A stretch of DNA of 64,000 nt, from NCBI GenBank assembly GCA_963170055.1, contig CAUJGJ010000040.1, positions 2,995,301 to 3,059,300 on the forward strand, read 5' to 3'. Each line of letters opens with the position of its first letter. Positions within the stretch are counted from its first letter, which is position 1. This DNA is from Halisarca cf. caerulea. Its lineage: Eukaryota > Porifera > Demospongiae > Chondrillida > Halisarcidae. Below the pieces are notes generated by a model. It was not told the origin of the DNA. It worked only from the letters and a program-made list of their open reading frames with translations, and made no database searches. Shown piece by piece: positions 1 through 64,000 of this stretch. The position numbers and the translations under genes are program-made.

Positions 1-1105
1 TTCGAAACAACACCATGCCGAGTAATTTTAAATAAAAATAAAATCAGATTCAATAATTGGAGCTAGCCTGAGTGAGCACCACAATGACAGATTGTGCAGG
101 TGTTGTGTCTGTGGCTGGATATGGCGTATGCTTAGCCAAGAATATGTCGTGGCTATCGTATATTCAGTCAACCAAGTTTTCACCGGTTATTTTTCGGTGC
201 ACAGTAGTAACTTTGGTGACAAATCCAGAACTGCTGTAGTCCAATTCGCTGATCTGTTTCACCTGCTCTGAGCGCCCTATATCCTCTCTTTAAGCTGGTA
301 GTTAAACATGGAGTGGGTGATTGTGGTCACGTTTGTCCTTACATGGCACAAATACGTGTCAATTACCCACTCACACCATCGATGACAAGGCCAACTAACT
401 ATAAGTAAGCTTGCCATCTAATACCAGAAGACTTTCACATGTCACCATTTGTGTTGCCATACGAACAGTAGTCCATGTGGAAAAGAACCATAGTGTCAAC
501 ACAGTGTCGATTAACCACATAGCTCCCACTAAAAGCACAAAAATGTGAACATGGCGTCAATTATTGGTTATACTTATTTCATACCAGATGCAGCTGCAGT
601 GGTTCACTGGTTTCTAAGTTACTACACTACAACATTCCCATGTCAAATGTCTGTTCCATATAGGCATTATGCTATATAGACATCACTGGAGACCCTGATC
701 AAGCCGGGCAGGAGCAGATCTGAAAAAAAATTAGGGGGTGGGGCACAATATATATATATAAACATATATTATATTAGTAGATTTCAACTTTGTAGATTGC
801 GATCCAAAATACATCCTACATGTAGCCTAGAAGGGTTCTCTCTTGAATAAACCTTTTGGGGTGGAAGTATTACAGCGCATGTCTCCCATGCAAGCCCCTA
901 CCCCCCTATATAGTTTTGTTGTATGTAAAGCAGGCTAAGTCACTTCCATACAGGATACCCATGGGGGGGTGGTAGTTACAAAGTACAGAAATGTAAGCAG
1001 ATGCGTGCATAGATGTGTATGAGAAGGTATATGACAAGGGGGTCTGGAGGTATGCTCCCCCCAGGAAAGTTTGTCTCTAGGTAATCTCCTCTATAGCCCA
1101 CCCCC
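1..1105. other. No gene seen; probable CBP intron or flank
   Basis: No open frame with recognisable similarity on either strand. Features are a short (TA)n stretch near 745-760 and simple AT-rich sequence. A 41-codon open stretch on the minus strand near 165-290 matches nothing I know. If the CBP gene continues, this is probably intron sequence. Confidence 0.4.
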
Positions 1106-1370
1106 AACTGGATGGAACCCTGCCTAGGCCATAGGTGTAGTTGCACTGGATGGAACCCTGCCTTGGCCATAGCTGTAGTTGCACTGGATGGAACCCTGCC
1201 TTGGCCATAGATGTAGTTGCACTGGATGGAACCCTGCCTTGGCCATAGCTGTAGTTGCACTGGATGGAACCCTGCCTTGGCCATAGCTGTAGTTGCACTG
1301 GATGGAACCCTGCCTTGGCCATAGCTGTAGTTGCACTGGATAGAACCCTGCCTAGGCCATAGCTGTAGTT
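1106..1370. repeat. 38 bp tandem minisatellite, about 7 copies
   Basis: The unit begins TTGCACTGGATGGAACCCTG and ends with CTTGGCCATAGCTGTAG. Copies start near 1103, 1141, 1179, 1217, 1255, 1293 and 1331 and differ by single bases. Since 38 is not a multiple of 3, all three minus-strand frames stay open across it; these are artefacts of the repeat, not genes. Confidence 0.95.
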
Positions 1371-1406
1371 GGTTGTTACATACAAGGAACTCTAGCTTAT
1401 CTACTG

Positions 1407-1480
1407 TGCAGGTATGTTATGGTAGATTTATGGCATAAAACAAAATGGCGTCGTCTTCGAAGCACTTGAAATACATGGCT
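1407..1480. mobile_element. Family A fragment (one terminus)
   Basis: Starts CAGGTATGTTATGG and continues into GGCATAAAACAAAATGGCGTC, matching the termini of the ~760 bp family A copies at 9.6 and 38.6 kb. No second terminus is visible nearby. Confidence 0.5.
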
Positions 1481-1696
1481 TGTTTTCCATTGATATGCCA
1501 GTATATGTCCTAAGAATAGTTTTTATTGTATCTTCAACATATGTACTTGGTATTAGAGTTAATAATAGGATGAAAAGTGATGTATTGAATCTCTTGAATA
1601 TCGTACCTTCACCTATACTTGGTATTGGGGTCGTCAATAGGATGAAAAACCCTTTGCAAGCTTCATATTCCGAGTTTCTGTCTACAGAAGACAGTT

Positions 1697-1860
1697 GCCC
1701 CCCCCCCCCCCCCCCCCCCCCTCCTAAACAGTTTGTGCAGGAAATACACACCTTCAGGCCCGTAGCCAGGATTTTCCAGAAGGGAGTTATAATTCAGATT
1801 TTGCAATTCCCCTACACACATACTCACACATGCAGACACACACATACACACACATATGGA
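1697..1860. repeat. Poly-C tract and family D terminus with (CA)n
   Basis: A run of more than 20 C at about 1697-1720 is followed at 1757 by GCCCGTAGCCAGGATTTTCC, an internal pyrimidine/purine stretch and a degenerate CACA tract. The same terminus followed by a CA tract occurs at 48158, which defines family D. Open frames here are repeat artefacts. Confidence 0.6.
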
Positions 1861-2993
1861 GAATGAGTCACAAAAATGTTAACACATCTTGCACCTTACG
1901 CTGTATGCGCCCTACTTCCGGGACATCGTCAAAATACCATACGCTGTATGCGCCCTGATCACAATGTAAATATAGATCGTCATTATCTAAAAATCTACTT
2001 GGGCTATGAAAATCCCCAACATGGAAGTTTTAGATAACACTATGATAAACCTTCTTTACATGTATTGGGTCCACAGCTTCATACCTACGAATCCTACTGG
2101 CATTTCTTTACAATTTAATTGCTCAAAGGAGAACGCCTGTTATTCTGTTTAATTGGTAGTTGCTATTCTATGTTTAGTTTTAAACGAGAGCACATATAAC
2201 AAGCTACACGATAGAAATTGTTTTGAGCAGATACAGTAAACCAGCACAAAGAAATGAAGAAAATACTGCACAATTTTTTCTTTACTTCGAAGTCAAACAA
2301 ACGTAAAGTGGACATGTTCCACATGCAAAGGCTAAAATACCCAGATTTTGCAACAATATTGGTTTAAATCCGCCATTTTACATAAGACCAACTCATATTC
2401 GGCTGGCTCGCACTCATATGTCGTACCTCTTTTGTGCTAGTTTTCAGTAAAAATGTAAAGAATACACAGATCAATTGGCTTAATATCCACTTGTAAGTAG
2501 GTGGTCACTGGAAAAAAAACAATATAATTCAAACCAATATTACTTGTACAAGCCCTATATAATATCTGTGTAAAAATGGAAATGGGATGTAACCATGACT
2601 TTCAACTGCATAAAAATACTAAAATTATAATGTACCAATGTTTGCTATACTGTATAGCTCTATGCATACTTGGGTTAAGTGTTCACATCCAAGTGTTCAC
2701 TTGCTATCAGTATTATAACGCTTGCGTATGCCCAGCGCTAATGGTGGATGACTTGGATAAACTCTGTTTGTGGATATACGGCATTGCATGAAAGCCACTA
2801 CATATAACCAACCTATTATTTACAAGCAAAAAGCATAATAGGACAAGAACCATCACTATATGCATATATGCATGTCTATACCTATGCCCATCCAGCCCTA
2901 TGCAGTAAGCAACCCTACTTTGTTCCAATGTTTTTTTGGCGATTGACAAATTTTATCCCTACATCTTTTTATCCTTTATTAAATGGGTATATA

Positions 2994-3442
2994 CAGTAGA
3001 ACCTCGCAATAAGACCACCTCAAAATTAAGACCATTTCATTACAGTCCGGAATTTCTCCTATAGTTTTACATGGAAATTAGTTTCAGAATAAAGACCACA
3101 TTTTTTCTTCTGGATGTCAAAACCTCACAATTAAAACCACTTATTTGTGCATATTGTTGTTTTTTGTGGACATTAGGCTCTGAAATGACGACATCAGTAC
3201 GTAGATCGAAAGAGATGGTATACTTGGGGTCACTTTTTTAACATCCTAATGGAGTAACAATAAAAGAGGTGTGATGGTACAATTTTTCTACAGTTTTATT
3301 GCCTTATGTGCATCTTGTGTCTACGGAATGACTTGTGGATGTGCCATGCTATTCTGGGCAGTACTTTCAGAAATAAGACCACCTCAAAATTAAGACCACT
3401 TACAACGGTCCCAAGGGTGGTCGTATTTGTGAGGTTCTACTG
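2994..3442. mobile_element. TA-flanked pogo/Tc1-type MITE, 449 bp
   Basis: Inverted termini CAGTAGAACCTCGCAATAAG and GGTCGTATTTGTGAGGTTCTACTG are flanked by TA on both sides (2992-2993, 3443-3444). The internal motif AAGACCACCTCAAAATTAAG occurs twice. Terminus style and TA duplication fit nonautonomous pogo/Tigger-like elements of the Tc1/mariner superfamily. No transposase is inside. Confidence 0.85.
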
Positions 3443-3766
3443 TATATTTAGTACATATATCGGACAAGCGTTACACAAGCGTAACAATATAGGGGTAAAA
3501 TAGGTAGGTAGGTAGGGCTAAAAAATAATAATTATAGAGATTAATTGTTACTTGGAGTCCATGCAGGATAGATGCAAGAGTTTCAAGATGCAAGATCCAC
3601 GCTGTGGAACTTCTTCATAAGGGACATTTTGGGGGCTGAAAATCAGTTTGTTATAAAGAGGTCTTCACTATTCACAGTCATCGTATTTGCATACAAATTT
3701 ACTCAGACCCACAAAAGCAGTCTGTTATTTACAGAGACACATCTTCTATTAGGTGAGCTTACCGTA

Positions 3767-4337
3767 CCGTATAGCTGGAAAGGTTGGCGGGTAATTTACT
3801 CTGGCGGATTGACAGTTTTCGCATCCACCACCAAATTGTAACCAGCCAAATATTATGTTCATATCAAACATTTCACTGAAGATAGTTCAAACCATACAGA
3901 ATATCAGATTCTATGAATAAACAAGGAGCAACCTGCTGATATTTGGCAGGGGAACGTGCCAAATACAGTCTGTCAATCAGTCACTCTCTCAATAACAGCA
4001 ATAGTGTATGGGTAGTGCGGATTGCCTTCTTTCTTTTGCAAAACAATTGCTGAACGTCCGATACTCGAAAAATGGTGTGCCCACATATGCTACTGTCCAC
4101 AGAGAACTCAATTGCCGTTCCTTACATTATTTCGCACGTTCTTTTCAATCTTCCCAAAGGCCACAGAACATCCATGCTGCTACAGCCATCTTCTCCTATT
4201 CAGACATGTGATTATTCATAGATCATGAATGTAATTATAGTGTCCTGAGAAGGTAATTGCCAAAATTAAAACTGCCAATGTTTGGTTTGGGCACAATTCA
4301 CCAAATTTCCTTCCCGCCAACCTTTCCAGCTATACGG
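3767..4337. mobile_element. TA-flanked MITE with CCGTATAGC termini, 571 bp
   Basis: CCGTATAGCTGGAAAGGTTG at the left is repeated inverted at the right (ccaacctttccagctatacgg), about 24 bp, with TA on each side. No protein is encoded. It lies 46 bp beyond the last CBP exon, in the following intron. The CCGTATAGC ends recall ISL2EU-like elements of other invertebrates, but that is only an impression. Confidence 0.8.
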
Positions 4338-4382
4338 TATGAGGTTCCACTGTAACTGTGCAGTTCACACGTGAACACTTAC

Positions 4383-4443
4383 TTCTGCGAATCTCTGCCT
4401 GTAATTGCTTGTATTTGTCAGCCAGCTTGGAAAAGTACTCCTC
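4383..4443 (-). CDS. CREBBP/EP300: CBP/p300 exon 7, KIX helix 3
   Basis: Acceptor tgtttattgtacag|GAG, donor CAGAA|gtaagt, phase 0 to 1, 61 bp. Encodes EEYFSKLADKYKQLQAEIRR, matching EYYHLLAEKIYKIQKELEEKRR of KIX helix 3. The next exon must start with two bases completing a codon; I could not find it in the lower 4.3 kb. Confidence 0.92.
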
Positions 4444-4499
4444 CTGTACAATAAACAGTGATGCATCACATAGTGCACGTGCGCACATGCATGCATGTG

Positions 4500-4570
<71 letters not shown>

Positions 4571-7500
4571 CTATACATACTCACCTTGCTTCTACAAGTG
4601 TTGAAGAAGTCCTCCTCAATTCTCTTGAAATACGCCCCAACTTTCATGTACTGAGGGTTTTTATATGCTGACTTGTAGTCCTGCACTGGATAGATGCCTT
4701 GCAGCCTGTGAAACGCAGTCAATGCATACAGTCAGTGACACATTACCTAAAAACACAAACAAAAGTCCACTCTACCTGAGTCTTCGGACAGAACATTCAT
4801 GTGTAGGTGAATGTATGGACAAATATACATGCGTAGATATGTACATACAAATGAAACTGTTAAACGTAGAGGTCGCGTATAAAAAGGGGGGTGGCTACAC
4901 GTTTACGGAGAATACGGAACAAGATGGCCGACTAATGTATTTACTCGCGAAGAAATTGAACATGTTTCTTGGCGTTTATTCTGTACTAAACGATACAGAC
5001 CTATACACAAATATACAAACAAGCAATACTAACACAACGCAAGAGAAATTATACAAATTCAGAGCTTTGGAAGGCGAATCCTGAAGAGATAAGTCAAGAA
5101 AGGAAGAAGTGCAGTTTTCTAGGCTCCTTTCGATTAACGAAGCCTTTCCGAGCTTGAAAGAACAACACGAAGTGTTACGAACGTTTACTGACAACATTCT
5201 AAAAAGGAAATTGCTGGTTCTGAACTTCTTCCACTGTTCTTTGTGGTGCGGGAGCACTTTCGGTTTCTGGGTTCTGCCATCGTAAATATCTCCAGGCATG
5301 CTCTGTTTGCTCGTTAAACTGCCTTGAGTACTTTCGTTCTTTAAGCATAACTGTCACTGTGTGGCCATTGGCCAAGGAGTAGCCTTTCACAGGACATCCT
5401 TTGCCGATTTTGTCATTTCTGTGCGATTTTGGTAAATTCAGGTACGGAAGTGTTCTATACCACTTGTGTGCTTAGTTAAAGTGTAAAACGTATTGAATGG
5501 TTTAGTTTTAGGTGTGTTAAAACCACGAAGAATCTCCTTTGAGGAGAACTTCTCTTTGGTCGTTTGAATTGCGCGCTCGATTAACTTTTAGGAGTGGTAC
5601 CACCCCCCCTTTTATACTCAGTTGAATCTTGGCGATTCGCTCGCGAGTTTGCCATTCCGTGCACGTTCGATATGCGTTTATATAAGCGACCTATACGTCA
5701 CATCATACAGTGTGCTGTACATATGTATGTGTACACAGCCTCATTCCACATGTGAAGAGAACAAGAAAAAGAGTCTGAATACAAGAGGTAAAAGTAAGTA
5801 CACATGTATGTACACACACACACATGGAATGAGCACAAGAATTCTCACATTCTCTTGATGAAATGTTCCCTCGAATTCATCTGTACGGAATTCTGCCATG
5901 CATCCCCTCTGCCTGGAACTTCGCCTTCTACAGAGGACACATCACATGTCACACAGGATATATGTACATACATACATACAAAATAATGTATGTACATGCA
6001 TACATATGCACCGTAATGGTACTTTCCATGGGAATTCTAATGCTTTCGGTCAGTCAGTCAGTTGTTAGGTCAACGGTTGGTCAGTAGTCGATCGTCAGCA
6101 GTCACACACGTTATATTGAAATATGTGGGTAAAGTTGTGCAAGTCTTGTTTTAGTAGTGTAGTGAAATGGGATTCTAGTGAGTACCAGTGGTTTCTTAAG
6201 ATATCGATTATCATAGGCGCATGGCAGGGAATGGGGATTATATGGAATGGGGAGGTGACAATGTTCGGGAATCTCAAAAATTTGTCCATTTTCTGCCTAA
6301 GTCACGTTTGTTCATCTGTAAACGTGGCAATATGTCAAAACAAAGCGCTCAGTAGAAATACGTACATTTTCGCAAACCAAAACATAAAAACACTATTTTT
6401 TTCCTTGAAAAATGCAATAAATTTAAGTCCTGTACGTAAGCAGGTGTAACATGTGCACATGTGAGGTGTAAACAAAATGACGCCCCAAACGTCGACTGAA
6501 ATCACCCTCCTTTTTTCTTCCGTTCTAGTACGTTACGAGTCCTGGTAGAGTTGTATTTGTTGTGTTTGTAAAGCTAGAAAAACAATAGTTGATTCGGACC
6601 TATAAAAAAAGTTTCAGTAGAAAAGGTGGTCATGTAAATGCTCGATTAAGGGAGTCATACAGAATTAGAAGTCTCCTAACCAAAATATCTAAATTTTCAC
6701 CGTTAGAAATTTTTCGTAATCCTCTTCGCTTGCAAGATGTGCACAAAAATGTTGCTTTTGTCCAAAACTTGACAACAAAACCATGCACATGTCGGGAATG
6801 GAGGACCTGATCAAAATTCTCTAACAGTGAGAATTTACCCTTGTCATTGGTGAACCCCATTCCTAAACAAGGCTTCACTACACACCCGTTTACATTTACC
6901 GCCTTTCCGAAAGAAATTCAACCTTTATTTATCCGTCTATTCCGTTGAAAATACCACAAATTCACTTGGAATATTATTGTAGATTCGGAGGAACACATGA
7001 CTTGCATGCGCAATCTATGTATTCGGTGTTAGAATTGAATTAAATTCCACATAAACCACAAAACACCCCTCAAATACCGCGAAGTGCACATGTCATACCT
7101 GCGTAGAAGTAAGCTTCGTAAATGCGAGATTTGTAAAACAAGCGATTCGAGTTAAAAAAACGCATGGGCCACCTACGGCCCTGGAAACTCGAATCGTTTG
7201 GAAATCGTCGTTAGTGACTAAAATAATACTTCGAAGAACTCTTCTGGTCGAAAAGACTCTTCGCTGATAAAATCAGGAGCAAATGAATGAATTTTACCAA
7301 ACTATAGCCGAAAGACTACGTACCGACTTCATGTCCGCCATGTTGTTGACATATATATATTATTATATATCTAAATATCGTTCCGGACGTTCCGGACACT
7401 TCCGGTGAAAGTAAAAACAATATAGGGCCACCTTCCGGAGGCCCAAAAAGTCACAGTACACGTGAATGTTGTACTTGTGAACAAACATTAAGCTTATTCT

Positions 7501-10500
7501 AAAGAATTATCCGCCTGTTGACACCACAGTAAAACGTGCAGCACATTTTGGGAAGATTATAAGAAGGTACACAAAAGCAACAAACTGAAGGGCTTTCAAA
7601 ACAAAAACGAATGAGGTTTAAATCACCGATTCGCTTTACAAATCCATCATAAATCGACCAGAATTGAAGTTATATGAACAAATTTCCTTCGCTGAGAGAA
7701 TTATCATCATCCAGTAGAAGTAAGAATGGCATCCGATCTAATGTTGGAGGATTTTCAGAAAGACCTCCATATGGCGCAAGAACCATAAGCAAGTACACGC
7801 ATGACGTAATTGCTCATAATTACTGATGTCACCATTAAATGGCCGCTTTGAGGCCCGCTTGTAAAAACTGTGTGATCTAGATGTGTATAGATGGTACTTA
7901 TATCATTAAAAAAGAAGATATCGAACGTTTCAAAGTAGTAAGTACTAGCGTGAGCGGAGAAGATATAACCAGGTACGCTGATTATACACTGCACTCCAAA
8001 AGAAAGTGACCACCACGAAAATGGCGGCCAATATCAGCGAACAAGAGGAGTCACAGAAACGACACATTAACCAGTAGGAAGTCATAAATATCTTAAACAT
8101 ATCTTATTGCTACCAAAAAGTCTTTTATGCTTCTTTTTGTCAGTTTAGGCGCTTCATACTCCTTCCAATTTTGCAGTGTTTGTATACCTATGGCACTTGT
8201 TTTGTGAAGAATAGGAGTTAATAAAAGCAAGCACCAACTTTCTTATCGTATTTAAACTGTTGCTCTATCCAGGGAGAAAGGGAAGAATACATTCTAGACT
8301 TACGATTGAATTGTTTTTGCATTTTATCAGCTATTGCATGGTAAATGAATTTTAGCGCTTTGGCATAGTAGTGTTATCTGGCTTTTTCTCTACTTTGTCT
8401 TGGTCTTCCATGTGATTTTACCTAGATTTCGCCTAAAATGTTCCCTTTGCTATCCTTTAGGTTATATTTACTCGAATTGGTTTAAATAACAAAGTAGTAG
8501 CTTGAGTCCTAAGAATGCAGAGGATATCTGACATGTACTATTCTGCGGAAAGATCGTTCGCAGACAAGTCTAAGACGTTGTGTTTGCAAAGTTTTACTAG
8601 ATTTGTAAACCTTGATATCTCTTTCCCCTTTGTGAAGATTGGATATCTTGAGAAAAGTGAAAAAGAATCGATATTATCGACGAACAGCGCAAGTCATACA
8701 TCTGGAAGAAATCATCACTTTTGGATCCATAATTTATTTTAACAAATTTATGTTACAATCCAATGGTTGCAAAGGTTGGATACATTGTTTCGCTGATAGC
8801 TTCTTATTTTGCCGATTTAGAGGTACATTTTTCCTTTCGTACCTAACTGCCATTTTCTCCAATTACATAAGTGGTTACTTTCTTTTGGAGGACAGTGTAT
8901 AACCATTTTAAAGCCTAATTTTCATATTTTTATAGTCAATAAACTACATTTTTCCTTATAATTATGTCATTTCGAGTTATCAAGTTTCTGCTCATAAATA
9001 GCTTATCAAGTAAACTGCACTCTTTTATCTGATACCAATTTTGTGGCCCTCAGAGACCATCTACACGTCAAGACTTTGCCATTTCCTGCAAAAAGTGCAC
9101 CTTTTTTCAAGCTTATTTTCCTTCTTGAAACATAAAGTCTATGCTTGAATTGTACACCAATATTTTGATAATAATAATAAAATCCACAGTGATTTTAAAA
9201 ACTATAAGTAAGAAAATGTGCTGTCTTAAGCTAAAAAAGTGCTAATATTTTAGCCACTTCGAAGCAGCAGCCAGTTTTTCCTCATTTCCGTGACACACCA
9301 TAATGAGCCTGTGCTGGTGTATTCTAATTATACAAAGCAATGAATACTTTATCTGAAAGTTTCGCACAAATTCTTGAAGTGTAACCCTCCTGGCTAGTAT
9401 CACAATAACCAAATTAGGGCAATCTTTCTTAATTTTTTTCCAACTAAACCTTTACACTACAGGGCTGTAGCTGGTATCAAAATGTAGGTCAGGGTCTGTG
9501 CAATTCAGCGAAAGAGGAAAATCCTGTCATTAAAGCTAACCCACATCGCTAACAGGATTCTACTAACATCTATACTGAGTTTGTGAAATTCCGGCGTGAA
9601 TTCGCGCATAACCTTGGATAATTTCTTATAATTCGCAGGTGTGTTATGGCACTTTTCGCCATAAAACAAAATGGCACCGCTTTCTAATGGCAGTATAAAA
9701 TGCCTTGTTTTCTCTTCCTGAAAGTGGAAAGACTGAAGAAAACATCTAGATAGTATTTCGAACATTCCTATTTTGTGCATATGTAATTTAAAGAAAGAAA
9801 AACATATTGTACGTGCTGTACATGGTCGATTTTTAACCATACTAAAATATGCAAAAAACGCAAAAGGCGCGGGTCTACACATCTGAATTTAAACGCGCAA
9901 GTGAATTCAGAAGACAGATCATGTCCAAATCTTACTTTTCTGATTTGGGGAAAACGCTGCTCCATTCCACGGCTGTTATGTCCAAGGATTTCTGATCACG
10001 AAGAACGGCTATGGCAACAAATGGCTGCGCATAAACTGAACAGATGGATCGACAATCTTCCCCAAATCAGAATTTTAAGTTCAGCCCTTCAGCGATAATC
10101 TGACAAAGTTTTAAGTGTCTACGTAGAGATCTAGACCCGCGCCTTTTTCGCCATATAATCCTAGTGGACTGGAGTGCTTCTTTAGGCATTTGTCACATGA
10201 TATCACATGTCCACGAAGGCAAACTCTTCAAATACTCGCGCGTATTAGCCTATAATGACGTATAATAGTCGTGTTTAAGCTGTGGTCACATGGCCAGACC
10301 GTGATAAACTGTCGGAGGCGTAATAATCTAATCGCATAGCTTGTTAAACCACAAAACGCCCCCTTTTAGCCTCGATTCTGCCATAACATACCTGCGTTAT
10401 AACAAGATGGTGTATGCCCAGAAACAATACACCAATAAAGAAATGCTTTCTTCCTTTTGTGAAGTTGCAACATCGGACAAAATGGACACTAAAGCCCAGG

Positions 10501-11943
10501 AAACTTTCTAGGAGGTGATTTTGCCTATTTGGAAGGCTACCAATCACTTGATAATGTGTATCATCCAACATATTTTGCATGGTCATAGATTTTTGATCAT
10601 AACTCACTGTTGCTTTATTCAATTTGAAAGATTCTTCTTTTGCTGTTTTGATTAAATGTTTAGCTTTGCACTGATACCCTATCTGGGTACATACGTTTTG
10701 TAATTAGACTGAAAAAAATTCGCGAGTAAAAGGTGTGACTTTTCGGGATGCCATTTTTTAATTTACGGCTTATTATGCATTTTTGCCATGATAACACAAT
10801 TTTTTGAAAAATGATTAAGAATCTACATTCTTTCAGCTGTAGTTTGGTACCTAGCACAGACCAACACTATCCTCATCAATTTAGAGAGTAAAACCCTCAC
10901 CTCACTGCTAGCAATCTGTAAGGAATGGTGCGGCTAGGATGGCTAACTTACACGTTTCGTTCTCAGACGCCTTCATTGATAGTCACGGGCTTCAGCTAAC
11001 TGAAATAAGAATGACTCATTTTCCCCCAACAAAGGTTAATAACCATATTCCCATTAAAAGTATCAAAAAGGAAGTAGCCTAAAGGCTTCAACGAAGTAAA
11101 ACTAGACTTGCAACCTTGCGTAATCAAGCCTAACCACGTGGTCGTGACGTAAGAGGTCATTCAACGGTCGGTCAGGTCATCGTCACCCGGTCAGTCGATC
11201 AAAATTGTCAAAATTTCTATGGAAAGTACCATATGTATACTGGATACGTACGAGAACAGTTGAACTTCCCAAAATACATATGACCTACTTATCATTCTAG
11301 CTCATTCAACCCCTACTCACCATTCACGGAGCTTGGTTTGATGACTTTTTTGACAGGGATGCATATGGAGCAGTCGGGACTCTTACACTGCTTCCAGTGC
11401 ATGATGATCTGCCTTGAGGACACACAGTGGTTGTCTAAGGGGAGACAAACACACGATAATATGTACAGGATCATGCATATGCACCCATGTAGGACAGGAC
11501 AACACGTGATTGTAAGTACATGCATACTACGTAGGTACGTACGTACTACATAGGTACGTACACACATACGTACATACTTTTCACGTGAAAACTGGACGAT
11601 GTACGGCAGTCAAACTGTGTACCTACGGTGACCGACCGGGCTTTGACCGCTGTATGTACGAGTTTTCTTTGTACCTAAGCAGCTAAAAATAGTAACAAAC
11701 ACTAAAGTGGGCAAAAGGCAATGTACAAATTAAGCAGCAAAATGAGCTTGATAACAGTGTTAAAAGCATGCATATGTTTCAAAACCCGCTTCTGTCTTCT
11801 TTCTGCCTGCTACTCCCCTCCTTCATGTTGTTCTACCTAAATGTCATGACTCAAGATTTTGGCACAGCCTATTCTTTTAGGGGCTGCCGCGGGCAGCCCC
11901 TATATTATTTTCATTTGGACTTCCGGTGTGTAACGCTCGTCCG

Positions 11944-11974
<31 letters not shown>

Positions 11975-14900
11975 GGATTTAAAGAAAAGTCTTATAATAG
12001 AGAATTTATATAATAGTAACAGAGAAGTATGAATTCATACAAGAATGAGTTATAGGAATTGTTTTGAAAACAATTGCCAAATATGGCAATTGTTTTCAAA
12101 ACAATTGTCCAGTTACAATAAACAGTATGTTCAATGAATGTTCAGCTGTGCACTTACACTCCAATGCTTTGCAAGTGATTCGAGTGCGTGGGGCGGCAGC
12201 CCCCACGAGTTTTTAACTCAAATTACTTGTTTCTAGCTGACGCTTTCACAATTGGCTTGTGGCCTTTGCCTTTGCATCTTGTCATGAAATTTGCTACTTT
12301 ACGTCCTTAAATCAAGCCATGTTTGCTCAGAGAACTGATTCCAACAAATCGATGTCATTTTGCAATAAACGACGTAATTATTTTGGGCCTATTGTCCATA
12401 CGTCATACACCGTACATCTGGCGAGTGTACGGGGTACGTCCATTGACCGCTTGTTTGACCACCGTATTTTGTCCAGTTTTTCATGAAAAGTACCCTATGT
12501 AAGTGCTGTGGTGGCAACAGGAGAAGCGTGTTGTGCTGCTTACAGGAGCAGTTCTGTGCTTCCAGACAGCTCATCATGTGTCTGAGGACGTCCTTCATCG
12601 TTCGACAGTACAGGAGATTACAGATGTGCGCTGGATTTTCCCTCTCCCGTTGTAAGCACTTGTTAGCATGCAGAAGCAATATAAGCTGTTGCTGAATCAA
12701 CCTCGTCTTCTGCTGGTCATGACCCTCTGTAGAGTTGCCCTGTCCACTAGAAGATGCACTAGGGAGACCTGATGAAGTTGTGTCTTCTCTAAGCTGCATG
12801 CTTGGCTGAGGAAGGCTCTGAATGGATGTACAAACAAACATGCGCGAGTCACATTAGCTTAAATTTTCACACTTCATTCTCTGCTACAGACATTGAATCT
12901 ACTCTTGTAAGCAAGTACACAAAATCAAAATAAATGCATACGTACACATTCACACATGCTGTTATAAGGTACTATGGTAATGTACACACGTGTGTACGAA
13001 TGTTTTTTTTAGCTTGTAGACAACTACTACTCACAGCACATACATACGTAGGACAATTTTACAACAGTGAAAACCAGGAGGAAAGCAAAATGTACGGTAT
13101 GCTGTGAGGTTCATAAATACATCAATCAGTACAGTAGCAGGATACTTTCAGATTGGATATTTACACATGTGGGACATGTCCAGGATCTGTTATGATAGTG
13201 CTTCCCAGTTCGCATAGCGAAAAATGTAATTTTTCGGCACCTACAAGTTATTAGTCACGCAGTTATCTCGTTATTTGGACTAATATTCGGGAGTATACAA
13301 ATGCCGAATCCACGTTCAGTGACATTTCATGTCGTCACAGTTGCTCTGTCACATGCTGGCTTATGACCTAACTCGAAGTTCTTTGGAATTTTAGTTTTCA
13401 GCTGGGTGCTACATGAGGGAATAAGCTGGAGACAGTTTCTGGGTGCCAACTTCAAGCCATTTGAAATATACAATTTTTCCATGTTGGTGAGAGAGAGTTA
13501 TTGTTCCTGTTCCAAGTTACAGGAGCTTGACTTGGCTTTTGAGGCCCAATGGATCAGATCTCGGCCTTTGAAAGGAACAGACAACTCACCCGCATGAAAA
13601 AGTTAGTAACTGTTTTGTTATAGCGATTTATGTGAAAAAATAGCCTTGGAAGTGTTCCACCATGTAGCATTCAAAGCGTTTCGCTTCTTAGTAGGGGTTA
13701 GGAAAACCTTAGTAGCTTCTTCGTGATTAAAGCAAGCTTTCCAATAAGGTAATCGTGTCTACCTGCATCTTAATCCCTTGTTTGACGCTCTGTGTCTACT
13801 ACAAGTGGAGAACAAAAACTATGAAAAAGACCAAAACTTTCACACCTCTGAATTAGCACGGACATGTCCCACATGCGTACCTATGGTACATTTATCCCTC
13901 TATAGTGGATGAGCCTCTGTAGTGGCTCTACTGGTGGTTGTGAAAGATAACAAAAGTTTAGCACATTCTGTTCAAATTTTATACGAAGCATACACACAGC
14001 AATAATAACACATTCTGTAAGCATGAACCTTCTAATATGTATCATAATGAAGGAACATACTAAAAGTTACCAAAAATACCATTTTACAGTGCTATGCAAT
14101 GATTATGCGATAGTTTACCAAAAAAATCCCAGTCATGCTGAAAAAATATGGCGTTCTTTATAGTGTGGCTCAACCTGCAATCGGCAACTACACAGAGGGA
14201 ACGGGATCAGTTTCTTTACCTTGTTTTTCGCTGTACTTGGTTCACTTCCAGGGATCAGTTGACGAATAAACAATGGCAGATTAGGTTGCTCCGAAGATTG
14301 TCAATGTCGAAGGAAGTATATATTATAATGCTCAAGAATCGCAGGAAAGAAGGCACACTGTTAAAGCTAGTTCGTCGTTTCCTCTTCCTAGAGCAGTATT
14401 GTGCCATCATTTCTGGATTCAGGTTGATTCTGAGCTCGTGTTTGTCGTCATGTACCTGTTTCTGAAACTCGTCTGATCTGCAATTATACATTACATTACA
14501 TATGCGGTATGCATAGGATTTGGTGTTTTGACTTTTCGTGCTAATATTTTTGTGATCTATCATTTATATGTTATACTCACAATATGTTTTAACATTTGTT
14601 AGATTGATAATTGAGCCAGTGAAGACTTGATTCATTCTGAATATAATGAAAGAAGTAAAAGCCCCTATAGTGGCTCGTCCACAATAAGGGGGGGGGGGGG
14701 GGAGGGAGGGGGGTGCAACCACATCTTTCACAATAAAGGGTTAAAGAGCTGTAGCTCTGTGATACTCACAGTAATTCTGAATCACTTGAAATTTGTTATG
14801 TGGGTGGGTACATACTCTAGTGGAATCAGCTTCTACCCACGCATTTGAAACAACCTATGCATTATATTATGATTTAGCACCTGTGACCACAAATCCTTGC

Positions 14901-15707
14901 TAAAAAATGTGGACCACTGCAGCGCTTACAGCATCAAGTGTATTCATTGTTTGACTGCCTGATTGGAAAGCTAGGTTGTCAGTTCCTAATTGGTTTCTGT
15001 ACAATAGGACGTATACCATACCTCATAGGAGATATGAGGTCATGATTCAATACTTGCTGTTGAAAAACTAACTCAGCGGCCTTACTACCTGTAGGCACTC
15101 GTAGACTGGTTTGCTATGAAGTAATCAAACCTCGTGACTGCATGTGATAGTCGACAAAGATCTGAGTCTCGCAATCTGCGATTTGATTGGTCAAATCTAA
15201 CTGCGCTCGGATTAGTCAAAATCACTAATCCCAAATCACGATCATCAAAGCATATTACTATGTAATAAGCGTAAAACATGCGCAATACGCTTGGTAGTCA
15301 CTTCGCAATACAATAGTAATACAATCACAGAATGTAATTTTTTTCGATCCCTACTGTAAAAGTCGTGGAATGGGGCATCGATTTTCATTCTTCGAATTAT
15401 TAAGTTTGTACTTTGTTCTACATTTTGAGCTTATTTTTGAGTGCAACCCCCCGATTTCTACAACAGGAATTTGCCCTCTTTATGTTTCACGTAGGCCTGA
15501 CTACAGTCCACGAAGACAATCTTCAAAAACTTTTTAAGGCTCTAGTCTGCTCAGGCAAAAAGTAGATACGTCATTGTCCATACATTATAAGTATATTTCA
15601 GAACTGTATGTCTTCTTCTGCCGAAAATCAAGTAGGGTTGTAAATGTGCTTTGATAAAGTCCGACATTATGTTATATGTTATGTCCAAATCGGACATAAT
15701 ATATCTG

Positions 15708-15800
<93 letters not shown>

Positions 15801-18800
15801 AGCTGGACAAATAGACATGCATACATATGGTACTTTTCATAATAAACCTGACAAAGACTGGCAGTCCAACTGGCAGTCGAATGGTGGACAATCAACACTC
15901 AGTAGGCAGTCATGTAGGGGTCAATGAACAGTCACTTTCGAGCAGTCGTCAAATGTTCACAATGACATCATAAACATTGCACAAGTATCTAGAGTTTTTC
16001 GCTAAGTTCATTTGAGCTCTTAAAATTCTCTACAGCTACGCAGCTTAAGTTGTTTCATTTGTGAAAGTAACAGCGAAACATATCCAGAAGCGTCCATTTG
16101 CACCGAAATTTCAACTGCTGGAAAGTTACTGACAGTAACCAGAATTAGGAGTCTATGAGCAACATACCAAGTGATAGCTTCGTATTTGAAACACACCCAC
16201 TTGTTTTAAGACGAAAGGTGAAGCTATGGACAGGCCGACAATCCTGGCAGAAGAAACCCACGCTGTTACAAAATTGAGAGTCAGCTGCTGTTGGGAACAT
16301 TGGGCATACAAACTTGAGAGAATCAACAGCCAAAAACAGCAGCCCCTTTGTACGAAATTGGTAACACTTTCAGTAAAATAAATCTCTGCCTACAAACTGA
16401 CAACAAAATGACCAGAAATGTGAGCTGTAGAAGGGGGAATTGAAGTTTCTATCTCTTCTAGTTGACAAGGCTTTTATAACTGAACACACGTCACATGATT
16501 CTTGTTACTATTTATGGCCAGCTGCTTCTTCAAGCTCGGTGGTAGCACCTGGTCAAGCAGCAATCAGCACCCGGACTGACAGTAGGCATTCAACGGTCTG
16601 AATGCTGGTCATTGTCCAGTATATTAAGAAAAGTACCGTATGTGCACATGCAGGCATACACACATAAACTGACACACACATGCACATGCACCAAAGATAT
16701 GTCTATACTTGGTATCTATGCATGTACACATGTACAGTATAACAAAAATAATTACGCACACACACAAGCCGATACGTCATTACTAGATGGTGCTAAATTT
16801 GAAATCAAAGGTATTAAAGTAAAGGATCTATCAGAGGAAGGCCACCCAAGGGGTGCAATGTGCACGGTATATGGTACTTCCCATAGTAACTTTAACGACA
16901 AATGTTCATTCATTACATCTTCGTTCAGCATTCGATCAGGGTTCATTCAAGCCTTCGTTCAACCTTCGTTCATTCTGATTGATCACGTGATAGTGGAAGC
17001 GTCATAATGGGCATGCAGATGTTGAAGTATAGGGAGTGTGCAGACGAACGTTATGGTTTATTCTAACTACATGAAAAAACGAATTCTCTATCTAATCAGA
17101 ATTGGCAAGTCTTAGTCTCAGCGAGATAGTTAAGTGTGTTGAAATTTGGTTTCATTCATTTCGAAGAAAATAAACTCATTTCACCAACTTGTGGAAGAAT
17201 CACTCACCTAGTCGAAGCGATGACGTCTATATAGAAGTTGCATAATTTAAAAAAATGTCATATTATGACGTCATGCATGGGTTCAAGCGTTTGTTCCCTC
17301 ATTCACTCCGCATTCGTTCACCCTTCGTTATTCGTTCGTTCATTCGTTCACTCATTTGTTTATAACAAATCCTTGAAATTACTATGGGAAGTACCGTATG
17401 CCATTAGAGCAACAGAAGTATCTACCTAATTATGCTGAAACAACTTAGAAATTATAAACTATATCAATATCGATCTATACGCTGGCCTCACAGGATGAGG
17501 ACATAAAGCATGGATTTGCATTAGGAAGCCCTGTGTATAGCTCACTTTTGGCAACATGTAACATTTCTGCAGACTTCGCATGTCTTTATTTTGGCTACGC
17601 ATAATATTCACCAGGCTTTGCGTAAGTTAGTGCTGATGTCGTCAAATGTTTTTGCAACCATATCAGTGCAATGCAAGGATACTGGCCAAAACGCCAATGT
17701 AAGGAATGGGTACGAAGTCCAAGAAAAACATTCCTAAATTTGTAGACTTAAATGGAGCAGGATGATGAAACCTCTCTGGAAGATCTTCCAAAATTGTTGT
17801 AGAAAGATGATAGTTCTTACTATTTCTAATCTATATCGCTGGTCAACGTGTTGATACAAAGCGTTCAACACCATGGGCAATACCAATCAATCCCTCGATA
17901 GACAGCGCTTCGACAATCGACAGATTCTGGTCAGTCACTCAACCGACAGAGCGATATCGTTCACTTTATTAAGACAAGTACTGTATTTCTTTGAATGGTA
18001 AAAAATGCAGTCTAAGTTTATGATTGCTTATCCATTATCAGTTAGTTTAGCAAGGAACAGGCGATAAAATGCATCATAGTCTAAGTGAGATACAACCACA
18101 ATGCCTGGTGGCTGCCGTGAACAGGCAGAATCGGGCAGATGCAACACACAGTACTTGGGACTACCATACATGGTGGCTGCTATACACAGGTGACATGCAA
18201 ACAATAAATGCTATTAAAACGTCTGGTGCCTGCTATACACAGGTAGGACTGGACTGGTGTACATATGTATGTATGCATCAGTGAAATTTCCTTAGTTTGT
18301 CTCTTGAGGGAGCCAAAAAATAGTATGTACCTACATAATGTACTATCAGATTTATACATGTGCATGATGTACATATGGTACTAATCTTTTAAAAGTTGCT
18401 AAATCGTATCGTTTGCACGGCGTGTTCTCAAAGTACCATCCCTCAAAACGTACCGTTTTCTCAATGTACCGTGCATGCATGGTACGATAGAGAATATGGT
18501 CGAATCCAATTAAATATGGCTGCTTTCACATCACCTGGCAGGATAATAGCCACGCATTTGCCGAAAGCTTGATGAAACAATGCAAAATTTGGTATGAAAT
18601 GTATAACGGTTTAGTTATCCAAGTCAGTGTAGTTTATTTTAGTCAATATGCAAATGGAGTGATTTAGTTTCGCTCAGTATCGACCGAGGAAGAAAAGAAA
18701 GCGCCAACTATACAGAAGCTTCTAAACAAAGAAGGCATATTAGCTAGCATACTTGGAATTCGCAAGTTCCACGGCGATATGAAGAAACAAACAATTCTTC

Positions 18801-21471
18801 GCAAGCATTGATCAGGTGGGTACGTACCACTTCAAGCAAAATTATACGCATAGTTCAGCGCAATGTTATTTTGAACTTACACAAGTTGTTTCTCTTGGGG
18901 AAGAGAAGAAAAAGACTAGACCTCTCCCTACTATAAGTTTCTCTATTCAAGGGGGAAACAATCTGGAGTCTTAACACTTTTCGATAGAAAATCAGTGATA
19001 TGTAACACTATATACAATTGAAATGTACAGCGTTCACGGCGTCTTTCTGTACTAAATGTAGCATTCTCGAACAAGTAATTCGAGTTAAAAACTCGTGGGG
19101 GCTGCCGCCCCACGCACTCGAATCACTTGCAAAGCATTGGAGTGCAAGTGCACAGCTGAACATTCATTGAACATACTGTTTATTGTAACTGGACAATTGT
19201 TTTGAAAACAATTGCCATATTTGGCAATTGTTTTCAAAACAATTCCTATAACTCATTCCTATATAAATTCATACTTCTCTATTACTATTATATAAATTCT
19301 CTATTATAAGACTTTTCTTCAAATCCATATTATATATATAACACCGGAAGTCCAAATGAAAACAATATAGGGCGGCAGCCCCTAAAAATATCGTCAGTGT
19401 GTAAACAATAAGATTTAGCAACTTTTAAGTGATTGGTACCGTACATTATTATAATAACAAAGGGTCAGAATGAGGAGTACTTACTATGTATGTAGGAGTA
19501 TGTACTAAACCAGGTATGTCATAAGCAAGTTCTGTACTTATGGTACTTTTCCTAACAAACTGGACAATGACCAGCAGTCAGACCACTGAATGCCTACTCC
19601 CCATCCAGGTGCAGATTGCAGCTTGACTAGGTGTTGACCACTGAGCTTGAAGAAACAGCAGGCTAAAAATAGTAACAAGGATCACATGACGTACGCTCAG
19701 TTATGAAAGCCTTGTCGACTAGAAGAGATAGAAACTTTGTATTCCCCTTCTACAGCTCGCATTTCAGGTTGTATTGTAGTCCTTTTGTAGGCAGACATGT
19801 ACATATTAACTGAAACTGTTACCAATTTTCTAGAGAGCGGATCCTGCTACTTGCTACTTGCTACCTGCTACCTGCTACCTGCTACCTGCTACTTGCTACC
19901 TGCTACCTGCTACCTGCTACTTGCTACTTGCTACCTGCTACCTGCTACTTGCTACCTGCTACCTGCTACCTGCTACCTGCTACTTGCTACCTGCTACCTC
20001 TCGCTATGTTGTCGTCAGCAACTTTCGAGCAGTTGAAGTTTTGGCACAAATTGACACTTCTGGATACGTTTCGCTGTTACTTTCACGAATGAAACAACTT
20101 ATGCTACATAGCTGCAGACAGTTTTAAGAACTTCTTGAATAAACTTAACAAAAAATTCAAGACACATGCGCAATGTTAATAATGTAATTCTGAACATTTG
20201 GTGACTGCTTGGAAGTGTACGTTCATTGAAACCGACATGACTGCCTACTTTGTGTTGATTGTCCCCCATTCGACTGCCAGTTGGACTGCCAGTCATTGTC
20301 CAGTTTATTATGAAGAGTACCATACGTACATTCATATGTGTGCATGTACATACATACGTATGTATGTACATACATAGTTATTTTGACTGATTTTACCAAT
20401 CACCGATTCACTCAATCGACAAACAAACTTTCTGTTTTGGTACACACAAATGATGCCCACAAATGTAGAATAGAGGAATTCTGTTTGGTTCCACAGACAC
20501 TCTTTACTTACCTCCCCATTCTCAACTGAACTACGTACGAGTAAGGGGGTAGTCTGCACCATCTTGGAGGGATCATCACTGTTTGCCACTGGGGGAACAG
20601 AACCAGGAAACGATGAAGTTGAACTCAATGATCCACTAGTCGACACAACAGCCACAGATTGTTGCTGTGGCTGCATATGAGTTGCAGACAAATTCGATGT
20701 GTCATTTGATGCAATATCATTGGTAGTGACTGACACCGTAATTGGTTGACTTGCTGATGAATTCTGGCCGAAGGACTTTGAAAGCTGTGGTTGTTGGATG
20801 TTATTCTGTGTGTGCTGTGGCTGGTGCTGCTGCTGCTGTGCTGGTGCTATTGACAACTGCATGCCGGCTACACTTGTGGATGGTGACTGACTGTAAGAAG
20901 CATCTAGGGGTCCACCACCACCACCACTCACACCACCCATAGTATTCGTAAGCTGCAGCTGCTGAGGTTGCGATGAAGCAATGGGTGGATGACTAACAGG
21001 GGGTACACGTTGCTGTTGTTGCATGTGTCCAGGTGTGCCCTGATAGCGGCTGTGAGTTACTGGATAGCTGCCCCCTCCAATGGGTGTCTTGGTGATGTCG
21101 ACCACCGGCGGGCCCTGAGTGCTGGGATAACGAAAGTTCTGCTGCCCATGATGCTGCGCATACATGCCGCCTGGCTTGTTCTGTTGCATCTGCCAATAGT
21201 AGCTACTCATAGTTTGGTTGTGAGGCATTGGGGCTCTCTGCTGCATGTTCGTGTGAGGGTAGCCAGAGCGGAGGATTGGTTGGTACATGTTTTGCTGCTG
21301 AGGGTCCACAAAGTTATTGTGGTACGGTATCTGGCCTTGTGATGATTGAGATAGTCTTGGGTTGCTGATTTGAGGGTGGTGCATAGCAGGATTAGCGGAG
21401 TTTACATACATACCATATTCACCATTTGCTGGAAAACAAAAGCAAAAGCAGAGAAAAGATTCATTGAGTGC

Positions 21472-21530
<59 letters not shown>

Positions 21531-21548
21531 ACATGCACACACACACAA

Positions 21549-21580
<32 letters not shown>

Positions 21581-21598
21581 ACATGCACACATACACAT

Positions 21599-21668
<70 letters not shown>

Positions 21669-24600
21669 TACAGAACAAATTGTTCAGGAAGTTTCCACTG
21701 CGCCGTTCCGGAATGAATCTTAGATCGCATTGCAATAGGGAATTAGCTGGGAACCATGTAAGCTGAAATCCAACGCACTGTCACATGTTGCAGAATAAAT
21801 CGTTTGGCAAGTATCCGCTATATTGCTGAATGCACTGTCACATGTTGCAGAATAAATCGTTTGGCAAGTATCCGCTATATTGCTGGAGGAATCTTAGATA
21901 ACAAAGATTAGCGGAATAGTATAGTGCGTGTATTTGCACTAGTCACAATGCAAATTTCACACGCAGGTAGGTTATGTTCGAAATCAGGGAGGATTGTTTA
22001 TTGTAAAGCAAGATTGTTTACATAACAATTACTTTGTTTACATTAAAAGGAATTTCATGCTAGCCTCACATGATCTCAACAACTAAATGCCTTGAACAAA
22101 GGAAAATGCATCAAATACACTGAGAGGTTTCTTTGATGCTGATTGCATTAAGCTTCTCTAGAGACGATTTCGTTCATTTCAAATTTAGTTTAGCGGCTAT
22201 TCTGTCAATATGCATGGCAGTGTTGTTTGATATGACGTAATCAAATCACATGACTGCATGTGATGTCAACCTAAAGAGCAGACAAGGTCGACAAGAAAAC
22301 TTTAACGAAAATTCCGGTGGTAGAGATCTTTGAGTTTGGCTTTGAAACTTTTGTATGTTGTTCCTAAAGGACCAAACCTCCAAAATCGAATCTTGCGACT
22401 TTGTACGTCATCCCATTCCCGCTATGTCCAGTGTCTTGTAGCTGGGGACCTTCTTTTTCAGCAGAAAACCCTGGACATAACAGCCGTGGAAAGGAGCTGC
22501 AAGATGCAAGATTCGATTTTAAATTAGTAAGTTTTCAATCTGTACTTTCATTCAAACCTAGTTTTATGAGCAAAAGCCTGGATGTTTGTCATTTATAATT
22601 TTTTGGATATGGCAAAAGAAAACACGACATGCGTAACATGATCTTAGAACTTTCTTCTTAGCGAATCAGACACTAAGAATATAATATTATGTTATAGATA
22701 CGGTAAAATGTGTTTTTAGAACATCTACTAACATTCAAACAGAAAACAAGCCAAATATTTGAAGGACCACGAAGACGACCCCATTTTGTTTTATGTCCAT
22801 AAATTGGACATAACATACCTGAAACGAGAACACATCAACCACTGCAGACTTCAGGCTAACTTTGCAAAGAGCATTAGTCTATACTAAGTCTTTACAGCTC
22901 TTACATCTCTGAGGTAAGGTGCAATGGACAATTCGGATTTTGCAACACGTGGCAACTCCAGAACAAAACGGGTATACAGGGGCGTAGCTCCATTGTTTCG
23001 TAGTTGCCCGGAAACCCCTTGCTTTGAACCTCCCCATTATGTGAAACCACTTTCTTGCTAATTGCTGTATAATGATGTAATCAGCCCAGTCACTTACTCT
23101 AATTAAGTGTGCACAATGCGTGTATATTTCTGCTGTGATTCTGTGAAGCGATGGCGCGAAACGAACTATTCTTGATTAGTTTTCATGACGTGTTTATCAT
23201 CCTTCAGCTTTGTTCCAGTACCTTTAACTTATGGGCCAAATCAAGAAAAGAAACCAAAGAATAGCAGAGAACAGCCCTCTACTTTGAGACCCAAGATCAT
23301 TCTTCACCATGTGTTCAGGCTGAAGCAATAGCTCAGCCTAGAAATGATATTGGTACCTACGATGTAGAAACAGTGCAGAAATTGACAGATGATGAGAAGC
23401 TATGGCTTCTAAAAGGATGTTTTTAGACCCATTAGTAGTTATGCATTCGGTCATAGAGAAGAATATGGAAAGCAACGCACATTCCAATATTCTTGGCTGG
23501 CACAATTCTCTTGGCTTTACTATTCTGTGCCTAAAAAGAGTGGACATTGTGTGAATTTCTTTCTTTTTGCCAAGTCCAACATGCCTCTTGGTCAACTTGT
23601 CACATCGCCAATGACTAAGTTGATTACAGACTTCCGTGAAACGCATGCCGAGGTTGAGATTTTAGAAACCCCCTCCTTTTTTCCTGGCTACGCACCTGAG
23701 TATAGGCTGTTCACCAGACCACTTCTGGCCGACATTATGACGTCATAATTAAAAAAAATGGAGGCTAGAAGTAGGTCTGGGCAACGCAAGACTGGTGGAG
23801 ATATTATGTCCGTAAATATATTATGGTGTCACAAATTCCATAAACTAGTTGTGAACAAAGTTCAGAACCTCGCTGAATAAATTGAAACTTGGAATGGATG
23901 TGGGAATAGCAGCCATGTTTGTAATGGCGGTCGAAAATGGAGGGCGACATGGCGAATTTTCTGACTTCACGAAAAGAACCCCATTCTACTGGGCGAAGCA
24001 ATTCAGACAAAGCTTCGTTCCTTGTATTGATCTATAAGTCCACACCGTATATTAAAGTAGTTAAGACCCATAAATCTTGAGTATATACTGGGAGTGTAAA
24101 CGGACTGTAAATTTCTATCGAGTAGCTTGATTTTCGCTTGAATTTATGCATTAATTTGTAGCGCACACTTAACTAATTCTTTCACAGTACATTATCTGTT
24201 ATTTACCTTATATTTCGACCTGTGATTTACAACCAAAGACGTACTTTCGGGGCCCTTGTAGACTTTTATGGCCAATAATGCGTGGGCGACCAGGTTCTGT
24301 CTACGCTGAATGTGGCCAAGACACAGATGATGCTTGTTAGTATGAAGCATAGGGAGTCAGATTTATATGGTATCAGCATAATGGTTGGTGAGCATGAAAT
24401 AGAGAGGAAAAGGTGTGTAAAATCTTTGGGTGTTTACCTTGATGACAGTCTGAAGTGGCATGAACAGGTTAACGCCATATGTAGGAAGTGTTGGGCTGCA
24501 TTGGCAAGTCTCAAGCGATTCAGAAAGGTTCTTCCTGTCTCTCTGAAAAAGAAACTATACAACTGTATGGTCCTTCCACACTTGGATTACTGCTGTCTCA

Positions 24601-25536
24601 TCTGGTAGGAGTGCTCAAAGGAGATGATAGGCAGACTTGAAAAGCAGCAAAATTATGGAATGAGGATCATTTTAGATCGGCCACCTCTCAGTTCCACTCA
24701 ACAGATTAGAGACAGACTTGAATGGACAACACTTGAGGAGCACAGAGAATACTTTCAGCTAGTGATGATGAACAGATGTATGAGAGGTGAAGCGCCATCT
24801 GAGTTGAGAAAGCTATTCAGTACTAATGAGGACACTAGAGTCCGATGTGCAGCCATCATAAGAGGAACAAAAAATCACTTTTTAAAACAAATACACACTG
24901 AGTATGGCCGCCGATCCTTCAGTTTTGCTGCATCAAAAGCATGGAATAACTTACCCCGACATATCAAAGAAATAGAGAATAAAGGTCGGCAAAGTGCACT
25001 CAGGCAAATTTTTGTAAGCCAAATTTTATCAAATCAATTAATTTATCTTTTAATTGTATATGTATTATGTCTGCATCACCTCCTCGTGTCACTGTCTTCT
25101 AATTGTAACCCTTTCTTTAAACTGTTGTGTAAATTATTACATATACATGTGTTCATGTTTAACCCTAGGTTATTTAGTATCTATGGTTTAACATATGTAT
25201 CGTCTTTTATTACCATCACTGTACTGTAACTTACATAGTTCCGTATAAATTGTCACAGTAGTTATTGTCTGTATTATATTATCATTTTTTCACAGGACTC
25301 TCCTTCATACCAGCCGTATGGTGCTGTGTAGATTTCCTCCTGTTTGAATATAATCACTGAACTGAACTGAATTGTCTACGCTAACGTTAACGTGAATCAA
25401 TTAACCTCACTAAACCGGGCCACTCCGTAATTATACTCTATAGACACAACGTACCTGGTGTAGGATTTGGATTCACAGTTCTTGCTCTTTTAGGATCAGG
25501 GGGATTCAGGAAGTTCGGATGCTGAGTAGTTTCCAT
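4383..25536 (-). CDS. CREBBP/EP300: CBP/p300-type histone acetyltransferase, 5' half (7 exons)
   Basis: Joined exons, minus strand: 25455-25536, 20512-21428, 12544-12817, 11321-11434, 5849-5927, 4585-4705, 4383-4443. Intron phases match at every join (1,0,1,1,2,0) and all splice sites are GT-AG. About 549 residues are covered. The N-terminus has PDPKRART, like PKRAK near the start of vertebrate CBP/p300. A Gln/Ser/Pro-rich stretch follows. TAZ1 spans about residues 367-455 and has all 12 zinc ligands: H383/C387/C399/C404, H413/C417/C423/C428, H437/C441/C446/C449. KIX spans about 472-549 (W473, LQGIYP, VGAYFKRIEEDFF, LADKYKQLQAEI). In the family, TAZ1 and KIX bind activation domains such as CREB and Myb in the nucleus. 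Bromodomain, HAT, ZZ and TAZ2 exons were not found and should lie below 4383 or outside the window. The TAZ1-KIX linker is unusually short. Identification is firm. Confidence 0.93.
4494..4572. repeat. (CA)n microsatellite in the KIX intron
   Basis: Nearly pure CA dinucleotide run that fills much of the 141 bp intron between CBP exons 6 and 7. Open frames across it are artefacts. Confidence 0.95.
4585..4705 (-). CDS. CREBBP/EP300: CBP/p300 exon 6, KIX core
   Basis: Acceptor gcgtttcacag|G, donor AGCAAG|gtgagt, phase 2 to 0, 40 codons. Encodes LQGIYPVQDYKSAY, then KVGAYFKRIEEDFFNTCRSK, aligned with KIX LVQAIFPTPDPAAL and NLVAYAKKVEGDMYESA. The 141 bp intron to exon 7 is largely a (CA)n microsatellite. 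Confidence 0.93.
4877..5618. mobile_element. Possible TIR element with a small ORF
   Basis: GTATAAAAAGGGGGGTGG at 4877 and its imperfect inverse (accaccccccctttttatac-like) at about 5598-5617 bound 740 bp within the CBP intron between exons 5 and 6. Only ~18 bp are inverted and no target duplication is obvious, so the boundaries are tentative. It holds the unidentified ORF at 5196-5471. Confidence 0.4.
5196..5471 (-). CDS. Unrecognised ORF inside the 4.9-5.6 kb element
   Basis: About 92 codons are open, without an internal ATG near the start. It begins AHKWYRTLPYLNLPKSHRND and includes GKGCPVKGYSLANGHTV and HAWRYLRWQNPETES. Composition is protein-like, with three Trp, many charged residues and no low complexity. 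I do not recognise the family. It may be a remnant of an element protein or a spurious frame; it does not join the CBP reading frame. Confidence 0.3.
5849..5927 (-). CDS. CREBBP/EP300: CBP/p300 exon 5, KIX helix 1
   Basis: A 79 bp exon between acceptor cctctgtag|AA and donor AGAAT|gtgaga. Reading phase 1 to phase 2 gives GEVPGRGDAWQNSVQ followed by REHFIKRM, where the Met codon is completed by the next exon. It aligns with KIX helix 1 (WHEHVTQDLRNHLVHKL): W473, V, R.H and the hydrophobic pattern F-I-x-x-M are kept. Both phases fit the neighbouring exons, which supports this very small exon. Confidence 0.85.
6441..7101. mobile_element. CAGGT-ended TIR element related to family A
   Basis: CAGGTGTAACATGTGCAC at the left pairs with GTGCACATGTCATACCTG at the right, and both ends carry the AAAACAAAATGACGCC-like or ACAAAACACCCCTC motif seen inside family A ends. 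About 660 bp and noncoding. Confidence 0.6.
7131..7450. mobile_element. Divergent family B copy
   Basis: Left end GCGATTCGAGTTAAAAAAACG and right end CTTCCGGTGAAAGTAAAAAC followed by AATATAGGGCCACC match the two ends of family B (19072-19385), but the middle differs and lacks the long central palindrome. About 320 bp. Confidence 0.5.
7450..9635. other. No gene seen in CBP intron 4
   Basis: AT-rich noncoding sequence. An ATGGCGGCC start context at 8020 opens only 18 codons before a stop. No recognisable exon, RNA gene or repeat terminus was found between the neighbouring element copies. Confidence 0.4.
9636..10394. mobile_element. Family A element, copy 1 (759 bp)
   Basis: Termini CAGGTGTGTTATGGC and GCCATAACATACCTG are inverted repeats. 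The body is nearly identical to the reverse complement of 38614-39373 over its whole length. The ends contain GCCATAAAACAAAATGGC. Noncoding; open frames are fortuitous. It sits in CBP intron 4. Confidence 0.88.
11321..11434 (-). CDS. CREBBP/EP300: CBP/p300 exon 4, end of TAZ1
   Basis: Acceptor gtccccttag|AC, donor AATG|gtgagt, phase 1 to 1. Encodes HCVSSRQIIMHWKQC and SPDCSICIPVKK, matching the TAZ1 C-terminus of vertebrates (HCASSRQIISHWKNC, CPVCLPLK). Ligands C428, H437, C441, C446 and C449 are present. The split codon gives Tyr425. Confidence 0.95.
11574..12498. mobile_element. Family C element, copy 3, interrupted by family B
   Basis: Left end ATACTTTTCACGTGAAAACTGGACG pairs with the inverted right end (ccagtttttcatgaaaagtaccctat), and the homology continues through GTCAAAC and GTCAATGG blocks. 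It lies wholly in the intron between CBP exons 3 and 4. A family B copy occupies 11879-12229, so B inserted later. Confidence 0.75.
11879..12229. mobile_element. Family B element, copy 1 (three-hairpin repeat)
   Basis: Left terminal hairpin AGGGGCTGCCGCGGGCAGCC; central ~50 bp palindrome at 12057-12107 around GCCAAATATGGC; right hairpin CAAGTGATTCGAGTGCG paired with its complement around GGGGCGGCAGCCCCC. Same structure, reversed, at 19072-19385. Noncoding. Confidence 0.85.
12544..12817 (-). CDS. CREBBP/EP300: CBP/p300 exon 3, first two TAZ1 zinc sites
   Basis: Acceptor catccattcag|AGC, donor TCCT|gtaagc, 91 codons plus one base. After a Ser-rich lead comes RLIQQQLILLLHANKC, then HICNLLYCRTMKDVLRHMMSC, a close match to TAZ1 of vertebrate CBP (LIQQQLVLLLHAHKC; CRTMKNVLNHM). 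It carries ligands H383, C387, C399, C404, H413, C417 and C423. A family C element ends only 46 bp past its donor. Confidence 0.95.
13000..15700. other. CBP intron 2 sequence without a recognised gene
   Basis: No family element is recognisable through most of this stretch. A poly-G/GA-rich run lies at about 14689-14712. A minus-strand open stretch at 14255-14480 after tgcag| is coding-like (DEFQKQVHDDKHELRINLNP, CSRKRKRR) but matches nothing known. Confidence 0.35.
15711..15800. repeat. (CA)n microsatellite
   Basis: About 90 bp of CA dinucleotides with one TA interruption, immediately left of family C copy 1. Open frames over it on both strands are artefacts. Confidence 0.95.
15826..16640. 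mobile_element. Family C element, copy 1 (815 bp)
   Basis: Starts TATGGTACTTTTCATAATAA and ends with the inverse (ttaagaaaagtaccgta), with subterminal GGACAATGAC / GTCATTGTCC. The whole element is similar to the reverse complement of 19539-20324. No transposase frame; nonautonomous DNA transposon. Confidence 0.82.
16870..17398. mobile_element. Family C-like element with TTCGTTCATTC array (529 bp)
   Basis: TATGGTACTTCCCATAGTAA at the left is inverted at the right (ttactatgggaagtaccgta). Internal flanks near both ends carry irregular repeats of TTCGTTCATTC / CGTTCACTC. Noncoding. Confidence 0.75.
17400..18373. other. No gene seen; partial family C end
   Basis: CBP intron 2. A solo C-type end is visible near 17940-17995 (GGTCAGTCACTCAACCGACAG then TTTATTAAGACAAGTACTG). 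Nothing else is recognised. Confidence 0.35.
18374..19443. mobile_element. Family C-like element carrying a nested family B copy
   Basis: TATGGTACTAATCTTTTAAA with AAGTTGCTAAATC at the left is inverted at the right (gatttagcaacttttaagtg, ttggtaccgta). Removing the B copy (19072-19385) leaves about 750 bp. Noncoding. Confidence 0.7.
19072..19385. mobile_element. Family B element, copy 2 (inverted)
   Basis: Reverse orientation relative to copy 1: opens CAAGTAATTCGAGTTAAAAA, has the central palindrome at about 19194-19245, and ends ACCGGAAGTCCAAATGAAAA and GGGCGGCAGCCCC. Very similar to copy 1. Confidence 0.85.
19539..20324. mobile_element. Family C element, copy 2 (786 bp, inverted)
   Basis: Starts TATGGTACTTTTCCTAACAA and ends TTATGAAGAGTACCATA. 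It aligns along its length with the reverse complement of copy 1, except that it contains the heptamer array at 19848-19998. Confidence 0.82.
19848..19998. repeat. 7 bp tandem array (CTACYTG)n, about 21 units
   Basis: Units CTACTTG and CTACCTG alternate irregularly. A 7 bp unit leaves every frame open, so the Leu/Pro/Cys-rich frames here are artefacts. The array is absent from the equivalent place in copy 1 of the same element (near 16120-16350). Confidence 0.95.
20512..21428 (-). CDS. CREBBP/EP300: CBP/p300 exon 2, Gln/Ser/Pro-rich region
   Basis: Acceptor tttgttttccag|CA, donor GAG|gtaagt; phase 1 in, phase 0 out, 305 codons. Low-complexity sequence with polyQ runs (HMQQQQR, PAQQQQHQPQH), a VSGGGGG run and many Ser/Thr/Asn residues, resembling the disordered segment between the N-terminus and TAZ1 in CBP. 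A (CA)n tract begins 45 bp upstream of the acceptor, so coding must start at this acceptor and not in the open frame that runs through the microsatellite. Confidence 0.88.
21473..21666. repeat. Long interrupted (CA)n microsatellite
   Basis: About 190 bp of CA dinucleotides with TACACACATGCACACA interruptions repeated twice, ending 45 bp before the CBP exon 2 acceptor on the minus strand. The CVCV-rich open frames are artefacts. Confidence 0.95.
21775..21885. repeat. Tandem duplication of a ~57 bp unit
   Basis: GCACTGTCACATGTTGCAGA through GTATCCGCTATATTGCTG occurs twice back to back without visible differences. Within CBP intron 1. Confidence 0.9.
21964..22821. mobile_element. Degenerate family A element
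   Basis: CAGGTAGGTTATGTTC at the left and GGACATAACATACCTG at the right are inverted. The interior keeps GGACATAACAGCCGTGGA and CCATTTTGTTTTATG, as in the other A copies, and an inverted pair AAAATCGAATCTTGC / GCAAGATTCGATTTT. About 860 bp, more diverged than the 9.6 and 38.6 kb copies. Confidence 0.6.
22974..23714. mobile_element. Family D-like element (CGTAGC termini)
   Basis: GTATACAGGGGCGTAGCTCC at the left and the inverse (cctggctacgcacctgagtat) at the right, with AAACCCCTTG and AAACCCCCTC inside each end. No coding frame. Short, imperfect terminal match, so boundaries are approximate. Confidence 0.45.
24240..25370 (+). pseudogene. 5'-truncated non-LTR retrotransposon (LINE), RT C-terminus
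   Basis: Two consecutive frames form one protein broken by TAG at 24606-24608. The first part reads KTQMMLVSMKHRESDLYG, VKSLGVYLDDSLKWHEQVN, LYNCMVLPHLDYCCLIW; the second EKQQNYGMRIILDRP, RGTKNHFLKQIHTEYGRRSF, AASKAWNNLPRHIKEIEN. This is the end of a Jockey/CR1-like reverse transcriptase plus its C-terminal tail, as in thousands of invertebrate copies. The catalytic YADD part is missing, so the copy is truncated at its 5' end. A 3' UTR follows and ends near 25370 in a short ACTGA repeat. It sits in intron 1 of CBP in antisense orientation. Confidence 0.88.
25455..25536 (-). CDS. CREBBP/EP300: CBP/p300 exon 1 (start codon)
   Basis: ATG at 25536-25534 opens 27 codons plus one base and ends at the donor CCAG|gtacgt. 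The peptide starts METTQHPNFLNPPDPKRART. The basic PKRA motif just after the start is the family's N-terminal signature and a likely nuclear localisation signal. Phase 1 matches exon 2. Intron 1, about 4 kb, holds a LINE and family A and D-like elements. Confidence 0.85.
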
Positions 25537-25771
25537 CTCTTCACTACAACCTAACGAAAGTTTTCACTTGAGATCAGTAGAGTTAAAATTTACGAAAGGA
25601 TCGGCTCAATGATGTATAAGATGATGGTAAAAAGGCCTCTATAACAGATGTACGAAGAAAAAATTCGACTTTGGCCGAATTTACAGCTGTATTGATCAGT
25701 ACAATTCTGAATTCCACAAAACCACCATCTTCTCAAGACGATAACTTCGCGGAGTTGAATGTAGTCTCGTT

Positions 25772-25841
25772 CCCAGCTTAGACCCAAACCCACTCGGCCT
25801 TTTCGGGGACTGACGTCACCGGGCGAGCGGGAATGGGTCTT
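25772..25841. repeat. Left ~70 bp inverted repeat of the 25.8-31.4 kb block
   Basis: Reads CAGCTTAGACCCAAACCCAC then GGGGACTGACGTCACCGGGC. It is the inverse of 31288-31359 with few mismatches. It contains the palindrome TGACGTCA (25811-25818), the consensus CRE for CREB/ATF proteins, about 280 bp upstream of the CBP start codon. Confidence 0.85.
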
Positions 25842-26224
25842 GCAAAACTACGTAATATTATAGATATACGTATAATATTATAGTTATAGACATATATACA
25901 TGTACACGTATATGGAATATAAGACATGTTATTAATAAAAATTAATGTTATCTATACTACAGGCAGTGGACTCAGTCTTACTTCTGGTTGCAGCCAAAGC
26001 TAAATAATATGTAAGTGTTCCTTGTGCCAATTAAGATGGTATTTGAAAGATTGAATACCATCTCCAATGATGTAAGTATATAGGGAATAGAGGCCACAAA
26101 CACTATACTTTCGTGGCAACAGGGAACTACTTAGCCGAGCAGTGGTTACCGGTAATGAATACAATCACATAGGAAAGCATAAAATTCTCACTCTTATGTA
26201 CATTATTTTCATTCCGTTGATTAG

Positions 26225-26736
26225 GAATCTGGTCTAGGGAGCTATGAGTACATCATAGTACCAATTGTTGAAGATGGACACTGGACACTAGTGGTAAGAG
26301 TAATATCAATATACATTCAGCATGACACACGTACATGTAACTCTAAAGTACATACGTACGTACGTAAATAATTTATGTACAAAAATGTGTAGATATATAC
26401 TGGACAAGAAGATAAAACGGATGTGCTTCGTGGATTCCATCTACTCGACAAAGATTCAATAACATGCTGATATTGTCAAGTAAGGTCCCAAATACAAATA
26501 TTCATGATCCTTGCAGCAGCTAACAAAAATAAGACTACATACGTAAGTACAACAAAAGCAAGTACCAGTATCTGACAACGTTTCTACAGGAAGCTATGCA
26601 CAGCAGCTTATAACGGAGGAGACACACAGTGAATGTGCGTACTTACATTATGTACACGTATGCAATAGGTGCAAATACTACACAGGATCTTCCTGAGCAG
26701 GAGGGAGTACATGACTGTGGAGTATTTCTAGTCATG
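26225..26736 (+). pseudogene. Ulp1/SENP-like (C48) cysteine protease remnant
   Basis: Exon 26225-26293 (acceptor ttgattag|, donor GTG|gtaaga) encodes YEYIIVPIVEDGHWTLV, the His-Trp motif of Ulp1 proteases. Sequence after 26390 reads LDKKIKRMCFVDSIYS, the strand with the family's catalytic Asp region, though its frame runs into a stop. Exon 26686-26736 (acceptor cacag|, donor ATG|gttagg) encodes DLPEQEGVHDCGVFLVM, with the Gln and catalytic Cys of the Q-x(n)-DCG motif. An upstream piece (FVATGNYLAEQWLP, 26.09-26.15 kb) may be the N-terminal part. Ulp1 domains occur in SUMO proteases and are also captured by several DNA transposon families. Confidence 0.65.
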
Positions 26737-27715
26737 GTTAGGGCCTAGATGACTGCCTAACTTGCAAAACCACATGTACTTTGCCTACGTACGTATACAT
26801 TTTAAACATAGTATGCTCTGTACACGGTGTGTGGCACAACAATAGACTTTACATCGGTCAGTCATTCTATTGGAATTTGCACATGCACAGACATCCATTG
26901 ATTTTCCATGCATTCTCCCTCGTTCCAATATTGGCAATATCCCATGCATCCCATACAATGCAGGTGGATATGGTGAAGATACGAGTTTGGCTTACTATCA
27001 TGCTAGTCAAGCACAAAGATGATCTGTGAGAACAAACACAGTTTCACACAGCAGATGTGTCACATAATTTCCAACTTGGTAACACAAATACGTATGTACG
27101 CTGAGCTCTCCCCAGGTATCTTAAGGTATATATGTCAGCCCAACATGCCTTCTTTCCTAAACTTAATACTACTGGTAGGAAAAACATTGAAATTCTATGT
27201 ATAGTACAAAACTGCATGCTAGTGCCCAAAACTGAAGCTGCTAGTAATTTGTGATATTGCCTGTATGTGTACGTATATGATGTACGTATGTATGTATGCA
27301 TGTATGTACTGTATGTACTTATTCAACATGCCTGAAATTAATTCTAGGGATCGAGAACACTGATGTACATACGTACATATATATACACATAAACAGATTG
27401 GTGCAGATGGTGAAAGACAGCAACAGCAGATTTCCTAGGCTGAAACAAAAGATGTACGTAAGTTGTGAAGTAATTACAGGGGTTTGTTTAATTTCAAATC
27501 ATATACGTACGTGCAATTAACAGCTTTGGAAAAGAATGCACACAAGAAGTGACTTCTGTTCAAATGGATGCACAAACAGAGCCAGTTCTTCTGTGAGTTC
27601 TTATATTCAAGCTAATACTAGGCAACTATGAATGTACGCATGCATGTACATGTGTACTTACATACGTACGTATGTACATATTATGTGCAAGATCCCTATG
27701 TGTTCTATAAACAGA

Positions 27716-28386
27716 TTGGAAAGTGACACATCAGAGAGCTCAGGAGATGAGGAAAAGACCTGGCCCTTAGATAGTAAGTGAAAGTCAATGTTTGGGTGTA
27801 TATATGTATGTACATGCAACAAGGTCATTGTTACAAAATGCTTGTGCCCATCTCAGGTGATAGAGTTTTAGCACGGGTTGACTATCGTCAGGCTCCCCAA
27901 CCTGACCCTGATGATGTCACAGGCTTTTATACTGGCCCCAAGGACTGGGTGGATGGAATGACAGAAGACATTTAAGGAAAAACTGAAGCCATGTCCACTG
28001 TTAGTTATATGAACAACATACATACGTATGTAGTATGCATGCAATGTACAACGTATTCTCATACTTCTGTTTACGAACACAGATTTCCATCATTTGATGC
28101 ACCTAGTATCCGAAAGATTCTCAGAGATGTGGAATCCAAAGTATGTATGTACATTTAAGTAAAATAATTCTACATCTATAAAATTCAGTATTTAATTTAT
28201 ATATATAAGTATGTACATACATACACACATGTAATTCATGAACAATGTACATACCTACATACTGGTTATGTAGGGTTTTTTCCAAAACAACTGGAATAAC
28301 AGCCATTTTCGTATCGCACTGAAGGACATTGGGTGGAGGACAATGGCATTAAGTGGGATGATTAAAAATGGACCAGTACGAGGACA
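27716..28386 (+). CDS. Exon-like fragments of the element protein
   Basis: Three or four pieces with splice-like borders: 27716-27774 (acidic, LESDTSESSGDEEKTWPLD), 27857-27975 (DRVLARVDYRQAPQPDPDDV, then a stop), 28082-28140 (SFDAPSIRKILRDVESK) and 28275-28389 (FRIALKDIGWRTMALSG). They lie between the Ulp1 and helicase parts on the same strand. I do not recognise domains; the acidic piece resembles linkers in transposon-borne proteins. Probably decayed. Confidence 0.35.
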
Positions 28387-29262
28387 ATTTGTACGTTGCA
28401 TATAACATAAGTTGCATTTTATGACAACATCACACTTTATATATATATTACACGTCAATCTTTTGTGCTTTATTTATCAAGAGGAAAGACATTCAGGCAT
28501 AACTGTTGCTATAGCCCTGCCAATGGTTGACTGGTCATGAAACAGGGCTGTTGGGTTGTCCGAGTGTGTCCTGTACCCTGAGGTATGTATATATGTAGGT
28601 AGATTTGACACAATAAAGGCAAAGTTTTGATACATACATCCCTTACCTCCCCAGGCCATGATGCTGGTCATCAGGGAGGTATCAAACTAGAGAACAAATA
28701 AAAATCTAAACATATACTGCTAAATAATCACTATATGTGAACGATAAGACTTGTAGGGCGTAACCATTATTCACAGCAACTTAGGAAAGAATATGTGTAA
28801 TTCTTATTGATGTTCATTTCAGTAGACAACATGTTTGCAAGATTGAGCATTAGGTATACTATAAGTACTGGTAACAAATCAAAGCATATGTACAATTAAA
28901 TCCTTTCCAATACAAAAGTAGAGTATCTTTAAGAACTTACCAGCTCATTAACAAAATTTGTCAGAGATCAAACAAAATTCTGTGCGAGGACAGACAAGGC
29001 ACAGGATTTAGGAGTATCTCTCAGTTCAAACTAACGACATATGTAGATATGGTGACACGTGTACGCTGCATGACCTATGATTCAGGTCACGTGCAAGTGT
29101 TCCTCGTTGTTCCGCTCCATTCCTCGTTTTAGTCAGTTCCACAAAACCTGGTGCAGTGTGGGCGGAGTCGGAATTTGACCTTGTTACATAAATTTAGAGG
29201 TGTGAATACAGCATTGTATAACAATAATATCGAGTGGACGTGAAATGACATGAAATTCTTGA

Positions 29263-29610
29263 GTGATTTCTTCTGCAGTTACATCGGCTTTTCAGCATCT
29301 GATCACATCGTACCAGCATCTGAAAGAAAAACAGGCTGAAGCAGTTAAAGCACTACTTGCTGGCAAGGAAGTCTTTGCTCAACTTCCTACTGGATATAAA
29401 ACAACCATCCTAGCACTGTTGCCGCGAGCGCTCACTTTCGATTTCCTGCACTCCAAACCGCTTGGGACATGTCAAGTGTTGTGCCTAACTCCACTGATAT
29501 CATTGATGGAGGACCAAGCTGACCGTTTGCAGCAGATGGGCTTGAGAGTATGCATGCTTCGCGGAGGGATGGATCACCAGGCCACACTTCAAAGCTTTGG
29601 CAAGGAGGAA
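29263..29610 (+). pseudogene. RecQ-like DNA helicase N-terminal fragment
   Basis: After acceptor ttcttctgcag| the frame reads LKEKQAEAVKALLAGKEVFA then LPTGYKTT (Walker A; RecQ usually has LPTGYGKS), CQVLCLTPLISLMEDQADRL (motif Ia) and RVCMLRGG. This is the start of the RecQ superfamily II helicase core. The DEAH box and later motifs are absent: the frame runs out near 29610, where a different frame belonging to the DUF6589-like protein begins. The Gly-Lys of Walker A is altered to Lys-Thr by an apparent codon loss. Truncated and fused by rearrangement, not a working helicase. Confidence 0.7.
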
Positions 29611-31149
29611 CAAGAACGAGGCGTACACAAAGGAAATGATTGGCATTATGCAGGAACTACACAAGTATGTGTCGATGGTTAAGGAGCAGGTTCATGTGTC
29701 CATACCCAATGAGGAACAGATTACTGTGAGTAGTACAAAGTGGCTCTGCAGTATGGTTGCAACTTGACTTTATACACTTGGATATTACAGGTTTAAGAGG
29801 TCAATGTGCACCCCATACTCCTCGGAGGCGATCAGATCCCTGTTGCAAGAACAAGGTCTGCCCAGTTGAGCATGAGTGAAGAACTGACTGCATGCTCTCG
29901 CCTATAGGGTCTTGTGCCAATATTCGAGAACTGGCACATGCACTAAACAAGCTCTCTTAATTTTGAGTTCAAACTGTACACAAACAACCATCAGCACAAG
30001 TAATTGTATGGTTGCTTTTAACATGACTTAATGCCACATACAGGGCACATTTGCAAGGATGTATAAGAACACGGACTCCACACCTGGCACACTTAAACAT
30101 CTACGCAACGTGACCAATCGCTCAGCAGTGGGACCCGAACCTGCAAAGAACATAAATGCCACTGAAGCCCTTATGGAGGATATTTTAGCTACCTATGTCA
30201 TCCGAATGGCACTAATAATCCTAGGGCTAACAGCTGAAGAGGGATACAAGGGAGAGCGGGATAGCCATGATGTGAAACGACTGACCAAAGAAGTAGTGGA
30301 TCGTTTAACATGCCTAACAGGAGTGCCACCCTAAGACAAGGTTCTTCAACACACACAAGTACGTACACAATGACACTCAAAACCACTATATCTATTGTCC
30401 AAGACTAACAGGTCAACTACATATCTGTATTCAACTCACTCCCAGGAGCTATGTACCCTATGCTTCCTTTGGTTCCATTACCGGGACGTTACAAGGGAGG
30501 GGGATGGTGCAAGATTTAAGAGGACTACTTCACTTCCACTTCATGTTATGAAGAACACAGGCCGCAAAACTATGCAAGGGAGCTAGTTCAATTTATCATT
30601 GAGGTAAATTACACCATTTCTGAAAGACTGCAGAAAGAGGCACTATACATGAGGACGGTGAACAACCATGGAAGACGAGGGAAAAACATAGCATGCAACC
30701 TTACAATGGAACACCACAACAGGTACAATGAATTAATGTAGTAATCACAAATAATAAAATATGAATCACTAGCCTTACTCTGTTTCTTCAGATAATTGAA
30801 GAACTTCATAGGAGACTGCGCCTCGAACATCTCCAGAAAGGAAACTATCCATCGCTGCAGTTGAGGTTTGTACAGCCTTTGTAACATGCGCAGGCAGTTT
30901 GGCAATGATGAGGACACACCCGAAGGGCGTCACCAAAGGCCAGACGACATCCAACAAGACATTAAAAAGGCAGTGAAGTCCCTGGAGGCAGACCTTTTCG
31001 AGGTCATCGGGCGCACAATCCATCCCCTGGCAAAGAAGACACCATTGCTGCCTAATTTGAAAGACTCAAAAGATGTCAGAGACTTTATTAAATACTTGGA
31101 GAACGTTGTTGGAGTAGCTGTTGTGGAGTCAACTCTTCCAGCTCCTTGA
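29600..31149 (+). pseudogene. DUF6589-like element protein, decayed
   Basis: Pieces in order: 29600-29727 (YTKEMIGIMQELHKYVSMV, donor ACT|gtgagt); 29793-29960 (VHPILLGGDQIPVARTRSAQ, then RL-stop-GLVPIFENWH, where relatives have RLEGLVP; a GAG to TAG change near 29906); 30045-30334 (GTLKHLRNVTNRSAVGPEP, NINATEALMEDILATYVIRM); 30410-30720 (FRYRDV-like frame, YARELVQFIIEVNYTISERL, VNNHGRRGKNIACNLTMEHH); 30792-30850 (IIEELHRRLRLEHLQKGN); and 30880-31149. The GGDQ...RARGAQ...RLEGL(I/V)P..E(D/N)WH and NTHGR.G.NI..DL..EH blocks are what I recall for DUF6589 proteins, multicopy in cnidarians, sponges and fungi. Several frame changes and stops make it a pseudogene. Confidence 0.6.
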
Positions 31150-31287
31150 GTGTGAAACACGTGTACTTAGGTTATTGTGTAATTAATAGCCGCTAATAAA
31201 TCAAAGCGCTATTGCGACATTAATCAACTTTCCGGCACCGTCGGGGTCAACCCAGGACAAGCATCCTTACCAGTGATGAGTTGCGCC

Positions 31288-31359
31288 AGACCCTTTCCCG
31301 CTCGCCCGGTGACGTCAGTCCCCAAAAATGGCCGAGCGGGTTTGGGTCTGAGCTATGCC
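31288..31359. repeat. Right ~70 bp inverted repeat of the block
   Basis: Reads CCCGCTCGCCCGGTGACGTC then GAGCGGGTTTGGGTCTGAGC, the inverse of 25772-25841. It also contains TGACGTCA (31310-31317). A similar end (GAGTTTGGGTGTGAGCTAAA followed by CCAGACTAAC) occurs at 61348-61380. Confidence 0.85.
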
Positions 31360-32650
31360 AAACTAACACTTGATATAATATGAATGGGCTGGGTGTACAT
31401 GTTTAGCTGATCGAATCTCTATCTGGATCCGAGAAATATAATCCAACCTGCAGTGGTGGATGTTGCAATTGATCATGACTCAATTTAATAATTATAATAA
31501 TTATAATAACAACATAATCTAATATAATTAATACTATTGATCATGCAGTATATGCACACTCGTGACCATGTACCTTGCCACCCTAGCTGTATGCTTTCCG
31601 TAGGTACTGTATATATATATATTATAATATATGCAAATATTCACAATAAAAAAGATCGATTCGTTTGCATGCAAGTTGTTGTCCTGCTTGTGTAGTAGGT
31701 AGTGCATTGAAATTCGGATAAAATATATATTATACAGTATAGGGAAGGAGAGAGAATAAAATAGGGAAAATACAGGAGCATGATCCACCAACTTGTAATC
31801 ATCAATAGTGAGTTTATCGGAAGTAAAAGTTTATACAAATTTGAAGAAGATTACAGTTAATTAACTTGAAACGGAACCGTTCTCACCATTTCTTTTCTTA
31901 GGCAGAATAAAAAGTTCAGCTCATCAGTAATCCCTACAGTGCAACAAGCGATTTCAAGGGCATTTGCTCTTACAAAACCATGCAGAGGATACCTATAAAT
32001 AACCCAAAAATTTACAATAAATACACAAAACCTAACCGTCGTTCAGGTCTATAGCATCAGTTCAGATCCGGCCATTTTAAGATGAGCAGTCACCAATGCG
32101 TCACAAATGGTCATCCATTGCATGGTCACGCAAATCGCACATCACACATGATCTGGCTCGCAAAGGCATTACAATGTAATCACATTTCTTATTACCACAG
32201 AAACGCCCCTCTAAAATTCAATGTGCACATAACCTACCTAGGTGGCTGCCTAGCAGCTGGTCAACACAGCATCTGTCCTGTCGGAACCACTGGTAAATTG
32301 CTGATCATGAGTTGCGGCCATGGGCACTTATATTAGCACCTCAGGGCTTGCGATGCACATGTTCAAATTACATAATGCTAAAAGAGGCCCTAAGCTTGTA
32401 ACCTAATGTTCACGCATCATGGGTCTTATAAGGGGTGAGGCATTGTAGAGCCAATAAATTGGCTATTGGACCTTAATCATTATGCTGAGTTAAAATTAAT
32501 AGTGATTGCAGTCCTAATGGGGGCTCCAAGCTTGTAACCTTCAATCTGTGTAGGGTCCTCATGCATAGTTTTGTTGGACTGATGTGACACTGTGTATTAA
32601 TTTAAGGTAAATGAGTGTACATATTAACATTTATTACAAAGATAGTGCTG
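31360..32650. other. No gene seen
   Basis: AT-rich sequence with TTATAATAAT runs near 31485-31510. The motif CCAAGCTTGTAACCT, or a variant, occurs twice (32390, 32525), perhaps an old repeat. No coding frame was recognised. Confidence 0.4.
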
Positions 32651-32659
32651 TCTGTTCTT

Positions 32660-33060
32660 CTAATCACAGGCTAAAGTGTTTACAATATACTTTCTCTCCT
32701 CACAGGTCTCAGTACATAGGTCAACATAGTTTGAAGCTGGCGGCAAGTTGTAGTTCACAACGTTGTCTGCACTATAGGAGGGACAGGTGATGGCAGTCCA
32801 CTGTGGAGAGGTTACAGAACCTGCAATTGCAAGGATAAGGACAATAAATGAGGACACATTGAATGTAATCTGGCTCAAAGGAGGGTATTCTAAAAGTTGG
32901 GCCCCCTGCATACTATAATATATAGTTTACAACATTATACTTTCTCTCCTCACAGGTCTCAGTATAGATTGAAGATGCCAAGTTGAAGTTCTCAAAGTTG
33001 TCCGGACTAAAGGAGGGACGGTTGATGTCAGTCCACTGTGGAGAGGTTACAGAACCTCAG
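32660..33060 (-). CDS. Repeated small exons encoding SVTSPQWT motif
   Basis: Two related units lie in tandem. Unit one (about 32700-32822) follows acceptor aattgcag| in phase 1 and reads SVTSPQWTAITCPSYSADN then NYNLPPASNYVDL. Unit two (about 32945-33060) reads SVTSPQWTDINRPSFSPDN then FENFNLASSI. Upstream of unit one the frame is open for MQGAQLLEYPPLSQITFNVS and a hydrophobic run (FIVLILAIAG) like a signal peptide, but it may be intron. The end of unit one repeats TETCEERKY. No family is recognised. Both units are duplicated at 35330-35690. Confidence 0.35.
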
Positions 33061-34044
33061 TGCCCATACACTCTTTCATGGACTTGTTGACACTCAAGTC
33101 CACGGGCTGTAATCTATCAGTGCAGTTTGCAGGTACACTTACGAAATGGATAGTAATCTCTTCTACGATTCTCACGATCCCCTCTATTCGTTGGCTATTG
33201 AAAACATCAAAAATTGCTAGAGCCGCTTGATCCACTGGGAGCTCAAGTTCCTTACATCTGTCTTGCACATACAGTAAGATGATCGTTTTGATGTATTCAA
33301 TCATCTTGACTTCATTCGACCAGTGGTTGGGGGTGTATGTTACATGCCCTTCAGGAAACCTGTCACAAGGCAAACAAGCTGTGGTCTTTGCCTGGTAGAT
33401 AAACTGCAGAGGAAGAAATTTGCAAGACATTGCACCACGTGACAGTACAGCTGTAATTTGCTGCTTGTTACCCAGTTCCACTATCTCAACTCTTTTGGCT
33501 TCTTTAGCTTCTATTGTCCATGATGAACCGGGGACAATACTGATGCCAGTCTGGTCCCACTTGAAGACAAGCTCTGGTTGGATATCCTCCATCTCCATAA
33601 TGGCATTTACATAGAAGATAAACTGCTCTTTGACAGCTTCAAAATTTTTCACCAATGCATGATCGAGCTACCTCTTCACTTCACAAAATTCATCCTGTAG
33701 AGAAGTGACTTAAGCCAGTTGCTGGTGATGTTAATAGGGCCACCATTTTCTCCAAGAAGATTTCTGTCCGCCTTTCGGACAATGGCTGTTGCTGTTGCCA
33801 TTGTGATGGACGATGTCACAATACCTCCGTCTTCACGCAGAGCTTTGATGCAGGCTTGAACTTGTGCATCTAACTGTTTTTCAAGAAGTAGGGGCCTCCC
33901 AAGCTTCTTTACAGGCAACGCTGTGACCGAAATGTCCGCCTTGCCCGCTTTCCGCACACGTTTGAGCTCGGCCATGTACTTCGTCTTCCCCGTCTGTATA
34001 GTCGTGACTTTCAATTCGGCATGACCAGTGTGGAGAAGTGTCAT
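33047..34044 (-). pseudogene. pogo/Tigger-type transposase, broken
   Basis: N-part 34044-33676: KTKYMAELKRVRKAGK, KKLGRPLLLEKQLDAQVQAC, ADRNLLGENGGPINITSNWL, the DNA-binding region of pogo-like transposases. A TGA after MNFVK (about 33673) and a frame change follow. C-part 33655-33047: FKWDQTGISIVPGSSWT, KQQITAVLSRGAMSCKFLPL, HVTYTPNHWSNEVKMIEYIK, ALAIFDVFNSQRIEGIV, CTDRLQPVDLSVNKSMKEC. The catalytic acids of a DDE_1 nuclease are present (WDQTG, IFDVF, PVDLSVN). The frame ends abruptly at GTEVL where the SVTSPQWT repeat begins, so the C-terminus is lost. Member of the Tc1/mariner superfamily; inactive. Confidence 0.9.
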
Positions 34045-34590
34045 ATGGCGGCTTGGTTGCCATGCAAAGAGGCATGCTTCCCAATCGCAGTCGGCTGCTC
34101 CAGTGAAAATTTAGAGTAGTAGTAGATTCATTGCTAATTCTTTGGTTCTGAATGTATACCTTTAACGCACCATCGTCATATCATGTAAGCATCAACCAAG
34201 GAAACATGAACACTGAAAATGGGAATACTACTTATTCGCTGATTGGATACAGGTACTTAATATATAAATGTACCCAGTAGTACACAAAATCAAAGGTCAA
34301 GAAGACAATAATTGAACTCTTGCATGCGTAGTAAGCCAATGAACACCATCCCAGATATTAATCGTGCATTAGCTTGCATGCATAGTTTCAACAGTAAGCA
34401 ATGGTGTTGTCATGTGATCAGGTAAACACATGTACAGTAACACATCAAAAAACAATAAAAACAACAAACACAACATGTGGATAAACAGCATCAGTTACAA
34501 ACAGGACCTTGGTCACATCACATGATACAACAATACTGTACATTGGTACTGTGTATAGGATGGAGGGAGTGGGAGTGGTGGGGAACTTAC

Positions 34591-34623
34591 ATGTTTGAGT
34601 ACTCCTCGGTTCCAGATCGTCAA
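34591..34623 (-). CDS. Microexon cassette 1 (33 nt)
   Basis: Acceptor tgtttacttgcag|, donor |gtaagttcc. Only phase 1 is open: DDLEPRSTQT between split codons. The intron past the donor is the conserved ~120 bp block (CACCACTCCCACTCCC ... CATGTGATGTGACCAAGG) shared by all six cassettes. The exon is identical to the one at 36464-36496, within the segmental duplication. Confidence 0.55.
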
Positions 34624-34916
34624 CTGCAAGTAAACAATATATAAATACTAATAAAATATTGTAACAGATTGATAATACTTTACTTTCCAAAATGTACATT
34701 ATTATAATTTCCTAGCACAACATTAGCATCCTGAGTGAGATGGGTATAAGGCTATACAGTACATGGGGCTACATGGACACTGATCTGGGTGAACTGTGCG
34801 AATTCCCACATCGTGCAGCACAACCAACCTACCTCTATGCTCTAGCCCTATGTACGTCTCGTTCTTTGCAACAAACACTTATTTCAGAGACATTTCGAAA
34901 ATTGTAACTTCACAGG

Positions 34917-35337
34917 GTATTCATTTCAGTCCTCGCGTATAACAGTAAAATGGCCGTCGCGACATTTGACTAAATTTCATAGCATATTATGCCTCCAATA
35001 CGAATAAACTTATACAATACACTTTATAAAATTAAACAAATGTTATTGGTAGGAACACCCGAAGACGAAAATGTACGAAACAGACAAGTTTGAGGCAACA
35101 ACAAAGGAGCCATAAACTTTCGGTAAAAGACAGAAATTGCCATTTCCGGAGGAGAAGATGACCCTCTAGCTTCATAAAATTTACTTCAGTCGCTAGCAAA
35201 ATATCTGAACTATATGAATTTGCTTGTTGTTCATTATTATAACCTTGCTAAAACCATTTATTTGGAAAAAGACACTATTTTGGTGCCCAAATCACTAAAA
35301 AATAGAAACAAATACGGTATTTATTTTCGCTTACATA
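34917..35337. mobile_element. Family E fragment (left part)
   Basis: Begins CACAGGGTATTCATTTCAGT and follows 42179-42600 closely (AAATGGCCGTCGCGA, AGGAACACCCGAAGA, GAGCCATAAACTTTCGG), then stops at the edge of segmental duplication copy 2. A shorter piece recurs at 36553-36680. Confidence 0.8.
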
Positions 35338-35662
35338 GGTCAACATAGTTTGAAGTTGCCAAGTTGTCGCTCACAAAGTTGTCTGCACTATAGGAGGGAC
35401 AGGTGATGGCAGTCCACTGTGGAGAGGTTACAGAACCTGCAATTGCAAGGATAAGGACAATAAATGAGGACACATTGAATGTAATCTGGCTCAAAGGAGG
35501 GTATTCTAAAAGTTGGGCCCCCTGCATACTATAATATATAGTTTACAACATTATACTTTCTCTCCACACAGGTCTCAGTATAGATTGAAGATGCCAAGTT
35601 GAAGTTCTCAAAGTTGTCCGGACTAAAGGAGGGACGGTTGATGTCAGTCCACTGTGGAGAGG

Positions 35663-35938
35663 TTACAGAACCTCAGTGCCCATACACTCTTTCATGGACT
35701 TGCTGACACTCAAGTCCACGGGTTGTAATCTATCAGTGCAGTTTGCAGGTACACTTACGAAATGGATAGTAATCTCTTCTACGATTCTCACGATCCCCTC
35801 TATTCGTTGGCTATTGAAAACATCAAAAATTGCTAGAGCCGCTTGATCCACTAGGAGCTCAAGTTCCTTACATCTGTCTTGCACATACAGTAAGATGATC
35901 GTTTTGATGTATTCAATCATCTTGACTTCATTCGACCA
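35663..35938 (-). pseudogene. pogo transposase C-terminal fragment (duplicate)
   Basis: Repeats KMIEYIKTIILLYVQDRCKE through CTDRLQPVDLSVSKSMKEC of the copy at 33047-33340 with few changes (LELLVD for LELPVD, VSKS for VNKS). It carries two of the three catalytic acids only. Part of segmental duplication copy 2. Confidence 0.88.
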
Positions 35939-36463
35939 GTGGTTGACCAGTGACCAATCGCAGTCGGCTGCTCCAGTGAAAATTTAGAGTAGTAGTAGAT
36001 TCATTGCTAATTCTTTGGTTCTGAATGTATACCTTCAACACACCATCGTCATATCATGTAAGTACCAACCAAGGAAACATGAACACTGAAAATGGGAATA
36101 CTACTTATTCGCTGATTGGATACAGGTACTTCATATATAAATGTACCCAGTAGTACACAAAATCAAAGGTCAAGAAGACAATAATTGAACTCTTGCATGC
36201 GTAGTAAGCCAAAGAACACCATCCCAGATATTAATCGTGCATTAGCTTGCATGCATAGTTTCAACAGTAAGCAATGGTGTTGTCATGTGATCAGATACAC
36301 ACATGTACAGTAACACATCAAAAAACAATAAAAACAACAAAAACAACATGTAGATGAACAGCATCAGTTACAAACAGAAACTTGGTCACATCACATGATA
36401 CAACAATACTGTACATTGGTACTGTGTATAGGATGGAGTGGATGGGAGTGGTGAGGAACTTAC

Positions 36464-36496
36464 ATGTTTGAGTACTCCTCGGTTCCAGATCGTCAA
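36464..36496 (-). CDS. Microexon cassette 2 (33 nt)
   Basis: Same exon as 34591-34623 (DDLEPRSTQT in phase 1), with acceptor ttacttgcag| and donor |gtaagttcc. Its flanking intron differs from cassette 1 by a few bases only. Confidence 0.55.
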
Positions 36497-36679
36497 CTGC
36501 AAGTAAACAATATATAAATACTAATAAAATATTGTAACAGATTGATAATACTTAACTTAAATGTACGAAACAGACAAGTTTGAGGCAACAACAAAGGAGC
36601 CATAAACTTTCGGTAAACGACAGAAATCGCCATTTCCGGAGAAGATGACCCTCTAGCTTCATAAAATTTACTTCATCTA

Positions 36680-38613
36680 GTATGAATGATTCTGGCAGCT
36701 TAATGCGATTTATAATCGGACAGTTGCCTCATATCTTTTCATTTGCAGCAAAAAGTCCTATTCTATTTCCAAGAGATTCTACAAGGTAGTCAAGAGAAAA
36801 TTTACATAACATAGTAGATGTTTCAGAGATAGCTGAAGAAGTGGATGCTAGAATTTTACCACCCAGCAACAAATACCTTGGCACACTACACGCATTTATT
36901 TGACAAAAAAATGGAATAACACGCTATTTCTCCAGTTTACATGCATTTCTCCAGTTTAAATGGGGTATAAGTCTATGATTTTTTCCGCAAAACTCGATTG
37001 TGCTATTGCAGTTCAAAATTATGGACATTGTAACTAGTATGCATAGAACACTGTAGGTGGCCGAGTCAGACAGAGTAAAAATGACATGTATTATTTGTGG
37101 TAACAAATTGGCATCGAGAAATCGCTTCAATACCATAAAGCAGGTACGCAGTTTGGAGCTTTTAATCAAATTTCAAGCTTGGCACAAGCTTTCAAACCTT
37201 CTTTGCCTCCACTTTGAGGGTTTAAGGGAGTATTCCCAACTCTAGAATGATAATATTTAGGATGATGTTCAGATTGACTAGTTAGTTATAGTTCTTCACT
37301 GCATGGTGGGTATGTTCATGTACAATGAGCTCACAACAGAAACATAAAATCTTCACATTAGACACATCCAGCAAAAATTAAATACACCAACTGACTAATT
37401 CCACATAAAGATAATCGTCAACTGCCTATGTCTGCAAAAATGTAGTACTGTAGAAATTCGAAACGCATCATATGCTCAGATTTCGTTACAATCTACCAGC
37501 ATATTGATTTTTGAAAAGAATACTTTAGCAAATCCCAAAATTTGAGAAGGCCATTTTTTACTGAGGCTATGGTGGTCAAGTAGCTTTATAGTGTGTATTG
37601 TGCAAAGTAAATGGCTCAACATGAAGAAGTTTACCCCATTTCGACTTTAGTCAAAGATTCAAGGTTACCTTATAAGCTTTACTTTGAAATGGGGCCATCA
37701 AGCTTTGAGAGTGCATACTTCGTATAGACAGACTAGCTTTCTGAGAAACAGGTAATAAAATCTCAGTGCCAACTACAATTGAACCTAATCAATTGCAACA
37801 ATGAGCAATGTTGCAGCTGTGTACAATTCTAGTACTACCAAACCTGTGGATTTTTGGAATGAAGTTGTAAATTTTTGAAAACCAAAGCTTTCCAGAAGGT
37901 TGGGATGTTCATGAAATTCACAAAAACATTACTCTGTTAAAATTTCCCTTCATTTGGTAGCACTGTTTTGTATCAGTGTGGTGTAGAACTTGCACATAGC
38001 ACACAGCGATCTAACGAATTCTTTGAGAATAACTTCAACAGAACCAATCAGTATTCTTCATGCCCTTGCACAATTCTCACCTAATAATGCACCCTTATCT
38101 GAGGTACCACTTTTCTGTTCCTGACTGCTGGCTGTCTGTGCTACACATGTACAAGGCAACAATGAGAATAAGCAAAACTGGCAATGAACCTCGCAAAATA
38201 TATGCATATTGGTTTTATCTTCATATCATTGCCAACATGACGTGTGACACTATTGTCAAATTGTCTTTACTGTGGAACGTACGTATATAGAGAGAATGAA
38301 ACTGTGAATAGGCAGGATTCAAATGCTAAGAGCATGATGCAAGACAGCAGACAATGTTTTTTAACGTTACACATATACAAGGCTATGGTGAAGATCAGTA
38401 AAGTGAACTGAGAGTGAAACTCATATAATATATATATTGGTATTATCTTCATATCAACAAAATTTAATTGTGTGATATATGGTCAAAATTTCTGTATGTG
38501 TAGAAAGATTGTATATACCATATATTTTAGCATGACATCATGAAACGTGTTCATACCGTGGCTCATTGTCTTGTTGTATGTGGCGTACATAAAAATAGTA
38601 CATTTTGTCAACA
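36680..38613. other. No gene seen
   Basis: AT-rich DNA without a recognised frame or repeat. ORF-length stretches near 37057 and 38060 have no similarity I can name and no splice-site support. Confidence 0.4.
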
Positions 38614-39373
38614 CAGGTATGTTATGGCAGAATTGAGGCTAAAAGGGGGCGTTTTGTGGTTTAACAAGCTATGCGATTAGATTATTACGCCTCCGACAGT
38701 TTATCACGGTCTGGCCATGTGACCACAGCTTAAACACGACAATTATACGTCATTATAGGCTAATACGCGCGAGTATTTGAAGAGTTTGCCTTCGTGGACA
38801 TGTGATATCATGTGACAAATGCCTAAAGAAGCACTCCAGTCCACAAGGATTTTATGGCGAAAAAGGCGCGGGTCTAGATCTCTATGTAGACACTTAAAAC
38901 TTTGTCAGATTATCGCTGAAGGGCTGAACTTGAAATTCTGATTTGGGGAAGATTGTCGATCCATCTGTTCAGTTTATGTGCAGCCATTTGTTGCCATAGC
39001 CGTTCTTCGTGATCAGAAATCCTTGGACATAACAGCCGTGGAATGGATCAGCGTTTTCCCCAAATCAGAAAGTAAGATTTGGACATGTTCTGTCTTCTGA
39101 ATTCACTTGCGCGTTTAAATTCAGTTGTCTAGACCCGCGCCTTTTGCGTTTTTTGCTTATTTTAGTATGTTTAAAAATCGACCATGTACAGCACGTACAA
39201 TATGTTTTTATTTCTTTAAATTACATATGCACAAAATAGGAATGTTCGAAATACTATCTAGATGCTTTCTTCAGTCTTTCCACTTTCAGGAAGAGAAAAC
39301 AAGGCATTTTATACTAGCCATTCGAAAGCGGCAGCCATTTTGTTTTATGGCGAAAAGTGCCATAACATACCTG
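38614..39373. mobile_element. Family A element, copy 2 (760 bp)
   Basis: Begins CAGGTATGTTATGGC and ends GCCATAACATACCTG. It is almost the exact reverse complement of 9636-10394, including internal CCAAATCAGAA pairs and GGACATAACAGCCGTGGA. Noncoding. Confidence 0.88.
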
Positions 39374-40197
39374 CGAAGGTTACGAAAGAAGTATGAATCT
39401 ATATCTATCATTAAATCGTAATATGTTGTATCATATTTTCAGTCAGGTTTGTCTGCCATGTCCCAAAGGTCGTTTTCATCCCTGTCAGACACCATGAATG
39501 GATAACTATTTGAAGAAGATTGCGTCAGTTTCAATTGCACAGATTATGTATGGAGCTGAAATTGAAACCTCAACTGAGAAAGTGAAGGTCATATAATAAG
39601 TTCACAGCACAAAACATAAACTGCATAGCCACAATACACATACAATACACATGCCACAATAATTGAAAAACTCCAACTGCCTACATTATCTGCAATAATC
39701 CTCAACTGCTTCTGTCCACAACACTTTCCAAGCACATGACATCCTTTATTCTGAAGCTATCTTTATTTCTACTGAACTCTGGCTAAGAACAACCATGAAC
39801 TCACATAATTCCAAAAGTTCAAGTGAATTATTCAGAACAAAGTCATGTACAGTCTTTGGGCAAGATCTAATTCTCTGATCCTGAAAAAAGGATTCACCCC
39901 CCCCCCCCCCCTTCTCCCATACTACACACCATCTCCCTATCGCATGCCTGGACCAACCAATGAAAGTGTGCAAATATAATGACAGAAGAATGTGACAGTC
40001 ATAGCCAACAGTACAACACATGCAACCGGGCACACATATACACAAGCATAATATACATCAAAACAATAAAGTTAACACAACATGTGGATAAACATCATCA
40101 GTTACAAACAGAACCTTGGTCACATCACATGATACAACAATACTGTACATTGGTACTGTGTATAGGATGGAGGGAGTGGGAGTGGTGGGGAACTTAC

Positions 40198-40218
40198 TTC
40201 TTCTAATCTCTTCCTCCT
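40198..40218 (-). CDS. Microexon cassette 3 (21 nt)
   Basis: Acceptor ggttacttgcag|, donor |gtaagttcc. Phase 1 encodes EEEIRR; phase 2 meets a TAG. The same conserved intron block follows the donor (40070-40197 on the plus strand). Confidence 0.55.
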
Positions 40219-40495
40219 CTGCAAGTAACCAATAGAAACATCATAAAATATAGTACAAAAAATGTGTTATGTGTGTAACATTTATTTATGACAAAAGATT
40301 ATAATATTATTATTACTGGAAGCCCTATTACCGTATACTGTATTGTCTAAAAATTCGGCATTCAATCTATAAGTTTGTCCAAAAATATCTTTCTACTACA
40401 AATTATTCTAAAGTTAGTCAAGATATCCTGTCTCCAAGTAATTGTTGTTTTTATTCTAACATTACGCCATGCCTTCTATAATCTAACGGGGAGGT

Positions 40496-43002
40496 GTGCT
40501 CCCCGTTTGGAGCTATTTCGGCATGTCTTCAGGAGCGAATCAAGATGAATCACCCATTTCGCGCAGATCACTGCGTTTACCTCTTTCACCGTACACTCCT
40601 TCAACCCCAGACTACATGGACACTGACCCAGAAGATGACGGCACTGTGTATCGGAGTCCCATTGATTCAGAAGTTGTCCAGATCAGCTCTAGCCCAGACA
40701 AGGAACCTCCGAAGAACAAGCTAATCACTGATTATTTCGCAACCAAACAGAGTCAAATCCCAAGTAATCAACAAGGAATCCCAAACTTTTTGGCACATTT
40801 CAATCCATGCAGTGAACCGGCACACTAATCATACAGAAGGTGGTGATATTATTATTTCCGTGCAACCTGAACCCAAACAGCCACGATTGCAGACAGAGAA
40901 TGCCCCAGTAAAGAGACCAACTGTGTACCAAACTTACACTTAGGCTAAAAACTTGAGGTTGTAGCTTATGTGAAAGCCACTAGTGAATCTCTGGCTGCTG
41001 AGCACTTTAAAATGCCACGAACAACCATCTCAGGCTGGAGGGGCTTAGACTTGACGTCGAAAGCCAAGGCTAAAGGGAAACACAAAAAAGGGCAGCACCT
41101 GTGAAAAGAATCCAGTCGCGGCGGTAATCATATCCCAGGGAAGTCGACGAGGACATTTTATGCTGGATCCTGCAAAGAAGGGACTTACACTTGCCTGTTC
41201 AACGTGGATCCATCTGCCAGTACGTAAAGTCTTTGATTTTACCGCACAACCCACTTTTTTCTGCCTCCATTGGGTAGTTGGAGAAGTTTATGATTAGGCA
41301 TTCATCATCCTGAGATGGGCAACATCGATTCAGCAGAAGATGCCTGCTTAACTGCAGAAGAAGGTGGAAACCTTCCTACAGGAACTCACTGCTATTCGGA
41401 AACATCACCACTTCAGCAATGATTGTATGGTTCGACATGCCCGACAACTACACTGTTGCCAAAAAGGGCAATAGGCAAGTACACATTTGTGGCACTGGGT
41501 CTGACAAAAAGTGAATTTCTTTGGTATTAACTACAACTGCATCAGGGACACGTTGAAGCCATTGGTTATATTTTTTTAAGAAAGGACTTGTTTGATCTAC
41601 AGCAAAATTGTGGTGGTGTCCATGTAGCGCTTCTTTTGTCAAGTAATGGCCATGCACTGTTGATGGGAAATGAACACCTTTGGTTGAGCGTACTGTCTTC
41701 CCTTTCAAAGCACACTGAACTTGGACACTACCTTTTGGTATTTGACACATTCAGTGCTCATCTAACAGATGAAGTAACTGCAATGCTGGCAACGAAAAAT
41801 ATACGAACAGCTGTCATTCCTGGTGGATGCACAAGCAAGATCCAGCCTCTTGACATGTCGTTGAACAAACCGTTCAAAGCGATTGTGAAAAAGCAATAGG
41901 AGCAGCACATGCATGAACATGAAGCCATGGCAACTACATCCAACGGTAAGATTTATCAACCAACAAAATCAAACCTTGTAGGATGGGTGCATGAAACTGA
42001 TGATCATCTCTATGAACAGAAGAATGCAATTGTAAAAGTATATATTTAAGGTCTGTGGAATCAGCAATGCACTAGATGGAAGCGAAAACCATTTCATTAA
42101 TTGTGCCAACGACATTGTGGATATCACTATCCCATATGGTGCTGACCTTGATGCTGAAGACTCAGAGGATCCTTTTCACACAGGGTATTTATTTCAGCCC
42201 TCGGATATAACAGTAAAATGGCCGTCGCGAAACTTGACCAATTTTCTTAGCATATTATGATTCCAATACGAATAAACTTATACATTACACTTTATAAAAT
42301 TAAACAAATGTTATTTGTAGGAACACCCGAAGAAGAAAAAGTACGAAACAGAGAAGTTTGAGGCAACAACAAAGGAGCCATAAACTTTCGGTAAAAGACA
42401 GAAATTGCCATTTCCGGAGGAGAAGATGACCCTGTAGCTTCACGAAATTTACTTCAGTCGCTGGCAAAATATCTGAACTATATGAATTTGCTTGATGTTT
42501 ACTATTATAACCTTGTTAAAACCTTTTATTTGGAAAAAAGCACTTTTTGGTGCCCCGAAATCGGCAAAAATGGAAACAAATAAGGTAATTACTTTCGCTT
42601 ACCTTATTATAGCATTATTCTACAAGCAGAATCCTATAGCCAAGACTACATTAAATGGAAAAGTTAGACAAACAGGAAAGTTGTAGGGCATTTTCTCCTC
42701 CGGAAAAGCTGATTTCTCTTTGCCTATTAAAAAACGGCCATTTTGATGACGTATCGTGATGCGGGGCTGTGACATCACTAACATTGATATCTACTTATAA
42801 TGGGGCACTTTCAGTGACGTTCTCATTTGTATGACGTAGTTTACAATTTGTGGTGACGTTGTTTACTGTTAGGGGTGACGTTGTTTATAAATTTGGTGCG
42901 TGCACGCCCCAAATCCCAAGCAGCTGTGGGCTGAAATAAATGCCCTGTGCAGTCTGAGGATGACAGCAGCGACTCTGAAACAGACTCAGATAACTGATAG
43001 GT
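40496..43002 (+). pseudogene. Second pogo/Tigger-type transposase, degraded and interrupted
   Basis: Acidic N-terminus 40496-40828 (SSGANQDESPISRRSLRLPL, TDYFATKQSQIPSN). HTH region around 40960-41260 in shifting frames (MPRTTISGW, WILQRRDLHLPVQRGSICQY, NPLFSASIGWLEKFM). Catalytic region 41430-41900 (WFDMPDNYTVAKKG, LLVFDTFSAHLTDEV, IPGGCTSKIQPLDMSLNKPF). C-terminal part 41900-42178 (KQPTKSNLVGWVHE-like, FKVCGISNALDGSENHFI). The reading frame is cut at 42178 by a family E insertion and resumes at 42950 with SEDDSSDSETDSDN before the stop near 43000. There are many stops and frame changes. The family has DDE_1 endonuclease and CENP-B-like DNA-binding domains. Confidence 0.85.
42179..42949. mobile_element. 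Family E element, copy 1 (771 bp), in the pogo gene
   Basis: Termini CACAGGGTATTTATTTCAGC and GCTGAAATAAATGCCCTGTG; flanked by CA on both sides. Removing it and one CA restores an uninterrupted acidic reading frame (DPFQSEDDSS), so the boundaries are secure. No protein inside. Confidence 0.92.
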
Positions 43003-43171
43003 AATTGTTACAGTATCAGTGTTGTTTGAGCTACTTATAACTATGCATAAGTATTATGTTCATTTGCTACAATGTTCATAGATCATAAAAACAAAATTAT
43101 AATAGATAATTGTTATCTATGATCAGTATATTTACTGATTCACTATACGTATAACTGATCTAAGTACATTT

Positions 43172-43560
43172 GCACATTACCGTATTAGACATTATTATTC
43201 CTTGAAATGATCTCTTTGAGTATCTTGATATATGTTTCCTCTTGCCTGTGCACTTCAATTCACATGGAACATCCATGCCCCCTACATCCACACAGTACCT
43301 CCGTACCCCAATTACACTTGCTGTCATTGTACCATCATGTGCTAAGAAATAGTAGAAGGTCCGCATGTCTACGCATGGCAAATGACAGACTATCGTACCA
43401 TTTGTCTTCTTGCAGGCAATTGCAAATAGATCATGTTCGTTCTCTTAATTCTTCATACTCGCATTGTAGGATTCCTCCGACTACTGGATTCCATATGTCC
43501 TTGCAGATATGTTGGCCACAAACAAGCGATTTGAATGTAGTTTTGAATTCAGACACCATT
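43172..43560 (-). pseudogene. HIRAN-like domain remnant
   Basis: Two frames: VCGQHICKDIWNPVVGGILQ, then after a frame change NEHDLFAIACKKTNGTIVCH, RTFYYFLAHDGTMTASVIGV and DVPCELKCTGKRKHI. The pattern WxPxxGexLxCexE..N.hDpFAVav.k.g.iVGHvPr...FLxxgG.i...v.G.RR...DlpqgG.evPC resembles a HIRAN-like domain common in multicopy sponge and cnidarian genes. It has a frameshift near 43430 and no flanking exons were found, so it looks broken. Confidence 0.55.
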
Positions 43561-43599
43561 TAACAAATTGTGTAATATAGCCATATCTAAATATTCAGT

Positions 43600-45120
43600 G
43601 TCTCTCAGTTTACGTTCAAAAAGTCAAAGTATTCGTCGGGTGGTTTTAATCCATTCCAAAATATTCATATTCCGCCGTCTGCTGGATTATTTTGCAAAGT
43701 AGGTGTGACAAATTTTTAGAGAACATACGGTAGCTTTCTAGTAATTATGAACTTCATTACAGCAGGAAATGAGCGGGTTGGCATTATGCTGATCAGAGTC
43801 ATACATTTCAGGGAGATATTTTGCTGTGGTCTTGAAAAAAGACACATGTGCCTCCAAAGCTCAATTACACTCGACAAAAACGGTTCTAGCTGTACATAAT
43901 TGAGGTAAAGTCACATCATGGTGGTAAAATACTCACTGTAAGAAGATAGGACTTCAACATGTAAAGATATGATTACTCTAAAGGTCTGTTCTTCACTTCT
44001 AAAAGCTCCAACTATATAAAGCTAACTTGGGTAGTATGTATACTAACCATGATAATCTGAGATACAACATCTCTAATTTGACTCAATGTGCCATAAGTAT
44101 TTACTGCATGGAAATTAGCACATTGCCGAAACAGTCTGAGTATGTACTTCCGAATCAAAACTTATACAAGTACTTCAAAGTAAAAACATGCCTGATGACA
44201 GGATCGTACCACCTTTGTTTAAATTACAAATTTGTGGTGTGCAAGCCTTAGGATGATCAAGCATGGTATTATCCTTGGATGTTTAGCTTGATTGTTTTTT
44301 TGGATTCAGTATTATTTTTCAAGCTTAAGATATATATGTACAGTATGTTGGAAAATTAATATTCTGTCGACTCTATATTTACACACTGCATGCACCTCAT
44401 TATAGAGGAAGGGAGCAGAAGTGACAATTCTCAAGTTCATGAGTAGCTTACACTTCTTATTGGTTTTGTTTATCAATGATGATAGTACTGCTTTAGAAAG
44501 TAGTCTGGAATAGCCTCACATAGGCAGATTGCAATATTGATTCCCTAATATGTAGGGACTACTATTGGAGAATAGGTCTGGATGGCAGAGACAATGTTTA
44601 AAAATTTGTCACTAGATTTCTTGTAATTGTACAATAACAATGAATATCCAACTTAAGACGTTCAAACTAGTAACTACTGTAGAACAAGATCGCCTCTTAG
44701 ACTGAAACAAGTTTTAAATTAGCAGAGAAACTTCCCATGCAGCTGCTATACACTCCCCAGCACCAGCATGCCTGGTATTGACACTATACTTGACTGCTTA
44801 ATATCGAACCAAGACATTTGCTAATAATATTATTATTGTTTGTAAACATTTTCTAATAAATGGTATGCATGTATTGTCAATAGCTTCAAAGATTTCCAGT
44901 CGATAAGGAAGAAAACAAACTGCTGAGAATGGTACAACCCACTCTTTCTGGGTCACTCTAGATATAAATGGACACATTAACTTAATATCATTAGTCAATG
45001 TAGGGACAATTTCATCCACTAGGACAAACAAACACTTCCTACACAAAGTGGATCAAACATTGCACAATCTATAGCTTAAGAACCCAATTGCTTTATAGTA
45101 ATATTAAAACTTGTGACCCC
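43600..45120. other. Noncoding, part of the cassette duplication units
   Basis: No gene seen. From about 43980 the sequence is shared with 47539-47800 (GTCTGTTCT...AGCTAACTTG) and 44380-45070 with 46560-47280 and 48730-49440 (CCTCATTATAGAGGAAGGGA variants, CCAGCACCAGCATGCCTGGT). These are ancient copies of the DNA around each microexon. Confidence 0.6.
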
Positions 45121-45273
45121 AAAAGAATGACACACATCAAAACACACCAAATACAACATGTGGATAAACAGCATCAGTTACTAATAGAACCTTGGTCACA
45201 TCACATGATACAACAATACTGTACATTGGTACTGTGTATACGATGGAGGGAGTGGGAGTGGTGGGGAACTTAC

Positions 45274-45297
45274 TTCTTGTTGTAAAATCTTCTATCT
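45274..45297 (-). CDS. Microexon cassette 4 (24 nt)
   Basis: Acceptor tttactggcag|, donor |gtaagttcc. Phase 1 encodes IEDFTTR. The conserved intron block lies at about 45140-45273. It belongs to duplication unit 43.98-45.42 kb. Confidence 0.55.
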
Positions 45298-45558
45298 CTG
45301 CCAGTAAACAATGGTCATCATCATAAAACATAGTGCAACAAAATAAATGTATAACATATGTAACATTATCATCATATTAATGACAAAAAGTCATTATATA
45401 TTACTATAACTGGAAGCACTGTTCGTTTTCTAGTAATTAGAGATGTATATAGGACAGAAGATTAATGGAAAATAGGCATATAGAGGTATCATATAGCTTG
45501 CGCAATCAACCACTGTTGCTGAGTCCAGTTTGTCAGGTGTACCTCAATGCAATGCATG

Positions 45559-46317
45559 CACAGGGTGTTTATAACCGTCTGTTGCTTGTTCCGATTGTGG
45601 GCGGTGCTTGTTTTCTACGTCATCAATTAGCGGCTGTTTTTAATGCGTCATTTGGCGTCTTTCAGATGACGTACGAAAATTCACGTATCGACAGAATGGG
45701 GGAAGAAGGCGACTTTTGTGACGTTTTGCCTACGTATCCGTGAAACGTCACGAAAATGGCAGTTTTGTTGAGGGCGAAGATGAAGTCGCTTGGTTAGACC
45801 TCAGATGCCTTCGAATCTCACCAAATCCAACTTCGATGGAATCTTAAGATGTTTCGGTTTGCGAAAATCGTTCCGGGCATAGTGCTACAATCAAGCAGTT
45901 TTTGGCAATTGGACCATTTATGCTAAATTTTGGCCGTTTGAAGGGTGAAAAAACAGGTTTTTCGGTTATAACTTTCTTACAGAAGATTATAACCTATAGC
46001 CCGGAACGATTTTCAGATAGCTCACCACTTGTTCTGTCTTTTCGTGTTGTTTGATGGGAATTGAGAGGGATCTGAGGTCTAACCAAGGCGAAGTTTGTCT
46101 AAAACTGCTATGTATTCCTAGCTCGCTATCTTCCTTCAAGCAATAGAAACAATCGCTAGTTAAGTACCAACATGCGTGGAATATATACAACTTTCGTCCA
46201 GTAGGAAGAACTGGGCGAAAATCTGGTCAACGAAGTAGAAACGATCGATAATTTGTGACGCTATTTCAAGACGGCCATTTTTGCATTTTATTCCCGGACG
46301 GTTATAAATACCCTGTG
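45559..46317. mobile_element. Family E element, copy 2 (759 bp)
   Basis: Ends CACAGGGTGTTTATAACCGT and GACGGTTATAAATACCCTGTG, flanked by TG on both sides. Shares its interior (TTATAACTTTCTTACAGAAG, CTTGGTTAGACCTCAGATGC) with copy 3 at 49571. Confidence 0.9.
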
Positions 46318-46319
46318 TG

Positions 46320-47480
46320 TGTCACAATCTCATAGACTGCTTACATTGTAGGGATGTTTGGTACATACATAGATATAAGGCTAGACACACATGGGGCACG
46401 GGACGCTGATCTATATAGAAGAGTTCAGGTGGACTGGGTGCAGTAAGCATACTCCTATACATCGTGCAGCACAACCTACCACTGCACATGGTACAGGATT
46501 GTATCTGTGTGATGTAGGTACGTAGTTATGTTCAAAGTATTTTGTTGACTCTACATTTTCACAAAGAACCTCACTTTAGAGGAGGGAGGGACAAAGTTAG
46601 TCGCAATTATCAATTTCGCGAGTAGCTTTCACTTCATCTTTGGGTTGCTTATCAAAGTGATGACACTTATTTACTAGAGAGTAGTCCGGAATAGTCTCGC
46701 ATAGTCAGAGCACAATATTGTTTCCTTAATATGCAGGGGTTACTATGTGAGAAAGGCTCTGGATGGCCAAGAGACAATTTCTTGAAGATTCCGTCACTAG
46801 ATTCCTCCTAGCTGTACAATAAGAAGGAACATCTAACATCAGACGTCCGAACTACAGTAGAGCAAGATCACCTCTACAACAATGAAGATTTGCAGAAAAA
46901 AATTGCCATGCAGCTGCTATACACTCCATATGAATGCCCCAGCACCAGCATGCCTGGTAGTGACACTATATATACTTGACTGCTTAATATTGAACCAAGA
47001 CATTTGCCAATTTTATTGGTATTACCGTTGTAAACATTTTGCAATATATGGTTCGTACGTATCATCAACAGTCACAAACATTTTGAGTCAGTAATGAATT
47101 AAACAAACTGCTATAAGAATACTATGACCCACCCTTGCTGGGACACTCTCAAGCGATCGACATACTAACTTTGTCTATACGAGAAGTGAATACAAAATAC
47201 ATACCAAGAAACAATTTCATCCACTGGGACAAGAAAACACTTTCTACACAAAGTGAACCAAATATTGTGCACTCTAAAGCCATGGAACCCAAATGTTTTA
47301 GACTCCTAATTTAAAAATTTATGACCCCAAAAATGCAAAACACAACGAAACACACCAAACAATAATATGTGGATAAACATCATCAGTTACAAACAGAACC
47401 TTGGTCACATCACATGATACAACAATACTGTACATTGGTACTGTGTATAGGATGGAGGGAGTGGGAGTGGTGGGGAACTT
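46320..47480. other. Noncoding, cassette duplication unit
   Basis: No gene. 46560-47480 parallels 44380-45270 and 48730-49570 with substitutions and small indels. Confidence 0.6.
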
Positions 47481-47482
47481 AC

Positions 47483-47503
47483 GTAGTCTCAACCTTTTCC
47501 CTC
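47483..47503 (-). CDS. Microexon cassette 5 (21 nt)
   Basis: Acceptor tgtttacttgcag|, donor |gtaagttcc. Phase 1 encodes GKRLRL, basic rather than acidic. The same intron block follows the donor. Confidence 0.55.
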
Positions 47504-47896
47504 CTGCAAGTAAACAATAGAAACATCATAAAATATACTCTAAAAGTCTGTTCTCAACTTGTAGAGTTCCAACTGTAAAGCTAACTTGCAATTGGGTAGA
47601 ATGTATAACCTGGGACAAAACATCTCTGCCTTGCTGATGTGCTATAAGACCTTTACTGGGCCCTACAGTACATTTGGCAAAACAGCTTGAGTACTTCGAA
47701 TCAATAACTCATTAGCGATTTTCAAATTAAAAATGACTGCTGACATGATTGAACTGCCTTTTCTAATAAGATTAGCTTGTGTGCAAGGATCGGTCAAACT
47801 TGGTACTTTGCCTACATGAAGAGCTCGATTGTTCTTTGGGTTTGATATTTCAAGCTTATAAGGAACATAGCTACGTATGTGCAGTATATGCAAAAA

Positions 47897-48237
47897 CAAG
47901 TAATTCGAGTTAAAAACTCTGCCGCCTCACATGCTCTAATTACTTGCAAAACATTGAAGGGTTAGTGCGCAACTGAACATTCATTGAACATACTGTTTAT
48001 TGTAACTGGACGATTATTTTGAAAACAATTGCCATATTTGGCAATTGTTTTCAAAACAATTCCTATAACTCATTTCTGTATAAATTCATACTTCTCTATT
48101 ACTATTATATAAATTCTCTATTATACGACTTTACTTTAAATCTGTATTGTATATCAAGCCCGTAGGCAGGATTTTCCAGAGGGGGGTTACATTTCAGATT
48201 TCCGCAATCTCCCTTCACATGCACGCGTGCACACGCA

Positions 48238-48307
<70 letters not shown>

Positions 48308-48615
48308 ATACATTGACCCCCTATGCAAAATACCTTCAAAACTACCCACAGTGCAAACGAGTTACAGAATACATAGTACAAAATGTCACTATGATGGTAA
48401 ATGACATCCTCACAAAATGGAGGCCAATTGCAATCAGGTAGCGTTCTGGGTAGCGCTTAGTGATAATAGAGCAACAAAACAAAGGGAAAAGGTGCCTAGT
48501 GGGTCTAAATAAGGCTACATACTCCTTTAGAACCTTTTAGGACTTACTTTTTATTGATTGGTGATTCTTAAGGGGGGATTCGTCCGAACCCAACGAACCC
48601 CCCTTGGTTACAGGC

Positions 48616-48649
<34 letters not shown>

Positions 48650-48720
48650 CATAATAATATGTATACTTCGGACGAGCATTACACACTGGATGTCCAAATA
48701 AAACAATAGCAGCCCCTAAA
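47897..48720. mobile_element. Family B copy 3, split by a family D insertion
   Basis: Left part 47897-48155 (CAAGTAATTCGAGTTAAAAA, central palindrome at about 48012-48063) and right part 48660-48720 (GGACGAGCATTACACACTGG, GCAGCCCCTAAAAATAG) together make one B element. Between them lies D (48158-48619). Confidence 0.8.
48158..48619. mobile_element. Family D element with (CA)n core
   Basis: Left end GCCCGTAGGCAGGATTTTCC then GGGGGGTTACATTTCAG; right end AACGAACCCCCCTTGGTTAC then AGGCCTG, imperfectly inverted. A (CA)n tract fills 48236-48305. It interrupts family B copy 3. Confidence 0.65.
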
Positions 48721-49570
48721 AATAGTCTACTCTAATTATTCACAACACACCTCATTCTAGGGGAGAGGGAAAAATATTCGCGATTTCAACTTCATGGCTA
48801 CTTTCACTTCTTCATTGGTTTATCTTATCAATAATGATGGCACTTCTATGGACAGTAGTCTGGAATAGTCTCGCATAGCCAGACTGCAATATCGTTTCCC
48901 TAATATTCAGGGACTACCACATGAAATGGGTCCGATAGGCAGAGAGACATGCAATTTCTTACAGATTGAATGAACTAGTTGTACTGTAACAATAAAAAGA
49001 ATACATCACATCAGATATCAATTTGAAATCAGTAGAACAAGATCGCCTCTTAGACTGAAACAAGTTTAGCAGAGAATCTTCCCATGCAGTTGCTATACAC
49101 TCCCAGCACCAGCATGCCTGGTAGTGACACTATACTTGACTGCTTAATTTCGAACCAAGACATTTGCTAATAATATGGTTTGTGATCGAATACTTTCCAT
49201 TATACGGTATGTATGTATCATCAATAGTCACAACGATTTCGAGTTGATAATGAATAAAACAAACAGCTGAGAATTTTACAACCCACCCTAGCTGGGACAT
49301 TCTTGATTGATTGACATACTAACTTAGCCAACTTACCATTAGTGAATGAAGATACAACTTCCTCCACTAGGACAAGCAAACACATCTGACACAAAATGAA
49401 CTATTATTAACATTGTGCAATCTATAGCCAGAGAACCCAATTGTATTAGTACATGAAATCGTGTGACCCTCAAAATGTGTAACACATCAAAACACAACAA
49501 ACACAACATGCATGTGGGTAAACAACATCAGTTACAAACAGAACCTTGGTCACATCACATGATACAACAA
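48720..49570. other. Noncoding, cassette duplication unit
   Basis: No gene. Parallels 44380-45260 and 46560-47460. Its conserved intron block (49510-49570) is cut by the family E insertion and continues at 50846. Confidence 0.6.
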
Positions 49571-50845
49571 CACAGGGTGTTTATACATGTCTGTTGTTTG
49601 TTCCAATTCCGACGAAATTTCACATATCAACAGAAGGGGGAAGAAGGCGACTTTTGTGACGCAATGCCTACGTTCCGTGAAATGTCACAAAAATGGCAGT
49701 TTTGTTGAGGGCGAAGTTACAGTCACTTGGTTAGACCTCAGATGCCTGCGAATCTCACCAAATCCAACTTCGATGGAATCTTTTAGTTAAGATGTTTCGG
49801 TTTATGAAAATAGTTTAGGGCATAGTGTTACAATCTAGCAGTTTCTCGAAATTGGACCATTTATGCTAATTTTTGGCCATTTGAAGGGTGGAAAAACAGT
49901 TTTTTCGGTTATAACTTTCTTACAGAAGATTATAACCTATAGCCCGAAACGATTTTCGGATAGCTCGCCACTTGTTCTGTCTTTTCATGTTGTTCCACGT
50001 GAATTGAGAGGGATCTACAGGTGAGACCAAGGCAAAGTTTGACTGAAACTGCTATGTATTCCTAGCTCACTATCTTCCTTTGGACAATAGAAACAATAGC
50101 TAGTTAAGGTGGTGGGTCGGTCTGCCCACGCAATTTTTGCAAAAACTTGAGCTGTTCTATCGATGTTACTGAACGATATTAGTGCCACTACTCTAAACCT
50201 GTGCAGGCCAAAGAATAAATGAAAAAGTCATTCACTGCAGCAGAAATGAAGCTCTTTCCGTTTGGCGTACTTTGACGATTTATCCAGTCAAATTGCAACG
50301 TAACAAGTGCATTTGGACACAAACTTGTAGCTTACCCTCGTATTTCAGATCATATGTATGGAATTTAGGAATCTCCTCGGTTTAACAGAAAATCAACTAT
50401 TTTGCATTGCTGCGGGTGCAAAATCGCCATTTTGGGCATAGTTCAGGTGTCGTGGCGTAGTGGAAGAACAAAATTTCCGCAAATCCATTCATACGATCAT
50501 TCACCATGCATACTCAGATGAACGCTCAGTCGAATTTTGGCGATAACTCTGGGCCTTATGCAGGAATAAAGCATCAAAAATGGTACAACGATGATCAAGT
50601 ATACAGTTTTGTGTGGTGTAATAATTATTATATTCATTGCCTGATAAATATATACATAGCTGTTGTAAATGGCGGCTGACCTGCCACATTAAGTACCAAC
50701 ATGCGTGGAATATATACAACTTTCGTCCAGTGAGAAGAACTTGGCAAAAATCTTGTCAACTAAGTAGAAACGATTGATAATTCGTGCTGCTATTTCAAGA
50801 TGGCCATTTTGTATTTTATTCCTGGACGGTTATAAATACCCTGTG
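49571..50845. mobile_element. Family E element, copy 3 (1275 bp)
   Basis: CACAGGGTGTTTATACATGT to GGACGGTTATAAATACCCTGTG, flanked by AA on both sides. It interrupts the cassette intron block (GATACAACAA | ACTGTACATTGG), whose uninterrupted form is seen at five other places. About 520 bp longer than copies 1 and 2. No transposase frame was found. Confidence 0.92.
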
Positions 50846-50904
50846 AAAACTGTACATTGGTACTGTGTATAGGATTGCGTGAGTGGGAGTGGTGGGGAAC
50901 TTAC

Positions 50905-50925
50905 TTTCTTCCATCACTTCCTCCA
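50905..50925 (-). CDS. Microexon cassette 6 (21 nt)
   Basis: Acceptor gctttcttgcag|, donor |gtaagttcc. Phase 1 encodes EEVMEE; phase 0 has a TGA. It is the first cassette after the longer exon at 51220-51291 in the direction of transcription. Confidence 0.55.
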
Positions 50926-51219
50926 CTGCAAGAAAGCAATAATATCATATATAGAAACTTCATATAAAGTATAATACAACAAGTGTCTCCAGCAGCAGTG
51001 TTATCTATATTGCTACTGGGTATCAAATGTATACCATGCACACAGCAAAAAGAGCTAAATATCTGTACTGTGGGACATATGTATGTACTATGTACAAGGA
51101 AGAAAATTTATGAATTTTATCATCATAAAAATTGGAACACTAAGAGCATAATACAAGTGAACAGAATATATCATTAAATTTTAACATTGAATTTCACAAT
51201 AATTAAACACATTACTCAC

Positions 51220-51291
51220 AGAGTTCGTATATATTATGATCATCTTTCTTTGACCATTTATTCTTTAGTACATCACTCATAGCGTCCAATC
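51220..51291 (-). CDS. 72 nt phase-1 exon upstream of the microexons
   Basis: Acceptor tttatgtatag|GA, donor CTCT|gtgagt. Phase 1 to 1 reads LDAMSDVLKNKWSKKDDHNI then YEL. A further candidate exon lies just upstream (51369 to about 51432; NELDYLANLDFDWNIR, donor AGAA|gtttaa), also ending in phase 1. No known domain. It may be the 5' part of the microexon gene. Confidence 0.5.
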
Positions 51292-51689
51292 CTATACATA
51301 AAACAGTCAAACAAATTGAACTAGCAATAATTATTATTTCAAAAGCCAAAATTTACTCTGTTTTAAACTTCTAATATTCCAGTCAAAATCAAGATTTGCA
51401 AGGTAATCAAGTTCATTCCTTGCAACAACGGACTCCCCAGTTGAGGCAATCAGTGAGAAGTACGTACATTGTGGATTTACATAAAAAGATACACGTGAAT
51501 GTTACAGCAATCAATCAAGAGTATGTTGTAGTAGATCTGTACAACATAGAATGCTTTTTCAATATTGGATTATAATAATTTAGGTGTTCCAACTCAACCA
51601 TCAATATAATAATCTTAATATGAAACAAAAGGTTAAATTAATTATTATATTAATTTAAAAACAACTTGCAACTAAATAAGGTTATAAGG

Positions 51690-51702
51690 TGGTGGTGGTG
51701 GT

Positions 51703-51735
<33 letters not shown>
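51690..51735. repeat. Long poly-G tract
   Basis: GGTGGTGGTGGTG grades into more than 30 consecutive G. Other G/C runs occur at 14689, 39899 and 59307. These open glycine or proline frames artificially. Confidence 0.95.
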
Positions 51736-52287
51736 GTGGCAATCATTATTACTCTCAAAGGGGTAAGAATGGGTGCAACCTCAGACTCAGGTCTGGGGTA
51801 GAGGTATTAATAGTGATGCCCATGCAGAAAATCCTGGCAAGGCAACAGTTAACAGTTAACAGTTAGTTAGTTATTATAGTTAGTTTCTACAGTTACAGTT
51901 ACTGTAAGGAAATTAAAGTAACTGTTGTTGGGATATGCAAACACAGGTAGGGTGACCGCCCTAGACTAAGATTAGGCAAAAACGGTAATGATACACAAGT
52001 CTACGCATAGATATAGACAAAAAAGACCTAAGGATAGCGGATGAATTCTAACGATCGCTTAGGGGTAGTGCTACGTGAAACACACCTTCAGAAATATTTT
52101 ACGAAAGAGCTCTGCGACCGGGGCAGTTCCTACCGCAGGGTCGTCTCTTTGATACGCCCATAACAATAATAATAATAATAATAATACGTAGGTATACGCC
52201 CGAAACAAACTCAAGAGAAAAGGGGAAAACCCCTGGCCAATTAAAATTCAAGAAGCTACTAACCATGGGCAGACATTTTGCCTTCAA

Positions 52288-52392
52288 AAAGCCAGGACGT
52301 TCCGCCACTATTCAAATTTAAAGAGACCCGTCGAACAGGCAAAAAAGACGAGAGTATAATATCTTCGGGGTGTAAACGTGAACAAGGGGAGC
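52288..52392 (+). pseudogene. Degenerate copy of LRRC57-like exon 1
   Basis: TTCCGCCACT...AAAGAGACCCGTCGAACAGG, then AAAAAAGACGAGAGTAT and TGAACAAGGGGAG parallel the exon at 62087-62176 (TTCCGCCACTTCTTTAGAG, AGACACGTAGAACAAGCG, AAAAAGACGGGGGTATG, TGAACAAGGTGAG). Indels and stops break the frame and no ATG is left. Alignment by eye over about 95 bp. Confidence 0.5.
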
Positions 52393-52765
52393 CACGTCCT
52401 GCGGCCCGGGTGGTTTCCTTTTTATAATTCCAGCCAATTTGAGTACTGACCTTCGTACGAAGCTGTAAGATTATGGTCTTAGTTAGATGGTAGAAAGTTC
52501 TCCTGTGAAGCTGGAGCATTGGTATTCGTAGACTTTATTTGCTAGTATTCCGGTAGAAGCAAGCTTTTACGTAGTGACAACACTGAGGAAAATTTGAAGG
52601 AGAACCACTGTCACTATAATATAATTATGAAATTTAAATAGAAGAGAGTGCCTAGGACACAATGAAAATAGTGTGATCAGATACAATATACGTGTGTATG
52701 TATGTATGTGAGAATGTGTGTCTAGGTATATAGTGTACACGCATGTCGTGTGCCTTCATGTACAA

Positions 52766-52835
<70 letters not shown>
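52766..52835. repeat. (TG)n microsatellite
   Basis: About 66 bp of pure TG. No gene around it. Confidence 0.95.
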
Positions 52836-52839
<4 letters not shown>

Positions 52840-52841
<2 letters not shown>

Positions 52842-54000
52842 TTGTGCATGGGTTCACAAAGTACATTAACTTCCCTCTCCAGTGCATAAAGAGACATATG
52901 CATGGTGCTATTCAGAAGAATATCAAGCTGAAAGTGTGCATGTACATTCAATATAATTATAATCCTAGACTTAGTCTAATAATAATAAATTAATATATTA
53001 TAATATTGTATTCATTGAAATTGTAATGCATCGTTGGTTTCGGTCACACTGTAATGACTGTTTGTACGCATTCATCTGTGAATTTGTTGAATTTGCATAC
53101 CTATAGACTGTGGTGTTCTTGGTTTGTAATACACACATAACGAAACTTTGTTCATATATTAATTTTGTGCATAATACTATTCTATACAGTGAGTTGTCAG
53201 ATTAATATTAGTATTATTATTGTATAGCTGCGCATGCATTATAATAATATCGACTCATTACAAACATAATTGTAATTATTTTATTATTATAGCATACTAT
53301 TAGGATGGGGTTTTATTATTGTGTATTGCAACACCTGTGTTTAAGATAATGCACACTAGACTGCGTTTTAATAATTCTGTTTCCTAACATAATTTTTTTC
53401 AATTATTGACTGGCAATTAAAACAGGTCCTGGAGAAGGTTATACTGTATATTGTTACTCTACTGTTATGTGTGTTTGAGTATACTAGTACACTATTATAC
53501 TATAATAATTATTATACTTATAATTATATTGATTAAATACTATAACACATTCACAACACATTAATTAAATTCTCCTTTTATCAAAATTTAACATTCCAAA
53601 TAACCATCATTGAAATGAAAATACACTTAGTCTACCGTATTCTAATGGTAGCATGTACACAAGAGTACCTGGCATGCACAATTCCTTTAACACATGCACA
53701 AAAATTCTTCAACAAATACGCAATGCGGTCAACATGCACACAGTTTAATTCAACATGCACATTCCTCATGCAGCTCACAGCACTACTAACTTATATAATA
53801 TCCAGGATCATATTAGGTACGAACGTATAAAACAGTACTAGCTGAAGAGATTGCCATAATACTTGCTGCTTCAAGATATTGCTATTTAATAATAGTAAGC
53901 AGTCAATGTGAAATAGTACTATGCAGAATGAGTTCCTAAACTGACAGCACACATACCATACCACATCTAGCTGTTTACTGACAGTGGTCTTTTTCTATCC
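52840..54000. other. No gene seen downstream of the Death-domain gene
   Basis: Very AT-rich, with TATTATTATTGTATAG-like runs. No recognisable frame or repeat. Probable 3' flank of the gene ending at 54007. Confidence 0.4.
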
Positions 54001-54006
54001 GTTCTC

Positions 54007-54254
54007 TCACATTGTTGAAGGAGTGTCACACATCTTGAGCTTAGAACACAATAAGCCCCAAGATGAATTGGCGGTTACCTTTAACCAATGCTCTAAGATC
54101 CGCAAGCACTTTGTAGTGGAGTCCTCAGAAGTTTTCTCAATAGCAGCAGTTTCATCCTGGATCCCCAGAGCACAACCAAGTAGATACAGTTGAGTTTTCA
54201 TCTTATCCAGGTAGGGCAGGAGATCAGTGGAGGACTTTATTGCAAGATCTGGAC
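54007..54254 (-). CDS. Terminal exon: Death domain
   Basis: Acceptor tgttcatag|GT in phase 1; stop TGA at 54009-54007. About 82 residues: PDLAIKSSTDLLPYLDKMKT, QLYLLGCALGIQDETAAIEK, TTKCLRILEHWLKVTANSSW, GLLCSKLKM. This is the Death domain pattern of hydrophobic helices with LG.ALG......IE, C..IL..WL and the W..L...L end. Death domains recruit partner Death domains in apoptosis and inflammasome-like complexes. Confidence 0.85.
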
Positions 54255-54520
54255 CTATGAACAAAGGACTGTACAGCACATACGTAGGTAAATGTACATT
54301 GCATGATGACGTACTTACATAGCTGTCACTAAAATGATAGGATAGGCATATAAACAGGGCATAAATGTATTATACTGCTTCATGCACATGCATACAGCGA
54401 GAAAATGCACATTCGCAAGCCTACAAACATGCATGTGATTGTACGTATGTGCACAAGTTTGTTCATACAAATATTATGCATGATTTCATGGTGTAGGTGC
54501 ATGCATGTGTATGTGTGTAC

Positions 54521-54573
<53 letters not shown>

Positions 54574-57500
54574 GTGTGTGTGTGTGCGTGTGTGTGCGTG
54601 TGTTTACATAATCAACGACATATACACTCACATACATGTGCAAAAGCTTGCATAAACACACACACACTGCATACACACATGCACACACAAACATATTCAC
54701 ACGCACACGCGCGCGCACACACACATGCACACACACCTGATTCAACTGGATCAGGCAGGTTCCTACCGCCTTTTACTTCCTCACTTGAACCTGCAGTCCA
54801 GAGTGTTCAATGGCAGAAAGTAAAACCATCATCATGATGATGATAATACAAAGCTGAAGCATTACAAATATGTACGGAGCACTACATAAGTGCATAATAC
54901 CATACGTGCTTAAACATTTCACAATGAAAAAACCACAATAAAAAAATTGTGGTTTATGTAACTTGGAAGCCATGCATGAATATTATTAAGCATGGGGAAA
55001 TTCTGGCAAATCTCTCATACAATGAACAAAATGACATTAACAAGAACCCTGTTCTTGTTCTCTCTAGTGGCTTCTATCCACTAAATGTTCAACAAGATAT
55101 TTTAAGTTGCAAAAAAAGTTTTATTATATCCAAATAGAAATAAAGGGCCTGGCATAAATGTTAAGGGGGATCAGCAAAGAATGAACTGCAATTAACATGG
55201 TGAAAATTGGTACCCTATAACTGAGAGCATATAGAATTGGATCCCATCATATAGAACAAAAAACAGACTGTACATACATGATATATAGCCTTACCATGTG
55301 GGCGGTCTGGGTGAGAGCTTTCCATAATAAGAGGGAGAAAGTTAAAATGCTCCACTCCAGTCAACTCGTCTTTTGAAAAATGGCGTTCCCAACATGCCAA
55401 TCGACCCGAATCAAGACAAAAGATTTAGATTCTGCTACTTTTGTGGCCATATGTGACTTGAGCAAGATGGCTGACCTCCAACTTACTGGCCTTGGCTTTT
55501 CCCTCCATTGTTGTGCAAGGACAAGTACAGCAAATTGCAATATTGTCCTTGCTACAGTAGTAAAGTGATTGGCTGGTCTTCTGTACTTTGTCTTTCAGGT
55601 TGGCTAGCACAGCTTCCACTTCTTGGTGTGCGCTAGGAGCTGATGACCCTCCAGCTGGGGAGATGTATACTGATAGATGGGTGGCTTCATCGATGAGCCA
55701 AATGTTGAAGGTGTTCATGTGGTTAACAGTAGATGTGCTCCGCTTGATGAGGAAAACTGCATCTCTGCAACGAGAAAGATTCGCTCCCTCTCTACGATTA
55801 GGTGATAACGTGTATCCATTTTTCACCAAATTTACAACAAAATGCGGAAAGAAACCCTCTGGAAGATAGTCGAATGTGAAGTTATTTGAAGAATTTTTCC
55901 AAGAAGCAGATACTGAGTGGGAAGGGGTTAAAAGGACTTATGACAAATGGAGAGTGAAAAACTTCAGATCTTGGGGGCAAAATGGAAGGAATGAGCCAAT
56001 CCCCAGTGAACGAGCCACTTTAGCAGCCTCTTGTGGAATCCTTGACATGACCCCAGGGTATCTGGAACCCTCAGTGCACTGAGTCCCTCGGATGATATCT
56101 CTCCAGGACCTGTTGCCTGTAAATCTAGTAGTGGTTTGTTAGAAACTGAGACATCTCTGAGAGGAATGTCCAGAATTTTGGTAACAATACTGTAAAAGCA
56201 TAACAAGCTTTCCACTTGATCAGACAATTCAAGGTCAGGACAAGAGAACACTCCTAGACTGTGGAACACTCGAATCATAGCTTCAAATTCTTCGTGTGAG
56301 GCAACAAGGTTTTCCTCCAAACACCTGTTGCGCAGGTCCACAAATGCTTGTATGTGCAAAGAGAGATCTGGAATCTCTTCCGCATCCAGTGCTAGACGCA
56401 CGAGCTGAAGGTGGAACCATGAGAGAGGAAGGTGGAAGGAGCAAGAAGTAGAATTACTACATAATGATTGCTGTAGGCCTTTAATACTGGGGCTTAAGGG
56501 GTCAAGGCTGTTGACAAAGTGAGTCTCCCAAATCCTCTCCAGAGAAGGAATACTTTGAAGCAGTGAGCTCAACCTATTCCTGTCCTTTTGAAAAGATTGC
56601 TTCTTTCTAATGTGAGTCCCTACAATAAAGACAGGTGGGTTACTCCGAAATACACGAAACTGATCCTTCATAAGTTCCTTCATTCTAGCTTGAAGTTTGG
56701 AAAACCGTGGTCCCAAGTGGTGTATGGTGAGGAGTAAACGGTGAATAACGTCAAAATTGGACAGCGTGCCACTTGCGAGTTTCTTGGTAGGCAAAGCTTT
56801 TTTCCGATAGGTCATCTTCGGCTTGGCATCCAACCCCTCTTTCATGTTGTAGACTAAGAAGTGGATTGCTGGAAATGTGGCAATTGCTGAGTGGAAATCT
56901 AGAAAAGATGGCTGCCCACCATTGTCAACCATGTAAAGAAGATGTGCTCTGTGGAGATTCATGCTTGCAGAGGGTGGTTCAACATTGACAAAAGCACTTT
57001 CAACTTCATTTTTCAAAATGAAAAACTTATTGGACAAGCTCTTTTCATGTTTTTTCATGTCAATAATTTTCCGTTTGGGCTTGGCTCTATTTTTAGAATT
57101 TGACTTGTTTGTCTGGTCTTCAACATCACTTGGTGTACTAACACTGGGTGTCTTGTGCAAGTGCTTCTCTTGATGTGTCATGACAACAGCCTTTGATTTT
57201 TTAGTTTTTTTGGTTCGTTTTTTCTTACCCTGTTGGCATATCCCACTAGCTGTGGCTTGAATAGCACCTTTCAACTGCCCCATATCAAGCTGTACCCATT
57301 TTCCCTTTCCGGATGCGTAAATGTCCACAGCTGGTATAGCTTGAGTAGAGACAGGAGTACTCTCATTTGCCTCAGTGAAATCACCAAGAAGGGCTCTCTT
57401 CAGCTGTGTCTTCCCTGCCTCTGGTGGACCAAGAGTAACACATTTGGTTATGGTCACGTCCACAGCTCCTCTCTTGATAGCATCTGCAAGGGAGTCACAG

Positions 57501-60500
57501 TATGCATTCATTAATTACTCTTGTTCCATGAGACTCAATGTTTGTACACCAAAAGAGGCAACAGGGGCAAATGTAGCAACAGGCACACCATAACCCATGC
57601 ATTAAGTAAGTTTCAAGCTTATATATCTTGCTTTTGTTTCATAGCACAATGCGTGCATTATTTGTACATGAAATTGTCAGGACAGTGTACATTTCAAGAA
57701 CAGAACAATTTTGACTTGTTTCAGTCAGGATGAAGGGGTCCAAAAGCATGCACTCTGAACACAGCCAACATAGCCACCTGTTTAGCACGTGTATTGTAAC
57801 CTACAAAATCTAAATAAATTATGTTGTACACACTACACCTGGTGACACCTGTCTAGCCCTATACGTATAACTATGCCTGTTCAGATGTAATTCCATCCAG
57901 TTGCATCTCCATCCAGTCCTATACCAATTATCTAACCTCAGTCAGCCACACGTGTTCAGCCCTATATAGCCATCCACATACAGCCTAAATACATATGGAG
58001 TATATGTTCAGTGGTAACCTATAGCTATATAGGTTCTTACCATAGATGCTAAATCTATGGTTCTTACGTACTTTGCCACTTTTAAATTGGCAGATTAAAC
58101 CAATGTTTGCCAATATACTGTCTGACTTTTCAGCCTATTCACACGACAACTCTTTGAATCAGTATTACACGTTTCCCTCTTGCGAGTTCTATAGCTTGTT
58201 CCATGTGAAGACATAATTGTGATCTTTCTCGCTGCATAAACTTTCGAAATTCAGTACAGTTAAGGCACCTAGAGGCTCTTTATACTAATATCTACCTGAT
58301 GCAGTGCAGCTATCACAAAGCAAACAACTTTCCTTTGAACTCTAAATGCACCCAAAGTGAGTTATAAGCAAAAATAGTGCATCAGCGCGGTGGCCTTTCT
58401 TTATGTACCATCCACACATTTTGAACCACTGCAGTGGTTTAAGATGTATTTCACAAATAAGAGAAACAGATAATGCGCAGATGGACCAGTTCAATATACT
58501 TATAACAGAAAGTTCATAGTCAGAACAGTCACTGACTCAGTGACAACACCATGAAAAAATCATAAATACACAAGGAGCATTATAATCCCAACAATATAGA
58601 TACAGTGAGACCTCACTTATCCACACACGTCCACTCACCCCACTTATCCACACACATCCACTCTGGATGCAATTAGGGATAAAGTGAGGGTACTGGATAA
58701 ATGAGGAACAGTAGTATAGTGTATTGTAGGATTATTGCAGATTCGTTCCAATAAATATTATACTGTAGAAGGTGAAAGAGCCCAATATATGTATCTGAGG
58801 TGCAGATAAGTTGGGTCTCACCGTAAATAACTCATTATATTGCACACATACATAGTATTACATAGTCCTTCATACGAGATATGATCCAGTATACGTATGT
58901 TCCCCTTACTTAGTAACAATTGCCTTGTGATGAAATCTCTGTAAGCCATGGGATCTCCTCCTCTACGGATGAGTTCCAATGTACTGTCTGCATAAAGGAT
59001 CTCCTTTGGTGGCGGTTTCGTGCACTCCTTGAGGAACCGAAAGGACAGCAGATACTCTCTGCTACACCTCAATCTGCCACCTAATGGGGACAAAACACTT
59101 GGCCAGGGAAGAACATTAATTTTTCTACACATTAACAAATAAATGTGAGCCAAATCATACAACAGTATAAACAGCAGGTTGCAAAATTAATCACATACAA
59201 ACTATTCGTCATATAAATGCTATGTACTGTTCCAGATAAAGAAAACTGATTTAGTTTAACAGCCCCCATATACGTATATAGGTAAAAACTGGGAGGGCTT
59301 TACCTGGGGGGGGGGGGGGGGGGGATCCTGGGCATGGTACACACCCACTCTCAAGCAGAAAGTTACCTCATTTGCATATTACACAGCCTTCATTTTTGTG
59401 AATGAGCACTGTAGTGAATTGATCATGAATCCATTTATAAACGCTGTAATTATTTGAATAAATGTATTTCATGCCCGTGGTATGTGTATGTAGGTAGTCT
59501 CGGGTGTCAGACCACTCCCCCTCCCTCCCAATTTTTCTAGGGGGAAGTGGTCTGGCATCGCGATACTAGTGTGCAGGCACTGTGTGCATCTGTACAGATG
59601 TGAAGGATATTGACCCCGAAAACCCTGAAACGTATCACTCTTATGCAAAGTTGACCAACTATCACTGTGAATTACGTAACAAATTTTCTTCCGACTCATG
59701 CAAGGGATTCTAACCGCATGACAAGTTAGGGTGATGTACATACTTACATAATATTATGTGATAAGGGGAATGCATATTGTTATTGTTTTCTACATTGTCT
59801 ACATGTCGTAATTAATCATTTGCACAACTTTATTACAAAATTAATGATAAGTATGTAATACCAACAAAAGATTTTCGCAATGCTAAAGTGGCACATTTTG
59901 ATCAGTAGTAGTACACAATGCATGCTAATTGTGCACTACTACCGATCTAAACTTGTCACTTTAACATTGCTATCAGGTACGTATCAGGTATTCTTATTTA
60001 ATCTGGGGAACCTATAGCCAGAGGCCACTATAAGTGACACCCAGAAAAGAAAAAAAAGGGAAAAAGGACAAAGGCAAAACACAAAAGAAACGCAGAGGAA
60101 GTACAAAGATACCAAAAAAAAAAATAGAAATGCAGCAAAAAAATAAAATAAAATGAGAGATCAGAATTTCAAAACAATAATAACATTCAATCAGTTTTGG
60201 GGGATACAATAACCATTGTCAATGAAATAAGGTAATTGGTGTGTGAAAATACGTACATGCTAAAATTTATTGTTAGAAATAATTATCACTACATCTGTGA
60301 CTACTCCATGGCATATAACTAGTACAAAGAAGAGAAATTCATCAATTAAATTCCTAATTACACCTGATCAAAGCTAGTATTCTACAGGACAGCTCTATAC
60401 CGTGTAGAGTGTGAGGGAGTTTCAGGATACATACCTGAAGGATGTTCAGATAGCCTTGCACCGACGTCCCCGACATCTGCTTCATCATCAGAGCTTTTCT

Positions 60501-60611
60501 CGCTGCCATCCACACATGATCCATGTCCTAATCCTGCGTTTGTGTCATCTCCACCTTCGCTGAGTTCATTATTGGATCCTTCATCAGTGTCAACGTTTTC
60601 TGGTTGGCACT
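54007..60611 (-). CDS. P-loop (Roc-like)/COR-like/Death-domain protein gene
   Basis: Model, minus strand: 60435-60611, 58910-59080, 55967-57483, 55439-55912, 55295-55369, 54737-54790, 54007-54254. Nearly all junctions are phase 1. The large exon has a G1 P-loop (CVTLGPPEAGKTQLKRALLG), a Lys-rich insert, a G3-like DNGGQPSFLDF and PPVFIVGTHIRKKQ, then helical sequence ending LLKWLVHWGLAHSFHF, as in Roc-COR or related STAND proteins. The next exon (FDYLPEGFFPHFVVNLVKNG, THLSVYISPAG) fits the second half of a COR-like domain. The last exon is a Death domain. Such proteins are expected to be cytoplasmic signalling switches in immunity or cell death. The frame meets TGA at 55964-55966 with no good donor before it, so the gene may be broken there. 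The two upstream exons are less certain members. Confidence 0.7.
54519..54610. repeat. (TG)n microsatellite with CG interruptions
   Basis: About 90 bp of TG with TGCGTG variants in the intron before the Death-domain exon. A CA-rich stretch follows at 54655-54736. Confidence 0.95.
54737..54790 (-). CDS. 54 nt linker exon with donor in a (GT)n tract
   Basis: Acceptor ggactgcag|GT, donor TCAG|gtgtgtgtgc, phase 1 to 1. Reads SSEEVKGGRNLPDPVES, an acidic linker. The donor is the first GT of a TG-rich stretch. Confidence 0.6.
55295..55369 (-). CDS. Small exon before the Death domain
   Basis: Acceptor atttttcaaaag|AC, donor CACATG|gtaagg, phase 1 to 1, 75 bp. Reads ELTGVEHFNFLPLIMESSHP then DRPH. 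The acceptor has a modest pyrimidine tract but restores the frame on both sides. Confidence 0.6.
55439..55912 (-). CDS. COR-like second half exon
   Basis: Acceptor ttcccactcag|TA, donor CAAAA|gtagca, phase 1 to 1, 474 bp. Contains YLPEGFFPHFVVNLVKNGYT, then VNHMNTFNIWLIDEATHLSV and CCTCPCTTMEG. The in-frame TAA at 55427-55425 falls inside the proposed 69 bp intron 55370-55438, so it need not be a defect. Confidence 0.65.
55967..57483 (-). CDS. Large exon: P-loop GTPase-like domain and first COR-like half
   Basis: Acceptor tgactcccttgcag|AT (phase 1); an ATG upstream at 57511 is open but would bypass a good acceptor. AIKRGAVDVTITKC precedes the P-loop GPPEAGKT. A long Lys/Ser-rich insert (KKKRTKKTKKSK, KPKRKIIDMKKH) separates G1 from DNGGQPSF (G3). 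No clear NKxD is visible; GTHIRKK stands at the G4 position. The open frame stops at TGA 55964-55966. Confidence 0.75.
57515..58600. other. Intron of the Death-domain gene; nothing recognised
   Basis: No coding frame or repeat terminus. Simple AT-rich sequence between the P-loop exon and the TA-flanked MITE. Confidence 0.4.
58603..58823. mobile_element. TA-flanked pogo-type MITE, 221 bp
   Basis: CAGTGAGACCTCACTTATCC and the inverted end GATAAGTTGGGTCTCACCG, flanked by TA on both sides (58601-58602, 58824-58825). Internal direct repeat CCACTTATCCACACACRTCC. The termini resemble those of pogo/Tigger elements, for which transposases are present at 33-34 and 40-43 kb. Confidence 0.82.
58910..59080 (-). 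CDS. Exon with an eIF4G-like SREYLLSF motif
   Basis: Acceptor cccattag|GT, donor CTAA|gtaagg, phase 1 to 1, 56 codons. Reads GGRLRCSREYLLSFRFLKEC, TKPPPKEILYADSTLELIRR, DPMAYRDFITRQLLL. SREYLLSFRF followed by a Pro-rich stretch resembles the eIF4E-binding segment of eIF4G (YDREFLLDFQF), except that Cys replaces the key Tyr of YxxxxLphi. It could be the 5' part of the Death-domain gene or of a separate gene. Confidence 0.5.
59085..60430. other. Intron-like sequence with simple repeats
   Basis: Poly-G at 59307-59322. A/purine-rich stretch at 60040-60150. Imperfect inverted pair TAGTAGTACACAATGCATGC / AATTGTGCACTACTACCGAT at about 59907-59946. No gene seen. Confidence 0.45.
60435..60611 (-). 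CDS. Acidic exon, probable 5' part of the Death-domain gene
   Basis: Acceptor gatgattcag|AG, donor CTTCAG|gtatgt, phase 1 to 1, 177 bp. Low complexity and strongly acidic (NVDTDEGSNNELSEGGDDTN, EKSSDDEADVGD). No domain is recognised. Assignment to this gene rests on strand, phase and proximity only. Confidence 0.45.
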
Positions 60612-60719
60612 CTGAATCATCCGAAATATACGTACGTATAAGCACAGAACAGTGTTTAACATAACTTGCCCAAAATACAGAGAAGAATAAGCAACAAGGT
60701 CTAACCACCTATTTACATA

Positions 60720-61340
60720 CGAACATACTAGTACATTCTGATACTATACAACTACTGGATTCTAGGGCGTTTATACATACGTATATGAAGTGTAGCCATT
60801 TTGAGAGATGATGCCCATGAGGATCGATATCTTTGAATAGTCATTTTTGCTTTCCCAGAGGAGATGGGGAACTACGTAAATATGATCAACCTGTACATTC
60901 ATTTGTGACCAACAAAGATGGTCTCACAAACTGCCAGGGTAGCCCTTCGTGGGAGTGGTTTCTATAGGAGGTACATTATGTACATATACGTACATACATA
61001 CGTACATACATACATACATATGTACGTACATTGAAATCTGTCTAACCTCACTACAGTGGTTGTCAGACTAAGGAGTACATACTCTTAGTATATGTATCCT
61101 ATAAAATAGGGACTGATTCTATAGTCTGCCATTGTTATATCAATCCTTTCTTTCATCCACCATTTTCATAGGTGCGGAGAGCTTTCTCACTAACCCTGTG
61201 ATGCCAATCTCTGCAAACGACCCAGTGAGATTGGGTTGGCAACACCAGACTAGACTGTACATCATAAGATGGTCGGATTGGAGAGAACGTCAGACTATAA
61301 AGGTGCCCGATGAGATAGGTTCCACTCACTGTGATCCAGC
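60720..61340. other. No gene seen
   Basis: TACGTACATA-type simple repeats at 60968-61030. From about 61190 sequence related to the 25.8/31.3 kb inverted repeat appears (GAGTTTGGGTGTGAGC at 61350). Confidence 0.4.
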
Positions 61341-61371
61341 TGGCCAAGCGAGTTTGGGTGTGAGCTAAACC

Positions 61372-61630
61372 AGACTAACTATATCCAGTGACAGTGTCCA
61401 CAACAGACAGGTAGGGGCCCCAACTGAACTACACCAGACTAACTACATCCAGTGACAGTGTCCACAACAGACAGGTAGGAGCCCCAACTGCACTATATGC
61501 CAGACTAACTATATCCAGCGACAGTGTCCACAATAGACAGGTAGGGGCCCCAACTGCACTATATGCCAGACTAACTATAGCCAGTGACAGTGTCCACAAT
61601 AGACAGGTAGGGGCCCCAACTGCACTAGGT
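61372..61630. repeat. ~65 bp tandem repeat, 4 copies
   Basis: Each unit begins CCAGACTAACTATATCCAGT and contains GACAGTGTCCACAACAGACA and GTAGGGGCCCCAACTG. The copies differ at a few sites (AACAGA/AATAGA, GGGGCC/GGAGCC). The first unit abuts the transposon-like end at 61348-61371. Confidence 0.95.
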
Positions 61631-61679
61631 TGCTAGTGAATTAGTGATAGGTACGTACATACGTAGATACTAGGTACTA

Positions 61680-61710
<31 letters not shown>

Positions 61711-62086
61711 TAAGATCCCAGAGTCAAAAAAAGGCTGTGTAGTCAAAAGCCAAAACTTGAAATACTACAGTACCGCCTGAAGATAAACACCGTTGGGATA
61801 GTAGACAGCACATAATTCAAAAACTAAAACTGAACTACTAACTATAGCATGACTACTAGGACATATCTAGAGATAGCGTGGAATGGATAGGTTATGGCTT
61901 ACGGTTTCGCAGAGGTTCTTCTTCGTCGTCTTTGAACGCTTGTCTCTCAGCCATGTCCTTATGTACAGCAGGGCACGGGGAAAATCCCGTTTTGGAGATG
62001 ACGCAATACCCTACCGCTATTGTGAAATGTCTAGAGGCTACGAACCTGGCTGGGGGCTAGAGGTTTTGCCGTATTTTCGTAAAAAG

Positions 62087-63559
62087 ATGGGAAATTCCGC
62101 CACTTCTTTAGAGAGACACGTAGAACAAGCGAAAAAGACGGGGGTATGTAATCTTCAGGGAATGAATTTGAACAAGGTGAGTAACGTTTTGCCAAATTCC
62201 CTGACTTCAACCTTAGACCCTATTTAGTGTCTGTGCTTCAACCTATGCTTCAGCCATAATACATAGATAATACAAGCCGCCTTCAATGCCGGCAAATGGT
62301 TTAGCCATAGACCCTCTAAACTGTAACCCTTTGGTATAGCACTGATTCCTCGACCATAGTAGTACCCAGTAGTCTATAGTTTTCGGCCCTGGTCATCGGA
62401 GATAGACTGCCAGCTTGCTCTATAGGGTTAAGTGGGGTAACTTTGACGACAGACCAAAATTAGCGCCAACAGCAATCGATAGGCTCTATTCTTCACTGTG
62501 GCGAGTATGGCTAGACAGCTTGGCCGTGCGAAAAGATACTGACTCTGTTCCGAGTTACCCTACACTGTTTCAAACACACTCCGGGGGCTGCTGTATGTGT
62601 GGGGTGGGGGTCCCAATCTGTTGTGGCAGCACTCTACCCCACCAGGAGGAACAAGCTGTAGTAGTAATCTGACCTTGTAATGCAGTACACCTTTTTTCTG
62701 TACATTTGCCTTGCTATCAGACTAGATAATCTGACAACTTTTCTCTACAGGCTGTGCGGCAGATCATGTGGTTGATGTTTCTGTGTTGTCATGGATGCTG
62801 TAATCCACCTTATCCAGTCTTGCATTGCCCAGACTGCAAGTTTGCCTCCGTTTTCAGTGACTATGGTGTCACCTTGCCAGCCGGTGACATGATAGTCACC
62901 GAAAAAGTGTGTGTGATTGCATTCTGGGCTACACGAGACTAACCTCATCAGTAGGTTCTTAAACTGAGCAATAGAGGGAGGAAGCACTCTTAGCCTGTTG
63001 TCAGAAAGATCTAAAGTTCTCAATGTGCCAGCTCAGCCCACTTACGCTTCCTAGCAGTGTCAGGTAAACGAGAGCACACTGTATGCGTACCATGAAGCCT
63101 GTACATTAAGGATGCCATTGAGACCGCTATTAATTGTCCTGTCTACGATGATGTCCTTATTTCAGAGGTTATACGTATGTATATGTACACATGCCAACCC
63201 AAGGGGTGTTAAAAGAGGCAAAGCGTTGGTGTACTACTAAAGGAGGTGGGTGCATTTCATGATCAGAGGTGTACTTACACATGTGCGTATGTGTCAGGTA
63301 TCAGGTATGCATGTATCATCATTTAGACCGCCAGGGTAGCCTTTAGCCATTGGCTATTTTCCCAGACTCCCAGTGAACTAAATAGTGCACAGTTTCTTAT
63401 GCTTATTCTCTCTTTTTCTGTACAGCTTCCTGAGGAGCTCTTAGCTGTAGCTGGCACATTGAGAACTTTAGATCTTTCTGACAACAGGCTAAGAGTGCTT
63501 CCTCCCTCTATTGCTCAGTTTAAGAACCTCAAGTCACTGAATTTATCAGGAAACAGACT

Positions 63560-63561
<2 letters not shown>
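62087..63561 (+). CDS. LRRC57: LRRC57-like leucine-rich repeat protein, exons 1-2
   Basis: Exon 1 62087-62176: MGNSATSLERHVEQAKKTGV, CNLQGMNLNK, donor AAG|gtgagt, phase 0. Exon 2 63426-63561: acceptor ttctgtacag|CTT, LPEELLAVAGTLRTLDLSDN, RLRVLPPSIAQFKNL, KSLNLSGNRL, donor CTAA|gtgtgt, phase 1. Human LRRC57 begins MGNSALKAHVETAQKTGVFQ and continues with the same LRR spacing, so this is the orthologue or a close paralogue. MGNS fits N-myristoylation of the family. About 76 residues lie in the window and the remaining LRRs are beyond 64 kb. Intron 1 holds an inverted copy of part of exon 2. Confidence 0.9.
62851..62906. repeat. Hairpin-forming inverted repeat in LRRC57 intron 1
   Basis: TTTTCAGTGACTATGGTGTC and GGTGACATGATAGTCACCGA can pair over about 23 bp around a short GCCAG loop. 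It lies 45 bp left of the inverted exon copy and may be a small MITE. Confidence 0.6.
62953..63033 (-). pseudogene. 81 bp inverted duplicate of LRRC57 exon 2
   Basis: The plus strand here is the reverse complement of 63449-63529 without a visible mismatch, encoding (minus strand) TLRTLDLSDNRLRVLPPSIA. It starts and ends inside the exon, has no splice sites of its own and lies in intron 1, 415 bp from the original. Confidence 0.9.
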
Positions 63562-63614
<53 letters not shown>

Positions 63615-63630
63615 TGAGGGTGTGGGTGTG
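63562..63630. repeat. (GT)n microsatellite at the LRRC57 exon 2 donor
   Basis: GT dinucleotides start exactly at the exon end, so the splice donor is the first GT of the array. GGGTGTGGGTGTG variants follow. More CA/TG-rich and TACGTATGTA sequence fills the rest of the window to 64000. Confidence 0.95.
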
Positions 63631-64000
63631 GGTGTGGGTGTGCGTGAATAAATGCTTGTGTGTATACAACTGTGTACATGTGTGTACGCATTTATGTGTG
63701 CTCACATGCACATGCATATGTGTGTGTATGTGTGTGTGTGTCTGTGTGTGTACACACGTATGTATGTATTTACACCTTGTGTGTCCATGTGAAGGGTATT
63801 CCTGCACATACAGTATACACACATGCCTATGTTATCTGTACAGCTGTTATACCAATGTACATTTGTACTGCTTGAAATTTCTACAGTTAACACATACATA
63901 TGTGAGTGTGCAATGCTCATGATGACTGGTCGATTGTCTGCAATTCATTAATAGAAAAATATATGTATTCTTTCCCATTGTATTGTTACTCTATATGTAA

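Follow-up and report, generated by a model that had tools for sequence, protein, structure and literature searches.

The window, a 64,000-nt stretch of the Halisarca cf. caerulea genome, carries on its minus strand an array of six putative microexons preceded by a 72-nt exon with phase-1 ends, referred to here as exon 1 (51220..51291), which has a likely start codon at 51280-51278 (MSDVLKNKWSKKDDHNIYEL...). In the direction of reading, the microexons are U1a (50905..50925, 21 nt, EEVMEE), U1b (47483..47503, 21 nt, GKRLRL), U1c (45274..45297, 24 nt, IEDFTTR, with the acceptor ggcag), U1d (40198..40218, 21 nt, EEEIRR), U1e (36464..36496, 33 nt, DDLEPRSTQT) and U1f (34591..34623, 33 nt, same sequence as U1e). 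Direct reading of the sequence placed all six where an earlier sequence-only reading had put them, and agreed with it that every length is a multiple of three and that phase 1 is the sole frame open across the set. The identity of U1e and U1f, also recorded earlier, is explained by a recent duplication of a 617-bp segment, the two copies of which (34081-34697 and 35954-36566) are 96.4% identical in a self-comparison.

A conserved intronic block follows the donor sites, as exemplified by 47381..47482 (minus strand) behind U1b. It had been described as nearly the same behind all six donors; it is common to about +100 in five of them but ends at +59 behind U1a. Self-comparison, block matches and alignment indicate that the U1a block is split by an insert of about 1.27 kb (49574..50845), parts of which resemble 46317-45673; block positions 1-59 and 55-102 are matched on either side of the insert, and the block resumes at 49573. 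Three larger flanks at 44.4-45.3, 46.6-47.5 and 48.7-49.6 kb are copies of each other, as proposed, with 73-77% identity, and owing to the insert the copy at 48.7-49.6 kb is the downstream flank of U1a itself. A possible additional microexon of 30 nt (49340..49369, minus strand, EEVVSSFTN), picked by eye, is not accompanied by the conserved block; the corresponding place in its copies, near 47.2 and 45.0 kb, has no donor in frame.

We searched the genome assembly that includes the window (194 Mb in 454 contigs) with the 102-nt post-donor block and obtained at least 38 matches, three of them remnants without an adjoining exon. A total of 37 microexons of 21, 24, 27 or 33 nt were read genome-wide, each coding for 6-10 whole residues with the consensus EEELRR. 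Splice-site dinucleotides were usable in all 37, including one GC donor and one shifted donor; exon X2 is 21 nt long only with an upstream donor and otherwise 25 nt. The exact pattern TTACTTGCAG-N(15-36)-GTAAGTTCC occurred 23 times in the 194 Mb, always in clusters on C40 and C227 and with spacers of 21 (17 cases), 24 (1), 27 (3) or 33 nt (2), while the reversed control gave no occurrence, so that the pattern is more than a product of chance. None of the 37 microexons had a stop codon in phase 1, and a tabulation of 36 microexons by phase gave stops in 16, 0 and 22 exons for phases 0, 1 and 2, respectively. In shuffled controls, a mean of 14 of the 34 unique exons contained a phase-1 stop, and zero was reached in none of 20,000 shuffles. 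All five arrays follow an exon bearing a conserved ATG, and the most compact of them, an intact one, occupies C40 2.976-2.966 Mb. These sequence patterns are best explained if the array in the window is one of five or more tandemly duplicated microexon arrays that belong to a clustered gene family.

The exon 1 pattern had eight matches in the genome, every one of them 5' of microexons and none elsewhere, and an acceptor, an ATG and a donor were found in all eight copies read. Compared with its counterpart at C40 2975.9 kb, the window copy differs in length by 15 nt, which keeps the frame. The predicted start peptide is hydrophilic. The sequence at the exon 1 junction bears on the earlier suggestion that any subset of the six microexons could be included: the reading frame is always kept, but only 36 of the 64 ordered subsets are free of stops. 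Exon 1 in the window ends in T and three of the six window exons begin with AG or GA, which creates TAG or TGA; U1b, U1c, U1d and, in another unit, U5h thus yield a stop when joined directly to a T-ending exon 1. Such exon starts are rare (4 of 34, versus 55% of internal dinucleotides). The junction stops would speak against free combination of the microexons, an argument that is fully valid only for U1, U2 and part of U5 since the other exon 1 copies end in A or C.

The introns beside the microexons had been said to be more conserved than the exons, and pairwise comparisons bear this out. The mean pairwise identity of the block from +1 to +100 was 82-95% in 31 cassettes, against a background of about 50%, although the cassettes were found through the block and its identity is therefore partly ascertained. 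Exon identity across all 31 cassettes was 0.52, which is near background. In close cassettes, exon divergence was about 2-4 times that of the distant flanks, and about 40 nt upstream and about 100 nt downstream of the exon were conserved; this near-invariant intronic frame totals about 140 nt. For 92 same-length pairs with alignable flanks, which are non-independent and were chosen by a flank similarity that itself lowers flank divergence, the mean identity was 0.83 in the far flanks, 0.61 in the exons and 0.92-0.93 in the near flanks, and the exon was less similar than the far flank in 86 pairs.

Using a flank tree of 12 close cassettes, we estimated relative rates of 1.16 for far flanks and 0.37 for near flanks, a roughly threefold slowdown, and of 2.96, 3.69 and 1.30 for exon codon positions 1, 2 and 3. 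A wider set of 24 poorly aligned cassettes yielded an exon rate of 1.29, which does not exceed that of the far flanks, estimated at 0.96 upstream and 1.37 downstream. In ten disjoint pairs, 24 of 70 first, 31 of 70 second and 19 of 70 third codon positions differed, where the flanks predict 6.7. Here the third position was also raised above the flanks (p 2e-5) and the excess of positions 1 and 2 over position 3 was weak (p 0.10), which weakens the case for selection on the amino acids. Counted per heptad residue on the flank tree of 12 cassettes, the steps numbered 15 at the junction residue and 13 and 15 at residues 3 and 4, as compared with 5, 1, 5 and 6 at the others. A clustering of changes on one helical face was considered and set aside, since 7 of the 35 possible triples would share a face and the clustering is not significant.

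The sequence-only reading left a choice between exon diversification and intron homogenisation. The former is well supported in the close cassettes, whereas pure homogenisation of introns does not account for the variable part ending at both splice sites, and diversifying selection on the microexons appears likely from these rates. A combined scheme is a live but less probable rival: short exons would move between cassettes by exchange or shuffling while gene conversion homogenises the flanks, and selection on the amino acids would play no part. It would account for the raised third codon positions in the disjoint pairs and for exons that are alike between units (U3d and U5h are both EEERRR, and EELKKT of U5c is close to EELKKN at 2908540), and recent tandem duplication is present in the window. 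A conversion tract spanning both flanks should, however, include the 21-nt exon between them, yet variability stops at the splice sites, and the trees give the first two codon positions a rate 2-3 times that of the third.

At three places outside the window, the next recognisable exon after the microexons is a phase-1 Roc-GTPase exon located 1.6-6.3 kb further on (C40 2.967 Mb, 1.7 kb; C40 2.771 Mb, 1.6 kb; C227 243.7 kb, 6.3 kb). A profile of 54 homologues of the GTPase exon in the window aligned along 77 positions with a portion of the Roc domain of LRRK2 (E 2.5e-5); the Roc exons of C227 and C40 2.771 Mb are more distant, with about 37-42% identity to this group over 53-67 residues, and a Pfam search of the Roc exons gave matches only below the cut-off. 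A structure model of the homologue P0030 retrieved the RocCOR structure 3dpu (E 2.5e-10) and the COR structure 3dpt (E 2.4e-8) with Foldseek; Pfam COR-B scored below the cut-off (E 0.0012, 0.015 and 0.052) and did not match P0002. In the gene model proposed here, the Roc exons code for several hundred residues. With both Roc and COR recognised, the exons that follow the microexons elsewhere are assigned to ROCO (Roc-COR) GTPases. Two places are less simple. On C227 at 52-77 kb, the long sense ORF closest to the microexons resembles ZU5 (E 0.0028, below the cut-off) and not Roc. On C40 at 2.77 Mb, the final two microexons are separated by a weakly Death-like exon, so that the final one may be part of a different gene.

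The window itself contains a neighbouring GTPase gene that is broken. Its Roc-type exon (55964..57514, minus strand) is 84% and 68% identical to two uninterrupted homologues but has its own reading frame broken near 56.0-55.9 kb and a stop codon within the COR end, and its C-terminal exon lies at 54010..54255 (minus strand). The array was considered as the 3' part of this gene and rejected, as a stop codon ends the C-terminal exon in three paralogues; by eye, no conserved phase-1 donor was seen at this exon. Nor is the array the tail of the gene given that it follows an ATG-bearing exon 1 whose pattern occurs only before microexons. A Death domain label given to the C-terminal exon by eye was not confirmed: Pfam found none on the window copy or the three paralogous exons, a PDB profile search gave none below E 0.79, a structure model had a pLDDT of 49, and the exon profile did not match the weakly Death-like exon. 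The next same-strand Roc exon lies about 43 kb from the last microexon of the window, with a CBP/p300-like gene between, for which reason the window array may be an orphan or decaying member of the family. A search for the HAT domain of the CBP-like gene was uninformative, with no match in any of 14 control genomes.

The presence of an ATG exon before and Roc exons after the microexons elsewhere makes it probable that the microexons specify a charged helix, of heptad size, that precedes the GTPase part of a ROCO-type protein, and the position of several of the arrays before LRRK2-type GTPase genes suggests a means of varying one end of these proteins. The transcript would run from exon 1 through one or more microexons to the Roc-COR GTPase and a helical C-terminal domain. 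The array would place between the N-terminus and the GTPase a variable charged helix with a hydrophobic-EEELRR consensus, one heptad per 21 nt, while the roughly 40 nt upstream and 100 nt downstream would stay fixed because an exon this small depends on them for its splicing. The peptide would be diversified by selection, perhaps as a recognition or partner-choice face of an intracellular receptor, and inclusion is likely to be serial or to involve limited alternative splicing rather than free choice. To this reading as a whole, that is, duplicated, selected microexons with constant flanks, spliced serially or with limited alternatives between exon 1 and a Roc-COR GTPase, we assign a probability of about 0.6.

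We think it unlikely that the arrays are instead relics, unspliced debris of duplicated exons that are alike through recent duplication. The broken gene next to the window array fits such decay, as do fragments of transposase and an insert resembling a transposon, which lie within the array or next to it, and the three window exons that cannot directly follow exon 1. Relics would not be expected to keep frame and usable splice-site dinucleotides in 37 of 37 exons, nor near flanks that evolve about three times more slowly than far flanks.

In Dscam, tandem variable exons share intronic elements, and docking and selector sites pair. Mutually exclusive splicing of this kind, with one microexon per mRNA and the block pairing with a docking site, is a further scheme to which we give low odds. 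The same block stands behind every exon, and its segment +66 to +82 has imperfect complements in three of four units scanned: in the intron that separates exon 1 from the initial microexon in U2 (C40 2975477, 2 mismatches of 17) and U4 (C227 58289, 3 mismatches), and twice in U5 (1 and 3 mismatches). Two matches per 17-mer were observed, the highest 15 of 60 shuffled blocks giving one or none, and some U2 and U5 duplex energies were beyond all shuffles, three of six tests being unreached by 8-12 shuffles. Against this, the window array has no complement at up to 3 mismatches, the U5 sites sit among the microexons, shuffles reached the observed energy for three of six block pieces, and the stops formed by U1b, U1c, U1d and U5h bar direct joining to a T-ending exon 1. 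RNAalifold predicted only a weak fold for 24 blocks, with changes on both sides in 0 of 20 pairs, and Rfam had no match in the window at gathering scores. The earlier idea that the block acts in splice choice is thus left with weak and inconsistent signs of complementary partner sites and no covarying structure. A reading of the block as a common interspersed repeat, with an edge that happens to look like a splice site, is very improbable, for although it has many copies they lie on 3 of the 454 contigs only, the 23 exact cassettes are all inside clusters and the frame is kept, and the genome search here contradicts what the sequence-only reading had named as its refutation.

If our preferred reading is true, there would be two independent instances of ROCO GTPases that carry arrays of short, in-phase, fast-evolving exons, the present one from an animal and built of one-heptad exons. 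The arrays would then offer a test bed for the recognition of very small exons, the intronic frame being fixed and the exon free, and would be a candidate source of diversity in a group of animals that lacks antibodies. Exons of 21 nt are likely missed by gene finders, and the comparison of codon positions with flanks is a simple means to seek such arrays elsewhere. We found no description of microexon arrays in an animal ROCO gene in the openly accessible literature. A bolder reading, which we hold less likely than not, is that one animal family of intracellular ROCO-type receptors varies an N-terminal recognition helix one heptad at a time, by arrays of 21-nt microexons that selection diversifies and regulated splicing joins, each exon within its near-invariant intronic frame; such splicing-based diversity would have arisen independently of Dscam and of the brown-algal LRR-ROCO genes.

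The arrays resemble Dscam in their tandem variable exons with common intronic elements, but the exons are far smaller, docking pairing is a weak lead and direct joining to exon 1 is sometimes blocked. In schistosome MEGs, microexons account for the greater part of the coding sequence, with products in secretions and high dN/dS (PMC4350168, in the parts consulted); they share very small symmetrical exons whose addition or loss is frame-neutral, all 37 exons here having the same phase, whereas the sponge microexons would contribute a short segment near the N-terminus of a large GTPase protein with a hydrophilic start peptide. Exons also outpace introns between duplicates in the snake venom genes described as ASSET (PMC2711939, as far as consulted), where segments switch inside ordinary exons of venom proteins and not as whole microexon arrays. 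The closest precedent is found in the brown-algal LRR-ROCO genes, in which arrays of 72-bp phase-2 exons, one leucine-rich repeat each, precede a Roc-COR GTPase, and for which diversifying selection and alternative splicing are reported (PMC11378527, citing Zambounis et al. 2012, in the sections consulted). In those sections we met no description of conserved intron flanks around hypervariable exons such as those seen here. Both systems place tandem short in-phase exons upstream of a Roc-COR GTPase, in the algae as leucine-rich repeats and here, in a genome with animal-type genes, as 21-33-nt phase-1 exons that would encode a charged heptad and no LRR.

The six short segments picked out by the sequence-only reading (34591, 36464, 40198, 45274, 47483 and 50905, minus strand) were all confirmed, and the 102-nt block that follows their donors was searched for in the 194-Mb genome (454 contigs), where the window spans positions 2995301-3059300 of contig C40. 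The 38 matches obtained were confined to three contigs, C40 (2.60-3.05 Mb), C227 and C124. A microexon adjoins 35 of the 38, and the other three (C40 3044826, C40 2603531 and C227 69017) are block remnants without one. A pattern search for an acceptor, a spacer of 15-36 nt and a donor yielded 23 exact matches with spacers of 21, 24, 27 or 33 nt, all within the C40 and C227 clusters, and the reversed control had none. The confinement of both types of match, together with the empty control, rules out that the block is a dispersed repeat.

Most of the microexons are grouped in five arrays: U1 in the window (6 microexons), U2 at C40 2.974-2.969 Mb (4), U3 at C40 2.807-2.773 Mb (6), U4 at C227 59-77 kb (7) and U5 at C227 224-237 kb (8). 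Isolated or paired copies are located at C227 32 and 34 kb (two), C40 2.605 Mb (one), C40 2.909 Mb (one) and on C124 (two). We compiled a sample of 37 microexons, of which 33 were in cassettes read in fetched DNA, three came from the pattern search and one was a further exon. All 37 have lengths that are multiples of three and are open in phase 1, with the reservation that one C124 exon (X2) is 21 nt long only via an upstream donor and 25 nt via the donor homologous to the others; the donor of U2d is GC. Among 36 microexons, stops were present in 16 in phase 0, in 22 in phase 2 and in none in phase 1, as compared to a phase-1 stop in 14 on average, and in no fewer than 4 in 20,000 trials, for shuffled controls of the 34 unique sequences. 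The 26 distinct 21-nt exons mostly encode glutamate at residues 1 (17/26) and 2 (21/26) and arginine or lysine at residue 5 (18/26), while residues 3 and 4 are variable.

To quantify the divergence of exons and flanks, we calculated pairwise identities for 31 cassettes, leaving out the two from C124. Mean identity fell from 0.90 in the 20 nt adjoining the exon on its upstream side to 0.78 in the next 20 nt upstream, and was 0.52 within the exon itself. It was 0.82-0.95 over the 100 nt that follow the donor, a value that is partly ascertained since the cassettes were found through that block, the upstream side and the exons being outside the query, and about 0.4-0.6 past +140, where the alignment is unsure. 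The far flanks were alignable in 198 of the 465 pairs, and in the 92 of those with equal exon lengths the mean identity was 0.83 for the far flank, 0.61 for the exon and 0.92-0.93 for the near flanks. Exon identity was lower than far-flank identity in 86 of the 92 pairs, and the per-site difference was 3.8-fold higher in the exon for 38 pairs of 21-nt exons with a far identity of at least 0.85.

We also estimated relative rates on a tree built from the flanks of 12 of the 26 cassettes with 21-nt exons, selected for alignable flanks. Far and near flanks had rates of 1.16 and 0.37, and codon positions 1, 2 and 3 of the exon had rates of 2.96, 3.69 and 1.30; parsimony gave 2.9 steps per site in the exon versus 1.3-1.4 in the far flanks, with an exon total of 60 steps against a maximum of 49 among 336 flank windows of 21 sites. 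For 24 of the 26 cassettes the order of the codon positions was unchanged (1.19, 1.68 and 0.59), and the whole-exon rate of 1.29 was no faster than the far-flank rates (0.96 and 1.37); misalignment has probably raised the latter values. Ten disjoint pairs differed at 24, 31 and 19 of 70 sites in codon positions 1, 2 and 3, each above the flank expectation of 6.7, and with positions 1 and 2 exceeding position 3 only weakly (p 0.10). Taken together, these tests firmly establish exon acceleration among close cassettes and make it likely, but do not prove, that amino-acid selection drives it. At their synonymous sites the two glutamate codons were nearly unchanged (1 and 0 steps in the 12-cassette tree), possibly owing to an exonic splicing element.

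The array had been joined to the upstream GTPase gene, whose copy in the window is broken and has its Roc-type exon at 57514-55964 and its C-terminal exon at 54255-54010. The array is not the 3' part of that gene, since a stop codon terminates the C-terminal exon in the three paralogues examined. By eye that exon resembles a Death fold, a likeness confirmed by none of the tools tried. Pfam matches of the GTPase exons were below the cut-off; a profile of 54 homologues matched the Roc domain of LRRK2, and the predicted model of the homologue P0030 (mean pLDDT 77) matched RocCOR 3dpu and LRRK1/2.

The array is instead preceded by a 72-nt exon (51291-51220, minus strand), whose ATG, acceptor and donor are conserved and whose pattern occurs eight times in the genome, each time with microexons 3' of it. 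Roc-family exons with a phase-1 acceptor follow the microexons at C40 2.967 Mb (after 1.7 kb), C40 2.771 Mb (1.6 kb) and C227 243.7 kb (6.3 kb), so that exon 1, the microexons and the Roc exon are all in phase. At C40 2.771 Mb the last microexon may be part of a different gene, judging from a weakly Death-like exon before it. A ZU5-like ORF lies downstream of the array at C227 59-77 kb. Of the five Roc exons listed on C40 and C227, one alone (2.967 Mb) is preceded by a block match within 10 kb. The window's array is separated from the next Roc exon by a CBP/p300-like gene (minus strand) with a Q-rich exon (21780-20332), a TAZ1 zinc finger (12853-12389; E 4.5e-14 to p300, Pfam 5.8e-9) and a weak KIX-like stretch (4731-4330; E 0.11), and may be an orphan. 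The Q-rich exon, too, has a phase-1 start. Exon 1 is present more than once per cluster at C227 221.8, 223.8 and 230.3 kb and at C40 2.8119 and 2.8103 Mb, so that alternative first coding exons may exist in some of the arrays. Eleven further, related Roc-type exons form a cluster of their own at C3 0.53-1.56 Mb (plus strand); the only one read, at 1033.7 kb, has an apparent phase-1 start and no microexon-type cassette in the 4.7 kb upstream.

If exons were freely combined, the computed junction codons would leave 36 of 64 ordered subsets stop-free in the window, since U1b (47503-47483), U1c (45297-45274) and U1d (40218-40198) cannot directly follow exon 1. The corresponding numbers for the other units were 16/16, 32/32, 128/128 and 246/256, assuming that the downstream exon starts with AT, omitting the sixth exon of U3 and using for U5 the exon-1 copies ending in T. 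Exon starts that make a stop after T were rarer than expected (4/34), as if selection acted on the junction codons. The block showed no covarying structure. Imperfect complements of its positions +66 to +82 were slightly more frequent than for shuffled blocks, a weak lead, with 1-3 mismatches of 17 at C40 2975477 and C227 58289, 236660 and 233726. Those in U2 and U4 (two sites) fall within the intron that separates exon 1 from the first microexon, and those in U5 between microexons; none was found in the window's array. Serial or limited alternative inclusion of the microexons is the favoured reading.

DDE_1 transposase fragments inside or beside the array, at 33667-33047 (minus strand; Pfam 0.0011, below the cut-off) and 41531-41899 (plus strand; 9.6e-9) are probably of the Tigger/pogo type. 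The plus strand also carries a likely LINE reverse-transcriptase end, identified by eye (24279-25229), and a DEAD-type helicase fragment (29263-29682; Pfam 8.4e-10). Two related inserts (50845-49574 and 46317-45559) have ends like CACAGGGT...ACCCTGTG, and one of them splits a cassette block.

No description of a microexon array with a ROCO gene in animals was found in the open literature searched. The schistosome MEGs (PMC4350168) are similar in their small symmetrical exons but differ in gene plan. The nearest precedent comes from brown algae, whose LRR-ROCO genes are described (PMC11378527) as having one LRR per 72-bp phase-2 exon, with exons that are shuffled, alternatively spliced and contain positively selected sites. 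In those genes the exons encode an LRR, whereas those described here encode a charged heptad.
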